IMG/VR virus record: IMGVR_UViG_3300032213_001715
Span: 1 to 51,767 of that record
Origin: a virus
Reading direction: 5' to 3' (one strand)
DNA length: 51,767 nt
Below are positions 1 to 51,767 of the stretch, in pieces. The translations under genes were made by a program, and so were the position numbers. Under the pieces are notes generated by a model. The model did no database searches, had not been told where the DNA came from, and was given only the letters and a program-made list of their open reading frames with translations. Each line of letters opens with the position of its first letter. The stretch's first letter is position 1.

Positions 1-809
1 GTAAATACAATATCAAAGTGGTCTGTATAAGGAGAAAAATCAAAATCTTCAGCCGGTGAACAATGGAACTCTGCTCTCTTATCTGTTTCAAAGAATCCAT
101 TATGTTTTTTATACCATTCCGCCTGTTGATTATAGATAGGATGGTTTTCTTTTCTCGGGTCAATACCTACATAATGCTCACCATATTCAGATGCAAAGAA
201 ACCTGCTACTCTATCTCCCCAACCTGCTGAGAAATCCAATACATTCTTACACTCTAAGTAATCATATAATGCTTTCGCCACATTTGGTTTGAATTGTGCA
301 CAAATATACTTTCTTAATCCTAAACAGGTTCTTAATGAGTTTCTATCAATCTCATCAAACTTAAGTGTATATAACCCACCCATAAGTGAAACCATAAACT
401 CTTTTGTTTCCCAAGTTCTTTTTGGTCCTGGTGAAACAGTTCCGTCTACACTCCAACGATTTGATTGCTGGAAATAGTTAGATGCTTCATTACCTATGTT
501 GTTTCTACTAAAGTATTGTTGTTTACCTCTGAATGTTATTGGATATCTACTCTCCGATGCTTTTCTAGGAAACCATTCTCCTTCTTTAAGTAAATCTGCC
601 CACCAAGTTCCTTTTAATTTTTTATATGAATCCAATGCATCTTTTTCTGATATTTCAGCATAAGGAATAGGATACTCCATAAGAATAGTTGCTAATGTTT
701 CTTTAACATCATCTATAGCAAATGTAGTTTTAATGTAAGTCCAATCTTCTTTTGGTATATGAAGATACGGCTCCATTCCTTTGTATTTATCTAAATAATC
801 TATATACAT
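1..809 (-). CDS. SAM-dependent methyltransferase, 3' end cut by window edge
   Basis: The reading frame is open from an ATG at 807-809 to the window edge, giving 269 codons without a stop. I translated it by hand. A Rossmann-type class I methyltransferase core begins near residue 190: motif I reads VLDFSAGWGDRVAGF, followed by an acidic strand-2 end (YVGIDPR), then AEDFDF, and at the edge FDIVF. In amino-methyltransferases that last element normally runs into a (D/S/N)PP(Y/F) motif, which here would lie beyond the window. The preceding ~190 residues are unassigned and contain several Trp/Tyr-rich stretches. It starts 11 bases after the PLP-enzyme gene, so the two are very likely co-transcribed. 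The methyl acceptor (DNA base, nucleotide or other) cannot be told from what is visible. Methyltransferase assignment is firm, substrate unknown. Confidence 0.8.
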   Translation of the reverse strand, partial: MYIDYLDKYKGMEPYLHIPKEDWTYIKTTFAIDDVKETLATILMEYPIPYAEISEKDALDSYKKLKGTWWADLLKEGEWFPRKASESRYPITFRGKQQYFSRNNIGNEASNYFQQSNRWSVDGTVSPGPKRTWETKEFMVSLMGGLYTLKFDEIDRNSLRTCLGLRKYICAQFKPNVAKALYDYLECKNVLDFSAGWGDRVAGFFASEYGEHYVGIDPRKENHPIYNQQAEWYKKHNGFFETDKRAEFHCSPAEDFDFSPYTDHFDIVF

Positions 810-820
810 AATTTTTATTT

Positions 821-1588
821 TTAAGCTCCTACATTCCAAAATAATGAACCGGGTGATGCCATTTCTTTAATATGTTTCCACGCCTTACTATCATATGTTA
901 ATGAAGATGGAAATGGAGGTCGTTCATTTATCGGACAATCTTTATGAAAAGGCATTCGTTTTGGAATTGTTATAGCTCTGCCCATTTCTTCTGCGGTAGT
1001 ACCATGCCCAATTTGAACACCATATACTTTTGCTTCAGGCCATGCCATTTGTAATCCTCTACTCAATACTCCACTGCTCATCACACTCCAAACTTCTTTT
1101 GGTTCTATTAATAATCCTTTAGCAAAGTTTGCAATAGTTTGAACTATAATTGGATGGTCTAATCCAAATGGTAAACACATAGTTTTATCCCACCCTAATC
1201 CCTGTCTATCTCTAGCTCTTTTATTTATAACTGTCAACATTCCCATAGGAACTTGATTAATTTCAGCACCCAATGCTTCTGATTGTTGTGTTAATTCAGT
1301 TTTTTCATCGCTATCGGGAACATAGATAATTGCTTTCTTTCCCAAATCTTTACACACATATGCGAGAGCAAGTTGTGCATATCCTTGTCTAGGTGAAGCA
1401 TACACCCAATTTTCTATTTCAGGAAAACGTAAAACATAATTATAAGCTGCTCTTCTCTTAGTTCCACCTGGTAGTAAATCTTCTCTAACTACATTTATAC
1501 CTTCTATATTTTCAATTACAATAGATGGTAGATTAATTTCAGTATCCAACTGCTTATAATCAAAATCAAAAAAATCAAATTGTTTCAT
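821..1588 (-). CDS. PLP-dependent enzyme, fold type II (ACC deaminase / D-cysteine desulfhydrase-like)
   Basis: The 255-aa product resembles tryptophan-synthase-beta-fold PLP enzymes. PGGTKRRAAYNYV (about residues 41-53) matches the GGNKxRK segment of the ACC deaminase/D-cysteine desulfhydrase branch, where the Lys carries PLP. The next block (ASPRQGYAQLALAYVCKDLG) occupies the place of the SNHxxQ/A substrate-binding loop, though with SPRQG instead of SNH. It is shorter than the usual 320-340 aa and the Gly-rich phosphate loop is altered (SSGVLSRGLQ). The enzyme may therefore act on an unusual substrate or be degenerate. Its start codon overlaps the end of the upstream membrane-protein gene by 14 bases, and the methyltransferase gene follows after 11 bases. 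Family is fairly sure; reaction is not known. Confidence 0.75.
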   Translation of the reverse strand: MKQFDFFDFDYKQLDTEINLPSIVIENIEGINVVREDLLPGGTKRRAAYNYVLRFPEIENWVYASPRQGYAQLALAYVCKDLGKKAIIYVPDSDEKTELTQQSEALGAEINQVPMGMLTVINKRARDRQGLGWDKTMCLPFGLDHPIIVQTIANFAKGLLIEPKEVWSVMSSGVLSRGLQMAWPEAKVYGVQIGHGTTAEEMGRAITIPKRMPFHKDCPINERPPFPSSLTYDSKAWKHIKEMASPGSLFWNVGA

Positions 1589-1859
1589 TTAGTGCTTCTT
1601 TTTTTTTGAAGTATTTTAGTATTATAATTTTACCAAAAGAGCCTGATAATAAAAACAATATAATTGTTAACCAATCACCTTTAAGAAAACTATCTACAGA
1701 CCAAGCAGTTGATGCTATCCAAAATAATGTTTGTATATTGAATAGTATTACGGATTTTGTTATATTATTTTCAACAACCCATTTAATTTCTAATACTTTA
1801 AAAACTGCTAAGGCTATTTGAGAAAAAATTACAAATCCGTAAACTATATATGGATGCAT
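1575..1859 (-). CDS. small membrane protein (94 aa), unknown function
   Basis: The product has three hydrophobic stretches, at about residues 4-24, 36-55 and 62-84, separated by short polar turns. It ends in a Lys-rich tail (KYFKKKEALNETI), which suggests an inner-membrane protein with a cytoplasmic C terminus. No family is recognised. Its ATG shares one base with the TAA of the clamp-loader gene (TAATG), and its 3' end overlaps the PLP-enzyme start by 14 bases, so it is translationally coupled on both sides. In T4 the clamp-loader small subunit (gp62) follows gp44; this protein does not resemble gp62. Confidence 0.6.
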   Translation of the reverse strand: MHPYIVYGFVIFSQIALAVFKVLEIKWVVENNITKSVILFNIQTLFWIASTAWSVDSFLKGDWLTIILFLLSGSFGKIIILKYFKKKEALNETI

Positions 1860-2806
1860 TATTTAGATAAAATTTGTAATACAACAATTATACCTGCCAT
1901 AAATTGTATTTCTTTATCAACTACCAACGCATCTTTTGAGGTTGCCTCAGCTAATGCTTGAATCACAGGTGCGGTATTACCTTTTGCATAATCATCCAAT
2001 TTATCATATAAGTAAGAATATGTATCGGTAAAATCAGTTACTCTGTTATCAGCAACTAATTGTCTAACGTTCATAAACTTATTTCTAAGTTCATCTTTTG
2101 ATTTAAGTATCTCCACTAATTTAATACGGAAATCAGAATCTACAATCGTAGCACTATCCGTTTTCAAAACACCCGCTACACAAGCTAATTGGCAAGTGTT
2201 GATAATTTTTCTAATATCAGGATAATAACCATCTACGATAGGAACTAAATCAGATGGGTTAAACTGAATATCCTCTTTTTTTAATATATTTGCAATCTGA
2301 ATTGCTACATCTTTTTTAGTTGGAGGTGTAATTGCAAATGATTGGCATCTACTTTGGATAGGTAAAATGATTTTTTCAATATAGTTACAGGTTAAAATAA
2401 ATCTACAATGTCTACTAAATGTTTCCATTAAGTTTCTTAACAATGCCTGTGCGTTTGGAGTCATATAATCAAACTCATCTAAGATAACAATCTTATATTT
2501 TTTAAAACCAACACCACTTGCAAAGTTTTTAACCTTATTTCTAACCGTATCAACATTGTTCTCATCCGATGCATTGATAATCATAACATCAGATTCTATG
2601 TTTTTTACAATTAATTTAGCTAAAGTAGTCTTACCTGTTCCCGCTTTACCAAAAAACAAAAGGTGGGGGATATCACCACTTTCGATATATCCCTTTACCT
2701 TTGCTTTAAGATTTTCATTACCTACATAATCATCTAACTCTGTAGGTCTATACTTCTCAACCCAAAGTGAATGAACTTGTTCTTCGTTTTGTTCAAAAAA
2801 ACTCAT
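1859..2806 (-). CDS. gp44: DNA polymerase clamp loader, large subunit (T4 gp44-like AAA+ ATPase)
   Basis: This AAA+ ATPase would load the sliding clamp onto primer-template DNA for the phage polymerase. Visible motifs are Walker A GKAGTGKT (residues 53-60), Walker B ILDEFD (108-113), sensor 1 around LTCNY (138-142), and the SRC arginine-finger motif (152-154) typical of RFC/gp44 subunits. The N-terminal WVEKYRPTELDDYVG segment is also classical for RFC-family proteins. At 315 aa it is the normal length for gp44. It follows the clamp gene after 18 bases. T4 needs a second subunit, gp62, in a 4:1 complex; none is recognisable in this window, so it is either elsewhere, too diverged to see, or absent. 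Confidence 0.93.
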   Translation of the reverse strand: MSFFEQNEEQVHSLWVEKYRPTELDDYVGNENLKAKVKGYIESGDIPHLLFFGKAGTGKTTLAKLIVKNIESDVMIINASDENNVDTVRNKVKNFASGVGFKKYKIVILDEFDYMTPNAQALLRNLMETFSRHCRFILTCNYIEKIILPIQSRCQSFAITPPTKKDVAIQIANILKKEDIQFNPSDLVPIVDGYYPDIRKIINTCQLACVAGVLKTDSATIVDSDFRIKLVEILKSKDELRNKFMNVRQLVADNRVTDFTDTYSYLYDKLDDYAKGNTAPVIQALAEATSKDALVVDKEIQFMAGIIVVLQILSK

Positions 2807-2824
2807 ACTTTGTTTGGATTAAGA

Positions 2825-3541
2825 TTAAGATAATTGTACTTCTACTAAATAGTATGATGAGGTAAACCCATCTACTGCAAATTCAACATGAGATAATCCA
2901 TCTTTAGATACCGCTAAAGTAGCTTTGTTTGCTTCTTTATTAGCAGAAAGGATTTCTTTAAAGTATTTTGCAGAGAATGAAATTGGTTTAACTTCTCCAT
3001 CATAATTATCGTTTACTACTAATTCAACTCTATTGGTGTTAATATTAGAATATCCGATAACAATTTTTAATTTACCTTTTTCTGTTAATACAGTAAAGTT
3101 ATCAATATCACTCAATGCAGATTTTGCTTTAATGAATTTTTCAATAAAGTTTGAATCCATATCAATTACGATATTAAATTCAGGTAATTGTTTTAATTCA
3201 GGTACATTTGGGATTACTGCTAAATCCGCTAATTGGTACTGAACTGCTGTAGAATCGGAAGTTAATGAAAGAGATATTGGTTTTTCTTCTACTTTCTTTA
3301 ATGTTAAATTAACATCATTTCCTAAAACGTTCAATAAACTTTTTAAGGTGTTTGTGTTGTAAACACCAATGCTAGAATCTTCAAATTCAAATTCATTTAG
3401 TGTAACTAAACCCAAAACAGTTTTATCATCTGAAATAAATCTAGTACTTAATGTTTTGTTTTCTGAATTCCATTGTACTGATTCTACTAATCCCGCTAAG
3501 TTATATTTTGAAATAAAGCGGCTCAATCGATTTTTGTCCAT
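2825..3541 (-). CDS. gp45: sliding clamp (T4 gp45-like processivity factor)
   Basis: The 238-aa product matches the length (228 aa in T4) and context of gp45. It lies directly between the polymerase and clamp-loader genes. The sequence shows alternating beta-strand/helix character with the end segment FSSSYYLVEVQLS-like in which the last strand closes the ring, but there are no catalytic motifs. In T4 the trimeric clamp tethers the polymerase and is also the co-activator of late transcription, working with gp33 and gp55. That second role matters here because the structural genes carry a distinct late-type promoter motif. It has its own strong Bacteroidota-type promoter at 3579-3610, immediately after the polymerase stop codon. 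Assignment is from resemblance and synteny. Confidence 0.88.
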   Translation of the reverse strand: MDKNRLSRFISKYNLAGLVESVQWNSENKTLSTRFISDDKTVLGLVTLNEFEFEDSSIGVYNTNTLKSLLNVLGNDVNLTLKKVEEKPISLSLTSDSTAVQYQLADLAVIPNVPELKQLPEFNIVIDMDSNFIEKFIKAKSALSDIDNFTVLTEKGKLKIVIGYSNINTNRVELVVNDNYDGEVKPISFSAKYFKEILSANKEANKATLAVSKDGLSHVEFAVDGFTSSYYLVEVQLS

Positions 3542-3578
3542 AATAATTGTTATTTGTTTTAAATTGTTTTATATATTG

Positions 3579-3610
3579 TAAAGATACGAATTTTATTGGT
3601 AATTACCAAA
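3579..3610 (-). promoter_or_regulatory. Bacteroidota-type promoter for sliding clamp
   Basis: On the coding strand this reads TTTGG (3606-3610), 19 bases, then TATCTTTA (3579-3586), fitting the Bacteroidota -33 TTTG / -7 TAnnTTTG consensus. The -33 box abuts the polymerase stop codon and lies in a perfect 14-base palindrome, TTGGTAATTACCAA. The leader to the clamp ATG is about 35 bases. Confidence 0.8.
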
Positions 3611-6145
3611 TTAAAATGAGAAAAATTTATCAGATTTGGTTAATTTTAATTGTAGAGTGCCCCATCCTAAAGCCTTATAAAAATCATCCAATTTGTTCTG
3701 CATTTCATGCTCAAAAATCTTATCATAATCAATGTAATTTTTGATAAAAGTTTCTATTACTTCCGGGTCATCTGCTCCCTTAAATGCTATAGTATCCAAT
3801 CCTAAAGGATTTTGTTTAAGATATACCCATTTCATTTTATCACCATTTCTCATAGGTGAATATTTGAACCCACAATTAAAGTGTTTCAATAATTGATTAT
3901 AAGTCCATGCTGCTTTAACGTGTGCAGGAGTTCCTTTTAGGAATTGAAACATAGCTCCTTTTTCAGGGGTATATTTTGATAATTCTTTTACTGAACTACT
4001 TTTTGCAATATTATATGGTTTAACCAAAGGTAATGAAGTTTTGAATGTTAAAATTCTTTCAGTTATAATTTCTTTACCATCCCCTTTTAGAATATCAATA
4101 AGCGTTTGTTTCATAAAAACTTTAAAAGATTGTGGGAATGAAGAACGAACTACATCCAATCCTTTTACTTGCAGTTGGTCACATTTAATACCATTTTCTG
4201 CAATAATCCATTGTGCATATCTTTTCTTTGCTACCCAAAATCCTGCTTTAGATACAAACTCTTTTTTAATCTGTAATCTATGTACATCAATATTAAACGC
4301 TTTTGAAGCCAACATATCATAAAAGTTGTTTAAGAAATTTTGGCTTTCTCCTGCAATAGCATCTACCTTTAACGCAATTTCATCATCACTTTCATTTTTC
4401 CAATTAGGAAATCTATGGTCTAATAAAGGAACTGATGAAAAGAATACGGAATCGGTATCGATGTATATGTTATAATCCACATCATTTGTTCCTAATTCTT
4501 TATTATATTTAATATTCAACATATTAGCGGTATTCTTAATTACAGTTTGACCTGTTGTAGTTACCGCTTCTGCGTTATCAATATCATAGAATCTAAATGA
4601 AGGTAATCCTAATACACCATATAGTGAGTTCAATAAAATCTTTTGTACCAATTGCCTTTTAGCATAGAAAGCATATTGTTCTGCATCACCTGCTTCACCA
4701 TACTTTTTCTCTAACTTACGATACTCAACCCTTTTTTGAAACCACTCTTCCAAAATTGCAGGAATACATCCTACTTTATCAGTTCTATATACTACTCCAT
4801 TTGATGATACGGAATAATTATTATCTTTTATAAATTGTTGAAATTTATCTCTTTGAACAGTCTTACCCATAATGGTATAACTTTCATCCAAACCTTTAAC
4901 ATATCGTTCTATATCCCAATCATCTACTTTAGCCATTTTAGTTTCAGGAGAAATATTCAAACTCATAATGATTGATGGGTATAGTGATGTTAAATCCAAA
5001 TCATAAATCCAATCATGCTTCCCAACAATAGGGTCTTTAACATATGCACCAATAAATTTTTCATCCTTTGCACCCTCCGCAATACCTCCACTTTCTCGCA
5101 TCGAATCCAACATTCTATCGGAATCTTCTTTTTTTAATTTGTTTGATGCTACCAATCCTCTTTGTCTAAGAAAACATAAAAGTGCACCTTCCATAATTCT
5201 ACCCGCAAAAATAAAATCATCATACGCAATGTGTCCGGCGTGACAGATACCTCTTACTAATTCTATAAATTGTAGCTTCTTATCCATATCTACAATCAAC
5301 CGAACGTCTTCTAAGTTGTACTCAATGAATTTTTCAATATCATTTTTAAATAATTCATCTAAGTTACCGGTATATTCAACTTTACCTCTTCCTAATTCTA
5401 TTCTGGCAACCGTATCCAATCGATAGTTATCCAATTCTTTATAGTTATATTTTTGGTATAACGTAAGATAATCTAACGCAGAAACTCCACCTATAAACCA
5501 TCTTTTACGATATGGTGAAAAGAAAGTTTCTTTAATTGGTGATAATCGTTTTGCGTTCCTATCACCCAATACATTTTTTAAACGATTATAAAGATAGGGA
5601 ATATCAAAGAAATCAATATTCCATCCTGTTAAAATAGTTGGAGCAATTGATTCATATATGTTAAGAAATTTAGATAATAAGTTTGCCTCATTATCAAATG
5701 GGAGAATTTCCCTATTATCAGATTTTGAATGAGTTAATGCTCTATCTTTATCTAAAATTAATACATAATAAAAATCAGATACGGAATCATGCATAGCAAT
5801 AGAAGTAATTTCATTGGTCGCCTTTTCTGTATCAGGCATACCACTAATCATTTCTACCTCAATATCAAATGTTAATATTTTATGACCCTTAGATGGTATA
5901 TCGGAATCAGTATATAAATCCACCAACATACGGGTTACTTCCGGAACATCAGTTTCTAATAATCCTTCATCTTCTTTGGAATATTTAAATACCTTAGTTA
6001 ACCTTTCCCCATAAATACTTTCCCATTCTCCGTTTATAGCTGGTTTAAAAGCATATCGGTTATATGGAACGGTAAAATATCCCTTTACATCATCCCAAAT
6101 ATGGACAGTGTTTGTATTTCGTTGGTAATATATGTTTTGGTACAA
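3611..6145 (-). CDS. gp43: replicative DNA polymerase, family B (T4 gp43-like) with 3'-5' exonuclease
   Basis: This is the main replicase, 844 aa. The proofreading exonuclease shows Exo I FDIEVE (D94, E96), Exo II TGWNIDFFDIPYL (D181) and Exo III YNLED (Y276, D280). The polymerase shows motif A DLTSLYPSI (D384), motif B KILLNSLYG (K502 to G510) and motif C YIDTDS (D563, D565). A KKRYA element follows, typical of the KxY motif. All catalytic residues are intact. It begins 3 bases after the glycosyltransferase stop codon and is transcribed with it from the promoter at 7281-7312. The C terminus (KSDKFFSF) may carry a clamp-binding peptide, as in gp43. No intein or intron interrupts it, although such insertions are common in phage family B genes. 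Confidence 0.97.
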   Translation of the reverse strand: MYQNIYYQRNTNTVHIWDDVKGYFTVPYNRYAFKPAINGEWESIYGERLTKVFKYSKEDEGLLETDVPEVTRMLVDLYTDSDIPSKGHKILTFDIEVEMISGMPDTEKATNEITSIAMHDSVSDFYYVLILDKDRALTHSKSDNREILPFDNEANLLSKFLNIYESIAPTILTGWNIDFFDIPYLYNRLKNVLGDRNAKRLSPIKETFFSPYRKRWFIGGVSALDYLTLYQKYNYKELDNYRLDTVARIELGRGKVEYTGNLDELFKNDIEKFIEYNLEDVRLIVDMDKKLQFIELVRGICHAGHIAYDDFIFAGRIMEGALLCFLRQRGLVASNKLKKEDSDRMLDSMRESGGIAEGAKDEKFIGAYVKDPIVGKHDWIYDLDLTSLYPSIIMSLNISPETKMAKVDDWDIERYVKGLDESYTIMGKTVQRDKFQQFIKDNNYSVSSNGVVYRTDKVGCIPAILEEWFQKRVEYRKLEKKYGEAGDAEQYAFYAKRQLVQKILLNSLYGVLGLPSFRFYDIDNAEAVTTTGQTVIKNTANMLNIKYNKELGTNDVDYNIYIDTDSVFFSSVPLLDHRFPNWKNESDDEIALKVDAIAGESQNFLNNFYDMLASKAFNIDVHRLQIKKEFVSKAGFWVAKKRYAQWIIAENGIKCDQLQVKGLDVVRSSFPQSFKVFMKQTLIDILKGDGKEIITERILTFKTSLPLVKPYNIAKSSSVKELSKYTPEKGAMFQFLKGTPAHVKAAWTYNQLLKHFNCGFKYSPMRNGDKMKWVYLKQNPLGLDTIAFKGADDPEVIETFIKNYIDYDKIFEHEMQNKLDDFYKALGWGTLQLKLTKSDKFFSF

Positions 6146-6148
6146 ATT

Positions 6149-7258
6149 TTATTGGTTTAGTTGTAAATGTAATTCATCAATCATCTTGTCATCATTAGTG
6201 GATAACACTTTAGCTCTTTCTATACTTCTTAATTCATGCTCTCTTCTGTAGTTATCATCATTTAACATACAATCCAATAAATCAAAGAAATCTTTTTTGA
6301 ATTTCCAAAATATTCCGTTATTATCTATTTCTTTATAACATCCGGATTCTTGAAATATCATAGGTGTTCCATTCATCATACAATCTGTAGCGGCTACACT
6401 CCAACCATAATGAGTCTGCCTCATTTGGACACCTACCTTACATATTTGTAATTTTTTATAATATTCTTCTTTATCGCATTTTATTGTATCTATCCAAGGT
6501 TCTTCAGCAACTTCATTTAACTGAGGTAACCATACTTTGAAATCTTGCCTTCTTTCTCTGTATTCTCTCATTAATTCCATAAACTTTGGGAATCCTTTGT
6601 TTGCAATACATCTGTGATTGAATACAATAATGTTTTCTTTTTTATCAGAAGGTGTTTCTATAATTTTATTTTTATCAACACCTAAATTCCAAACAACTAA
6701 TTTTTGCCTAAGAATATTTAATACATCATCACTAAACCATTCTTTTGCTTCTTCAATAATCTTATCCTTTTGTTCCTGTGTATTTAAATAGCAAACTTTC
6801 ATTCGTGTAACTTGATACAAAGATACAACTAAATTTCTAAAATTAGCTAATCTATCTTCAGCATTACAACTTCTCATTTCAAACCAATGAGAATATCCAA
6901 CTATTTCTTTTTGTGTAAATCTAGCAACCTGAAACCAATCTGGCATATGAGAATATACCACATCATAATCCAACTCTTTTAATAATCTAATTATTTCTTT
7001 TGGAAATAATACTCGCATAGAAAGAATATTTCCACTAATATCTACAGTGTGTTGGGTTACATTTGGAAAATTTAATCTTCCTAAAGGTTTAGGCAAAATT
7101 AAGTGAAAGTAATAATTACCTCTTTGGTTTAAAGAATTAATGTGGTTATATATAACATCCACGAAAGAATCTTTTTCAAGATTCTTAAGGTTAGTTATGT
7201 TAGGTATAATCAATACCTTTCTTGCAGACTGAAAGTCTGGTATATTAAAGAAATTCAT
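6149..7258 (-). CDS. glycosyltransferase, GT-B fold, group 1-like
   Basis: The 369-aa protein has the two-domain layout of GT-B enzymes. The C-terminal donor-binding half carries IIVFNHRCIANKGFPKFMEL (about residues 214-233), the usual N/D-H-R-x(n)-KG signature. It also carries VGVQMRQTHYGWSVAATDCM followed by NGTPMIFQ, replacing the E-x7-E motif region of GT4 enzymes with a variant. No signal peptide is seen. It sits between thioredoxin and the replicative polymerase and is driven by its own host-type promoter. That suggests expression with replication genes and fits, without proving, a role in glycosylating phage DNA or a hypermodified base. A role in modifying host surface or virion proteins is possible. 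It is unlike T4 alpha- or beta-glucosyltransferase at the level I can compare. Confidence 0.8.
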   Translation of the reverse strand: MNFFNIPDFQSARKVLIIPNITNLKNLEKDSFVDVIYNHINSLNQRGNYYFHLILPKPLGRLNFPNVTQHTVDISGNILSMRVLFPKEIIRLLKELDYDVVYSHMPDWFQVARFTQKEIVGYSHWFEMRSCNAEDRLANFRNLVVSLYQVTRMKVCYLNTQEQKDKIIEEAKEWFSDDVLNILRQKLVVWNLGVDKNKIIETPSDKKENIIVFNHRCIANKGFPKFMELMREYRERRQDFKVWLPQLNEVAEEPWIDTIKCDKEEYYKKLQICKVGVQMRQTHYGWSVAATDCMMNGTPMIFQESGCYKEIDNNGIFWKFKKDFFDLLDCMLNDDNYRREHELRSIERAKVLSTNDDKMIDELHLQLNQ

Positions 7259-7280
7259 AATTCGTAACTTATTTATAAGT

Positions 7281-7312
7281 CAAAGATACAAAAAATCTTT
7301 GATATTACCAAA
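7281..7312 (-). promoter_or_regulatory. Bacteroidota-type promoter for glycosyltransferase and polymerase
   Basis: The coding strand reads TTTGG (7308-7312), 19 bases, TATCTTTG (7281-7288), an exact match to TAnnTTTG. It starts two bases after the thioredoxin stop and leaves a leader of roughly 18-20 bases before the ATG. An imperfect palindrome again surrounds the -33 box. Confidence 0.85.
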
Positions 7313-7314
7313 TT

Positions 7315-7578
7315 TTATGCCTTATATTCGTTGATTTTATTCTCATAGGTCATCTTTGCATTAACACCTGCTAACCTATCAACTTCAACTCCATCTTTTA
7401 CAAATACTACAGTTGGTACTGAACGTATTCCGTATTTAGATGCCTGTTCGTGGTCTACATCAACATCAATTGTTTCAAATACTACATCTGAATGTCCTGC
7501 TTTAATCCCTTCCATTACAGGTGCTAATGCTCTACACGGCCCACACCATACTGCCGAAAATCTTTTTACTTCTAACAT
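7315..7578 (-). CDS. thioredoxin
   Basis: This 87-aa thioredoxin-fold protein has the active site AVWCGPCRAL (Cys12 and Cys15) and the cis-Pro loop SVPTVVF. The body is a compact form of thioredoxin (E. coli Trx is 108 aa), lacking the first N-terminal strand-helix. It lies 22 bases after NrdA, so its expected job is to re-reduce the C-terminal cysteine pair of the phage ribonucleotide reductase. The cluster order NrdB-NrdA-Trx on the coding strand supports this. Confidence 0.92.
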   Translation of the reverse strand: MLEVKRFSAVWCGPCRALAPVMEGIKAGHSDVVFETIDVDVDHEQASKYGIRSVPTVVFVKDGVEVDRLAGVNAKMTYENKINEYKA

Positions 7579-7600
7579 GTCTTTATCTTTTATTTAAATA

Positions 7601-9382
7601 TTATCCTTCACAACTTACACATTCGGGGTCCATCGCCTTTGCTGCAATATCTCCTCTTAAAACTGATTCGGTTCTCATATAGTAAAGTGTCTTAACACCT
7701 TGCTTCCATGCTTCTAAATGAACTTGATTAATCCACTTAGGGTCAGCTGTTGCAGGAAATGCCAAATTTAGGGAAACCGCTTGGTCTATATATTGTTGTC
7801 TTACACCAGCTTGTCTTACTAAATCTAACTGATTGATTTCTTTGAATGTTTTGAATACATCTTTAACTGAACTACATCTATGTGCTCTTTCATCGATTGA
7901 TACTTCTTTACATTCAACTAACTTACCATCTGAAAAACACCATTCATCTAAAAATTCCAAATCTTGTACCGAACCACCATCTGCTAAAATCTTATCCCAT
8001 ACTTCTTTGGTATTTTTTCCAATCTTACGAAGTACTCTTTCCAATTCAGGGTTCTTTCTAATGAAAGTTCCTTTTGATGTTTGTTCCGTAAATACATTAG
8101 CTGCCCAAGGTTCAATACCACTACTTACGTTACCACTCAATTTAGAATTTGATACCGTAGGTGCTACTGCTCTTAAGTGAGTATTACGGAATCCACTTTC
8201 TTTACACCATAGTGGTTCACCATATTCATTTGCCAAATCTCTACTTGCTCTTTCAGATTCAATCTTCAATTGAGAGAAAATCTTACGAGTTTCGAATTGA
8301 GCTTGCAATCCTTCAAATGGTAATCCTTTTTGTTGTAAGTAAGTATGCCACCCTAATACACCTAAACCCAATGCTCTACCTCTTTCTGCTGAACGAACTG
8401 AATTCTCAAATCCTTTCATATTCTTAGCTCTTTGTAAGAACTCTTCTAATACACCATCTAAGAAAATAGTAGATGTATAAACTAAATCAGTATCTTTCCA
8501 CTCATCGTACTTTGCTAAGTTTAATGAACTTAGGCAACAAACAAATGAATGTTGTTCATCGGTATGTAACACAATCTCTGAACATATATTAGTCATATGA
8601 ACTTTCAATCCGTTCTTTTTGTACATTTCAGGATTTGCTTTGTTCACATTTCCTTTATACATAATATATGGTTCACCGGTTGCTTTACGTTTCTGAAGTA
8701 ACTTACCCCATTTACGTCTAGCTTCCGAATCACCCTCTTCTAACTTCTTCATAAATCTATCACTAACTACAACACATTGATGTAAATTTAATGATTGACG
8801 ATTAACATCACCTTTAGGTTCTCTAATCTCTAAGAAATCTTCAAAATCTTTGTGTTCGATTTTAATGTTTACCGATGCTGCTCCTCTACGAACACTTCCT
8901 TGATTGGTTGCGAGTATCGTAGAATCGTATATCTTTGCAAATGGTACAATACCATCAGATGTTCCGTTGCCGGTAATTTTAGAACCCGCAGGTCGTATCA
9001 TATTGATTCCAATACCAACACCACCTCCGTGTTTTGCCAACAGCATCAATTCTAAATTCTTAGAACCGATTTCAAATATACTATCCCCCACATCAATACC
9101 AAAACAAGAGATTGGTAAACCTCTATCTGTACCTGTGTTAGATAATACTGGCGTTGCTAAACATAGCCACCCCTTCCAAATGTAATCAAAGAACGTTGTT
9201 GCCAGTTGTGGTTTTTCCAACCGTTTAGCAACTGCCGTAGCAACTCTCCAATATGCATCTTTTGGTTTTTCTCCTGCTTGCAAATATGTTTTGGATATAG
9301 TTTTTACATATATCTCATTGTTTCCCCAAGATGGAAAATCAACATCAACTTCCCATCCGTATTCTTCTCCGTAATTTTTCAT
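7601..9382 (-). CDS. nrdA: ribonucleoside-diphosphate reductase, large (alpha) subunit, class I
   Basis: This subunit reduces ribonucleoside diphosphates to deoxy forms for phage DNA synthesis. Catalytic residues are visible: the first redox Cys (GLPISCFGI, C93), the N-x-C-x-E centre NICSEI (N265, C267, E269), the second redox Cys in SFVCCLSSLNL (C282/C283), the radical-transfer tyrosine pair LYYMRTES (Y567, Y568), and the C-terminal shuttle CVSC (C588, C591). At 593 aa it is about 160 shorter than E. coli NrdA. The N terminus begins directly in the substrate domain, so the ATP-cone that mediates dATP feedback is missing. Nine bases separate it from NrdB. Confidence 0.96.
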   Translation of the reverse strand: MKNYGEEYGWEVDVDFPSWGNNEIYVKTISKTYLQAGEKPKDAYWRVATAVAKRLEKPQLATTFFDYIWKGWLCLATPVLSNTGTDRGLPISCFGIDVGDSIFEIGSKNLELMLLAKHGGGVGIGINMIRPAGSKITGNGTSDGIVPFAKIYDSTILATNQGSVRRGAASVNIKIEHKDFEDFLEIREPKGDVNRQSLNLHQCVVVSDRFMKKLEEGDSEARRKWGKLLQKRKATGEPYIMYKGNVNKANPEMYKKNGLKVHMTNICSEIVLHTDEQHSFVCCLSSLNLAKYDEWKDTDLVYTSTIFLDGVLEEFLQRAKNMKGFENSVRSAERGRALGLGVLGWHTYLQQKGLPFEGLQAQFETRKIFSQLKIESERASRDLANEYGEPLWCKESGFRNTHLRAVAPTVSNSKLSGNVSSGIEPWAANVFTEQTSKGTFIRKNPELERVLRKIGKNTKEVWDKILADGGSVQDLEFLDEWCFSDGKLVECKEVSIDERAHRCSSVKDVFKTFKEINQLDLVRQAGVRQQYIDQAVSLNLAFPATADPKWINQVHLEAWKQGVKTLYYMRTESVLRGDIAAKAMDPECVSCEG

Positions 9383-9391
9383 AACTTTATT

Positions 9392-10405
9392 TTAAAATAA
9401 ATCATCCCAATTTTCACCTTCTCCTGCTTTTGAATAATCTGTTGGTCTCATTGCAAAGAAATCCGTATGTGTTACTCCACCTGTAAGATGATAAAACCAA
9501 TCTAATTCAGATGCTTTCTTTTCGTTAAACTCAAAATAATCATCTCCACCTTTAATTGGGTTATACCCCAACTCTCCCAATTTCTCATTAACTCTTTTTG
9601 TAATGAATTCTTTTAGGTCATTCTTTTTAAGATTCTCCAAATCACCCATTTCAAAAATCTTATCAATAAATTTGTGTTCTAAATCTCTAATCATTTCAGC
9701 TGCTTTGTAGATATCAGCTTTAGCTTCCTCTACCAATTCAGGAAACTCCTCACACATATGTCTGAATAATTGACAACCCATTTTAGAATGTAGGGATTCA
9801 TCTCTAACACTCCACTTCATTTGTTGTCCAATTCCTTTCAATAGATTTCTCATTTGGAAAGAATATAATACGGCAAATGATGAGTATAATGCCACACCTT
9901 CTGCAAATGCCGAAAAGATGGCAAGTGAACGAGCAACTTCAACTCTAGCCTTATGATTTGTTTGTAAATCTTTAGGAGTCCAATCTGCAGTTGTATTAGT
10001 TAACAACTCAAATCTTTCCTTCATAACTTCATCATGCATAAAACCTGCGAAGTCATCTAATCCTAATGTTTCATTTAGATAAGAATATGCAACTGAATGT
10101 ATTGTTTCTTGAGAACCAAATGCCATTGCCATCTGACGGATTTCATGTTTTGGAAACCATTTGGTAACCATACCTGTCCAATAATCTGATACTGCACATT
10201 CCGTTTGCGCAAATCCTAAAAGGATATTACCAACTAAGTGTTTTTCTTCTTCTGTTAAGTTTTCATTCCAATCCTTCACATCACCCTGCATAGGGATTTC
10301 GGTGTGTAACCAAAATGCCTGCATTTGTTTCAACCAACCTTCATTGTAGTAGTCTGGGTATTCAAATGGTTTGTAGGGGATTCTATCCGTAAATAATTTG
10401 CTCAT
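9392..10405 (-). CDS. nrdB: ribonucleoside-diphosphate reductase, small (beta) subunit, class I
   Basis: This ferritin-like subunit provides the radical for NrdA. Ligand motifs are visible: a first carboxylate in AQTEC (E69), SQETIHSVAY (E100, H103), FAEG (E169) and RDESLHSK (E203, H206). The residue four after H103 is Tyr (Y107), matching the radical Tyr122 of E. coli, so a classical tyrosyl radical is likely. The first ligand appears to be Glu rather than the Asp of E. coli NrdB, and DYWTGM follows it; this resembles a separate NrdB branch. The upstream 124 bases have no host-type promoter matching the N19 pattern and contain inverted repeats. Confidence 0.95.
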   Translation of the reverse strand: MSKLFTDRIPYKPFEYPDYYNEGWLKQMQAFWLHTEIPMQGDVKDWNENLTEEEKHLVGNILLGFAQTECAVSDYWTGMVTKWFPKHEIRQMAMAFGSQETIHSVAYSYLNETLGLDDFAGFMHDEVMKERFELLTNTTADWTPKDLQTNHKARVEVARSLAIFSAFAEGVALYSSFAVLYSFQMRNLLKGIGQQMKWSVRDESLHSKMGCQLFRHMCEEFPELVEEAKADIYKAAEMIRDLEHKFIDKIFEMGDLENLKKNDLKEFITKRVNEKLGELGYNPIKGGDDYFEFNEKKASELDWFYHLTGGVTHTDFFAMRPTDYSKAGEGENWDDLF

Positions 10406-10529
10406 AGTGTAATCTTTATTATGTGTTTATTCAATAAGGTAAGAATAAATACATCATATATCCTAAAAAATTTTCGGTTCTTTAGAAAATTTTTATAGTC
10501 TAATTTCTTTAGTTTTCTATAGAAAATTT
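10406..10529. repeat. AT-rich intergenic region with inverted repeats
   Basis: This is one of the two longest gene-free stretches. AAAAATTTTC (10466-10475) and GAAAATTTTT (10485-10494) form a 10-bp stem with a 9-base loop. Just beyond is a perfect 14-base palindrome, TTTTCTATAGAAAA (10513-10526), sharing the AGAAAATTTTT core. On the coding strand they follow the 109-aa gene and precede NrdB. They could be a weak terminator, an operator pair or an mRNA-processing hairpin. No promoter of either class is clear, although GTATTTATT (about 10444-10452) is a degraded relative of the late box. Confidence 0.5.
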
Positions 10530-10859
10530 TTAATCTTCTATTTCACCTACATTTATATCTTCCTCATTATCATCATCTTCTTCTTCTGTAAAGATTGGAT
10601 ACTCTGCAAATATAGTTGGAGTTATATCATCTCCATCATCATTGGTTATCTTTAAAGTCAAAATGTTTTTATCAATATATTCAGCTGCTTCCGATTCATC
10701 TAGACCTGATTGAATTAATATTTCTACAATTAAATCATAGTGATATATAATTTTGGCCGAATTTACTTCGTATCCTATAATTGCATCATCTAATCCTTCT
10801 AAAATCGCCATGCCGGTCGATACATCATTAATAACATTTAGTTGTTCTTGTGTTAACAT
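10530..10859 (-). CDS. small acidic phage protein, widespread family of unknown function
   Basis: This 109-aa product has an N-terminal part of the form LEGLDDAIIGYE, then IIYHYDLIVEILIQSGLDESEAAEYIDKNIL. I recognise this arrangement (a DD-A-(I/F)-(I/L)-G motif, a Tyr-Asp strand, a helix ending in EA-x2-(Y/F)-I-(D/E)-x-N) from many small uncharacterised phage proteins. The last 20 residues are almost all Asp/Glu, which could mimic nucleic acid or act as a flexible tail. It lies 12 bases after the helicase gene and should be co-transcribed with it. Confidence 0.7.
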   Translation of the reverse strand: MLTQEQLNVINDVSTGMAILEGLDDAIIGYEVNSAKIIYHYDLIVEILIQSGLDESEAAEYIDKNILTLKITNDDGDDITPTIFAEYPIFTEEEDDDNEEDINVGEIED

Positions 10860-10871
10860 ATAATATATTTT

Positions 10872-12233
10872 TTATCCCATATTGTCTACATATTTTTTAT
10901 GTAGTAGTTGTTTTTGTAATAACTCTCCATTTTTACTCTCCTTACTTGCTATAATTCCATTTGATGAATTCGCCGCATATACTTCAATGATACCTTTGTT
11001 AGTGTTCATTTTTGCAGGAAAGGTTAACCCATCCGGTCCAAATCTATTTTTCATAACGTGGAATCTAGCGGTATCATTCAACTTATCAGTATCCTTTCTA
11101 CTAACTGATATGATTAAATCTGCGTTCATTACTTTTGCATAACTATCCGCAATTTTATCAGCATGAATCACATCACTTTCAATCGCACTTCTATTAGTTT
11201 GAGATGCAGTCCAAATTGGTATCTGATACTCGCCTCCCATTGCTCTTAAATCAATATAGATACCACCTTGTTCCTGATAATCTGAATTGTTTTTTGAATT
11301 AACCGAAATTAATAAATCAGCGTAGTCTATAATTATTAAATCCGGCTGAAATTTGGTCGAACGAACCATATCAATGTGTGCCGCAATTGTGTTTGCAGTA
11401 ATACCCTTTGGTGGATAATATTTAATCATCAATCCACCTTTTAGTTTATCTACCTTATCCTTAATTTGTTCTTTATTATCTCTTAACTCAGATGATGGGA
11501 TACCGGTAAAGATTGTATCATATCTTTGCCCAACATAGTTCTGTGTAAGTTCTAATGTATAGTGTAATACATTCTTCCCCTGTCTAACTGCTTCCGCACC
11601 AATGTGGCAAAGAACCCAAGTCTTACCAACTCCAGATGGTGCAACAATTACTCCTAACTCACCAGGCCCTAATCCTCCATCTATTAACTCATCGATAACA
11701 TCCCAATTAGTTTTAACGGTTCTTCTATTAACCTCTTCAAAACGAACTTCTATATCTTCTTTGTAATCTAATCCTAAATCATTTGTTTGCCCAACTTTAA
11801 CCGCATCTCTTACTAATTTTTCAATCTTATCAAATTGACCCGTTTGTAATAGGTCAACTGAGGTAAGGATAACATTTTTAAAGTTTTGATTTTTACAGAA
11901 TGTTACGAATTCATTCTTAACCCATTCGGAATCCCCACCACTTTGAAGAGCGTAAATTGCTTTTAACTGAGTGAGAACATTTTGTTGAAGTGCCTTATCG
12001 GTAATTTTTTGTATCTCCGTTTTAAAGAAATCAGTAGTAGGAGTATTTTTGTATTTAGAAAAATATTTACGGGTTATATCAACTACCCATTTATTAGTAT
12101 CAGATTCAAAATACTTTGTTTCCAAAATATCCGAAACTTGCTCTAAGAAAGGTCTATCTGTTACTAAATTGGTTACCACTTTTGTTTGGTAACTCTGTCC
12201 GTATTTTGCTAAATTATCTACCGATTCACTCAT
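10872..12233 (-). CDS. gp41: replicative DNA helicase (T4 gp41 / DnaB-like)
   Basis: This is a RecA-fold hexameric helicase that unwinds the fork 5'-3'. The N-terminal ~165 residues are helical, as in the DnaB N domain/linker. The C-terminal motor has Walker A APSGVGKT (198-205), the H1a segment HYTLELTQ with its catalytic Glu, Walker B DLIIIDYADLL (about 297-307) and the H3 sensor WTASQTNRSA. It lies between the 5' nuclease and the 109-aa gene. The promoter -7 element ends only 4 bases before the ATG, so the mRNA is probably leaderless or nearly so. No alternative in-frame ATG occurs nearby, so the listed start is kept. Confidence 0.94.
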   Translation of the reverse strand: MSESVDNLAKYGQSYQTKVVTNLVTDRPFLEQVSDILETKYFESDTNKWVVDITRKYFSKYKNTPTTDFFKTEIQKITDKALQQNVLTQLKAIYALQSGGDSEWVKNEFVTFCKNQNFKNVILTSVDLLQTGQFDKIEKLVRDAVKVGQTNDLGLDYKEDIEVRFEEVNRRTVKTNWDVIDELIDGGLGPGELGVIVAPSGVGKTWVLCHIGAEAVRQGKNVLHYTLELTQNYVGQRYDTIFTGIPSSELRDNKEQIKDKVDKLKGGLMIKYYPPKGITANTIAAHIDMVRSTKFQPDLIIIDYADLLISVNSKNNSDYQEQGGIYIDLRAMGGEYQIPIWTASQTNRSAIESDVIHADKIADSYAKVMNADLIISVSRKDTDKLNDTARFHVMKNRFGPDGLTFPAKMNTNKGIIEVYAANSSNGIIASKESKNGELLQKQLLHKKYVDNMG

Positions 12234-12237
12234 ACCA

Positions 12238-12269
12238 CAAATATAAGATTAAAATTTGGAATTTCCAAA
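12238..12269 (-). promoter_or_regulatory. Bacteroidota-type promoter for helicase
   Basis: The coding strand reads TTTGG (12265-12269), 19 bases, TATATTTG (12238-12245). The -33 box lies in an inverted repeat AATTTGGAA-N-TTCCAAATT. Transcription would start at or within a few bases of the helicase ATG. Confidence 0.82.
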
Positions 12270-12272
12270 TTA

Positions 12273-13316
12273 TTATAAAACTAAATTACCGAATGATGAC
12301 CTCAGCCAATCATTAACATCGCCCCAATTTTGTAGTATCTTATATTTCATCCCAAACCCAATGAATTTCATTTTATCCAATGGTTCAACTGATTCAGTAA
12401 ATCTGTCGTTTATTTTAAGTTTGGTAATCCCGCTAATATCCGGGTCTTCCAATTGCATTATTTGGAAATTTCTTTCGATTATTTTTTTACTATCTAAAAT
12501 GGTTTGAAAAACTTTGTATTCCCCCTTTTGTTCCTCTGCTAATCTCATCAGTTCATCCACTGTCAATCTAACATCAGTTTCTAATACGGGTAATCTCTTA
12601 AGGAGTGTTTTTAATCCACACCCTTTTACACCATCTATGTTATCGGATTTATCACCATCCATTACTCTATACCATATAAAGTTTTCAGCGTGAACTCCGT
12701 ATAATTCTTTTAATTTATCCTTATCAATTTTTTGTTTCTTCAACGGATTCCAAACGTGGATATTATCCGAAACTAATTGTAAGAAATCTTTATCCGATGA
12801 AAGAATTAATGCTCCTTCTCCTTCATCTTCTTTGATAACTTGTTTAGCCAAATAACCGATTACATCATCTGCTTCTATGTTATCATATATCATTGTAGTT
12901 ACCGGCAATACCCCTAAGATATTAGCCAATGAACTCAATTGCCTTCTCAAACTTACTTGCTCATCTTCTTCACTCATCATATCATCATACTGACGATTGA
13001 CTCTGAATTTAACTTTTCTATCCGCTTTGTAATTTGAAAATACTTCTTTTCTTTTTTGTGAACCACCCTTACCATCAAATATTACTACTACTCTAGTAGG
13101 GTTTTCCTGGCGTATAACTGCTCCTAATGATTTTAGGAATCCAACCATACCACCTGTATGTTCTCCATCTTCGTTCATTGTAGGATTTGTACTCCAACAA
13201 CGGAAGAACATATTTAGCCCATCCACAAATAACACCTTAGAATTTCTAGTTCTAAGGTGTTTAGTGGTATGTTCCAAATTTACTTCATCTAATAAATTCT
13301 TGTATTTGTTATTCAC
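12273..13316 (-). CDS. 5'-3' exonuclease / flap endonuclease (T4 RNase H-like)
   Basis: This 347-aa member of the FEN/5' nuclease family would remove RNA primers and flaps from lagging-strand fragments. Metal-binding motifs: FVDGLNMFFR (D32), VIFDG (D81) followed by KRKEVFSNYKADR, NIEADDVIGYL (E148, D150, D151), LSSDKDFLQL (D175, D177), and the H3TH motif GDKSDNIDGVKGCGLKTLL (D222, D225). The start codon is GTG, sharing one base with the UvsX stop (TAGTG). The next in-frame Met is N36-M inside the first motif, so the GTG start is effectively required. It ends just before the helicase promoter. Confidence 0.92.
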   Translation of the reverse strand: MNNKYKNLLDEVNLEHTTKHLRTRNSKVLFVDGLNMFFRCWSTNPTMNEDGEHTGGMVGFLKSLGAVIRQENPTRVVVIFDGKGGSQKRKEVFSNYKADRKVKFRVNRQYDDMMSEEDEQVSLRRQLSSLANILGVLPVTTMIYDNIEADDVIGYLAKQVIKEDEGEGALILSSDKDFLQLVSDNIHVWNPLKKQKIDKDKLKELYGVHAENFIWYRVMDGDKSDNIDGVKGCGLKTLLKRLPVLETDVRLTVDELMRLAEEQKGEYKVFQTILDSKKIIERNFQIMQLEDPDISGITKLKINDRFTESVEPLDKMKFIGFGMKYKILQNWGDVNDWLRSSFGNLVL

Positions 13317-14434
13317 TATTCTACTTCGTTTGGTAAATTTGTATCAACTTCCATTGCTTCAATATCGTATGTATCCTTTTTATATTGAAGAATAGTCGTC
13401 TCACAAATCTTTTTATAAATTTGGTCTCTTAACTCAGGCTTTTCTTGCATCATTACAATAAAATCCTTTGATTGGAATTTAATAACTTCACCTGAATCAG
13501 TATCTACATACTCATACCAAGCTCCGCCTTGCTTAACTAACTTATTATCTTTCAATACAGTCAGCCAGCTACCATAGTTATCGATACCTCTATCGAAATA
13601 GATTTCAAAATCTGCTGAACGAAGTGGTGGCCCTAATCGGTTCTTAACCACTTGTGCTCTTACTGAGATTCCTACAACTTTATCCGTTCCACCAATTTTA
13701 GTTTTAATTTGACCAACGTTCTTCAATCTTAAACGAACTGATGCGTGGAAAGCCAAAGCCTTACCACCACTCGTTGTCCAAGGGTCACCGAACATTACTC
13801 CTAACTTTTGTCTTAATTGGTTTGTGAAGATAACTGCAATTTTCTGTCTACCAATTACATTGGTAATCTTTCTCATTGCCTTAGATATGATAATAGCTTT
13901 ATCGGTTGCATAACCGTCTTTATCATAATCCGATTCCATCTCTTTCTTAGTAGAAGCCGCCGCAACGGAATCCACAACGATTGTTACTAATCTATCTTTG
14001 TCAGATGTTCTAACTTTTTCAATGATTGTTTCAATTGTTTCAAAAATATCCTCAACTGTATCTACACTTACATATAGAAGTTTGGATACATCTACTCCAA
14101 TTGCATCAAAGAACTCTCTACTTACCGCAGTTTCAGTATCAATCAATACTGCAACTCCACCTTGCTTTTGAGTTTCCGCTAAGATGTGGGCAGAGAGTAA
14201 TGATTTACCACTCTGCTCCAAACCTGTGATTTCAGTAATTCTACCAACAGGTATTCCACCATACGGGCGATTAGAAATAGCAACGTCCATCATAGCTGCT
14301 CCGGTTGAAATCCACCCATTTACATTGGTTGGTGCTCCATCGGAATCATCATCTAAGAAGAAAGCGATTTTTTGGTCTTTGTTTTTCTTGTTCAGACTAT
14401 CGACCAGAATATCTGCTAAATCAGTTTTTGCCAT
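13316..14434 (-). CDS. uvsX: UvsX/RecA-family recombinase
   Basis: This 372-aa protein drives strand exchange and recombination-dependent replication. Walker A is GLEQSGKS (71-78). The catalytic Glu follows in IDTETAVS. Walker B lies in VTIVVDSVAAAS, and the L2/Gln region reads FTNQLRQKLGVMFGDPWTTS with GGKALAFHASVRLRL after it, as in RecA and UvsX. The C terminus is acidic, a feature of recombinase tails. It follows the SSB gene after 16 bases and overlaps the nuclease gene by one base, making a gp32-uvsX-nuclease transcription unit. The mediator UvsY is not recognised in the window. Confidence 0.95.
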   Translation of the reverse strand: MAKTDLADILVDSLNKKNKDQKIAFFLDDDSDGAPTNVNGWISTGAAMMDVAISNRPYGGIPVGRITEITGLEQSGKSLLSAHILAETQKQGGVAVLIDTETAVSREFFDAIGVDVSKLLYVSVDTVEDIFETIETIIEKVRTSDKDRLVTIVVDSVAAASTKKEMESDYDKDGYATDKAIIISKAMRKITNVIGRQKIAVIFTNQLRQKLGVMFGDPWTTSGGKALAFHASVRLRLKNVGQIKTKIGGTDKVVGISVRAQVVKNRLGPPLRSADFEIYFDRGIDNYGSWLTVLKDNKLVKQGGAWYEYVDTDSGEVIKFQSKDFIVMMQEKPELRDQIYKKICETTILQYKKDTYDIEAMEVDTNLPNEVE

Positions 14435-14450
14435 AATTTATAACTTGTTA

Positions 14451-15326
14451 TTATTTGAATAAATCTTCGAATGCATCCGCAACTTGTTGAGTTGTTTTGG
14501 ATACAGGGGTTGATGGTGTTTCATCCCAAGGTAACTCTTGTTGAGTAGCCTTTTGTGGAATCTCATCATCTAATTGGTGAGGCTTTGTATCAAAATCAAA
14601 TGAATCACTTACACTCTTTTCTGTTTTAGCCACAAGTGTTTCTTGTGTAGCAGATGGTGTACCCTCATCAGTTGTGTTTCCAGCTAACCAATTTTCTAAG
14701 ATTTTCTTCAACTCATCATATGACAATTCTGAGTAGATAGTGGTGATTTCTTTTTCGTTACCAATCAACTCCTTAATCTTCTCATCGTTTTCATGCAACT
14801 TAGTAGTTGTAGGTTTAACTCTGATAGTAGTAGTTGGGTAAGATGCTCCACCTTCCGCTGCTGCATAATCTACGACGATATCTCTACCACTAAAAGGGTC
14901 TGATAAATCACCGTAATCTGGGTCTGCGAAATAACCCAATAATTCTTGATAAACAGTTTTACCGAATCCCCAAAACTTAACACCTTCATTTTCCTGACCT
15001 CTTACGATTACGGGAACAAAAGTTCTTAATTTTGGCTCCATTTTCTTAGCTTCGCGGTAATCATCCTTTCCACCCATTCTCTTAAGTTTTTCTGCAAACT
15101 CTACGATTGGGTCAGGTCTTCCGAATGAAGCTGGTGATAAATAGGATTTGTTGTTGATGTTGTAGTGAAAATACAATTCAATAAAAGGAATATCCTTGTT
15201 GAATTTGTAAGGTACTAAACGGATTTGGTGTTTACCAACTGTTGGCTTCCATAGTGAGTCAGCCGTTTTCTGTGTGCCCTGAAGTTTGTTCAGACGGGCT
15301 CTGATTGCATCAATGTTTGTTGACAT
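14451..15326 (-). CDS. gp32: single-stranded DNA-binding protein (T4 gp32-like)
   Basis: The 291-aa protein has the three-part layout of gp32. A short basic N terminus (DAIRARLNKLQG) would serve cooperative self-binding. The OB-fold core runs from about residues 25 to 190 (GKHQIRLVPYKF, LYFHYNI, FWGFGKTVYQELLGYF). A linker leads to an acidic C-terminal tail (ELPWDETP and QQVADAFEDLFK), which recruits partner proteins. The zinc-binding His/Cys set of T4 gp32 is not present, as in other distant relatives. Both a host-type promoter and a late-type box lie upstream, which matches the need for SSB throughout infection. Confidence 0.88.
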   Translation of the reverse strand: MSTNIDAIRARLNKLQGTQKTADSLWKPTVGKHQIRLVPYKFNKDIPFIELYFHYNINNKSYLSPASFGRPDPIVEFAEKLKRMGGKDDYREAKKMEPKLRTFVPVIVRGQENEGVKFWGFGKTVYQELLGYFADPDYGDLSDPFSGRDIVVDYAAAEGGASYPTTTIRVKPTTTKLHENDEKIKELIGNEKEITTIYSELSYDELKKILENWLAGNTTDEGTPSATQETLVAKTEKSVSDSFDFDTKPHQLDDEIPQKATQQELPWDETPSTPVSKTTQQVADAFEDLFK

Positions 15327-15372
15327 GCTTTATTTGTTTTATGGTTTAAAAATTAAGTTTAATGTTTATAGA

Positions 15373-15381
15373 TATAAATAT
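15373..15381 (-). promoter_or_regulatory. late-type promoter box upstream of gp32
   Basis: The coding strand reads ATATTTATA, in the context GTAGATATTTATATC, 46 bases before the gp32 ATG. The plus strand reads TATAAATAT. It lies downstream of the host-type promoter, so the gene appears to have two promoters. Confidence 0.55.
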
Positions 15382-15402
15382 CTACAAGTAATAAACTTAG
15401 AA

Positions 15403-15434
15403 CAAAGATACACTATTATATCGAATATTCCAAG
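15403..15434 (-). promoter_or_regulatory. Bacteroidota-type promoter for gp32-uvsX-nuclease
   Basis: The coding strand reads CTTGG (15430-15434), 19 bases, TATCTTTG (15403-15410). The -7 box matches the consensus exactly and the -33 box has one substitution. The 129-base gap between the 97-aa gene and gp32 contains only this promoter, the late-type box and A/T-rich sequence. Confidence 0.8.
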
Positions 15435-15455
15435 CTTTTTTAAATATTTTTTTTA

Positions 15456-15749
15456 CTAAAATATTTCGTCTTCTAACTCTTTGAGATTCAATTCATTACA
15501 ACCCTTATTATCCTTACATTTTTTGTAAGCATCGTATAATTTTTTATGGCGGTTGATTCTTTGAAGAACATACCACCCATCATCATTTGTGGTGTAAATA
15601 GATTCCCATAGAGTTAAATTCTCTGAATATGGGTGTGGTTGATTCTGTGCCCAATTTTTAGCAGCAGTAAAGCCTTTTGGGGTTGCAGGAAATTCTCCTT
15701 TAGGTGTAGGAGTAAAAAATGAGATTAGTTTGCGTAGTAGGTTTTTCAT
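15456..15749 (-). CDS. hypothetical protein (97 aa)
   Basis: This small basic protein begins with an amphipathic or weakly hydrophobic stretch (MKNLLRKLISFFT), then a proline-rich turn (PTPKGEFPATPKGF), and a Trp-containing body with WYVLQRINRHKKLYDAYKKC. Two cysteines flank a basic loop (KKCKDNKGCNE). No family is recognised. It is preceded by both a host-type promoter and a late-type box, an arrangement shared with gp32, so it may be needed in both phases. Confidence 0.55.
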   Translation of the reverse strand: MKNLLRKLISFFTPTPKGEFPATPKGFTAAKNWAQNQPHPYSENLTLWESIYTTNDDGWYVLQRINRHKKLYDAYKKCKDNKGCNELNLKELEDEIF

Positions 15750-15774
15750 GAAACGGAAGGAGTTGGAATTCCCC

Positions 15775-15783
15775 TATAAATAT
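15775..15783 (-). promoter_or_regulatory. late-type promoter box upstream of 97-aa gene
   Basis: The coding strand reads ATATTTATA followed by GGGG, 25 bases before the ATG at 15747-15749. It lies just downstream of the host-type -7 box. Confidence 0.55.
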
Positions 15784-15786
15784 ATA

Positions 15787-15817
15787 CAAATATACGAAAA
15801 CAATTACTTTACCCAAC
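15787..15817 (-). promoter_or_regulatory. Bacteroidota-type promoter (relaxed spacing) for 97-aa gene
   Basis: The coding strand reads GTTGG (15813-15817), 18 bases, TATATTTG (15787-15794). The -7 box is exact, and the spacing is one base shorter than in the other copies. The -33 box falls inside the last codons of the YbaN-like gene. Confidence 0.6.
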
Positions 15818-16214
15818 CTATTTTTTTACCTTCTTTTTTTCTTCTTTCCCACTCTTCTTCTGAACCTGGAAATCTCCATGCCCACACTATCCAAAACAAC
15901 ATAAATCCTCCTATACCAATTAATGCCGCAGGTTTATGTAATGTAAATAATAGAATCGTATAACTGATAATCATAGTGATGACCATTATCCACTTAACCT
16001 TTGTTGGATAGATACTCTTCTCTTCCCAACGAATTAGATAAGGTGAAAATTTAGGATGAGTATGTAACCAATGATTTAACTTTGGCGAACTCTTAGCAAA
16101 CGCCCATGCCGCTAATATAACGAATGTGGTCATTGGTACACCGGGTACAATTGCTCCAATATAAGCACACCCTACAAAAAATAGCCCTAAGGCTCTCCAT
16201 AACCATATTTTCAT
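15804..16214 (-). CDS. YbaN-family (DUF454) inner-membrane protein
   Basis: The 136-aa protein matches the DUF454/YbaN pattern. An N-terminal membrane helix contains GCAYIGAIVPGVPMTTFVILAA, the usual G-x-(I/V)-x-P-x-(L/V)-P-T-T-x-F signature. It is followed by FAKSSPKLNHWLHTHPKFSPY (soluble loop) and two further hydrophobic helices (about residues 75-112). The tail is strongly basic (RRKKEGKKIG). The family's function is unknown. A host-derived membrane protein in a phage may alter the envelope or energy state during infection. Its ATG is one base after the stop of the 57-aa gene. Confidence 0.85.
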   Translation of the reverse strand: MKIWLWRALGLFFVGCAYIGAIVPGVPMTTFVILAAWAFAKSSPKLNHWLHTHPKFSPYLIRWEEKSIYPTKVKWIMVITMIISYTILLFTLHKPAALIGIGGFMLFWIVWAWRFPGSEEEWERRKKEGKKIGWVK

Positions 16215-16215
16215 T

Positions 16216-16389
16216 TTACTTTATTTTATTTTTGATATGCTCTCTTACCATTTCATCTAAATAATCAATTGAATCAGAATCTCCTGTCCATCCTTCATAC
16301 TTTATATAGTATTCAATTAACTTAGGATTCTCTGCTAATCTTTCTTTTAGTTCACTTAGTTTAGGTATGTATATGTTTATATAAGTCAT
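16216..16389 (-). CDS. small acidic hypothetical protein (57 aa)
   Basis: I found this frame by reading the gap between its neighbours. ATG (16387-16389) shares a base with the TAA of the upstream gene (TAATG), and TAA (16216-16218) ends one base before the YbaN-like ATG. The product begins MTYINIYIPKLSELKERL and contains EYYIKYEGWTGDSDSIDYLDEM, mostly helical and acidic. Tight coupling on both sides argues it is translated. Function unknown. Confidence 0.7.
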   Translation of the reverse strand: MTYINIYIPKLSELKERLAENPKLIEYYIKYEGWTGDSDSIDYLDEMVREHIKNKIK

Positions 16390-16745
16390 TACTTAGCCCA
16401 CTTTCCTCTGCTAACTAATTGTGCAATGATTCCATATACAGATAAATCTTGATAGGTATCATCGATTGCTTCTCCTACATTATCCTGCTTTCCCAATACC
16501 ACTAATTGTTTTAATCTCTGAATCTTATCATTCATTCTAAACCACAATCCTGTTTGAGATAATTTTCTTTCATCTTCGGTAGCTAATGATGTTCCTACGG
16601 ATATATTACCTGGTCCGTAATTAGATTGTTTTAAACAGAAGGTTTCATATCCTTCTATCATAATCTTTTTGTATTCCGCTGTCGTTTCCGGATACTCAGC
16701 TTCAATTTGAGCTACTACTTCTGGGTTCTTATAATTGATTGTCAT
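16389..16745 (-). CDS. Nmad1 / DUF1599 domain protein (nucleotide-modification-associated)
   Basis: This 118-aa all-helical protein carries the DUF1599 signature TGLWFRMNDKIQRLKQLV (G-x3-R-x2-DK-x2-RL), preceded by SNYGPGNISVG and followed by AIDDTYQDLSVYGIIAQL (D-x3-DL-x2-Y). Iyer, Burroughs and Aravind grouped this family as a domain associated with phage nucleotide modification; its biochemical role is not established. It starts an operon with the 57-aa and YbaN-like genes, under a strong host-type promoter whose -33 box touches the stop codon of the 1724-aa gene. It supports, weakly, the idea that this phage modifies its DNA. Confidence 0.82.
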   Translation of the reverse strand: MTINYKNPEVVAQIEAEYPETTAEYKKIMIEGYETFCLKQSNYGPGNISVGTSLATEDERKLSQTGLWFRMNDKIQRLKQLVVLGKQDNVGEAIDDTYQDLSVYGIIAQLVSRGKWAK

Positions 16746-16764
16746 AACGTTTGGTTTATAAGTG

Positions 16765-16796
16765 TAAAGATAATAAGAAAATTTTACATTTCCAAA
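16765..16796 (-). promoter_or_regulatory. Bacteroidota-type promoter for Nmad1 operon
   Basis: The coding strand reads TTTGG (16792-16796), 19 bases, TATCTTTA (16765-16772). The -33 box begins directly after the stop codon of the 1724-aa gene. Confidence 0.82.
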
Positions 16797-19700
16797 TTAT
16801 TTTTTACACTTTGTTATCCAAGTTGAAAACGATACATTTATGCCCGCTTTTCTCTTTCCACTCGCATCACCTTTAATTTTGAGTTCTCCTGGATTTGGAT
16901 TGAATTTAACACAGCACTTTTCATTTATACCATCCAAAACTTCCATTGATATTCTAGTTCGTGCACCCGTACCACTTTCTACAAATCTAACATTACCAAA
17001 GTTATTTGATTTAACATCTTCATTAAACATCATCTCGAATAACATCCCAGTCTTATTATATAATTCTAATCCTCTATCAAATTCTGCATCCATCTGCTCA
17101 TCTCCTAAACTATTTTGATATGATTTTTTAGCCTGTTGATATGCAGATTTTTCACCATCGGTTGCTTTCTTTTCTACATCGGAAACCATTCTTTCAGCCT
17201 GCTCAGGACTCTTACCCTGCTCAATTAAAATTTGTATCATGTGAGCTCTTTGTACTTTATAGCTTTCCTCTGCTTTATCAATTGCTTCTTTTGAAGGTGG
17301 GTAATCTCCATAAATAGCATGATAGCTATCCATCATTGAATCTAATACCTCTTTTGTTTTTTCATTATTAAATGTACTTCCATCAGTTTTAGAAGGACCG
17401 GCACTTGCACCACCCTTACCTAACTTAATACTTTCAGCATCACTATCAATAAATGAAACACTATTTGCAGAGTATTCATTTGCATAAAATTCTGCTAATT
17501 CTTCCGGAGTTGCGTTTTCCGGTGGAGTTTTTTGTTGATTAAATGAAACAATATCAACAGTTGGGAAGTTTGATGATGAAGGTAAAAATGCCTGATTCCC
17601 CTTTCCAATTTCATTCATAAATACTAAAACTTCCGCTATATCAGGACCACCTGATGCTATATCTTTATCCCTTCTTATATTTTGTAATACATCTGTAAGT
17701 TTACCTAAATATTCTTGTGATGCTTTTTCTTTTTCTTCTGCACTCATAGAATCCCAATTCGGATTGTTTATAGGTGCAGATTTTTCTATCTCATCTATAC
17801 TTTTAAATAATTCTGCATATTTTTGTAGAATTTCTTCTTCGGATAATCCCGAATATTTTTTTATAGATTTTAATATACTTTTTCTAGTTTTATCTATTGT
17901 ATTCTTAAGGGTCTTTTTTCTATTATCATCGGTATCTGTTGGGCCGTAATCAACCACTTCCATTTCACCATCTTTTGAAAGTTTATCCACCATTGTATTT
18001 CCTCTTTCAATAGCAGCAATTACTTTTCTAGCTTCTTCATTTGCCTCCTCTTCAGAAGAACCTTGTTTAATAAATTGTTCAACTAAATTTTTTTGTTCTA
18101 CTAAAGTTTTTTTATCTGGCACTGGTCTTTTAGTATAAGTAACCCCATCTACTGTTACGCTATTTCCATTCTCAGAAACTTCAAATTTTACTTTTCTGCG
18201 TTTTTTATTCATCTTATTCGCAGTCCAATCTTTTTTATTTACATAAGCACCTGTTTGGGTTCTAATAGGTAATCCGTATTTATTTACCATACTATCATTC
18301 CATTCCTCTGATTTAGTATCATAATCCTCAACCTTTTGAGGGTCTATATTCATTTGGATTTTTTCTCTTGAATTAGAATCAAAATCTCCTTCTGTTTTAG
18401 CTATATAAAGACCAATATCATTTCCTCCTCCAACTCTAACTGCTAACCATTTACTTGCAATCTCCGAATTAGTAGGGTCTACATCTTCTCCTTTAAGGAT
18501 TTTGGCAATAGTGTCTTTTAATATTTCTTTAGTTGAATCATCCGCTTCAGAATTATCGATATGTTTATTAGCCTCTGCTGTACGTTTTTTTATAACATCA
18601 TCACTTATTTTCAAATTAGTTCTAGCAGTTGCTACATCTACATTAGGAGTATCCTCTTCTTTAGCTTTTTCAACTTCTTTGTTTGCATCAGGTTGGTCTT
18701 TAACATCAATAGCTTTAACCATTACTTCTTTGCCTGAAGGAGTTTTCATAGTTAAATTTTCTTCAAATAATAAATGTATAAATTTAATATTTTCTTCTAT
18801 GAATACTTTATTAACTACACTTTCAGATTTCATATATTGAGCGGGTCCTCCTTTTGTATCAGAATAGTATCCTCCACCTAATGGATATATCACACCACCT
18901 TCTTTTTCTTTAGGTTCTTTTGGTTCTGGCATTTCACCATCTTTAACATCCGCTTTCTTAGCTGCAATTCCCATATCTTCGGCAAACTTATTCGCCATTG
19001 GAATCGCATCTTTAATATCCATATCGATTACCGTTGATTTCATTGGTATCGGATTGTTAGGATTCTTAGCGTTATGTGCTACGATTGCCGCCCATCTATG
19101 GTGTCCATCGATTACATATCCATCTCTACTCACATATATCGGTGCAGTAATCTTTGGGTGATTAGGGTCTTTCTCTAATGCCCCCATCATACCAATTACC
19201 TTACCACCAACTAAATCTTTTTGCGTTGCTTTTAATTTATCAGCAGGTACTTCTGTTTGTAATACTTTGATGTTCTTCTCTTTCAACATCTCTCTGAATA
19301 CTGGCTCTGTATCTACTTCGCCATCTTTATCCGTTTCCATTCCTGCTGCTCTACTACCATCCACTGCCTTTCCTTTGAATTGAGGCATTTCTTCTCTAGG
19401 TATTCCTTTATTATCATCACAATATAAGTTGGTTCCAGGAATAGTAATATCACATAAATTGATGTCCGGTGCAGGTTCTCCCTTAGCCTTTGCATCATCT
19501 AACATTTTAGTAATCTTACTTATATCAGTATTGAATTGGTTTAAATCGTTTGGAGAAATTCCATCTAATGCTTTACCATCTTTACTGAATGTTTCTTTAT
19601 CAGCTTCCGGCATTTCTTCCGCTACTTTTTGAGGCTCTACTTGCTTAGTTTCAGTTTTTTTTTCTGAACCTTTTTGCATCATTTTATCAACTAATTCAAC

Positions 19701-21971
19701 ATGACTCTCTCCTGCAATTACAATTGGTATCTTACCCTTAGCTACTAATTCTTTTCTTTTCTCTATGATATTCTCATCTCTCGTGTCATTAAACGCAACT
19801 TGAATATCATTTATTTTTGTTTCCTTATCGCCATTATCTCCCGGAAATGCTAATCTGAATAATGTTCCTCTATCACCACTTCCCTCTGGATTTTCTTCAT
19901 TAGGTACTTCTCCGGTTGGGTTATCAAAATTTTCTATTGGTGGAAATCCAGCTTCTTTAACCGCATCTTCTAAGAATTTTCTACCTTCATCATCTAAGAA
20001 ATCTTTTGGTGACATTGTATCAGTTCCCTCACCTTGCCCAATCATACTAGCCCAATTACCAGCTTTAACTTGTGAATCGTTAAGACCGGTTTTCTCCATT
20101 TGTTTTTTGTACAACTTAGATTGGTCATCATGCACATCTAATTCATCACCATCCCATGTATCAATCCCAGCTCCCAATTTCTCAAATCTCGGAGCTGCAT
20201 AAGCCATTTCATCGTTAAATTCTAATTCATCGTTTTCACCGGTTGCACCACCCTCTCCTAAGAATACAATATTTTCCCATTCTTCTTGAGGAATAGTTGC
20301 TTTTATTTGGTCAATTATATCATCAACCATTTTAGTATTTCCATGAACTGTTCCGAACATCATTCCACCATCTTCAAATTCTATTGTTTGGATTTCTTTA
20401 CCCGATTTTTTACCTTTAAATTTCTGTACTTTTGAATCAGTATCTTCGTTAGCAGGTTGTAACCTAGTAGGTTCTCCAATTGTACCTTTTCCAGAATCTT
20501 CTTGTGTATTCTTATCGATAGTTTGCTGAGATTTAAATGCTCTGGCTTTAGCTTTATTCTGTGCACTTGCTTTAGGGTCATCTAAAACTAAATCAGGATT
20601 ATCTTTTGGTAAAGTTTTTTCCGCTTCCTTTTCTTTAGTATCTAATGCTTTGGTTGCAGTATCAATCATAGATGCGGTATCAGGCTTATCACTATCTGAC
20701 TCCCCATCAGTTGGTTCTTCTGAAGGTGTTTGTTTGTTTACTTCAGCTTTTTCCTTATCTGTTAAAGGTCTTAAATTACCTTTATCATTTTTAAGCTCAG
20801 CTTGTCCTCCATCTTTACTAGAGTAATATCCACCTCCTAAGTGAAACTTACCTGGAAATTCTTTTGATTCACCCTTACCATCTTCTTCGTTTAGTATTCT
20901 ATTAAACAATTCATTTAAATCTATTACTTCCGATTGTGCCTCATTTGGTTTTTTCTTTTCGTTATATGAATCTACGATTTTCATCATTACCTCATCTGGT
21001 ATATCCATATTCTCCATATTATCAGCAACGGAATCCATAAAATCACCTAACATTCTTTCATCATCTCCATCTGCTCCCGCAAATAGGGATGCTCTACCAA
21101 CCCCAACTACAATAGTTTCTACTACCGCGTGTGGAATCAATTCCATTGCAACGTGCTTAGCAAACGCAGCTGCACCATGCGCCAATCCACCACCAACTGC
21201 AGCAAATACTGCAGTACTCGCTACCTTAATTCCAACGGATATTATAGCTTTTCTTTCTTCTTTTTCTAATTCTTTCCATCCTCCAGGATTACTATATAAT
21301 TTCCCAACAGCTTTACCGGCGGTTTTAAATGTATGCACCTCATGCTTAAGACCATGCATAATAGCATTTCTAGCTCCTTTTACTTTATCTTTTAACGCCT
21401 GCCCAAAACTTCTACGAGTTTCCGAACCTGGTTTATCCTGACCTTTATTAAAAAATTCTTTTTCTTTTTCAGTCCATTTTTCCACTTTACTTTTCAGTAT
21501 ATCCGCCTTCGATTTAACCACAGGTGTAGTTTTCATAGGAGCAGGTGCTTCTACGGAAGCATCTTTTGGTTTCTCTACTGAAGGTGTTTCAGATGAAGGT
21601 TCTTTTGGTGTAGGAGCAGTTGGTTTTTTCACAGGAGGTGTTTTACCACTCTTTGAATCAAACTTTGCCTTTTCTTCTGGAGTTACGGGTCTTAAATTAC
21701 CCTTATCGTTTTTAAATTCAGCTTCTCCTCCATTTTTAGAAGAATAGTATCCTCCACCTAAGTGAAACTTACCTGGAAACAAACCAGATTCTTTTTCATC
21801 TTCCGCTTCTGAAAGCAATTCGTATAGATTAGGTTTTATATATCCATACCCTAACTCATCACATATTTCCATCAACGCAATTACCTGCTCCTTATCCTTC
21901 ATATTTGGAAATGGATATGTTACAGATAATTCTAAAAGTAGCTCATCTATGATTTTATTAATATCAGCCAT
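16797..21971 (-). CDS. giant multidomain protein (1724 aa) with ParB-like domain; possible polyvalent or internal virion protein
   Basis: Segments in order: an N-terminal helical part; a first motif FPGKFHLGGGYYSSK (about 65-80); a Pro/Lys-rich linker; a basic then hydrophobic helical region (about 190-300, with Ala/Gly/Val-rich helices at 241-298 that could enter a membrane); a second copy of the motif (372-386); an acidic linker; an alpha/beta region (about 530-765, containing MFGTVHGN and IVIAGESHVELV) with no firm family; a ParB/Srx-like domain (about 890-1000) with the hallmark GYVIDGHHRWAA; a shortened third motif copy (1028-1037); then ~650 residues of charged helices and a C-terminal beta-rich piece. 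Such mosaics with ParB-like domains resemble the polyvalent proteins that phages inject with DNA. It lies between structural and replication genes and follows the 131-aa gene by 4 bases. Role inferred only. Confidence 0.6.
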   Translation of the reverse strand: MADINKIIDELLLELSVTYPFPNMKDKEQVIALMEICDELGYGYIKPNLYELLSEAEDEKESGLFPGKFHLGGGYYSSKNGGEAEFKNDKGNLRPVTPEEKAKFDSKSGKTPPVKKPTAPTPKEPSSETPSVEKPKDASVEAPAPMKTTPVVKSKADILKSKVEKWTEKEKEFFNKGQDKPGSETRRSFGQALKDKVKGARNAIMHGLKHEVHTFKTAGKAVGKLYSNPGGWKELEKEERKAIISVGIKVASTAVFAAVGGGLAHGAAAFAKHVAMELIPHAVVETIVVGVGRASLFAGADGDDERMLGDFMDSVADNMENMDIPDEVMMKIVDSYNEKKKPNEAQSEVIDLNELFNRILNEEDGKGESKEFPGKFHLGGGYYSSKDGGQAELKNDKGNLRPLTDKEKAEVNKQTPSEEPTDGESDSDKPDTASMIDTATKALDTKEKEAEKTLPKDNPDLVLDDPKASAQNKAKARAFKSQQTIDKNTQEDSGKGTIGEPTRLQPANEDTDSKVQKFKGKKSGKEIQTIEFEDGGMMFGTVHGNTKMVDDIIDQIKATIPQEEWENIVFLGEGGATGENDELEFNDEMAYAAPRFEKLGAGIDTWDGDELDVHDDQSKLYKKQMEKTGLNDSQVKAGNWASMIGQGEGTDTMSPKDFLDDEGRKFLEDAVKEAGFPPIENFDNPTGEVPNEENPEGSGDRGTLFRLAFPGDNGDKETKINDIQVAFNDTRDENIIEKRKELVAKGKIPIVIAGESHVELVDKMMQKGSEKKTETKQVEPQKVAEEMPEADKETFSKDGKALDGISPNDLNQFNTDISKITKMLDDAKAKGEPAPDINLCDITIPGTNLYCDDNKGIPREEMPQFKGKAVDGSRAAGMETDKDGEVDTEPVFREMLKEKNIKVLQTEVPADKLKATQKDLVGGKVIGMMGALEKDPNHPKITAPIYVSRDGYVIDGHHRWAAIVAHNAKNPNNPIPMKSTVIDMDIKDAIPMANKFAEDMGIAAKKADVKDGEMPEPKEPKEKEGGVIYPLGGGYYSDTKGGPAQYMKSESVVNKVFIEENIKFIHLLFEENLTMKTPSGKEVMVKAIDVKDQPDANKEVEKAKEEDTPNVDVATARTNLKISDDVIKKRTAEANKHIDNSEADDSTKEILKDTIAKILKGEDVDPTNSEIASKWLAVRVGGGNDIGLYIAKTEGDFDSNSREKIQMNIDPQKVEDYDTKSEEWNDSMVNKYGLPIRTQTGAYVNKKDWTANKMNKKRRKVKFEVSENGNSVTVDGVTYTKRPVPDKKTLVEQKNLVEQFIKQGSSEEEANEEARKVIAAIERGNTMVDKLSKDGEMEVVDYGPTDTDDNRKKTLKNTIDKTRKSILKSIKKYSGLSEEEILQKYAELFKSIDEIEKSAPINNPNWDSMSAEEKEKASQEYLGKLTDVLQNIRRDKDIASGGPDIAEVLVFMNEIGKGNQAFLPSSSNFPTVDIVSFNQQKTPPENATPEELAEFYANEYSANSVSFIDSDAESIKLGKGGASAGPSKTDGSTFNNEKTKEVLDSMMDSYHAIYGDYPPSKEAIDKAEESYKVQRAHMIQILIEQGKSPEQAERMVSDVEKKATDGEKSAYQQAKKSYQNSLGDEQMDAEFDRGLELYNKTGMLFEMMFNEDVKSNNFGNVRFVESGTGARTRISMEVLDGINEKCCVKFNPNPGELKIKGDASGKRKAGINVSFSTWITKCKK
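18831..18896 (-). repeat. third, shortened copy of the LGGGYYS protein motif
   Basis: Encodes residues 1026-1047 of the giant protein, reading YPLGGGYYSDTKGGPAQY. It lies directly after the ParB-like domain. It lacks the upstream FPGKFH part and the downstream NDKGNLRP part of the other copies. Confidence 0.7.
20736..20858 (-). repeat. second copy of the FPGKFHLGGGYYSSK module
   Basis: Encodes residues 372-412 of the giant protein (FPGKFHLGGGYYSSKDGG, then NDKGNLRPLTDKEKA). It shares about 85% of residues with the first copy over 35 positions by eye. The coding DNA for GKFHLGG is nearly identical in both. Confidence 0.85.
21657..21779 (-). repeat. first copy of the FPGKFHLGGGYYSSK module
   Basis: Encodes residues 65-105 of the giant protein (FPGKFHLGGGYYSSKNGG, then NDKGNLRPVTPEEKA). 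Each full copy follows an acidic helix and precedes a Pro/Thr-rich linker, so the module may mark domain boundaries, for example as a processing or binding site. Confidence 0.85.
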
Positions 21972-21975
21972 AAAA

Positions 21976-22371
21976 TTAATTAAATTCTATTTTTTCAAAA
22001 ATTCTAGTTGGAACTTTTCTTATTCCTTGTAAACCCGTCAATATAATACAATTTCTAAATTTATCCCAATCTAACGAAAATGAGGTATCTAAAACACCAC
22101 CATTCTCTTCTTTAATAAGTTGGTTTAACGCATTGATTGTATATAGGGTATTTGATTGTTTCTTTCTATGTACCAATATAGTGTTGGGTAACTGCTTATT
22201 TGGTCTAAATTCCACATCGATATTATATGTGATATATAACTCATCTAAATTTGTTTTATTCTGTAGAATGTAGATGTAATTATATACAATTTTATAATTT
22301 TCTCTTATTTGTTGCAATATATCCTGCAAAACTTCTTTATCTGTAAAGGTGCATAGTAACTGTGTTTTCAT
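21976..22371 (-). CDS. hypothetical protein (131 aa), probably co-expressed with the giant protein
   Basis: The product is a mixed alpha/beta protein with no catalytic motif I recognise. The first half alternates Tyr/Ile-rich strands and helices (NYKIVYNYIYILQNKTN). The centre contains PNTILVHRKKQSNTLYTINALNQLI, and the end TGLQGIRKVPTRIFEKIEF. It ends 4 bases before the giant gene, and a variant late-type box lies 30 bases upstream, so it may be a late, virion-related protein or a chaperone for its neighbour. Function unknown. Confidence 0.55.
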   Translation of the reverse strand: MKTQLLCTFTDKEVLQDILQQIRENYKIVYNYIYILQNKTNLDELYITYNIDVEFRPNKQLPNTILVHRKKQSNTLYTINALNQLIKEENGGVLDTSFSLDWDKFRNCIILTGLQGIRKVPTRIFEKIEFN

Positions 22372-22401
22372 CTAACGATTTATTTTATACTTTTTATCCT
22401 A

Positions 22402-22410
22402 TATAAGTAT
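22402..22410 (-). promoter_or_regulatory. variant late-type box upstream of 131-aa gene
   Basis: The coding strand reads ATACTTATA (one mismatch to ATATTTATA), overlapping the stop codon of the family A polymerase gene. It is preceded by GTTACGGAAATAT (22414-22426), the same 13-mer that precedes the late box at 36396-36404. Confidence 0.45.
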
Positions 22411-23648
22411 TAAATATTTCCGTAACTATAATTTTTCTCCATCTTTGTAGGAGATATTCTATGTAAAACCTCCTCTATTTTAGATAAAAGTTCAATTTCG
22501 TTAGTATCAACATCAAATAAAAAAGAATCATATGTGTAAAGAACCAATTTTGTTTTAGTATTTTCCAATAAAATGTTGAGTTGGTGTAACAGTAAAACGT
22601 TCTGTTCGGTTTCTAATGCCTGTAAATAATAGTTAAATACCTTTTGTGGGTTGTGTTTATCTATTTTAGTAAATGGTATTCTTTTCCCAAATCTGGTCTC
22701 AATAAATCCATTAACTATAAATTGGTTATAAAGATTGATTATAAAATCATTTGTTTTCTGAAAGAATGGTATCTCTAAATTATGAACATCAATTCCCCCA
22801 TATAATTGTTGGAAGGTAATCTTCTTACTATTAAGATAATCCTCTTCGGTTAGTTCTTCTTTTCCAAAATATTGTTTACCCAACCATTCATGAGCAGAAC
22901 CCTCCGGTATAATTTCTCCTATCAGTTTTGCAATCAATCGAATATGATATCCATCAAAATCATATTGAACTAATTCACCATTCTTACTAACAATGAAATC
23001 CCTACTACCATCTGATTTCTTAAGAGCTGAGTAATTCACTCCTCCGAAGGTATTTGAAGGTCTACCCGTTGTGGTAAAATTATTGTAAAGAGCATACTCA
23101 TATCCATATGTGGTAGGAATACCATTTGCTTCGATTCTAAGGAACGATGGAATTGTATAATCATTATATCTATCAAAACCATTTGAATCGATTCTAGCGT
23201 ACTTAGCGTTCTCCACAACGAACTCTACAACTCCTTTTAGGATAGTTGCAATTGGAATGAATGAAATATCACTTTTATCTCTATATCCGTTGGTGAATGA
23301 TTGGTATATCATATCATACGCATAGGATTTAAACTCCGTTAAATGATATGAAACATCTACACTTTTCCAATTTGTAATTTTGGTTTTATGTAAAAACCAT
23401 TTGGTATCAAAGATGTACTTAACTCTATCACTTCTTTCCAATATGGATAAACTAACTGAGACACAATCATTGTGGTCTTCCATTATCACCCAACAATGTT
23501 CTCCTATAAACACAAAAACACCCAATAGTTTATTGACTATGGGGTGTTCTGTTCTATTTTTGAATAGCGGGAATATAACAGAGTCTTTGGATGTGTATTC
23601 ATCCATAAACTTTATCGCGATATCTTTATTCTCTACATAGTAAACCAT
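22410..23648 (-). CDS. minimal family A DNA polymerase (Pol I-like)
   Basis: The 412-aa protein (from the ATG at 23646-23648) has a polymerase palm of the Pol I family: FTTTGRPSN (about 191-199, matching TxTGRLSS), motif A QYDFDGYHIRLIAKL (D230), motif B KKITFQQLYG (K275, F279, Y283), a conserved Gln (Q343), and motif C YTYDSFLFD (D374). The motif A residue matching the Glu steric gate (E710 in E. coli Pol I) is His235. The motif C HDE triplet is YDS. The ~180 N-terminal residues look like a decayed exonuclease/thumb region (YIFDTKWFLHK). It is far shorter than T7 polymerase (704 aa). An in-frame TTG nine bases upstream lies in the promoter -7 box, so ATG was chosen. It may be a repair, translesion or primer-extending enzyme. 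Confidence 0.82.
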   Translation of the reverse strand: MVYYVENKDIAIKFMDEYTSKDSVIFPLFKNRTEHPIVNKLLGVFVFIGEHCWVIMEDHNDCVSVSLSILERSDRVKYIFDTKWFLHKTKITNWKSVDVSYHLTEFKSYAYDMIYQSFTNGYRDKSDISFIPIATILKGVVEFVVENAKYARIDSNGFDRYNDYTIPSFLRIEANGIPTTYGYEYALYNNFTTTGRPSNTFGGVNYSALKKSDGSRDFIVSKNGELVQYDFDGYHIRLIAKLIGEIIPEGSAHEWLGKQYFGKEELTEEDYLNSKKITFQQLYGGIDVHNLEIPFFQKTNDFIINLYNQFIVNGFIETRFGKRIPFTKIDKHNPQKVFNYYLQALETEQNVLLLHQLNILLENTKTKLVLYTYDSFLFDVDTNEIELLSKIEEVLHRISPTKMEKNYSYGNI

Positions 23649-23654
23649 AGAAAA

Positions 23655-23686
23655 CAAATATACGAAAAATTTTTAAGAATTCCAAT
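23655..23686 (-). promoter_or_regulatory. Bacteroidota-type promoter for family A polymerase
   Basis: The coding strand reads ATTGG (23682-23686), 19 bases, TATATTTG (23655-23662). The -33 box lies inside the last codons of the PhyH-like gene (KYWNS). The -7 box ends 6 bases before the ATG, so the transcript should be nearly leaderless. Confidence 0.75.
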
Positions 23687-24449
23687 ATTTTTCTTGCAAA
23701 GGTTGCAAATCAATTGGTTCTCTCTTCATATGTGAACCCTGATTGAAGTATGCTCCCTTTTTAAGGTATCCTCCTAATAGATTTCTACGGAATCTGTTTG
23801 AATCATTTGTTTCCGAACCATGTACACAATGTGAGTGAAGTAGAACTACCTGTCCTTTTTTAAGGACTCCCTCTACTTTACGGAAATCGTGTCCTTCTGG
23901 CATAATACAAGGTTTACCTCTTTCGTTTCTCCAAAAGTTAGGATTAGTTTTAGCTCTTTCCTCATCTACCTCAATAGGTAATGTAGGTAATCTATGTGAA
24001 CCTTCGTAGTTCCAAACTGCTCCGTTACCCGCATCGTGGTTATCCAACGCCAATGCAGTATTGATAATCTCATTATGCCCACATCCTGTGTAGAATGCAT
24101 TTTGATGCATATCTCTACCTAATTGTCCAGGTGGTTTGAAGTAACACCAAGTCTGCATACCAACAATATCACCACCCATAAGGTATGAACATGCTTCTAT
24201 AATCTTTGGATGTACAAAAAGTTTCTCTATTTTTTCTGAGATTTTATGTGGGTATGAAAACGGGTCCCATTCTCCCCACTCTTTACCATCTGGAGTAAGT
24301 GTTCCCTTTCTTTCCTGACGAAGTCTTTCTAACTCATCATTTATTTCATCACACTCTTCTTCGGTAAGTAATTCTAAGGTTGTAAACCCTCTGTATCGCC
24401 AATCAAACGTAATTTGTTGGACTTCTAAATCTGTAAGATGTTTGAACAT
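23673..24449 (-). CDS. phytanoyl-CoA dioxygenase (PhyH)-like Fe(II)/2-oxoglutarate oxygenase with altered metal triad
   Basis: The 258-aa protein fits the PhyH family. It has an N-terminal GFTTLELLTEEECDEINDEL, a core MQTWCYFKPPG, a first metal-site segment DMHQNAFYTG, and a distal segment VVLLHSHCVHGSETNDSNRFRRN with His210 and Arg for 2-oxoglutarate. In functional members the first segment is H-x-D; here it is H115-Q-N117, confirmed at codon level (CAT CAA AAT). The loss of the carboxylate ligand suggests either a changed chemistry, such as an open site as in halogenases (there Ala/Gly), or a non-catalytic role. Possible substrates include small metabolites, amino acids or modified bases. 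It lies between baseplate genes and the family A polymerase. Confidence 0.8.
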   Translation of the reverse strand: MFKHLTDLEVQQITFDWRYRGFTTLELLTEEECDEINDELERLRQERKGTLTPDGKEWGEWDPFSYPHKISEKIEKLFVHPKIIEACSYLMGGDIVGMQTWCYFKPPGQLGRDMHQNAFYTGCGHNEIINTALALDNHDAGNGAVWNYEGSHRLPTLPIEVDEERAKTNPNFWRNERGKPCIMPEGHDFRKVEGVLKKGQVVLLHSHCVHGSETNDSNRFRRNLLGGYLKKGAYFNQGSHMKREPIDLQPLQEKYWNS

Positions 24450-24470
24450 AACTTTGTTGTTTATTATAAC

Positions 24471-24504
24471 TATAAATATACGATGAATTATTTAATTTTC
24501 CAAA
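24471..24504 (-). promoter_or_regulatory. composite host-type and late-type promoter for PhyH-like gene
   Basis: The coding strand reads TTTGG (24500-24504), 19 bases, TATATTTATA (24471-24480). The first eight bases of this last box fit the host -7 pattern TAnnTTTR, and the last nine are the late box ATATTTATA. The two promoter classes are thus superimposed, 21 bases before the ATG. Confidence 0.7.
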
Positions 24505-24517
24505 TAAATTTATGATT

Positions 24518-24907
24518 TTAATTACCTCTATAAAATTGTTTTAGATTAACTAAGTATAGGTTTATATCCGACAAAACCTTCATTGCTTCAGTAATAGACC
24601 TTTTATTTGAGTTAATTACGGATGGTATTAAAGCTCCCTGAGTTGTATATGAATCTTCTAAGTTACCACTTATTCTCCAATTAATTTTTACTCCTCTATA
24701 AAAATTGGAATTATTAAATTTATAAAATATCTCTTTATCCACTTCAAAAATAGGAGAACCAGATGTATCTCTCAATTGTACAAAATATCGTGTTATCACA
24801 CCTTCATTGTAATTATCTTGAGTAGGTGTAGGAAAAAAAGTTCTAGGTATTTTTGTATTAACAACTACGTTTTTTAGAGTTTTATATTTTTTTATCAAAT
24901 CATTCAT
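24518..24907 (-). CDS. hypothetical baseplate-region protein (129 aa)
   Basis: No named family is recognised. The protein has a basic N-terminal helix (MNDLIKKYKTLKNV), a beta-rich middle with YFVQLRDTSGSPIFEVDKEIFYKF and VKINWRISGN, and a C-terminal helix (SITEAMKVLSDINLYLVNLKQFY). It is the last gene of the tape-measure/baseplate unit, 4 bases after the 713-aa gene, so a small baseplate component is the likely role. Confidence 0.6.
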   Translation of the reverse strand: MNDLIKKYKTLKNVVVNTKIPRTFFPTPTQDNYNEGVITRYFVQLRDTSGSPIFEVDKEIFYKFNNSNFYRGVKINWRISGNLEDSYTTQGALIPSVINSNKRSITEAMKVLSDINLYLVNLKQFYRGN

Positions 24908-24911
24908 ATGC

Positions 24912-27053
24912 TTATCCTTTATAAAATGGTCTAAAACGTCCAGACACTTCTGTAATCCATTGTTTAGTATCTACTTTATGTGTAATCTCTTCTACCTGAA
25001 ATGCACCTCTTTTGTTATACTGAGGAGGTAATCCAATAATCCTATATAAATGTCCAACTTTAAATCCACTCATTCCCAATACAGTAAAACTAAATTCAAC
25101 ATCTAATGGTCGTCCGGTGTAGGCCTCTCCTGTTCCATTCACTCCATTCATATTTGTTCCAGTTTTTCTTACATCGGTAAATACCTTTTTATTAAGATAC
25201 ATTCCAGCTCTTCCCCACGCATCAACATTATTTTCTTCAATTTGGTCTTTATCAATAAATTCAGGATTCATTATGATTTTTACATTTCTCCTCAAATCTT
25301 TCCATGCATTATCCTTTGTATCATCAGCCTCTATTGTTTGGTCAGGTTTAGCTGTTTGAGTTTCTACATTTAATTTTTTAAGTATGTTATCTTTTTGATT
25401 AGAAAACAACCCAGTTAATTCATTAGGGTTAGATACCTTCCCATCGGTAGCTTTCTCCATATAAACCTTTGAAGACATTTCTTTAGATATAGTTAAATTA
25501 AAATTACAATCTAAAAAGAAACTCTTTGTACCTATCATATTAAATTCAACAACACTGGTTCCTCCGCTTGGATTTCTTAAATTTGCATCTGTAATAACTA
25601 ATGTTCCTCCATTTTCAATTATCTGAAATCCCCACATACCATCAACTGCTTCACTCATTACACTTAACACCCCATCTAATACATCTTTAATAGGTCGGCT
25701 TACATCTCTCCATGCTTGAATTGCTACTTCCATATCAATGAATACATCTCCTATCCATCCACATGTTCCTGCGGCTATAGTTACACTTTCACTTCCTTTT
25801 GTGTATGTTTGTCCACCTTCTCTAGGAAAACTTATTCCTCCTACCGATGTATCAATCGTAGCTGCTCCTTTTCCAGTTGGAGCCGCTGCTACAAAATATG
25901 GTTCATTATTTAAAAAGTTATAAGATTTTTTATTTGGAATAAAAACTCTCTCATCTGTAGAAAATATACCTGAGAAAGAACTTATAAATATTTTTGGAGC
26001 ATCTCTAGTTCCAATATCCATTTTAAAATCTGCAGGTGCACCATCTCCTGTTTGAAATTTTACTCTCATTTGATTTAATATTTCTATAAACATATAGAAA
26101 CTCAAATATCTTTTGCTTGTTATAGGGCTTTCCGAATCCGTTGCAGACATTTTTTTTCCCTGCCAAACCATATCACCTGATGTTGCATTATTAAACATCC
26201 CCTTTGTTGTTTCAGATTTTGCTTCATCTAATGCAGATTCATTAAAATTTATAAATTCTCCACGTGGGTTACCTTTAGAAACTGCCTCATATACAGGTGT
26301 AGTTCTAAACTCAGCGGGAAGTTGATTGAAAAAATAAGAAGCATTTACTGCCGGGTCTTTTGATTCTTCTTGTTGTGTTATAGTTTTACCTGGAACTACA
26401 AATGGTGATGGTTTTTCTCCTACATTATCAACCTGTACTCCTTCTTGAGAGTGATTCATAAGTATTTCTCCCATAGTCGTAATCTTACAACTAATATTGA
26501 ATTCCTCACCACTTATATCAGATTCTCCTCCGGTTATAATACCTACCAAATTATCATAACATCCTCCATTTGAACTTCGTATTTCATATAAAGCATCTGG
26601 ATTTCTATTATATTTGTTTACATTACCTGCATCTGCAGCAACCGGCCCTACACTTTTTCCTTTTGAAATAGAATAATTCCATCCCCATTGTACCATAATA
26701 CTGATACCAGGTTCCATAAAATATTTTTGCATTTCAGTAAGTTGCTCAGGTGTAAAACATTTAATTTTTAATGTTGCCATTCTTAATGTTCCCCTATTTG
26801 CAAAGTCAATTGAAAAATCTGTAATGATTGGGTTTGGTCGATATTTCATTTCCGATGTAGTATCATATGAAGCATTACCTCCACCAAATATACTATCATA
26901 CTTACCACTTGATAATGTAAATTGCCCTCCTAAATTAGAAGTTGCTGAAATCCAAGGTACTAGACGTGAAACTTTTATTGGGTCTATTCTAGCCTCCAAT
27001 TCCTTTACAATATAATCATCTATTGATTTGTACCACGGAAACCCTACTGCCAT
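24912..27053 (-). CDS. baseplate hub-type structural protein (713 aa)
   Basis: The protein is beta-rich with long loops and no catalytic motif that I recognise. It lies third after the tape measure in a tightly packed set, the usual place for hub proteins (T4 gp27/gp5 region). The C-terminal FKVGHLYRIIGLPPQYNK and ITHKVDTKQWITEVSGRFRPF resemble the end of contractile-tail hub proteins, which close a beta-barrel ring. The first 130 residues include IMVQWGWNY, another common pattern in large baseplate proteins. No lysozyme domain is visible. Confidence 0.6.
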   Translation of the reverse strand: MAVGFPWYKSIDDYIVKELEARIDPIKVSRLVPWISATSNLGGQFTLSSGKYDSIFGGGNASYDTTSEMKYRPNPIITDFSIDFANRGTLRMATLKIKCFTPEQLTEMQKYFMEPGISIMVQWGWNYSISKGKSVGPVAADAGNVNKYNRNPDALYEIRSSNGGCYDNLVGIITGGESDISGEEFNISCKITTMGEILMNHSQEGVQVDNVGEKPSPFVVPGKTITQQEESKDPAVNASYFFNQLPAEFRTTPVYEAVSKGNPRGEFINFNESALDEAKSETTKGMFNNATSGDMVWQGKKMSATDSESPITSKRYLSFYMFIEILNQMRVKFQTGDGAPADFKMDIGTRDAPKIFISSFSGIFSTDERVFIPNKKSYNFLNNEPYFVAAAPTGKGAATIDTSVGGISFPREGGQTYTKGSESVTIAAGTCGWIGDVFIDMEVAIQAWRDVSRPIKDVLDGVLSVMSEAVDGMWGFQIIENGGTLVITDANLRNPSGGTSVVEFNMIGTKSFFLDCNFNLTISKEMSSKVYMEKATDGKVSNPNELTGLFSNQKDNILKKLNVETQTAKPDQTIEADDTKDNAWKDLRRNVKIIMNPEFIDKDQIEENNVDAWGRAGMYLNKKVFTDVRKTGTNMNGVNGTGEAYTGRPLDVEFSFTVLGMSGFKVGHLYRIIGLPPQYNKRGAFQVEEITHKVDTKQWITEVSGRFRPFYKG

Positions 27054-27057
27054 AATT

Positions 27058-27336
27058 TTATAAATTATTTATTATCAAAAACTTATCCTTTGGAATTCTT
27101 AGTTGAATACCAGCTTCAACTCCTATATTTACACCATTCAAATTATTTGCCTGTGCAATTATCCACCATAATCTACTATCGTTATAAAATTGATTAGCTA
27201 ATAAATCCAATCTATCTGAATCCTGAGTGATAATATAGATATCATCATCTCTTTTTTCAATGGTAGATGGAATATTAGTTTTTAATACCTTCTTACCATT
27301 TGCCAATTTTTTTGTTCCTACTTTTTCGTATCTCAT
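27058..27336 (-). CDS. LysM-like baseplate protein (92 aa, T4 gp53-like)
   Basis: The C-terminal half (about residues 32-87) reads IYIITQDSDRLDLLANQFYNDSR-type LysM sequence followed by LWWIIAQANN and AGIQLRIPKD, the usual layout of small LysM-like wedge proteins. The ATG at 27334-27336 was chosen because it comes one base after the stop of the 652-aa gene. A longer frame starting at 27420 would overlap that gene by 83 bases and add a hydrophobic leader unlike the family. The next gene begins 4 bases later. Confidence 0.75.
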   Translation of the reverse strand: MRYEKVGTKKLANGKKVLKTNIPSTIEKRDDDIYIITQDSDRLDLLANQFYNDSRLWWIIAQANNLNGVNIGVEAGIQLRIPKDKFLIINNL

Positions 27337-27337
27337 A

Positions 27338-29296
27338 TTAAATAGTATTTTTATTAGCACTCTTACTAATAGGTTTACCATATCCGTAAAGATTATTCTG
27401 AGTTGTATTTCTAGACTCAATAAATGTTAATCCGATTGATGCGTTTATTATCTTAGGTAATTTGTAATGGTCCATATTTAAGTCACCCGAATTATAATTA
27501 ATTACGTTTTCCTTTGCTTTGATATTAGAACTATTTGTTCCTTTATTATATACCTCATTATTCTCTACTTCAAACTTACCTGTTTTTTGAGTTTTTTTAA
27601 CACCACTCATAGATAACAGTTTAGAGTTATTATCTGCTCCAACATTAAATCTACTATTAAAATCAACGAAACTACCAGCTTTTGTTTTTATTTTATCACC
27701 CCCCAATTCCCATAGATTTTCCGATTCATCTATTGTGTATGATAAACTATCTATAAAACAAACTTTATCAACATATAAATTACCAAATGTAAAATATATT
27801 AAGGTAGGTTGAAATATACCACTTCCGGTGTAAGAATCTGGATATGTACAATGTGAAATAAATTCTAATCTTCTCCACATTAATACTAATTCAGGTTGAG
27901 ACATTGCATAACTCTTAAAATTAAAAGTTATTTTTCTCTCTACACTTGTAAAGTTATAAAAATTAAAAGGATGACCCAACATTCTACTTGAATCCCATCC
28001 TGGTGAAAATGTTTCATTAAACCCTGTTACTACTGAACGTACATAAACTGCACTTCCATCATTTACTTTTTGAAAACGTAGAGGTATTAAATCTACGTCA
28101 GAAATATCCGTACCATTTACTTTAACAGTTTGCAATTCTGATTCTGTAAATTTACCGGTTTGATTTAATATATCTCTATCTGTATATAATCCTCTTCTTT
28201 TTCCTAATTCATTATTTAAAACTGCATCTTTGTTATGGATAGATTTTTTAGCAGTATCCTTTGAATATCTTGTTATTTCCTTTTCTTTTAATGGAGCCGG
28301 TTTTAAAAATTGTAATAGTGTATTATTTTTAAGTTTACCCTCTATTAACGCCGCTGAACCTGTTGCATAAGGATTTACATATGTATTAAATTCTGCTAAC
28401 TTCTTCTTAGTAGGTTCTCCAAATTTTTTATGAGTAGTATCTTCTGATAATACTAATCCATATGTACTTTTATTTGACCATCTAACTTTTCCAAAAACTC
28501 CAGTTGTACCTTTTAATCCTTTTACGTTTGAGGTAGAAGTAATATCAATTTGGTTATATGAATCAGCCTTTGTAAGTTCCTTCATTGAAGTTTCGTAGGT
28601 GTTCCCATCAAAATACTTTTGGTTAAAAAACTCACCAAATTTATCTAAACTACCGGATGTTATAGGTACAACTTTATTATTGTTTCCTAATGTATTCCTA
28701 ATCGCTCCTTTTGCTAAACCTATACCACCTCCAATTACCTGCTTAGATGCCTGTTGAGGTGTTCCTCTAGCAGTATCATTTAGATATCTACCAATTAGAG
28801 AACCTGCCGCATCTTTTTTTATCTTAGCAATTGTTTCATTTGTTAGCGGTTCTTTTCCTTTTTGAAATGCTTCTTCCGCTCTCAATGATGATGGATATAT
28901 TGTAGTAGGTATTCCTAAGAATTTATTTACTTTTCCAGCAAATCCATTTGAATTTTTTAATATCGATACTACTGCTGCGCTATCTTCATTTGTTTTAGCC
29001 GCAATCATACCTTGTATAAAAGAAGTTGTTTTTTGTTGTAATCTTACTATATCAGTACCGTATAAAGTAGGTTCATTTATAAATCTCCTAACCCTTAATC
29101 CTGTTGTTTCTTGTTCAAACGCAGTTTCTTTTAATGGGTCTTTTGTTCCTAATGCATTACCCAAAAAATTACCTACTCTATTATTTCTATCAATAAGAAA
29201 TTGTCCACCTTGAGAAGTACCACTTGTAGGAGGTGCCTGAGGTATTTGTTTTGATACCTTATTACTTTCGAATAGTTCTGTAATTGTCTTTCCCAT
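27338..29296 (-). CDS. tail/baseplate structural protein (652 aa)
   Basis: It follows the tape measure by 2 bases. The N-terminal half is polar and low in motif content, and may be an extension. The C-terminal half carries a pattern I associate with contractile-tail baseplate or tube-initiator proteins: SVVTGFNETFSPGWDSSRM, HPFNFYNFTSVERKITFNF, LVLMWRRLEFISHCTYPDSY, then YFTFGNLYVDKVCFIDSLSY and, at the end, LPKIINASIGLTFIES. This segment would form a tube-like beta-sandwich similar to gp19/gp48/gp54. Assignment to gp48 or gp54 is an inference from position. Confidence 0.6.
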   Translation of the reverse strand: MGKTITELFESNKVSKQIPQAPPTSGTSQGGQFLIDRNNRVGNFLGNALGTKDPLKETAFEQETTGLRVRRFINEPTLYGTDIVRLQQKTTSFIQGMIAAKTNEDSAAVVSILKNSNGFAGKVNKFLGIPTTIYPSSLRAEEAFQKGKEPLTNETIAKIKKDAAGSLIGRYLNDTARGTPQQASKQVIGGGIGLAKGAIRNTLGNNNKVVPITSGSLDKFGEFFNQKYFDGNTYETSMKELTKADSYNQIDITSTSNVKGLKGTTGVFGKVRWSNKSTYGLVLSEDTTHKKFGEPTKKKLAEFNTYVNPYATGSAALIEGKLKNNTLLQFLKPAPLKEKEITRYSKDTAKKSIHNKDAVLNNELGKRRGLYTDRDILNQTGKFTESELQTVKVNGTDISDVDLIPLRFQKVNDGSAVYVRSVVTGFNETFSPGWDSSRMLGHPFNFYNFTSVERKITFNFKSYAMSQPELVLMWRRLEFISHCTYPDSYTGSGIFQPTLIYFTFGNLYVDKVCFIDSLSYTIDESENLWELGGDKIKTKAGSFVDFNSRFNVGADNNSKLLSMSGVKKTQKTGKFEVENNEVYNKGTNSSNIKAKENVINYNSGDLNMDHYKLPKIINASIGLTFIESRNTTQNNLYGYGKPISKSANKNTI

Positions 29297-29298
29297 TA

Positions 29299-31776
29299 TT
29301 AGCTTATTGGATTTCTAACTGCATTTGCTGCAATTTTTGCATTCATTCTTTGACCATCTATGTTAACCGCAATTTTACCCGCAGCCAAATCAGCTCTCAT
29401 TCCTTGCATTTCCGCAATCAATGAACTAACTAATGCTGCAGTTCCTCCTCCTTCTCCACCACCAATTTGTCCAGCTAATGCCGATGGGTTTTTAGAAGCA
29501 ATTAAGAAGTCTGCAGGGTCTGTTGATATAACATTTCCATTTTGCATAACACCATCATCAACACTTTCGGTACTCGTTGTTGCCGGTGTTTCGGCTCCTC
29601 CTCCAAAGAAAGATGCAACACTTGATAACGCATTACCTATTCCACCAAAGAAATTAGAAATAGGGTCAATTAAATACTGATGCATCCATGCACCTAAACT
29701 TTCAAATATAGTAAAGAATCCTTCTAAATAATCCATTACCATATTAAATCCAGCTATAAACGGTCTAAATACTAACCCTAATATACCCTCTCCAATTTGG
29801 GATAACCCACCAATAAAATCACCTTTAAATAGTTTAACAATACCTGCTACTATATCAATTACTCCACTAAATGCACCAATAACCATTTCAATTGCAAATA
29901 CGAGTGGTCCTTGAACTAAAGAATATATAAAACCAATTACCTTTCCTATTTCTTCAAAAATATCAAATAAACTATTGGATGGCCCTAACATATCAGCAAT
30001 TGGTTCGAACGCCTGTTTAATATGCTCAAATATTTTACTAACTATAGCCATCAGAGGTTTAAAAAATCCTACTAATAATCCCATCACTATTTCCGCTACA
30101 GGCATTAAGAAATCCATAATTTGTGTACCGAATGCCATTATTTCGTTGGTCATATTTTCTATTCTACCTTGCATCTCCTTATCCTTTGCCATTTTAGCGG
30201 TTTGAGTTGCTAAATCCTGTTCATTGATATCACCTATCTCTTTTCCCGCATCAATTAAAGCGTGTGCCGATGCTAATCTAGTTTCATCTAAGTTTGGAAA
30301 TTTTTCCTGAATTCGTTGCATATTGATTAACTCCTCAACTGTTTTACCAGTTGCTTTAGCTAATGCATCTTTCGAGTACATATCCATTTTACTGATATCT
30401 CCCACCTTCATCATTTGTTCCATTATGGCTTTTTCCTGTCCATATTGGTCACCCGCAAATGCCGCTGCTCTAGCTTTTTCTAAATTAATATCAGCTCCTA
30501 ATAATGCACTTGCTTCTAATTCATTTGCAATACTACTTTCAAAATCTAATAATGCTTCAGATGATTTTGCCGCACTTTCTAATGAAGAACCCATAGCGGC
30601 CAAACTTACTGCCGATTTTGCTAATAATGCAGGTTGCCCTCTAAAATATTTAAGAGCATCTCCACTATTATCCGCAATATCTTTCATTACTTTTTGAGGC
30701 GCAACTCCTGCTAATTTACTCATTTCTGCAACAGAGTTCGTAAGGTATTGTGATTGGGCTTCGGTAAGACCACCCATATTTTGCATTACCTTATTAACTT
30801 TAGCCGCTTCAGATGCACCCACCCCAAAGTTCTTATTTAAAACAACCATTGACTCTAATGTAGATTTAGCAGGTTGCTCTAATCCATCAAAAGCATTTAC
30901 AAATTCTCCAGCTGATTGTGCAACCTCATCTGCCGATACACCTAATCCTGCATATTGAGTAGATATGGATTGAATATTCCCGACCATTTTTTCAGTCTGA
31001 GAATTGAGTAATCCCGTAGATTCTCTAAATGATTTGGCAGCATCATCAATTTGTTTGAATCTCATAAATCCTAATGCCAATGCTGCTGCTACCGCAACTA
31101 TACCAATTGTTACCGGATTGATAGCAGCCGCTAATGATGACATTGCACCACTACCTGCTCCTCCCAACGCTTGCATCGCAGATTGACCTTCTCCCAATCT
31201 CATTGAAAAATCCGATACGAATGTTTTGCCCGCATCAGTAATTTTTGATTTCAACCCATCAATCGGGCCTTTTGCTAAAGCTCCAAACGCCTTACCTAAA
31301 AAAGGAATCTCATCCAATGAAGTTTTAATTCCATCTAAAAAATCAGTTGTACTTTCAGTTAATGCTTTCTGTGAACCATCAAGCATTTCTGTAAGTTGCA
31401 ATTGTTTTTGTTGAACTTTTAATATCTTTTCTTGAGCATCTAATGTATTAGTTAAACCATCATAGAACTCCTGAGAAACATTTGCCATATCCATTTGCAA
31501 ATGCCTTCTAGTTGTTTCTATTTCTGATAATGCAGTTGATACTGATTTGATGTCAGTTAAACCACTAGAAATTCCTTTTACAGTTGCCTGGTATCTCTTC
31601 GCAGTTTCATTCTGATGAACATGTTGGGCTACATTATCTTCAACTAATCGATTAAGACCGCCAATCATAGAAGACGTAACTTTTAAAGCATCTTGATATC
31701 TGTCTTCTAAATCAATATACTTTTTAGTTTCTTCAGCTTGGTTTCTGAAATTTTCCGTTCCTCTATTATTCGCCAT
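29299..31776 (-). CDS. tail tape measure protein
   Basis: The 825-aa protein is largely helical, with a long charged coiled-coil-like N-terminal third. A cluster of hydrophobic helices follows (for example NPVTIGIVAVAAALALGFM near 220-240, and several between about 560 and 690: IMDFLMPVAEIVMGLLVGFF, FAIEMVIGAFSGVIDIVAG). The C terminus is Gly-rich. This profile and its position between the tail tube/gp26 genes and the baseplate genes define a tape measure. Using the rule of about 0.15 nm per residue, the tail would be near 120 nm, an estimate only. Confidence 0.88.
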   Translation of the reverse strand: MANNRGTENFRNQAEETKKYIDLEDRYQDALKVTSSMIGGLNRLVEDNVAQHVHQNETAKRYQATVKGISSGLTDIKSVSTALSEIETTRRHLQMDMANVSQEFYDGLTNTLDAQEKILKVQQKQLQLTEMLDGSQKALTESTTDFLDGIKTSLDEIPFLGKAFGALAKGPIDGLKSKITDAGKTFVSDFSMRLGEGQSAMQALGGAGSGAMSSLAAAINPVTIGIVAVAAALALGFMRFKQIDDAAKSFRESTGLLNSQTEKMVGNIQSISTQYAGLGVSADEVAQSAGEFVNAFDGLEQPAKSTLESMVVLNKNFGVGASEAAKVNKVMQNMGGLTEAQSQYLTNSVAEMSKLAGVAPQKVMKDIADNSGDALKYFRGQPALLAKSAVSLAAMGSSLESAAKSSEALLDFESSIANELEASALLGADINLEKARAAAFAGDQYGQEKAIMEQMMKVGDISKMDMYSKDALAKATGKTVEELINMQRIQEKFPNLDETRLASAHALIDAGKEIGDINEQDLATQTAKMAKDKEMQGRIENMTNEIMAFGTQIMDFLMPVAEIVMGLLVGFFKPLMAIVSKIFEHIKQAFEPIADMLGPSNSLFDIFEEIGKVIGFIYSLVQGPLVFAIEMVIGAFSGVIDIVAGIVKLFKGDFIGGLSQIGEGILGLVFRPFIAGFNMVMDYLEGFFTIFESLGAWMHQYLIDPISNFFGGIGNALSSVASFFGGGAETPATTSTESVDDGVMQNGNVISTDPADFLIASKNPSALAGQIGGGEGGGTAALVSSLIAEMQGMRADLAAGKIAVNIDGQRMNAKIAANAVRNPIS

Positions 31777-31789
31777 TAATTATACTTAA

Positions 31790-32044
31790 TTATTTATCCA
31801 ATCCAGCCCATTTTCTTAACCAAGGGTCACTAATAACAAACCCCTTTTCTTCTTTGGCTTTTAAATCTTTTCTCAGCGCTTCCATACTAGAATCTGCATC
31901 TACTAAAGCCGACATAAATCCCTTATCTTTTAAAAGAGTTTTAGTTAATATTTTTTTAAATATCTGAGCAATTACACCTTCTTTAATACTATGTTTGGTC
32001 AAAACTTCCTTTAAAGATTTCTTTTCTTCCGTAGTAATTTTCAT
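31790..32044 (-). CDS. small charged protein before tape measure (84-90 aa)
   Basis: Two in-frame ATGs exist, at 32062 and 32044. The late-type box ends 4 bases before the first ATG, so transcription would begin at or past it. The second ATG (MKITTEEKKSLKEVL) leaves a normal leader and is preferred. The product is rich in Lys/Glu helices, with KGFMSALVDADSSMEALRKDL, and ends in SDPWLRKWAGLDK. No family recognised. Its place directly before the tape measure suggests a tail-assembly factor or a small structural protein. Confidence 0.6.
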   Translation of the reverse strand: MKITTEEKKSLKEVLTKHSIKEGVIAQIFKKILTKTLLKDKGFMSALVDADSSMEALRKDLKAKEEKGFVISDPWLRKWAGLDK

Positions 32045-32066
32045 AATTGTATCTTTTAACATATAC

Positions 32067-32075
32067 TATAAATAT
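32067..32075 (-). promoter_or_regulatory. late-type promoter box for tape-measure/baseplate unit
   Basis: The coding strand reads ATATTTATA in the context AATGATATTTATAGTATA. It follows the terminator at 32082-32112 by six bases, so it begins a new late transcript that would cover the 90-aa gene through the 129-aa gene. Confidence 0.65.
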
Positions 32076-32081
32076 CATTAT

Positions 32082-32112
32082 AAAAAAAATGAGAGTTATC
32101 TATTAACTCTCA
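32082..32112 (-). terminator. Rho-independent terminator after the 69-aa gene
   Basis: On the coding strand TGAGAGTTA, a short loop, and TAACTCTCA form a 9-bp stem followed by a run of eight T. The left arm is made of the last codons of the 69-aa gene and its TAA stop is in the right arm. It is immediately followed by a late-type box. Confidence 0.88.
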
Positions 32113-32305
32113 CTTTTGATGTATTCGGTCCTTTTGAAGGGGATGAACCCTTCGATGATTTCTGTGCTGCTTCGTTTTCCGCTTTTTTAGATTGAGCAAG
32201 TTTATTATAATAAAAATTCCTTATGTGAACTGGCATATTATAAACATCCGAATATATGAATCCATTTCCATAATAACATAAATCAAATATTTGCCCATGT
32301 ATCAT
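32096..32305 (-). CDS. small protein paired with gp26-like gene (69 aa; possible gp51-like or frameshift partner)
   Basis: The N-terminal part is MIHGQIFDLCYYGNGFIY followed by VHIRNFYYNKLAQSKK, a pattern I associate with the small gene after gp26-type genes in T4-like phages (T4 gp51 position). The C-terminal third is a low-complexity Ser/Lys/Pro tail (KSSKGSSPSKGPN). It starts 10 bases after the gp26-like stop codon. The frame is open a further 13 codons upstream, back to a TAG just before a seven-T run inside the gp26-like gene, so it could also be made as a fusion. A tail-assembly chaperone or hub-assembly role is likely. Confidence 0.65.
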   Translation of the reverse strand: MIHGQIFDLCYYGNGFIYSDVYNMPVHIRNFYYNKLAQSKKAENEAAQKSSKGSSPSKGPNTSKVRVNR

Positions 32306-32309
32306 TACG

Positions 32310-32336
32310 GAGTAATTACTCGGTAGGCCAAAAAAA
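32310..32336 (-). other. possible +1/-2 frameshift signal at gp26-like/69-aa junction
   Basis: The coding strand reads GGC TTT TTT TGG near the end of the gp26-like gene (T7 run at 32330-32336). A perfect palindrome GAGTAATTACTC (32310-32321) follows and contains the stop codon. A +1 or -2 shift on the T run enters the open frame of the 69-aa gene and yields a fusion. The -1 frame stops after 9 codons. Confidence 0.35.
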
Positions 32337-33077
32337 GCCTACGCCCATCGGAATCGAGCGTACCTCCTTTTCTCCTGTCTCAGGGTTTTCATAATCAAAC
32401 TCCATATTAATATCAGGTGATAATTCTCTTATATATTCTCTAAATGCTCTAGTATCTTTCGCTAAAAATCTATTGTTAATAAAATCGGTTATTGATTTTG
32501 TATCAGTTTTACCATCTATTTCCTGAATCATATAACGATATCTAGTAGTTAGTTCAGCCGATATTCCACCTTTATTAAACTTAGCTAATGCTTTAATATC
32601 AGTATCTATCTTTTGTTCATCACCATGAGTTAATAATTTAAATATCATTTTATTACCAGATGGAGTAGTAAATTCGTATTTATTATCTCTTTTTAATTTT
32701 GATAAATCTACATCTTTTGTTTGAACTTTTGATAAATCTACATCAATTTGTTCTTTTTCACCATCCGCACCGGTTATTTCGATTGGATATTTAGCTCCAT
32801 ATGCTAAGATACGAGTTGCTAACATAATAGCGTTCTTATCACCCAAAAGAATATCATCTACATTAACATCTTTATCAATAACAATTGATTCAAATAGTTT
32901 GTTTAAAACGATACCTTTTTTAATTAGGTTTTGAGATGTGAGGATTTCCTCCTCCCTAGCTGTCATATACTTAATCTCTATAGTACCCTTTGATAATGGG
33001 TTTGATTCTGGGTATCCTTTACCCTCTGATGGAAGTGATATAACTTCCGTTGGAAAATCGTACTTTTGTTCTGCCAT
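32316..33077 (-). CDS. gp26: T4 gp26-like baseplate/tail assembly protein
   Basis: The 253-aa protein matches the T4 gp26 baseplate-hub family: YDFPTEVISLPSEGKGYPESNP at the start, then GTIEIKYMTAREEEILTSQNLIKKG, and DNKYEFTTPSGNKMIFKLLTHGDE in the middle. It ends VRSIPMGVGFFWPTE. Its place between the tail tube and tape measure is that of the tail-assembly chaperone in most long-tailed phages. It has its own late-type box and follows a strong terminator. The end of the gene holds a seven-T run that could allow a frameshift into the next ORF. Confidence 0.85.
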   Translation of the reverse strand: MAEQKYDFPTEVISLPSEGKGYPESNPLSKGTIEIKYMTAREEEILTSQNLIKKGIVLNKLFESIVIDKDVNVDDILLGDKNAIMLATRILAYGAKYPIEITGADGEKEQIDVDLSKVQTKDVDLSKLKRDNKYEFTTPSGNKMIFKLLTHGDEQKIDTDIKALAKFNKGGISAELTTRYRYMIQEIDGKTDTKSITDFINNRFLAKDTRAFREYIRELSPDINMEFDYENPETGEKEVRSIPMGVGFFWPTE

Positions 33078-33098
33078 AATAATAACTTATTGTTTGTA

Positions 33099-33107
33099 TA
33101 TAAATAT
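33099..33107 (-). promoter_or_regulatory. late-type promoter box for gp26-like/69-aa unit
   Basis: The coding strand reads ATATTTATA in an alternating A/T run, 21 bases before the ATG. It lies downstream of the tube-gene terminator. Confidence 0.6.
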
Positions 33108-33130
33108 ATATATCACAAATTTTCAAAACA

Positions 33131-33163
33131 AAAAAAGGGGATAACATTTCTGTTTCCCCTTTT
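33131..33163 (-). terminator. Rho-independent terminator after the tail tube gene
   Basis: On the coding strand AAAAGGGGA and TCCCCTTTT pair. An inner AACA/TGTT stem is capped by a GAAA tetraloop (one bulged A), and the hairpin is followed by a T run. It lies 16 bases after the tail tube stop codon, so tube mRNA probably ends here and accumulates as a short, strongly expressed message. Confidence 0.9.
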
Positions 33164-33179
33164 AATTATCTTATTAAGA

Positions 33180-33671
33180 TTAGAATTCTAATATTGCGTA
33201 ATCATATGTAAGTTCAAGTGTGATTGTAGTAGGGTCTGTAGCATTTGACCAATCCAAATCACCGAAGTTCGCTGATGTGATAAATGCTCCTTTTAATTTC
33301 CACTGCTCAATCTTATCACCTACTGGACCTAACATATAGAAATCCACATCCTTCTTATAGAACTCTGCGTATCCATCTCTACCTGTTAATGATTCATGTG
33401 ATGTTCTCACCCACTCCATTACCGCTTGTGCTCCAGAAGGAACAATTGGGTCGTAAAGTGTAATTTCTAACGTAGACCAATCGCCTTTTCCTTTTAACTT
33501 TCTTTTGATGTTAATATGGTCTAATACCACAGGTTCAAAAGTGATTGTAGGTCTGTTACCAGCTTTCACTAAATATGAAGGGATACCGTCTATTTCGAAG
33601 ATGAATCTATTTTTCATCTTAGGTTCGAAATTGGTATAAAACATTTCGTTAAATTCTAATACTTCTGCCAT
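33180..33671 (-). CDS. gp19: tail tube protein (T4 gp19-like)
   Basis: The 163-aa protein has the size and pattern of gp19: KMKNRFIFEIDGIPSYLVKAGNRPTITFEPVVLDH-type beginning, then KGDWSTLEITLYDPIVPSGAQAVMEWV, a loop with GYAEFYKKDVDFYMLGP, and a final TTITLELTYDYAIL strand that completes the beta-sandwich ring. It lies directly after the sheath gene, as in all contractile phages. It is flanked by its own late-type box and a strong terminator, consistent with the many copies needed per tail. Confidence 0.93.
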   Translation of the reverse strand: MAEVLEFNEMFYTNFEPKMKNRFIFEIDGIPSYLVKAGNRPTITFEPVVLDHINIKRKLKGKGDWSTLEITLYDPIVPSGAQAVMEWVRTSHESLTGRDGYAEFYKKDVDFYMLGPVGDKIEQWKLKGAFITSANFGDLDWSNATDPTTITLELTYDYAILEF

Positions 33672-33686
33672 TTTTTATTTCTTTTA

Positions 33687-33695
33687 TATAAATAT
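33687..33695 (-). promoter_or_regulatory. late-type promoter box for tail tube
   Basis: The coding strand reads GATATTTATATAAAAG, 15 bases from box to ATG, the shortest spacing among the late boxes. It lies in the 36-base gap after the sheath gene. Confidence 0.6.
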
Positions 33696-33707
33696 CAATT
33701 ATCGAAA

Positions 33708-36047
33708 TTATACACTAAATGATGCTCCTGTCGGTAAGATGTTGAAATCAATTACGATGAATTCAGCTGTCTTAGCAGGTTGTAAAAACACAGAACCTTG
33801 TAATATGTTTCTGTCGATTACATCTGGTGTATTATTTGTCTCATCCATAACCACTCTAAATGCGTAAAGTCCTTGTCTTTGTTGAACTGCTTCTAAGTAA
33901 GGGTTTACAGTATTTAAGAATTTACTTCTTGTTTGTGCCGTATTTTGTTCGAACACTAAGAATCTTGAAGTAGATGCAACAAACTTCTTTAAGTTAATTA
34001 ACAATCTTCTTACGTTGATTCTATCTAATGCAGATGCTTTATCTTGTAAAGTTTTCTGTCCAAATGCACTAATACCTTGTCCAGGAAATGTTGCGATTGG
34101 ATTTACTTTACCTTCATATAATGTATCTCTCTCTGATTGAGTTAATCTGTTCAATACTTGAACTGCTCCTGCAATACCACCTCTATTTAAACCAGCTGGT
34201 GCGAACCACTCAGCACCTAATCTATCGTTTTGTGCATATGTTCCTGCCAATAATACTGATGGTGGAACTGCTACTAATTTATTAGTATTTACATCAATTG
34301 TTTTAATCCATGGATAGTAAGTAGCTACATAGTTTGAATCTTCTCCTGCCGCTTGCTCAACTGCTTCTGAAATAGTAGCACTTGCACCAGCAAAATCTGC
34401 AATGTAGAATACATCTTCTCTTTCTTGACAAATATCAATTCCTTTAGTTGATACATAAGGGTGATATTGTCTGATAATACCAGGAGTAACTAATAAGTTG
34501 ATATCATATTCATCAGGGTTTTGAATAGCATTTAATGCTTTAGCATAAGCTACTGAACCACTTGTTAATGATGTTGAACAATTGAATCCTTGTGTATTAA
34601 TACCAGTAATATCTTCACCTTTGTTAATTAATATAGTTGGGTCAATTCCATCAAATCCACCTTGAAACGCTATTGTGAAATTTCTCATAGCAAGTTGTAT
34701 TGAAGAATCTGAACCAGATAATTCAACTGAAGGTAATCCTAATCCATATGCCCCCGCAGTTACACCTTTAGTGTTATCTAACCCAAATGAATAGTTAGCA
34801 CCATTTCCAGCACCTACAGGTATTGGTTTTAAGTAGTTAAGGTTATTATCGGATACTATTGCAGTTTCAAAATCAAATCCACTTGAGAATATTGATGAAC
34901 TGAATGAAGCTGATGTATATGTTACAATAGGGAAGAATGTGCTTAAATCTCCATCAACTAAGCCCGTACAATTAATTGGTAATTCATACTTATCATGTCC
35001 AAAAGGAATAGCAGTTACAGGATATGTAGTAGTTGTCATTTCAACTCTAATAAACTTACTTCTATTCTCATAATCTCCTGTTTCAGTAATTTTACCTACT
35101 GCATCAATTGTTATAGTTTTATCACCAATTCTTCTTCCAATAAAATTTGGAGAAGCTGGGTCTAATGTTAAATTATTATATTGTTCTAATATTGTTTTTC
35201 TCTTATCTGTATCACCAAATGCTCTTAATACTAAACTGAATGTTCCATAATCTGAACCATTTGAAGATTTAATGTTAGAAATTTGAACTTTAAATCTTGT
35301 ATTCTCTGAATTACCATCTGATACAGTGTGAACTCTAAATAAGTTGTATCGAGTTGTTCCATTATATTTCTGTGATTGAATATATGGAGTGGAAGCAAAT
35401 GTCGCATCCGAAGTAAAGTCCTGGTCTACTAATGTATCTGAAGGTGCTGCAAAAACTACATCACCATCAATAACTGAAGATGATAAAGCGGTTGTAGTGT
35501 GGTCAAAATAAGTATAAGTATATGCCAGTCTGTTAAATGAAGGTGAAGTTCCTAATACATCATCGATTGAATCTGCTGAACTCTTTTTCATGTCCATTCT
35601 ATACTGATTTCCTGAACCAGTAATAGAGAATACTCCAAACTCAGCTGCACCAACTAATGTACTATTATTTATAGTGAACGATGCAGAATTTGCAGATGAA
35701 CTATGTGCCAATACTGCCACAATTTGTTTATTTCCAGTAGTATTATCCAATGCAACAACTGCTAATGAACCCTTCTGTTTGTAACCACCAATTCCACCAA
35801 CTCTTACAACAGTTACAGCACCAGCATCTCTTAGATAGTTCTGAACTGCATATCCTGTGTAGTAATCTTTTGGAGTACCGAAAATACTTTCATATTCGGC
35901 CTGTGTTGTTATTAAAGTAGGAATGAAAGCCGGTCCCTTTTCAGTTGGTCCAACTATCGCTGCTCCTATTTGCGATATACCTTGTGGTAAAAAAGAAAGG
36001 TCGTTTTCTCTCGTAAATACCCCAGGTGATACAATTTTTTCTGCCAT
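33708..36047 (-). CDS. gp18: tail sheath protein (T4 gp18-like)
   Basis: The 779-aa protein begins MAEKIVSPGVFTREND, the characteristic sheath N terminus. GAAIVGPTEKGPAFIPTLIT and an ESIFG/YAVQNYLRDAGAVTVVRV block follow. The C-terminal part (RLTQSERDTLYEGKVNPI, GQGISAFGQKTL, INVRRLLINLKKFVASTSRFLVFE, FRVVMDETNNTPDVIDRN) is the conserved core that interlocks subunits. The centre (about 150-480) is a beta-rich, Ser/Thr-rich insertion making it longer than T4 gp18 (659 aa), probably an outward-facing domain. It identifies a contractile tail. Confidence 0.96.
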   Translation of the reverse strand: MAEKIVSPGVFTRENDLSFLPQGISQIGAAIVGPTEKGPAFIPTLITTQAEYESIFGTPKDYYTGYAVQNYLRDAGAVTVVRVGGIGGYKQKGSLAVVALDNTTGNKQIVAVLAHSSSANSASFTINNSTLVGAAEFGVFSITGSGNQYRMDMKKSSADSIDDVLGTSPSFNRLAYTYTYFDHTTTALSSSVIDGDVVFAAPSDTLVDQDFTSDATFASTPYIQSQKYNGTTRYNLFRVHTVSDGNSENTRFKVQISNIKSSNGSDYGTFSLVLRAFGDTDKRKTILEQYNNLTLDPASPNFIGRRIGDKTITIDAVGKITETGDYENRSKFIRVEMTTTTYPVTAIPFGHDKYELPINCTGLVDGDLSTFFPIVTYTSASFSSSIFSSGFDFETAIVSDNNLNYLKPIPVGAGNGANYSFGLDNTKGVTAGAYGLGLPSVELSGSDSSIQLAMRNFTIAFQGGFDGIDPTILINKGEDITGINTQGFNCSTSLTSGSVAYAKALNAIQNPDEYDINLLVTPGIIRQYHPYVSTKGIDICQEREDVFYIADFAGASATISEAVEQAAGEDSNYVATYYPWIKTIDVNTNKLVAVPPSVLLAGTYAQNDRLGAEWFAPAGLNRGGIAGAVQVLNRLTQSERDTLYEGKVNPIATFPGQGISAFGQKTLQDKASALDRINVRRLLINLKKFVASTSRFLVFEQNTAQTRSKFLNTVNPYLEAVQQRQGLYAFRVVMDETNNTPDVIDRNILQGSVFLQPAKTAEFIVIDFNILPTGASFSV

Positions 36048-36082
36048 GTTATCTTTATTTAAAAATTTTTAGATTTCCTCTA

Positions 36083-36091
36083 TATAAATAT
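36083..36091 (-). promoter_or_regulatory. late-type promoter box for tail sheath
   Basis: The coding strand reads TTTTGATATTTATATAGAGG, with the box 35 bases before the ATG. Confidence 0.6.
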
Positions 36092-36111
36092 CAAAAGAAA
36101 CTTCCAAAATA

Positions 36112-36363
36112 TTACTGAATTGGTTTAAATTCTCCGGTAATCAAATCTATATTCCCTTCTCCGTAATTATTCTTTAATTTTTCGAATAATACTTCCTCTT
36201 TTTTCTGAATTTCTTTAAGGGATGTGTAGTTTGATTCGTTCTCTTCTTCCAATTCTTTTATTCTCGATTGAATAGAACCAATACTTGCAAAGACGTTTGC
36301 AAATTCATTTCGTAACTGAACTATTTCATTTAGTTCATCTTGAGATAACAATTTGTTTTCCAT
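36112..36363 (-). CDS. small coiled-coil protein upstream of sheath (83 aa)
   Basis: The first ~60 residues are a continuous charged heptad-type helix (LNEIVQLRNEFANVFASIGS, then SRIKELEEENES). The end is NLDLITGEFKPIQ-like, seen here as YGEGNIDLITGEFKPI. Similar short coiled-coil proteins occur next to sheath genes in T4-like phages, but no function is known. It has its own late-type box and lies 64 bases upstream of the sheath start. Confidence 0.6.
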   Translation of the reverse strand: MENKLLSQDELNEIVQLRNEFANVFASIGSIQSRIKELEEENESNYTSLKEIQKKEEVLFEKLKNNYGEGNIDLITGEFKPIQ

Positions 36364-36395
36364 TTTTTAGTTTGTTTTTAATTATGGTATATATC

Positions 36396-36404
36396 TATAA
36401 ATAT
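36396..36404 (-). promoter_or_regulatory. late-type promoter box for 83-aa gene
   Basis: The coding strand reads TAATATTTATAGATA, 32 bases before the ATG. It overlaps the stop codon of the 61-aa gene and is preceded by GTTACGGAAATAT (36409-36421), shared with the box at 22402-22410. Confidence 0.6.
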
Positions 36405-36589
36405 TAGGATATTTCCGTAACCTTATATTTAGCACCAAAATTATCCAAACTTTCTAATTCTTCCTTCTTTTCTGTAGCTTCCACCTCTGTTTCGAAGACC
36501 TCAATCCCTTCAAATGTATAATCTTTGGAAACATAAATCCTTTCGATTACATTTCCTTCACTCACTAATTGTTTTGTTATCTTAAACAT
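36404..36589 (-). CDS. small hypothetical protein (61 aa)
   Basis: A short beta-rich acidic protein: MFKITKQLVSEGNVIERIYV, then YTFEGIEVFETEVEATEKKEEL and KYKVTEIS. It is coded on the same strand, 14 bases after the Hint-domain gene, so it is probably expressed. No family or function recognised. Confidence 0.5.
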   Translation of the reverse strand: MFKITKQLVSEGNVIERIYVSKDYTFEGIEVFETEVEATEKKEELESLDNFGAKYKVTEIS

Positions 36590-36603
36590 ATTATATTATT
36601 TTA

Positions 36604-37902
36604 TTATCCCGTTGCAGTTGAGCCGAACCCACTTTGTAATCCTGCAAAATTTGTTTTAGCTCTTGCAAAGATAGTAGCCCCAGTCTTATAATTTAAAGTA
36701 TTAGAACTATATGCAGTGAAAGTTGCTAATATAGTTGCAAATCCACTATCAGATGCTATTTGTATATCATATGAATAGTTTGCTGTAATAGCAGTTGAAC
36801 CAGGAGAAACTACTGCTGAATTCGTACTTAATGTTAAAGCCTTATATGCATCTCCTCCAATAGTTGCCGCCGCAATTGATATAGTTGGGTTGGTTGATAT
36901 AGAATACCCCGCCAAAGAGTTTGCACCCTTATTGTGGGTAACGAATCCATTTACTATGTATGTATCCACATCTTCAACATCTATCGATACAACCTCTAAT
37001 GTGGATGATTGTACCTCATTCGCAATTATCTCTACTTCCTCTATTTCGTTCTCACCCAATACTTTTATTAATCTGTCTCCAGGTTGAAGTAATCCTAATG
37101 GTTTGAATTTATAAACTTCTTCGTTTATATCAAATATCATCATAGGATGTTCACCATTTCCTCTAACATCACCCTTTGTAGTTCGTACTATATTCCATCT
37201 ATCTACGAATGTATATGCAACATCTTTTACATAAGCAGGAACTAATATTCCTCCTGGTGTATAATATTCCCAATCATAAAAATTGAAATCATCCACTTGT
37301 TGAAAATGTGGAGGGAAATATGCTTTTACAACATCCTCTTCTACTAAATCACCTGCTTTCTTAAATGTACCATCCCACATCTCAATCATCTCATCTAAAT
37401 GCAAACATAATCCACTAGCTCCAGCATAATCATCTACATTGTAAATGGTTTTTGTCATAGCTACGTTATAGTTAGATGCCTGGTCGTTATAAAGGTCTCT
37501 AAATGTTGCAGTTAAGGTTCTAGCAGTTGGTGCAGCTAATGTAGATGAATTACCTACCGCCGCCGCAGTTACAGATGGATTATAAGGAGGAAGAGATTGA
37601 ATTGTAAACTCTGCTCCTACTGATAAACTCCATGTGAAATTATTATATTGAGAACCAACCCTACTTAAAAAACGCGTTCCCGCATTTGTAAAGTTCATAT
37701 TAAATGTTTCCGCAGTTGATTCCTTTACATATGTGAATCCTGATATAGTTGAACCCACCGCATCTATTGTGAAATCCGAAAATGCAATTGGACCGGTAGT
37801 TGTTCCTGCCGCAGTAGCAATGGAGTAGTTAGAAGTAGCCGTATTACCCGTCGCTGCTTTTAAATTCGATAATTCTAAATTGTCTCCCTGAACTCTAGGC
37901 AT
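36604..37902 (-). CDS. virion-like protein interrupted by a Hint (intein-like) domain
   Basis: The 432-aa protein has a Thr/Ser/Ala-rich N-terminal part (LSNLKAATGNTATSNYSIA), typical of phage fibre-associated proteins, a Hint domain, and a C-terminal fibronectin-like beta domain (TISIAAATIGGDAYKALT). The Hint domain starts at C166 (GLCLHLDEMIEMWDGT) and shows a block-B-type His (GNGEHP, H252). It ends VDTYIVNGFVTHN with H323-N324. The residue after Asn is Lys325, not Cys/Ser/Thr, so canonical protein splicing is not expected. Self-cleavage, as in bacterial intein-like domains, is possible. The start overlaps the end of the glycosyltransferase gene by 8 bases. Confidence 0.8.
   Translation of the reverse strand: MPRVQGDNLELSNLKAATGNTATSNYSIATAAGTTTGPIAFSDFTIDAVGSTISGFTYVKESTAETFNMNFTNAGTRFLSRVGSQYNNFTWSLSVGAEFTIQSLPPYNPSVTAAAVGNSSTLAAPTARTLTATFRDLYNDQASNYNVAMTKTIYNVDDYAGASGLCLHLDEMIEMWDGTFKKAGDLVEEDVVKAYFPPHFQQVDDFNFYDWEYYTPGGILVPAYVKDVAYTFVDRWNIVRTTKGDVRGNGEHPMMIFDINEEVYKFKPLGLLQPGDRLIKVLGENEIEEVEIIANEVQSSTLEVVSIDVEDVDTYIVNGFVTHNKGANSLAGYSISTNPTISIAAATIGGDAYKALTLSTNSAVVSPGSTAITANYSYDIQIASDSGFATILATFTAYSSNTLNYKTGATIFARAKTNFAGLQSGFGSTATG
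36931..37407 (-). other. Hint domain coding segment (159 codons)
   Basis: Covers C166 to N324 of the 432-aa protein. N-terminal splice block, central His block and C-terminal HN are all in the expected order. There is no homing-endonuclease insertion (a LAGLIDADG or HNH block is absent), making it a mini-Hint. Confidence 0.8.
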
Positions 37903-38908
37903 TATATAAGTTTGTTAATTGTTCCTTCCAATTTTGTTTGGTATCAAAACGTTGTGCTAATAAATATTTAAATTTATCAAACTCCTCTTTTTTCTCTTTA
38001 TATGTAAGATACCCAATACTATCATAAATATCTTTAAATTCTTCTTTAGTACCAGCTCTAAATTTATAAGGTATATCCTCACACCAATCTTTTGATATAA
38101 TCGGTAGTTTTCCCCAATCTAAACTTTGAAATATGGAGAACCCAAATGGCTCAGCAGAAAATGCACAATGAGATACACCCCAATCCATACCATAATATAT
38201 TTCTTCAAATGGGCTTTCATATTGAATTTGTTTTAAGTTCTTAAAGTTTATATCAGTTGTATGCTTCCAAGTCTTCTGAAAGGTTCTTATATTAGTAAAC
38301 ATAAATCCTCCCAATTGGTCTAAATAATGTGGGTTCTTTCTACTCTCACATCTCGCAGTAAATCCTATAAAGTTTGAATCAGATAACTCTTTATTATGAG
38401 TGAATTCATAATACGATGGGATATTAACTGCTCCTTCAAACTTCTCTCCTTTTAATTCATACAACCCTATCCATACTTTGTTTTTAGCATATGATAGTAT
38501 TTCACTTTCCCACTTTTGAGAATAATAAGGAGTCCAACCAAATGGTAAATCACTTATCCCAGTTTCTACTACAACTTTATCTAAACAATTGTGGATTATA
38601 TAGGAATGTATCTTATCTTTATTCTCTTCTATTAATTCCAAAGGAGTGTAGTGAGCATGTAATATATTAACTCTCCTACACTCCTTAAACTTTTCTTCAA
38701 AAATATCTCTGTGATTTCCGGTTTCATCATTATACCAATAGTGTTCGATTGGTATATCAAAATTAAAATCAGTTGGTTTAGTTCTATAAATAAGTAAAAC
38801 TGGATGAGTGCTTAAGTCTTTACTTACTTCACTCAACCAGTTGTTTACCCAAATATCTACTCCCGTACTGATTTTACCTATTCCTGTGGTAAAATAAACA
38901 TCGTACAT
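37895..38908 (-). CDS. glycosyltransferase, GT-B fold, beside tail fibres
   Basis: The 337-aa protein has a Gly-rich N-terminal segment (YFTTGIGKISTGVDIWVNNWL) and NILHAHYTPLELI, an acceptor-domain pattern. Its C-terminal signature is SAEPFGFSIFQSLDWGKLPIIS, the E-x7-(E/Q) region with G-x-(L/P)-P of GT4-type enzymes. NFIGFTARCESRKNPHYLDQL matches the usual R-x(3)-KN/KG turn. It lies between the 2879-aa fibre and the Hint protein. Modification of a fibre or virion protein is therefore a reasonable inference. It is not closely similar to the other glycosyltransferase at 6149-7258. Confidence 0.75.
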   Translation of the reverse strand: MYDVYFTTGIGKISTGVDIWVNNWLSEVSKDLSTHPVLLIYRTKPTDFNFDIPIEHYWYNDETGNHRDIFEEKFKECRRVNILHAHYTPLELIEENKDKIHSYIIHNCLDKVVVETGISDLPFGWTPYYSQKWESEILSYAKNKVWIGLYELKGEKFEGAVNIPSYYEFTHNKELSDSNFIGFTARCESRKNPHYLDQLGGFMFTNIRTFQKTWKHTTDINFKNLKQIQYESPFEEIYYGMDWGVSHCAFSAEPFGFSIFQSLDWGKLPIISKDWCEDIPYKFRAGTKEEFKDIYDSIGYLTYKEKKEEFDKFKYLLAQRFDTKQNWKEQLTNLYNA

Positions 38909-38909
38909 C

Positions 38910-41900
38910 TTATAACCCTCTTGCTCTTTTTAAATTTTCTACTTCTGATTTTAAGTTATCGATTTGTACTTGTTGCTCTTTCATACCTTCAATAAGAAGT
39001 GCAACTAACTTATCATACTTAACCGCTTTATATCCACTTTCTCTAGTCTGAACTAATTCTGGAAGTATCTCCTCAATTTCTTGTGCGATAACTCCAATAT
39101 CATGTCCTTCGTGTCCATGTAATTCAACGTTTGAAATCCAATCGAATTCATATCCACCTATTTTTAATACCTTAGCCAACGCGTTTGGTATATTTTTGAT
39201 GTTTTCTTTGAATCTTCTATCTGATGAAGAGTAAGCTACGATATCATTTGCCGCATCTATTCTACCACTTGTACCACTCGCCGCTACACCGATACCTAAT
39301 GAACCAAATCTTACGTTTGATGTAGTACCAATATCCTGAGGTAATGCCAATGAAGCAGTCATACCACCATTTGCAATAATACCACTTACGGTAATTTGAT
39401 TACTTGCACCTGTTATATTTACAACTCTTGGGATATTAGCTATATTAACTGTCAAATATCCAGTTGATGAATTGATTGTAGCATCTCCATTTATCCACGC
39501 TGCAATTGTACCTCTAGCTCCATTAGTGAAATGTGCAGAACCTGTATTCATTGCAACTGAATCAGCCGCAACTGAAATACCATCCCCTGCGCCTACCGCT
39601 AAAGTATGAGCAATACCTTCACCACTTGTCGCACCACCGGTTAAACCAGCACCAGCGTTAATACTTGCAACATAATCTCCCGTTGTATCAGTTCCTAAAG
39701 CAATTGAATTTGCTTGAATTGTAGCAGTACCATCGGATGCAACTAATACATCTCCTTTGATATAAGATACAACCGCCTGCTGAGAACCTGATTGGAAATG
39801 AACTGACTGTGTATCAATTGCTAATGTGGTGTCAATTTGGTTACGGAATACCGAACCACTCAAACCACTACCAGCAATTACATTATATTGTAAATCTCCT
39901 TTATAAACAGTTGCACTTACTTCACCTCTAAAGTTGGAAGCCGATGCACTTACAAATCCACTCGCTGAGAAGTGATTTGATGCGGTTACAGAACCTGTTA
40001 CTCTTAAGTTGTTTGAGAACCATGCGGTAGAACCTGTAATTGGTCCCCAGAATGATGATGTTCCTAAACTACCTTCTCCGTATATTCTTAACCCACTTGC
40101 ACTTACATATCCACTCGCGGATATATCATTATTAAATATCGCTAATCCATCATGAATAGAACTTGCAGTTACTCTAAAGTTTCCGTTTACTTGTAATCCA
40201 CTACCTGATATAGCTCCACTTGCAGAGATTGTACTTCTTACGGTTGTTGCACCAATAATCAATGCAGTTCCGTCTATTTGTGTATTAGTAAGACCTCTAA
40301 TCTCACCTGCTGACCAAATACCACTACCTGTGATACCCTTACTAGCAGAGATGTATTCCTTTCCTACGATATTTCCAACTACTTCTAATGCACCATTTAT
40401 ATTAGTAGCATTCTGTACATACAATGCTGATGCGGAAACAGTTCCACTTGATGTAACATCTCCTCTAAATGAAGTATTACCAATTATCATCAACCCACTT
40501 GCACTTATCTGCCCACTTGCACTAATATGATTAAGTGATGATGTTTGTGATACTAATAGCGTTGATGAAGTAACTGCTCCATTTACAAATAAGTTATTAC
40601 CCAATCTCATATTACCCTCAGCGTTTGACCAAGAGAAGAATAAGTTAGCACCACTTATGAATAAACCTGCTCCGTTTGCAGCAACCGATGTAGTAGAACC
40701 ACTAGCGATTTCAATTAAACGGTCTTCAATTTTTAAATCAGAGATTTGTAATTGAGTTGTTGTACCCAATACATTCAAATCACCTTGTATAGTTGTTACA
40801 GATGAAACTCCTGTTCCTACAACGGTTATAGCACTTTTCAATGAAGAAGAATAAACTTCTAATGCACCGGTTGATTGGTTAACTCCATTTCTAAATGCAG
40901 TTAAGTTAATACCATTTATTGTACTTGCGTTGAAATCACCATTTATAGTGAAATCTTTATCTAAGTACATATACTGCTCAGGATGGTCCCAATAGAAATT
41001 AACATTAGCACCACTTATGAATAAACCAGCTTTATCTGATTGAGCAGAAGTTGTAGAACCACTATTTATTTCAATTTGCTTATCCTTAACTTGTAATCTA
41101 TCAACTCTTAATTCAGCTAAAGTACCTCTAACTTGTAAGTTGTTGAATATAATCAAATCACCATTACTTTCAGATACCGCAGTTCTTAATGATGAAGTAT
41201 ATGCGTTTATTGATGAAGAGAATGTATTATGTGCAGGTGCAAATTGAGAAATCTTAGTACCATCTACAGAACCACTAACTTCTACATTTCCTTCAACGTA
41301 GATAGTTTTATTGTAGTTCATACTCTGTGATTGGTGTGACCAACTAAAGAAGAAGTTCGCACCACTAAAGAATAATCCAGCTCCATCAGCTGCAGCAGAA
41401 TCAATTGCTCCACTAGCTATTTCAATGAATGCATCTTTAAATTTAACATCAGTAGATTCTATAAATGTTTTAGAACCCGTTACTCTTAAATTACCATGTA
41501 CTATTAAATCACTTCCACTTGCAGATATTGCAGTTTTAAGAGAAGAAGTATATGAATTCAATCCAGCTAATTCTATTTTAGTGGATGAAGTAAATGCGTT
41601 AACAGATGAACTAAATTCAAATCCAAACTCTCTTATTTGGTCAGATGAACTGATTACTAATTCCGTATTTAACTTTTTCTTAACACCATCTAAAAAGTGA
41701 ACTGAGCCTGTCGCTAATTTAACCTCAGCATTTTGACTACCACTGTATATAAAGTTATCGATACCATCATCGGTACTACCACTTATTTGGAATGATAAAT
41801 TCGCTGAACCTGTGAATGAACCTGTGAATGAACCCGTTAAGAATCCATTACCACTAAATGAACCGGTTGCACTTAATGAATTGAATATTGATAATGATGT

Positions 41901-44900
41901 ACCCTGAACAGAACCTGTCAATCTACCACCAATAGAACCCGTTACTACTAAATCGTTTGTCATTCTTACTACGATTCCATCATCGGTCATCGTAGAAGAT
42001 GTTAAGTTATTACCGGTATATTCTATTTTAGGAATAGTTCCCATTGGTAATCCTTCTTCGTTACCATATGCCCCACCATTAACCGGTCCTCCTATCATTA
42101 AAGATGAAGAACGTCCGTCATTTTGTGCAATTACCCAGTTATTGTCTAAACCATCATAGAATAAAGATGCGGATGCATATACGTTGTTAGGAGGAGTACC
42201 GCCTACTACAGAACCCGAATCCCATACAATCAATCCACCGAATCTAACTACAGGAGAAAACTCTCTTACCGCAATTGTATTCTCAGCGATATCTAAGTTA
42301 GATGCAGTAATCGCTGTAATCGTTGTACTACCCTTTACATCAAAGTTACCATAGATTGTTAAGTTACCTGATATTTGAGCATTTTTAGCAACACCTAGAC
42401 CTCCACTTACTACTAATGCACCATCATACCATCCTGTTGATTGCTGTGTATTACCTATAACAGTTCTATCTAATTGATATGAGGCAATTGCTCCTGTCAA
42501 TGATTGAGAAACCGCTTGCCCACCATTACCACCATACCAAATCCAATCTTTTGGAAGGTTAGGTAATTGGAAATAAGTTCCAGGATGCTCTACTAATAAT
42601 TCACCATCGTTAATATTGATTCTACCTACCACAGCGATGTTCTGTACATAGAATGAGCCCGTAGGTAATTGAGTTGTTAATCCTCCATTAGGTCCAACGT
42701 ATAGTTGTTGTCCTGATGTTAATGCAGTTGTATCATAGTTTGTTAAGATACCCAATGCAGTTAATGAACCTGAACCACTTTCTAATAAATTATCCGCTGA
42801 TAAACCAACGGCTGGCATTTTATCTAATCTAGATGAAGAAGCCGGTCCAACTATTGTTAAACCCGTTCCTACATCAAATCCTTTTATATATAATGGAGTA
42901 CCTTTTGCAATTGGTCCACCATTTCCTATGTTCACAATACCAATAGAAGTTCTATCTGTGAAACCAAAGAAGATTCCACCTGCTCCATCACTTCTTAAAA
43001 TTTTACCTGTCCCTTGACTATTTACATTTGGATATCTTAATCCACTTGCAGTTAATGGAGCTTGTATATTTGCATAACTAAATACATCCAACCCACCACT
43101 TAATGTAGATGAACCGGTTACCGCTAAGTTACCACTAATGTTTACATTCGCTCCTAAAGAAACTGTGTTACTAATTAATAAACTACCCGATACAGTTAAA
43201 TCATTTTTAATGGTTGCTGAACCTGTTACTAATATATTACCACTAATAATTTGATTTCCTACAAATGTATTCGATGAGGTTGTTGCTGATGTAGCCAATA
43301 AAAATCTTACCGATTCACTAACACTTTGAGAGAATGCAGTAAATTGTGCACCATCTGTAGATTGATTTGATTGTGTACCAAATACTACGGAGATTGGTGT
43401 GCCATTTGCTCCTGTTAATCCCAATCCTATTGTAGATGAGGATATTTCCAATGAAGTTAATGAATGTGTTACAATTAAATTAGAACCAATTGAACGAGAT
43501 ACAATTTTAGAACCACTTAGTGTGTTTGTCGCAATTGTATCGATTGTTTTCTTCCAATTTGTTGCGTAATCAGCAGAACCACTCTTAGCTAATATTTGAT
43601 TATCTAATCCTCCCGTTTGCATTGTTCTTGCATCAACATACGTTTTAACCGCTTGTTGTGAAGGAACGGTATCTCTACCAGGTAAACCTTGTGAGTTCAA
43701 TAAAGTATCGTTATCAGATGCTTCATTAATTACAATACCCACCGGTACACCATTTCTTCTGAAAGGTCCTATTGAAGATAAACCTGATAATGAGAACTGA
43801 TTCGCATCAATCGTTACCGCACCTGTCAATTGGTCTACTCTAAAGAATCTACCAACTTTTAAGTTACCTCTATTATCAATTGTTACCGCGAATACTTTTC
43901 CAGGCTCAATCATTACAACTTCTTGCGCTGCGTCCGGAATACCACCGTATTCAGGAATCGCATTGTAAGTAATACCGGCCCCAACATATTCTAATACAAG
44001 ACCTCCCGTTGATATGTTTGATAATTGATAGAAATCAGCGTTATCTCCTGCATTTACGAAAAATACTGCAGGGAATGTTTCAACAAAGAATTCATCCGAT
44101 TCTACGGTTGTATTGATATCGGTTACTAAGTAATTAGAACCATTTAACTTCATCAAAGATGAGAAGTCAATATTTCTTTGTTGTCCCTGGAATGAACCAG
44201 TTACTCTAACAAATATATTAGCCAAACCACTAAGTATTGCAGTAGCCTCAGCTCTTACTCCTCCAGGTGTATCAGGTAATGCAATAGAAACTGATGGTAC
44301 GGATGTATATCCACTACCACTTGCTTCTAAATTCAATGCTACTACTTGTCCGGATGTAATTAATGCAGAACCACTTGCTCCACTACCACCGCCACCTGAG
44401 ATTGTTACAACCGGTGAAACGGTGTAACCACTACCAGGAACTGTCACATTAAAACCAGCAACGGTAGATGTACCAGCTGATAATACTAATGCGTTTGTAT
44501 ATGTGTCTTTAAAGTTTCGTTTTGATATAACCCCTTGTAAACCGAAGTCAATTACGGAGTTAGAAATGTTTGCAAAACCACCACCTGATGTCTTAAATCC
44601 ATAAGTACAATATGTGGTGAACATAGATACGAACTGAGCGTATCCCGTATTACAAACGTGGTGTCCAGGTCCTCCTTGGTTAACTTGCGTAAATGCCGCC
44701 GCAACCATTGAACGAAGTGGAGAACGAGGTGCAGCTTCTCTACAACAATTACCATCCACTCTCATACCACCACCGGCACCGGTATTATCAACACCTAAAT
44801 CTTCCAAATCATATGGAAGTGGAACTAATTCAGAAATTTTCTCACCATTAAAGTTAAATGGTCCTGTGATTGCAGATGAGTTCCAAACATATGGAGATGC

Positions 44901-47549
44901 CTGAATGAATGGTCTTTGATTTTCCGGAGCTGGAACTGAGATGTGAGGTCTCTCTGTGGAAACATATCCACTACCTGAGTTTACATAAGTTAATCCAACG
45001 ATTTTACCATTTGAAATAACAGGTGTAAATTCAGCTCTGATTGAACCACTTTCCGGTGGAGAATCAGGCTCTTCTACTATAATATTAACAGAAGCTGTGT
45101 AACCAATAGGAGAATATCTCACAATTGGGTCTTTAATCTTTCCAGCTTCAATTGTATAATCAATGATAGCAGATGGGAAAGCCACCGCAAACGCTGGTCT
45201 CTGTAAATCTAAGAATCTTACAGAATCTATATAATCCGAACTATGTACATGGAAGTAATCCAATCTAGGATTCTTTGCATATAATAATGATTGTCTTAAT
45301 GTATCACCCTTAATCGCAACTCCAGGAGGAAGTACGATTGGGTTATCTTCTACATATGTTCCCGTTTCTACATATACAGTTGTATTGTAGTTTGTAAATG
45401 GAGAGAACCAAGGTGCATATGTATTTGTTACGAATTCATCTTTTGCAACTTTCTGTGCAATAGCACCCGCATATAAAATACCAGCTACCGTCTCCGTTAA
45501 TTGAGATGCGGGAACTTGAGAAGTATCTCCATATGCGTTTGTGTAATAAGATGTACCTGCATTAATTGCCTGTTCGTTACCACCATAGATTAAATCTACA
45601 ATAACACAATCAGTAATTAAACCAACATCTCTAACACATTTAGATGAACTATAAATTAAATTAGGGAATGATGAAGAAATAAGTCCTACAGTCTGCTCTC
45701 CTAAGAATGTTTTATTCATTTCCAATAAGGAAACTGCATTCTTTTTGTTATTAGAAAGTTTAGGAATAATAGTTCCTACTGCAACAGCAGCTGCTATTCT
45801 AGCCCCCCAACTAACTGAATCTACTGTTTCGGTTAATTGCTCATTTGTTACTACTCCTCCATTACCATAAACACCATTATAATACGCTGAACCATTTTCT
45901 ATAGCTTGTTGGTTACCACCTAATAATAAATCGGCAATAACACCATCAACCATATATCCAAAATCTCTTCTACATTTTGCTTCGTTATATGTAAAAGGAG
46001 TTCCAGTTTGGTCTTTACCTTTTATGAAAATATGTTGAATGAAATTAATAACTTCTTCTTGTAAGAATTCTAAGTTTCCTAATAAAGCAGTTCTTGCATT
46101 TAATACTTCCGGTAATGGTGCAGAAATAGTTCCTCCTGCAGCAATTATTCGTATCATTCTAGCAGCGTAAGAAATCGCTGCAATTGTTTCTTCTTTTTGA
46201 GAATTTGCTACCCCACCGGCTCCAAATTGAATTTCTCCAAAATTACCATTATAATATGATAAACCAGCTTGTACCGTTTTCTCGTTTCCACCAAATACTA
46301 AATCATCTAATACAGCATCTATAAGTAAACCAACATCTCTCTTACATCTCAAAGGGTTATAAGTGAAAAATGGAAACACATATTTTATGTACTCAATTGT
46401 TTCATCTTGTATAAATCCTTTATTTCTTAATACTAACGTTCTAGCATTTAATTTATTAGAATCAGCTGTGATTGTTTGTGAATTGTTAACAACCGCCGGT
46501 GCCGCTGGTGCTCCACCATTAACGATAGATAATAAAGTTGAGAAAGAAGAACTTATTGATTGAGATACTGCGTTATTTCCACCTGTCCCAGCTATCTGAG
46601 AATTTGTACTTAAATTTTTAGGTATTAATCCGTTTGGAACTAATGCAGGTGTTGCACCTAATCCATTTCCTAATATATTTAATATCGTAGCAAATGATGA
46701 ACTTATAGAAGTTCCTTGTGATGCACTACCATAGTTATCGTATGTGCTTTGAGATACAGAACCGATTGTTATTAATGATAATGAACCATTTTTAACTTCG
46801 GCTGGAGTTACACCCAATCCACCCGCTAATATTTCAGCAACAGTTGCATAAGATTGTGAAATAATTGATGCTTCAGTTGCAGAACCACTTTGGCCAGAAC
46901 CACTAACTTGTGATGCTGATATTTGATAGTTTCCATATATACTTTGTACCGCTGCTTTAATTGTTTTAAAAGGAGTGGCAGGTGATTTACCTCTATGTGG
47001 AGTTATTAAATTATCATTACCATATTCTGCAACATAAACTTTCCTAGATTCTTCTGGAAAAATAAGCTGAGATGCTGATATTGGATTTATTGAAATATCT
47101 AATGAAGCGGTGTATTTACTAGTCGTTGTTCCAGATAATGTTCCTTCAGCTGAAATATCACCTCCTAAGAAGAATCTTTGTTCTTCTAATGCATTAACTC
47201 TAGCTTCAACAGATTGAGAAAACGGTCCTTTTAATGTTCCACTTACATATACATCTTGAATGAAAGTTGAATCTCTTGTTACAGTTACACTACCCGTTAT
47301 AATAGCTACACCAATTTGAGTAGATGAACCCGTAAGTAGTAAACTACCTGTTATTTCATGTGTACTAGAAGTGTGAACTCCAAATGAAGTATTACCGGAT
47401 GAATATAAATTACCCGATACCTCTAATGAATGCGAAAAAAACGCAACATCATTTGTTATTATTACTTCATTAACTGTATTTACAGCAATAGCGACTGAAC
47501 CGCTTGTTACTACACCTAACCCTGAACTTTGTTTACCTATTACTTTCAT
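38910..47549 (-). CDS. giant tail fibre protein with S74 self-cleaving chaperone (2879 aa)
   Basis: The N-terminal ~160 residues are short beta repeats (EVSGNLYSSGN, ITGSLLLTGSS). Three ~27-residue repeats follow (231-358), then three ~105-residue helical repeats (366-703) with KC(K/R/V)RD(V/F)G and GGN-x2-(A/T)(I/V) motifs. A beta-helix-like part reads VYVETGTYVEDNPIVLPPGV. A long fibre region has many TGS/SGS beta repeats and three copies of a GLF(I/F)SGAN module. The last 105 residues are an intramolecular chaperone of peptidase family S74 (SDRRFKENI, Ser2776 and Lys2781), which trimerises and cleaves itself off. The helical repeats resemble those in marine T4-like phage virion proteins. 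It is the main long fibre candidate. Confidence 0.9.
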   Translation of the reverse strand: MKVIGKQSSGLGVVTSGSVAIAVNTVNEVIITNDVAFFSHSLEVSGNLYSSGNTSFGVHTSSTHEITGSLLLTGSSTQIGVAIITGSVTVTRDSTFIQDVYVSGTLKGPFSQSVEARVNALEEQRFFLGGDISAEGTLSGTTTSKYTASLDISINPISASQLIFPEESRKVYVAEYGNDNLITPHRGKSPATPFKTIKAAVQSIYGNYQISASQVSGSGQSGSATEASIISQSYATVAEILAGGLGVTPAEVKNGSLSLITIGSVSQSTYDNYGSASQGTSISSSFATILNILGNGLGATPALVPNGLIPKNLSTNSQIAGTGGNNAVSQSISSSFSTLLSIVNGGAPAAPAVVNNSQTITADSNKLNARTLVLRNKGFIQDETIEYIKYVFPFFTYNPLRCKRDVGLLIDAVLDDLVFGGNEKTVQAGLSYYNGNFGEIQFGAGGVANSQKEETIAAISYAARMIRIIAAGGTISAPLPEVLNARTALLGNLEFLQEEVINFIQHIFIKGKDQTGTPFTYNEAKCRRDFGYMVDGVIADLLLGGNQQAIENGSAYYNGVYGNGGVVTNEQLTETVDSVSWGARIAAAVAVGTIIPKLSNNKKNAVSLLEMNKTFLGEQTVGLISSSFPNLIYSSSKCVRDVGLITDCVIVDLIYGGNEQAINAGTSYYTNAYGDTSQVPASQLTETVAGILYAGAIAQKVAKDEFVTNTYAPWFSPFTNYNTTVYVETGTYVEDNPIVLPPGVAIKGDTLRQSLLYAKNPRLDYFHVHSSDYIDSVRFLDLQRPAFAVAFPSAIIDYTIEAGKIKDPIVRYSPIGYTASVNIIVEEPDSPPESGSIRAEFTPVISNGKIVGLTYVNSGSGYVSTERPHISVPAPENQRPFIQASPYVWNSSAITGPFNFNGEKISELVPLPYDLEDLGVDNTGAGGGMRVDGNCCREAAPRSPLRSMVAAAFTQVNQGGPGHHVCNTGYAQFVSMFTTYCTYGFKTSGGGFANISNSVIDFGLQGVISKRNFKDTYTNALVLSAGTSTVAGFNVTVPGSGYTVSPVVTISGGGGSGASGSALITSGQVVALNLEASGSGYTSVPSVSIALPDTPGGVRAEATAILSGLANIFVRVTGSFQGQQRNIDFSSLMKLNGSNYLVTDINTTVESDEFFVETFPAVFFVNAGDNADFYQLSNISTGGLVLEYVGAGITYNAIPEYGGIPDAAQEVVMIEPGKVFAVTIDNRGNLKVGRFFRVDQLTGAVTIDANQFSLSGLSSIGPFRRNGVPVGIVINEASDNDTLLNSQGLPGRDTVPSQQAVKTYVDARTMQTGGLDNQILAKSGSADYATNWKKTIDTIATNTLSGSKIVSRSIGSNLIVTHSLTSLEISSSTIGLGLTGANGTPISVVFGTQSNQSTDGAQFTAFSQSVSESVRFLLATSATTSSNTFVGNQIISGNILVTGSATIKNDLTVSGSLLISNTVSLGANVNISGNLAVTGSSTLSGGLDVFSYANIQAPLTASGLRYPNVNSQGTGKILRSDGAGGIFFGFTDRTSIGIVNIGNGGPIAKGTPLYIKGFDVGTGLTIVGPASSSRLDKMPAVGLSADNLLESGSGSLTALGILTNYDTTALTSGQQLYVGPNGGLTTQLPTGSFYVQNIAVVGRININDGELLVEHPGTYFQLPNLPKDWIWYGGNGGQAVSQSLTGAIASYQLDRTVIGNTQQSTGWYDGALVVSGGLGVAKNAQISGNLTIYGNFDVKGSTTITAITASNLDIAENTIAVREFSPVVRFGGLIVWDSGSVVGGTPPNNVYASASLFYDGLDNNWVIAQNDGRSSSLMIGGPVNGGAYGNEEGLPMGTIPKIEYTGNNLTSSTMTDDGIVVRMTNDLVVTGSIGGRLTGSVQGTSLSIFNSLSATGSFSGNGFLTGSFTGSFTGSANLSFQISGSTDDGIDNFIYSGSQNAEVKLATGSVHFLDGVKKKLNTELVISSSDQIREFGFEFSSSVNAFTSSTKIELAGLNSYTSSLKTAISASGSDLIVHGNLRVTGSKTFIESTDVKFKDAFIEIASGAIDSAAADGAGLFFSGANFFFSWSHQSQSMNYNKTIYVEGNVEVSGSVDGTKISQFAPAHNTFSSSINAYTSSLRTAVSESNGDLIIFNNLQVRGTLAELRVDRLQVKDKQIEINSGSTTSAQSDKAGLFISGANVNFYWDHPEQYMYLDKDFTINGDFNASTINGINLTAFRNGVNQSTGALEVYSSSLKSAITVVGTGVSSVTTIQGDLNVLGTTTQLQISDLKIEDRLIEIASGSTTSVAANGAGLFISGANLFFSWSNAEGNMRLGNNLFVNGAVTSSTLLVSQTSSLNHISASGQISASGLMIIGNTSFRGDVTSSGTVSASALYVQNATNINGALEVVGNIVGKEYISASKGITGSGIWSAGEIRGLTNTQIDGTALIIGATTVRSTISASGAISGSGLQVNGNFRVTASSIHDGLAIFNNDISASGYVSASGLRIYGEGSLGTSSFWGPITGSTAWFSNNLRVTGSVTASNHFSASGFVSASASNFRGEVSATVYKGDLQYNVIAGSGLSGSVFRNQIDTTLAIDTQSVHFQSGSQQAVVSYIKGDVLVASDGTATIQANSIALGTDTTGDYVASINAGAGLTGGATSGEGIAHTLAVGAGDGISVAADSVAMNTGSAHFTNGARGTIAAWINGDATINSSTGYLTVNIANIPRVVNITGASNQITVSGIIANGGMTASLALPQDIGTTSNVRFGSLGIGVAASGTSGRIDAANDIVAYSSSDRRFKENIKNIPNALAKVLKIGGYEFDWISNVELHGHEGHDIGVIAQEIEEILPELVQTRESGYKAVKYDKLVALLIEGMKEQQVQIDNLKSEVENLKRARGL
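38913..39227 (-). other. peptidase S74 intramolecular chaperone domain
   Basis: Residues 2775-2879 of the giant fibre. SSDRRFKENI gives the Ser-Lys dyad five residues apart. GVIAQEIEEILPELV and AVKYDKLVALLIEGMKE are the conserved later blocks, and a terminal coiled coil follows. Cleavage is expected just before the Ser. Confidence 0.9.
45441..46454 (-). repeat. three tandem ~105-aa helical repeats in giant fibre
   Basis: Residues about 366-473, 484-592 and 602-703. Each has a helix with NAR/LEM start, a (K/R)C-x-RD(V/F)G segment, DLxxGGN, and (A/S)YY(N/T). They diverge strongly (about 30-40% identity by eye), so the duplication is old. Confidence 0.85.
46476..46859 (-). repeat. three short repeats in giant fibre N terminus
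   Basis: Residues 231-258, 282-309 and 331-358. They share S(Q/S)S(Y/F)(A/S)T, an Ile/Leu helix, GG or GNG, PA-x-V and a closing NG/NNS, spaced about 50 residues apart. Confidence 0.7.
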
Positions 47550-47578
47550 TTAAGAAAAGAATTTATTTTATTTACTTA

Positions 47579-47911
47579 TTACCCTTGCTCTAAAACTGAT
47601 ACAATAGCATCTAAACAACTTGCTGCTGAACCTGTTACGGAAAGAAAATCTCCGGTTTCTAATACTAATTTTTGGTCTCCGCCGAATAATACTAAGGTAG
47701 AACCGGCTGCCACAGTAAATTCTTTAATAACGTGAGATATTTTAGCAGTTGATATATCATGTGCTTTAACCGTCAGGTCTACATCAGTTCCTACTATATT
47801 TGCAACAGAAACTCCGATTACTGTCGAAGTTCTACCAGCTGGACAAGTGTAGACAACTGCTCCACCTGTTCCTATACTACTTTCTAAACTATTTTTGAAA
47901 AAGTTTGCCAT
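47579..47911 (-). CDS. small beta-rich virion-associated protein (110 aa)
   Basis: The protein begins MANFFKNSLESSIGTGGAVVYTCPAGRTSTVIGVSVANI and continues with alternating strands (ISHVIKEFTVAAGSTLVLFGGDQKLVLETGD). It is a jelly-roll-like small protein often seen between fibre genes in T4-like phages. It is not catalytic. It likely acts as a fibre-base or decoration component. A 14-base palindrome, AATTATATATAATT, lies in the 37 bases upstream; no late box with the full motif is visible. Confidence 0.6.
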   Translation of the reverse strand: MANFFKNSLESSIGTGGAVVYTCPAGRTSTVIGVSVANIVGTDVDLTVKAHDISTAKISHVIKEFTVAAGSTLVLFGGDQKLVLETGDFLSVTGSAASCLDAIVSVLEQG

Positions 47912-47948
47912 TTGTTTTTAATTATATATAATTATTAAGTTCTTTATT

Positions 47949-50621
47949 TTATCCTAATGCAATTGCCAAAGCAACCGCAGTATCTATTATATTATCTCCC
48001 GCCACCAATAAACTTCCACTCACATTAAAATCTTTATTCAGATTCATTCTTTGGTTTGCATGGTCCCAAGTGAATTGAATAGCTGTTGCAGGTCCTTCTA
48101 TTGTTATACCCGCATCATTTGATTGTAAAGATGATAGTGAGCCTCTTGATACAATAACATTTTTATCTTCAATTTGTAAGTTACTAACATTTATATTAAC
48201 AACATCACCTAAGATATCAACATTACCATCTACTTGTAAATTTCCACTTACTCTTAAATTTTTCTCATAGAATGAACTCTCCTTAACGGTTAAAGATGAA
48301 CTCAATACAGTGTTACCACTTACAAATAAACCACCACTAATTGCAGTTGAACCAGTTACTCTTAATACGTTATTAAAACCAACTGCTCCTTGTACATTAA
48401 GAGTAGAACCATTCCTAACTGCTCCACTAACATTTAATATACCAGGAATCTGAACAACATCTCCAGCTGCATCTCCTAAATTAGTTGAACCTGTTACAGA
48501 TAAGTTTCCGTTTACTTCCAAATTACCGGTTACGGCCGCAGATGCAGTTACATTAAGTTTGTTTATTGCTGCATTTGTAATAGTAGCATTAACTAATGTT
48601 ATATTACCTTGTACCGCTAAATCACCATCAACATCTAAGTTTCCGGTAATATGTGCGTTATTTGAAATTTGTAATCCGTACCCATCATTAGGGTCACCGA
48701 TTATATAAATTCCTTTATTTACTATTAATCTTTCACTACTTCCGGTAGTTGTATATCGAATAGATGCGTTAGCACCACTTATAAAAATACCAGCTCCTTC
48801 TGCCTCAAATCCCGCAGTAGAACCACTTGCTATTTCTAATAATTTTGGTTTAAGTGATGCTCTTGTTCCGTTTACATATAAATCTCTACCAACTGTTACA
48901 TCACTATCAAATGAAGCACTTCCTAATATTCCTGAACCAGATTGTGTTCTCAAATCTCCCATCGTAACAGTTCCTAACAATAAAGTTGAACCTGTCACTT
49001 CTAACGAAGATGATATTTTAACCGTTCCTAAGTTTGCAATGTATCCCTGATTCCACACATTACCACTCATTGTAGTCGGTGAAGCGATTGTTAATAAATC
49101 ATCACCACCTTGCCCCAATATAGTAGAACCACTAACTGTTAAATTTGATGAAATTTTAGTGTTACTATTTAAATTAATACCATCAGTTGCAGCTATATTT
49201 ACTCTAATAGAACTACCGGTTGTAGTATTAAGATATTCAATTCCAATTCTACCCGCTGATGCTGCGGTTGCATTTGTTACACTTAAAACACTACTTGTTA
49301 CGTTAGTAATTAAATATGAATCTAATGTACCATCATTACTTTTATTCCTAATTACAATTTTTCCTGCAATTGGAGCAAGTCCTGATATAAGTGCAGAATT
49401 ATCATCATCGAATGTTATAGATGAACTTTTTACTGCCGAATTTCTAATAAATAAATTTTGTAAAGCTGTTCCTGTGAAAAATTGATTAAACGAACCACTT
49501 ACAACAACTGAATCATTTTGTGCATCATCTCCTAATTTAGTCGAACCACTTACAAAAACGGTACCGGCTCCACCAACATTTAAAACTACGTTACCCGCTA
49601 CATCTAATCCATTACCAAACGAACCACTACCATCTACTCTTAAATTTTGATTAATATTAACATTAGCAGTTGCCCCAATTACACTTAATGAATTGTTTAG
49701 AGTTGTACCACCATCAACTTGCAATGTTTGTCTTAATATCGCGGATGAACCTGATATCTGACCTAATGCATGCAATGTTCCACTTGTGAATGTATTACCA
49801 TTAGTTTTATTTACGGTAAATTTATTATTACCGATATCTAATCCATCTCCTACGAATCTTAAATCAGATGTATTAGTAAGATATCCATTTGATGCAATTA
49901 CAATTGAATCGTTTGAACCACCGGGTGCTCTTAAGTTATCAAACGCCGCTGATACTGCTGTTACAAACCCCTGAGAAGATGAAAGATTTCCCCTAGCCGA
50001 TATTCCGGTCGAACCTGTTACCGAAAGACCACCACTTATAAATGTATTACCTGTATATGCTTCTACGAAAAATGATGATGAAAGCGAACCTGAACCTAAT
50101 CTTATTCTGTCTCCTGGAATAAATTCGAAATCGTTTGATGCAGTTAATTGATTTGCTGCATTAACATATACGATATTATTAGGTGCATCCACTCCTGCTA
50201 ATGCAGCTAATGAAAGTGAACCTAAATAGGCAGTTCTCCAATATTTTGTAATTGTTCCTAAATCGTAACTCGCTGATTCATTTGGAATAAGGTCTGAAGT
50301 GAAATCTGCTACAACGGTTACGGAATCAGTATTATTATCTCCTAATTTAAGACTACCACTAATAGTAACATCTCCTCTGAAGTAAGCATTAGAAGCAGTA
50401 ATATTTCCTGTCACCGAAAGTGAACCTGAGTTTTCGAACACCGATGAACTCCCCCACGTATTAACACCTGCTATGCCGGTATTTAATTTAACGAGAGTTA
50501 TCTCTTCACTCCCACTTGCTCCGAATTGAACGGTTTGTAAGGTTGAATTAAAGAAAGGTTCACCATATTGTAGTGTACCCTTAGTTCCGTTATTACCCCT
50601 TCTTATCTGTAATAATGCCAT
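47949..50621 (-). CDS. tail fibre protein (890 aa)
   Basis: The N terminus (MALLQIRRGNNGTKGTLQYGEPFFNSTLQTVQFG) is a phage fibre attachment pattern. The body is made of short beta repeats ending in SGS/TGS (GNITASNAYFRGDVTISGSL, for example). Two GIFISGAN/GITIEGP modules near residues 620 and 845 match those in the 2879-aa fibre. The protein ends SGSLLVAGDNIIDTAVALAIALG without an S74 domain. It is probably paralogous to the middle of the giant fibre, or a partner in the same fibre. It has its own late-type box. Confidence 0.82.
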   Translation of the reverse strand: MALLQIRRGNNGTKGTLQYGEPFFNSTLQTVQFGASGSEEITLVKLNTGIAGVNTWGSSSVFENSGSLSVTGNITASNAYFRGDVTISGSLKLGDNNTDSVTVVADFTSDLIPNESASYDLGTITKYWRTAYLGSLSLAALAGVDAPNNIVYVNAANQLTASNDFEFIPGDRIRLGSGSLSSSFFVEAYTGNTFISGGLSVTGSTGISARGNLSSSQGFVTAVSAAFDNLRAPGGSNDSIVIASNGYLTNTSDLRFVGDGLDIGNNKFTVNKTNGNTFTSGTLHALGQISGSSAILRQTLQVDGGTTLNNSLSVIGATANVNINQNLRVDGSGSFGNGLDVAGNVVLNVGGAGTVFVSGSTKLGDDAQNDSVVVSGSFNQFFTGTALQNLFIRNSAVKSSSITFDDDNSALISGLAPIAGKIVIRNKSNDGTLDSYLITNVTSSVLSVTNATAASAGRIGIEYLNTTTGSSIRVNIAATDGINLNSNTKISSNLTVSGSTILGQGGDDLLTIASPTTMSGNVWNQGYIANLGTVKISSSLEVTGSTLLLGTVTMGDLRTQSGSGILGSASFDSDVTVGRDLYVNGTRASLKPKLLEIASGSTAGFEAEGAGIFISGANASIRYTTTGSSERLIVNKGIYIIGDPNDGYGLQISNNAHITGNLDVDGDLAVQGNITLVNATITNAAINKLNVTASAAVTGNLEVNGNLSVTGSTNLGDAAGDVVQIPGILNVSGAVRNGSTLNVQGAVGFNNVLRVTGSTAISGGLFVSGNTVLSSSLTVKESSFYEKNLRVSGNLQVDGNVDILGDVVNINVSNLQIEDKNVIVSRGSLSSLQSNDAGITIEGPATAIQFTWDHANQRMNLNKDFNVSGSLLVAGDNIIDTAVALAIALG

Positions 50622-50651
50622 TTATCTGTAGTTGTAGATTTCTTATACTTC

Positions 50652-50660
50652 TATAAATAT
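50652..50660 (-). promoter_or_regulatory. late-type promoter box for 890-aa fibre
   Basis: The coding strand reads AGTTATATTTATAGAAG, 30 bases before the ATG, in the 63-base gap after the lectin-like gene. Confidence 0.6.
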
Positions 50661-50684
50661 AACTCTTTCCAATTATCCAATATT

Positions 50685-51410
50685 TTAATATCCGATTCTA
50701 GTTTTATATAAACCATGTAGCGTTTGTATATCTACTAAAGGTAATACTCCATTATATACTTTCACAAATGCAACATCTCCAGTTACAGGTTCAATACTTG
50801 TAGTAGAAGTACTAAATCTACCAAATAATCTTAAACCATTAAACCCACCACTTCCTGTGCGAGTTCCATTGGTTGTAGTTGGTGCAGTATTGGTAGCAAT
50901 ATATGCTTTTGAACTATTAGTTGTATTCAATCCATCATCGGTAAGCCATATAAAACGCCAAGTAGCAGTAGCGGTAGTTGAATTGGAGCCAACAAATGAA
51001 CCATTAAATGCAATATTCATACGAGTTGTACCAGATGCCCATATACCCATTAAGAAATCAGGTGATGATGAGTTAGCATTTAGTAACCTACCTCCAGTTA
51101 CACCATCCCATTTGTATGCCATAAATACCGTATAAGGTTGTGTTCCAGATGAATAATTAGGCCCACCAAAAAACATATCGGATGTACCTGTTGATGATTT
51201 TCTAAATACTCCACCATTTGCCGAATTCCATGTCATACTATTACTCGTATTTGTCATTGTAATAGTATGTGCCCCTGTTCCCGCGATAGTAGAACCATTT
51301 GTAGGCATTGCAGAATAGTTTGCAGCATCTAAATCATATACCAATTGAGCTGATAAATTAATCGGTGCTGAGTTACTTATTATCGAAAATCCATTACTAA
51401 ATTCTATCAT
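50685..51410 (-). CDS. concanavalin-like lectin/LamG-type adhesin (241 aa)
   Basis: The protein fits a laminin-G/concanavalin-like jelly roll: LVYDLDAANYSAMPTNGST at the start, TVFMAYKWDGVTGG, SSPDFLMGIWASGTTRMNIA, and GDVAFVKVYNGVLPLVDIQTLHGLYKTRIGY at the end. This form with LDAAN and a (G/D)-x-(I/V)AFV-x-(V/I)-Y ending is common in phage fibre-tip or decoration proteins and is likely to bind carbohydrate. It begins 11 bases after the preceding fibre gene. Confidence 0.75.
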   Translation of the reverse strand: MIEFSNGFSIISNSAPINLSAQLVYDLDAANYSAMPTNGSTIAGTGAHTITMTNTSNSMTWNSANGGVFRKSSTGTSDMFFGGPNYSSGTQPYTVFMAYKWDGVTGGRLLNANSSSPDFLMGIWASGTTRMNIAFNGSFVGSNSTTATATWRFIWLTDDGLNTTNSSKAYIATNTAPTTTNGTRTGSGGFNGLRLFGRFSTSTTSIEPVTGDVAFVKVYNGVLPLVDIQTLHGLYKTRIGY

Positions 51411-51421
51411 AACTTTTTATT

Positions 51422-51767
51422 TTATGCTATTTCGTAACTTCCGTTCCAAATAAATCTATCACTTGTTGCCCAAGTAAATGGTCCAGTTGCATTTACATCA
51501 CCAGCAGTTCCAGCTACATTTTGATATTGTATAGGAGCTTTGTGATTAAATCCTGCTCTTGCTCCTGCCATTGTAGCGTTGTACCAATTAGAACCATTAT
51601 CTAATAAAGTTACTGTCATTAAGATAGCATCTGCGTGCGATGCCGTAAATGGCATTGATACATACCACTCCCCAGTACCAAATGTTGTTGTACTACCCAT
51701 AGCAATATTACCTCTTACGAAACAAGTCTTACCAATTACTTTGTAGTAACCTTCTATTGTTCCATTA
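51422..51767 (-). CDS. tail fibre receptor-type domain, 5' part cut by window edge
   Basis: The frame is open to the window edge (NGTIEGYYKVIGKTCFVRGN precedes the first internal Met), so the true start is outside. The internal ATG at 51700 is not a likely start. Visible sequence is the end of a beta-rich domain: GTGEWYVSMPFTASHADAIL, TLLDNGSNWYNATMAGARAG, WATSDRFIWNGSYEIA. Such domains occur at the C-terminal ends of phage tail fibres, where host binding takes place. Confidence 0.7.
   Translation of the reverse strand, partial: NGTIEGYYKVIGKTCFVRGNIAMGSTTTFGTGEWYVSMPFTASHADAILMTVTLLDNGSNWYNATMAGARAGFNHKAPIQYQNVAGTAGDVNATGPFTWATSDRFIWNGSYEIA

Follow-up and report, generated by a model that had tools for sequence, protein, structure and literature searches.

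The identification of a strongly reduced second DNA polymerase, of family A and belonging to the divPolA1 class, beside the complete family B replicase of a T4-type phage is the principal finding of this study. The stretch of DNA analysed (the window), a linear fragment of 51,767 bases, makes up an IMG/VR record in full, and the gene in question lies on its minus strand together with codons for two catalytic aspartates:

22410..23648, minus strand: divPolA1-type mini family A DNA polymerase, 412 aa (ATG at 23648, stop codon ending at 22410)
22959-22961, minus strand: codon for D230 (motif A) of the mini-polymerase
22527-22529, minus strand: codon for D374 (motif C) of the mini-polymerase

The explanation that best accounts for the observations as a whole, and which we hold with modest confidence, is that this gene encodes a catalytically competent, strongly reduced divPolA1 polymerase with an accessory role in short-patch DNA synthesis. 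The name was given to proteins of 14 phages, one of which is Flavobacterium phage immuto, each encoded alongside a regular family A, B or C DNA polymerase; their catalytic palm is conserved and their thumb truncated, the exonuclease is inactivated, and genes for replication follow downstream (Yutin et al., 2024, Virol J; PMC11348598). No function was assigned in 2024, when only those 14 genomes defined the class; the present analysis finds it widespread in environmental T4-type phages, with more than 500 environmental loci.

When the single sequence of the mini-polymerase was scanned against Pfam, DNA_pol_A was matched at an E-value of 7e-5, below the curated cut-off, and the score of divPolA1-type proteins falls under that cut-off in most records, so that standard annotation misses them. 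A single-sequence search against PDB sequences gave no match, and a profile was needed: that of the family, built from an alignment of 58 homologues (the window protein and environmental relatives), matched Klenow at 3.4e-8 with the TGR hairpin and motifs A, B and C aligned. The AlphaFold model (pLDDT 92.8, pTM 0.89) was matched to the Bst Pol I large fragment with a Z-score of 27.7 over 389 residues (rmsd 3.1), and Foldseek likewise returned the Pol I palm and fingers fold (E 3e-18). Superposition on Bst and Klenow, Foldseek and the profile all place this fold in the protein, and the initial annotation, which had described a 412-aa Pol I-type palm and called for structure prediction against Pol I, is borne out by a predicted structure in which a polymerase palm is present. 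The window protein is also homologous to the divPolA1 prototype, gp001 of phage immuto (E 5e-43, 88% coverage, 31% identity, with the motifs shared in one alignment), and displays the other features of the class, namely a truncated thumb, an inactivated 3'-5' exonuclease, a regular polymerase encoded in the same phage and downstream replication genes (SSB-UvsX-exonuclease-helicase-NrdB-NrdA). We regard it as almost certain that the mini-polymerase has a family A fold and is a member of divPolA1. It is, then, not unprecedented: two polymerases in one T4-like phage had been thought unusual, and although a minimal PolA is truly there beside the PolB, it belongs to a class already named, and two polymerases are the rule within its phage clade.

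The reduction of the protein is most evident where the thumb is expected. The interval between the IExNG motif and the TGR arginine, which houses the thumb in Pol I, spans 23 aa in the window protein and 23-41 aa across the family, as against 127 aa in E. coli Pol I and 125-263 aa in ten phage PolAs, from which the thumb is judged to be essentially gone; the initial suspicion that there was too little sequence for a normal thumb was well founded. Residues 1 to approximately 105 align with the Pol I exonuclease region, and the N-terminal part of the model aligns with the degenerate exonuclease region of Bst (model residues 1-412 against Bst 300-875), yet the homologue alignment contains no conserved acidic residue within residues 1-130. 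The N-terminus thus appears to be a degenerate exonuclease fold from which the proofreading residues have been lost, in keeping with the earlier statement that no intact exonuclease is present. Several homologous ORFs of about 340 aa (loci L042, L046, L052, L064 and L066 among them) begin past the exonuclease remnant altogether and are possibly the smallest natural family A polymerases.

Despite this loss, the catalytic centre has been retained. Positions are given here from the ATG, except in the correspondence with E. coli Pol I, where a 415-residue numbering counted from an upstream TTG is used and 3 must be subtracted (D233 becomes D230 and D377 becomes D374). On that basis R668=R199, R682=R219, D705=D233, H734=H256, K758=K278, F762=F282, Y766=Y286, N845=N342, Q849=Q346 and D882=D377. 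A profile-profile comparison with the full-length PolA of immuto scored poorly and was dropped for residue mapping. All metal ligands and most dNTP contacts are retained. The two catalytic aspartates, D230 and D374, are invariant in 106/106 and 107/107 non-redundant homologues, with none of the random substitution that would have spoken against the motif A and motif C assignments of the initial annotation, and its motif B Lys/Phe/Tyr (K275, F279 and Y283) is invariant or nearly so in the same 106-107 sequences. The patterns by which the first set was recruited included motif A or C residues. As a control for this bias, a second set was recruited solely through the neighbouring 131-aa protein, and here too the aspartates were invariant (41/41 and 42/42), as were the nucleotide-site residues His, Lys, Phe and Tyr. 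The ratio dN/dS against close relatives was 0.04-0.06 (against relatives of 66-70% it was saturated), and the gene is under strong purifying selection. The mini-polymerase is very probably an active polymerase.

The active site nevertheless departs from that of other family A polymerases. At the steric-gate position equivalent to E710 (residue 235) all 106 non-redundant homologues have His, whereas among E. coli Pol I and ten phage PolAs the residue is Glu in 10/11 and Gln in 1/11. At the position of R754, which is Arg in all 11 comparison PolAs, 91 of the 106 homologues have Tyr and one has Arg, and E883 is replaced by Ser or Ala in divPolA1-type homologues. In known PolAs R754 is a ligand of the dNTP triphosphate, so that with its loss in nearly all members the activity of divPolA1 may be low or altered.

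The genes that bear on function lie, like that of the mini-polymerase, on the minus strand:

1859..2806, minus strand: clamp loader (phrog_168)
2825..3541, minus strand: probable sliding clamp (weak phrog_947 match)
3611..6145, minus strand: gp43-type family B DNA polymerase with exonuclease domain, 844 aa (phrog_262)
10872..12233, minus strand: DnaB-type replicative helicase
12273..13316, minus strand: 5'-3' exonuclease, Pol I/FEN type (PF02739)
13316..14434, minus strand: UvsX/RecA-type recombinase
14451..15326, minus strand: gp32-type single-stranded DNA-binding protein (PF08804)
21976..22371, minus strand: conserved 131-aa protein, in all cases downstream of divPolA1, with invariant HRK...YT.N..N and W102
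24518..24907, minus strand: 129-aa protein closing the baseplate cluster, with a conserved place upstream of divPolA1

A complete family B replicase had been proposed for this phage, and the PolB at 3611-6145 matches phrog_262 over its full length (E 7e-185). The order baseplate genes, 129-aa protein, divPolA1, 131-aa protein, gp32 SSB, UvsX, 5'-3' exonuclease, DnaB, NrdB and NrdA, all on one strand with variable spacing, is constant wherever the contig reaches, in more than 100 loci as well as in immuto, Microcystis phage Mel-JY01 and the 484-kb LR756508, although in some members no match to the 129-aa protein was detected. When approached from the 131-aa gene, the polymerase lay upstream on the same strand in 34/34 contigs with more than 6.4 kb of sequence upstream of that gene. 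The initial annotation had placed the polymerase gene among tail genes; it does adjoin baseplate and tail genes, but the gene order puts it at their boundary, at the head of a recombination/replication cassette and not buried within the tail cluster. A gp43-type PolB was found in 19/23 records searched, and the PolB-less records may be incomplete. Phage immuto has no PolB but a full-length 777-aa PolA and has retained the mini-polymerase, whose role is therefore independent of the replicase family; the notion that the mini-PolA might be the sole replicase of this gp43-less phage was rejected on account of the full-length enzyme. Homologues were also present on five MAG contigs, three of them labelled as Bacteroidota lineages, which are probably phage contigs.

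The 131-aa protein had no convincing match among Pfam, PHROG and PDB families, and its model gave weak, non-significant ferredoxin-like PDB matches over residues 1-67, with no OB fold among the structural matches listed; the idea of an OB-fold priming partner thus gained no support. Other genes of the window, all on the minus strand, may be recorded here. A PhyH-family (phytanoyl-CoA dioxygenase-like) gene at 23673-24449 is an insertion that separates the 129-aa gene from the polymerase, both in this clade and in some relatives; a 1724-aa protein (16797-21971) contains repeated FPGKFHLGGGYYSS... segments and a YVIDGHHRWAA stretch that appears ParB/sulfiredoxin-like by eye; the protein at 15804-16214 is of the DUF454 (YbaN-like) type; and that at 821-1588 matches the phage threonine dehydratase family phrog_7093. 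In LR756508 (record W03; 259363-267278) the gp43 match is split between two reading frames about 4 kb apart, which suggests an intein, intron or homing-gene insertion.

A strong host-type promoter of its own had also been claimed for the mini-polymerase gene. The element on which this can be judged is the following:

23655..23685, minus strand: promoter-like site TTGG-N19-TATATTTG, a Bacteroidota-type match ending 6 bases before the mini-polymerase ATG

As a sigma-70 site it does not stand out, the scan having returned 20 sites in the window against 21 expected, but the general pattern TTGG-N17..20-TATNTTTG, which resembles the Bacteroidota promoter consensus, occurs six times, always on the coding strand (at 7311, 9102, 12268, 15433, 15816 and 23685, minus strand), as against 0.3 in simple shuffles. 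Most copies are just upstream of genes, and the six are likely to be a phage promoter set of Bacteroidota type. The site is retained upstream of the gene in relatives, and the near-zero leader suggests a leaderless transcript. The alternative TTG start at 23657, 9 bases upstream of the ATG, would add 3 aa to the protein and overlaps the promoter-like -7 element within TATATTTG.

Our current working hypothesis is that the mini-polymerase is an accessory, weakly processive enzyme making short DNA patches, which would extend recombination intermediates or fill gaps left by the 5'-3' exonuclease, with gp32, UvsX or the 131-aa protein holding it on DNA in place of a thumb. This accessory role is argued from the fold, the invariant catalytic residues, the low dN/dS, the fixed gp32-UvsX-exonuclease-DnaB cassette and the presence of a separate replicase. 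Translesion, gap-filling or priming-related synthesis had been suggested in the initial annotation. The synteny favours short-patch synthesis tied to recombination or replication, and the 5'-3' exonuclease of the cassette, whose type is found joined to Pol I in cellular organisms, speaks for the same reading; conserved synteny is, however, an association and not proof of a role. T4 fills gaps with no polymerase besides gp43, so that the need for a dedicated gap filler is not obvious. We put forward the recombination or gap-filling role in short-patch synthesis tentatively. A bolder version, with the 131-aa protein or gp32/UvsX acting as a thumb in trans and the His altering sugar selectivity, would make of the protein a split polymerase dedicated to recombination or priming and the core enzyme of a large, mostly uncultured T4-type clade; this we consider unlikely.

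A role as primase-polymerase, in which the protein, together with a small partner that may be the 131-aa protein, would start chains on single-stranded DNA for DnaB as CCPol-MP of SCCmec does, seems to us rather unlikely. The arrangement is admittedly similar, a truncated PolA with a small conserved neighbour and a helicase close by, and in CCPol, too, the exonuclease is only partial and the thumb is shortened (PMC10061031; PMC7581432). The constant linkage to the 131-aa gene points the same way. However, a DnaG-type primase was detected in 8/14 records, including immuto, Mel-JY01 and LR756508, the 131-aa model had no significant PDB match and no OB fold among the matches listed, where an OB fold is predicted for MP, and CCPol retains E710 where divPolA1 has His. 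Translesion synthesis is distinctly unlikely: a missing thumb, lost proofreading residues and a nucleotide pocket altered by the changed steric gate and the loss of R754 could allow insertion opposite lesions at which the replicase stalls, and the association with UvsX and gp32 would suit such a function, but no lesion-bypass feature is identifiable from the sequence and the gene belongs to the fixed core of its clade instead of being a sporadic accessory.

The replacement of the sugar-discriminating Glu710 by His in every member, when other PolAs have Glu or Gln there, raises ribonucleotide incorporation or RNA synthesis as a further explanation, and an RNA polymerase role was considered for divPolA2, the second of the diverged classes (Yutin et al., 2024; PMC11348598). 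A bulky His could still block the 2'-OH, the equivalents of F762 and Y766 are retained and a promoter-recognition domain is absent, which leaves this explanation highly unlikely. That the protein is no longer an enzyme and has a structural or regulatory role is hardly credible; its gene adjoins the baseplate cluster and the thumb and exonuclease residues are gone, but the metal ligands and dNTP-site residues are invariant in more than 100 homologues and dN/dS is about 0.05.

The preferred reading, an accessory short-patch polymerase, thus concerns an enzyme that is locked into the gp32-UvsX-exonuclease-helicase cassette whatever the replicase, that is set apart within family A by two active-site positions and by the loss of nearly the whole thumb, and that may be the smallest natural polymerase of its family. 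Its role is now testable, and it poses the question of how DNA can be polymerised when the thumb is missing or Glu710 has been substituted. A steric gate is nowhere mentioned in the text of the original description (PMC11348598), to which we add measurement of the thumb interval, the invariant steric-gate His, the loss of R754, the 131-aa partner, the exonuclease-less members of about 340 aa, the environmental loci and the strictly syntenic cassette.

Among known systems the closest is divPolA1 of immuto itself, which shares with the window the palm, the thumb truncation, the dead exonuclease, the status of second polymerase and the same downstream replication genes, but which is accompanied by a full-length PolA where the window has a PolB. 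The divPolA2 proteins of barbaviruses are likewise a second PolA beside a PolB, with no thumb homologous to that of other polymerases, but have an extra, unrelated N-terminal domain, a variable neighbourhood and paralogues (PMC11348598). In the window there is instead an exonuclease remnant, a fixed neighbourhood and a single copy; its N-terminus can be aligned with the exonuclease region of Pol I, no unrelated globular domain replaces the thumb, and the protein was not placed in divPolA2. The TV-Pols, which occur in mobile elements and viruses, are also minimal family A polymerases that lack a proofreading exonuclease, but they have a two-helix thumb and RxxxK and are never nuclease-linked (Iyer et al., 2008; PMC2579912). 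The window protein has almost no thumb and YxxxK, with an exonuclease gene in its cassette, and both this linkage and the absence of RxxxK (Tyr in 91/106, Arg in 1/106) exclude it from that family. The whole mini-polymerase model superposes on the Klenow and Bst large fragments, with conserved catalytic residues and an exonuclease degenerate as in Bst, yet about 100 thumb residues are missing, the fingers are shorter and E710, R754 and E883 have become His, Tyr and Ser/Ala, respectively. The CCPol-MP/PolA-SSB primases of SCCmec and Bacillota elements combine a truncated Pol I and exonuclease remnant with a small conserved partner gene and a nearby helicase (PMC7581432; PMC10061031); CCPol differs in a thumb that is shortened yet present, in keeping E710, in its predicted OB-fold partner, and in helicase type and mobile-element context, and these primases are the nearest characterised analogue of divPolA1.
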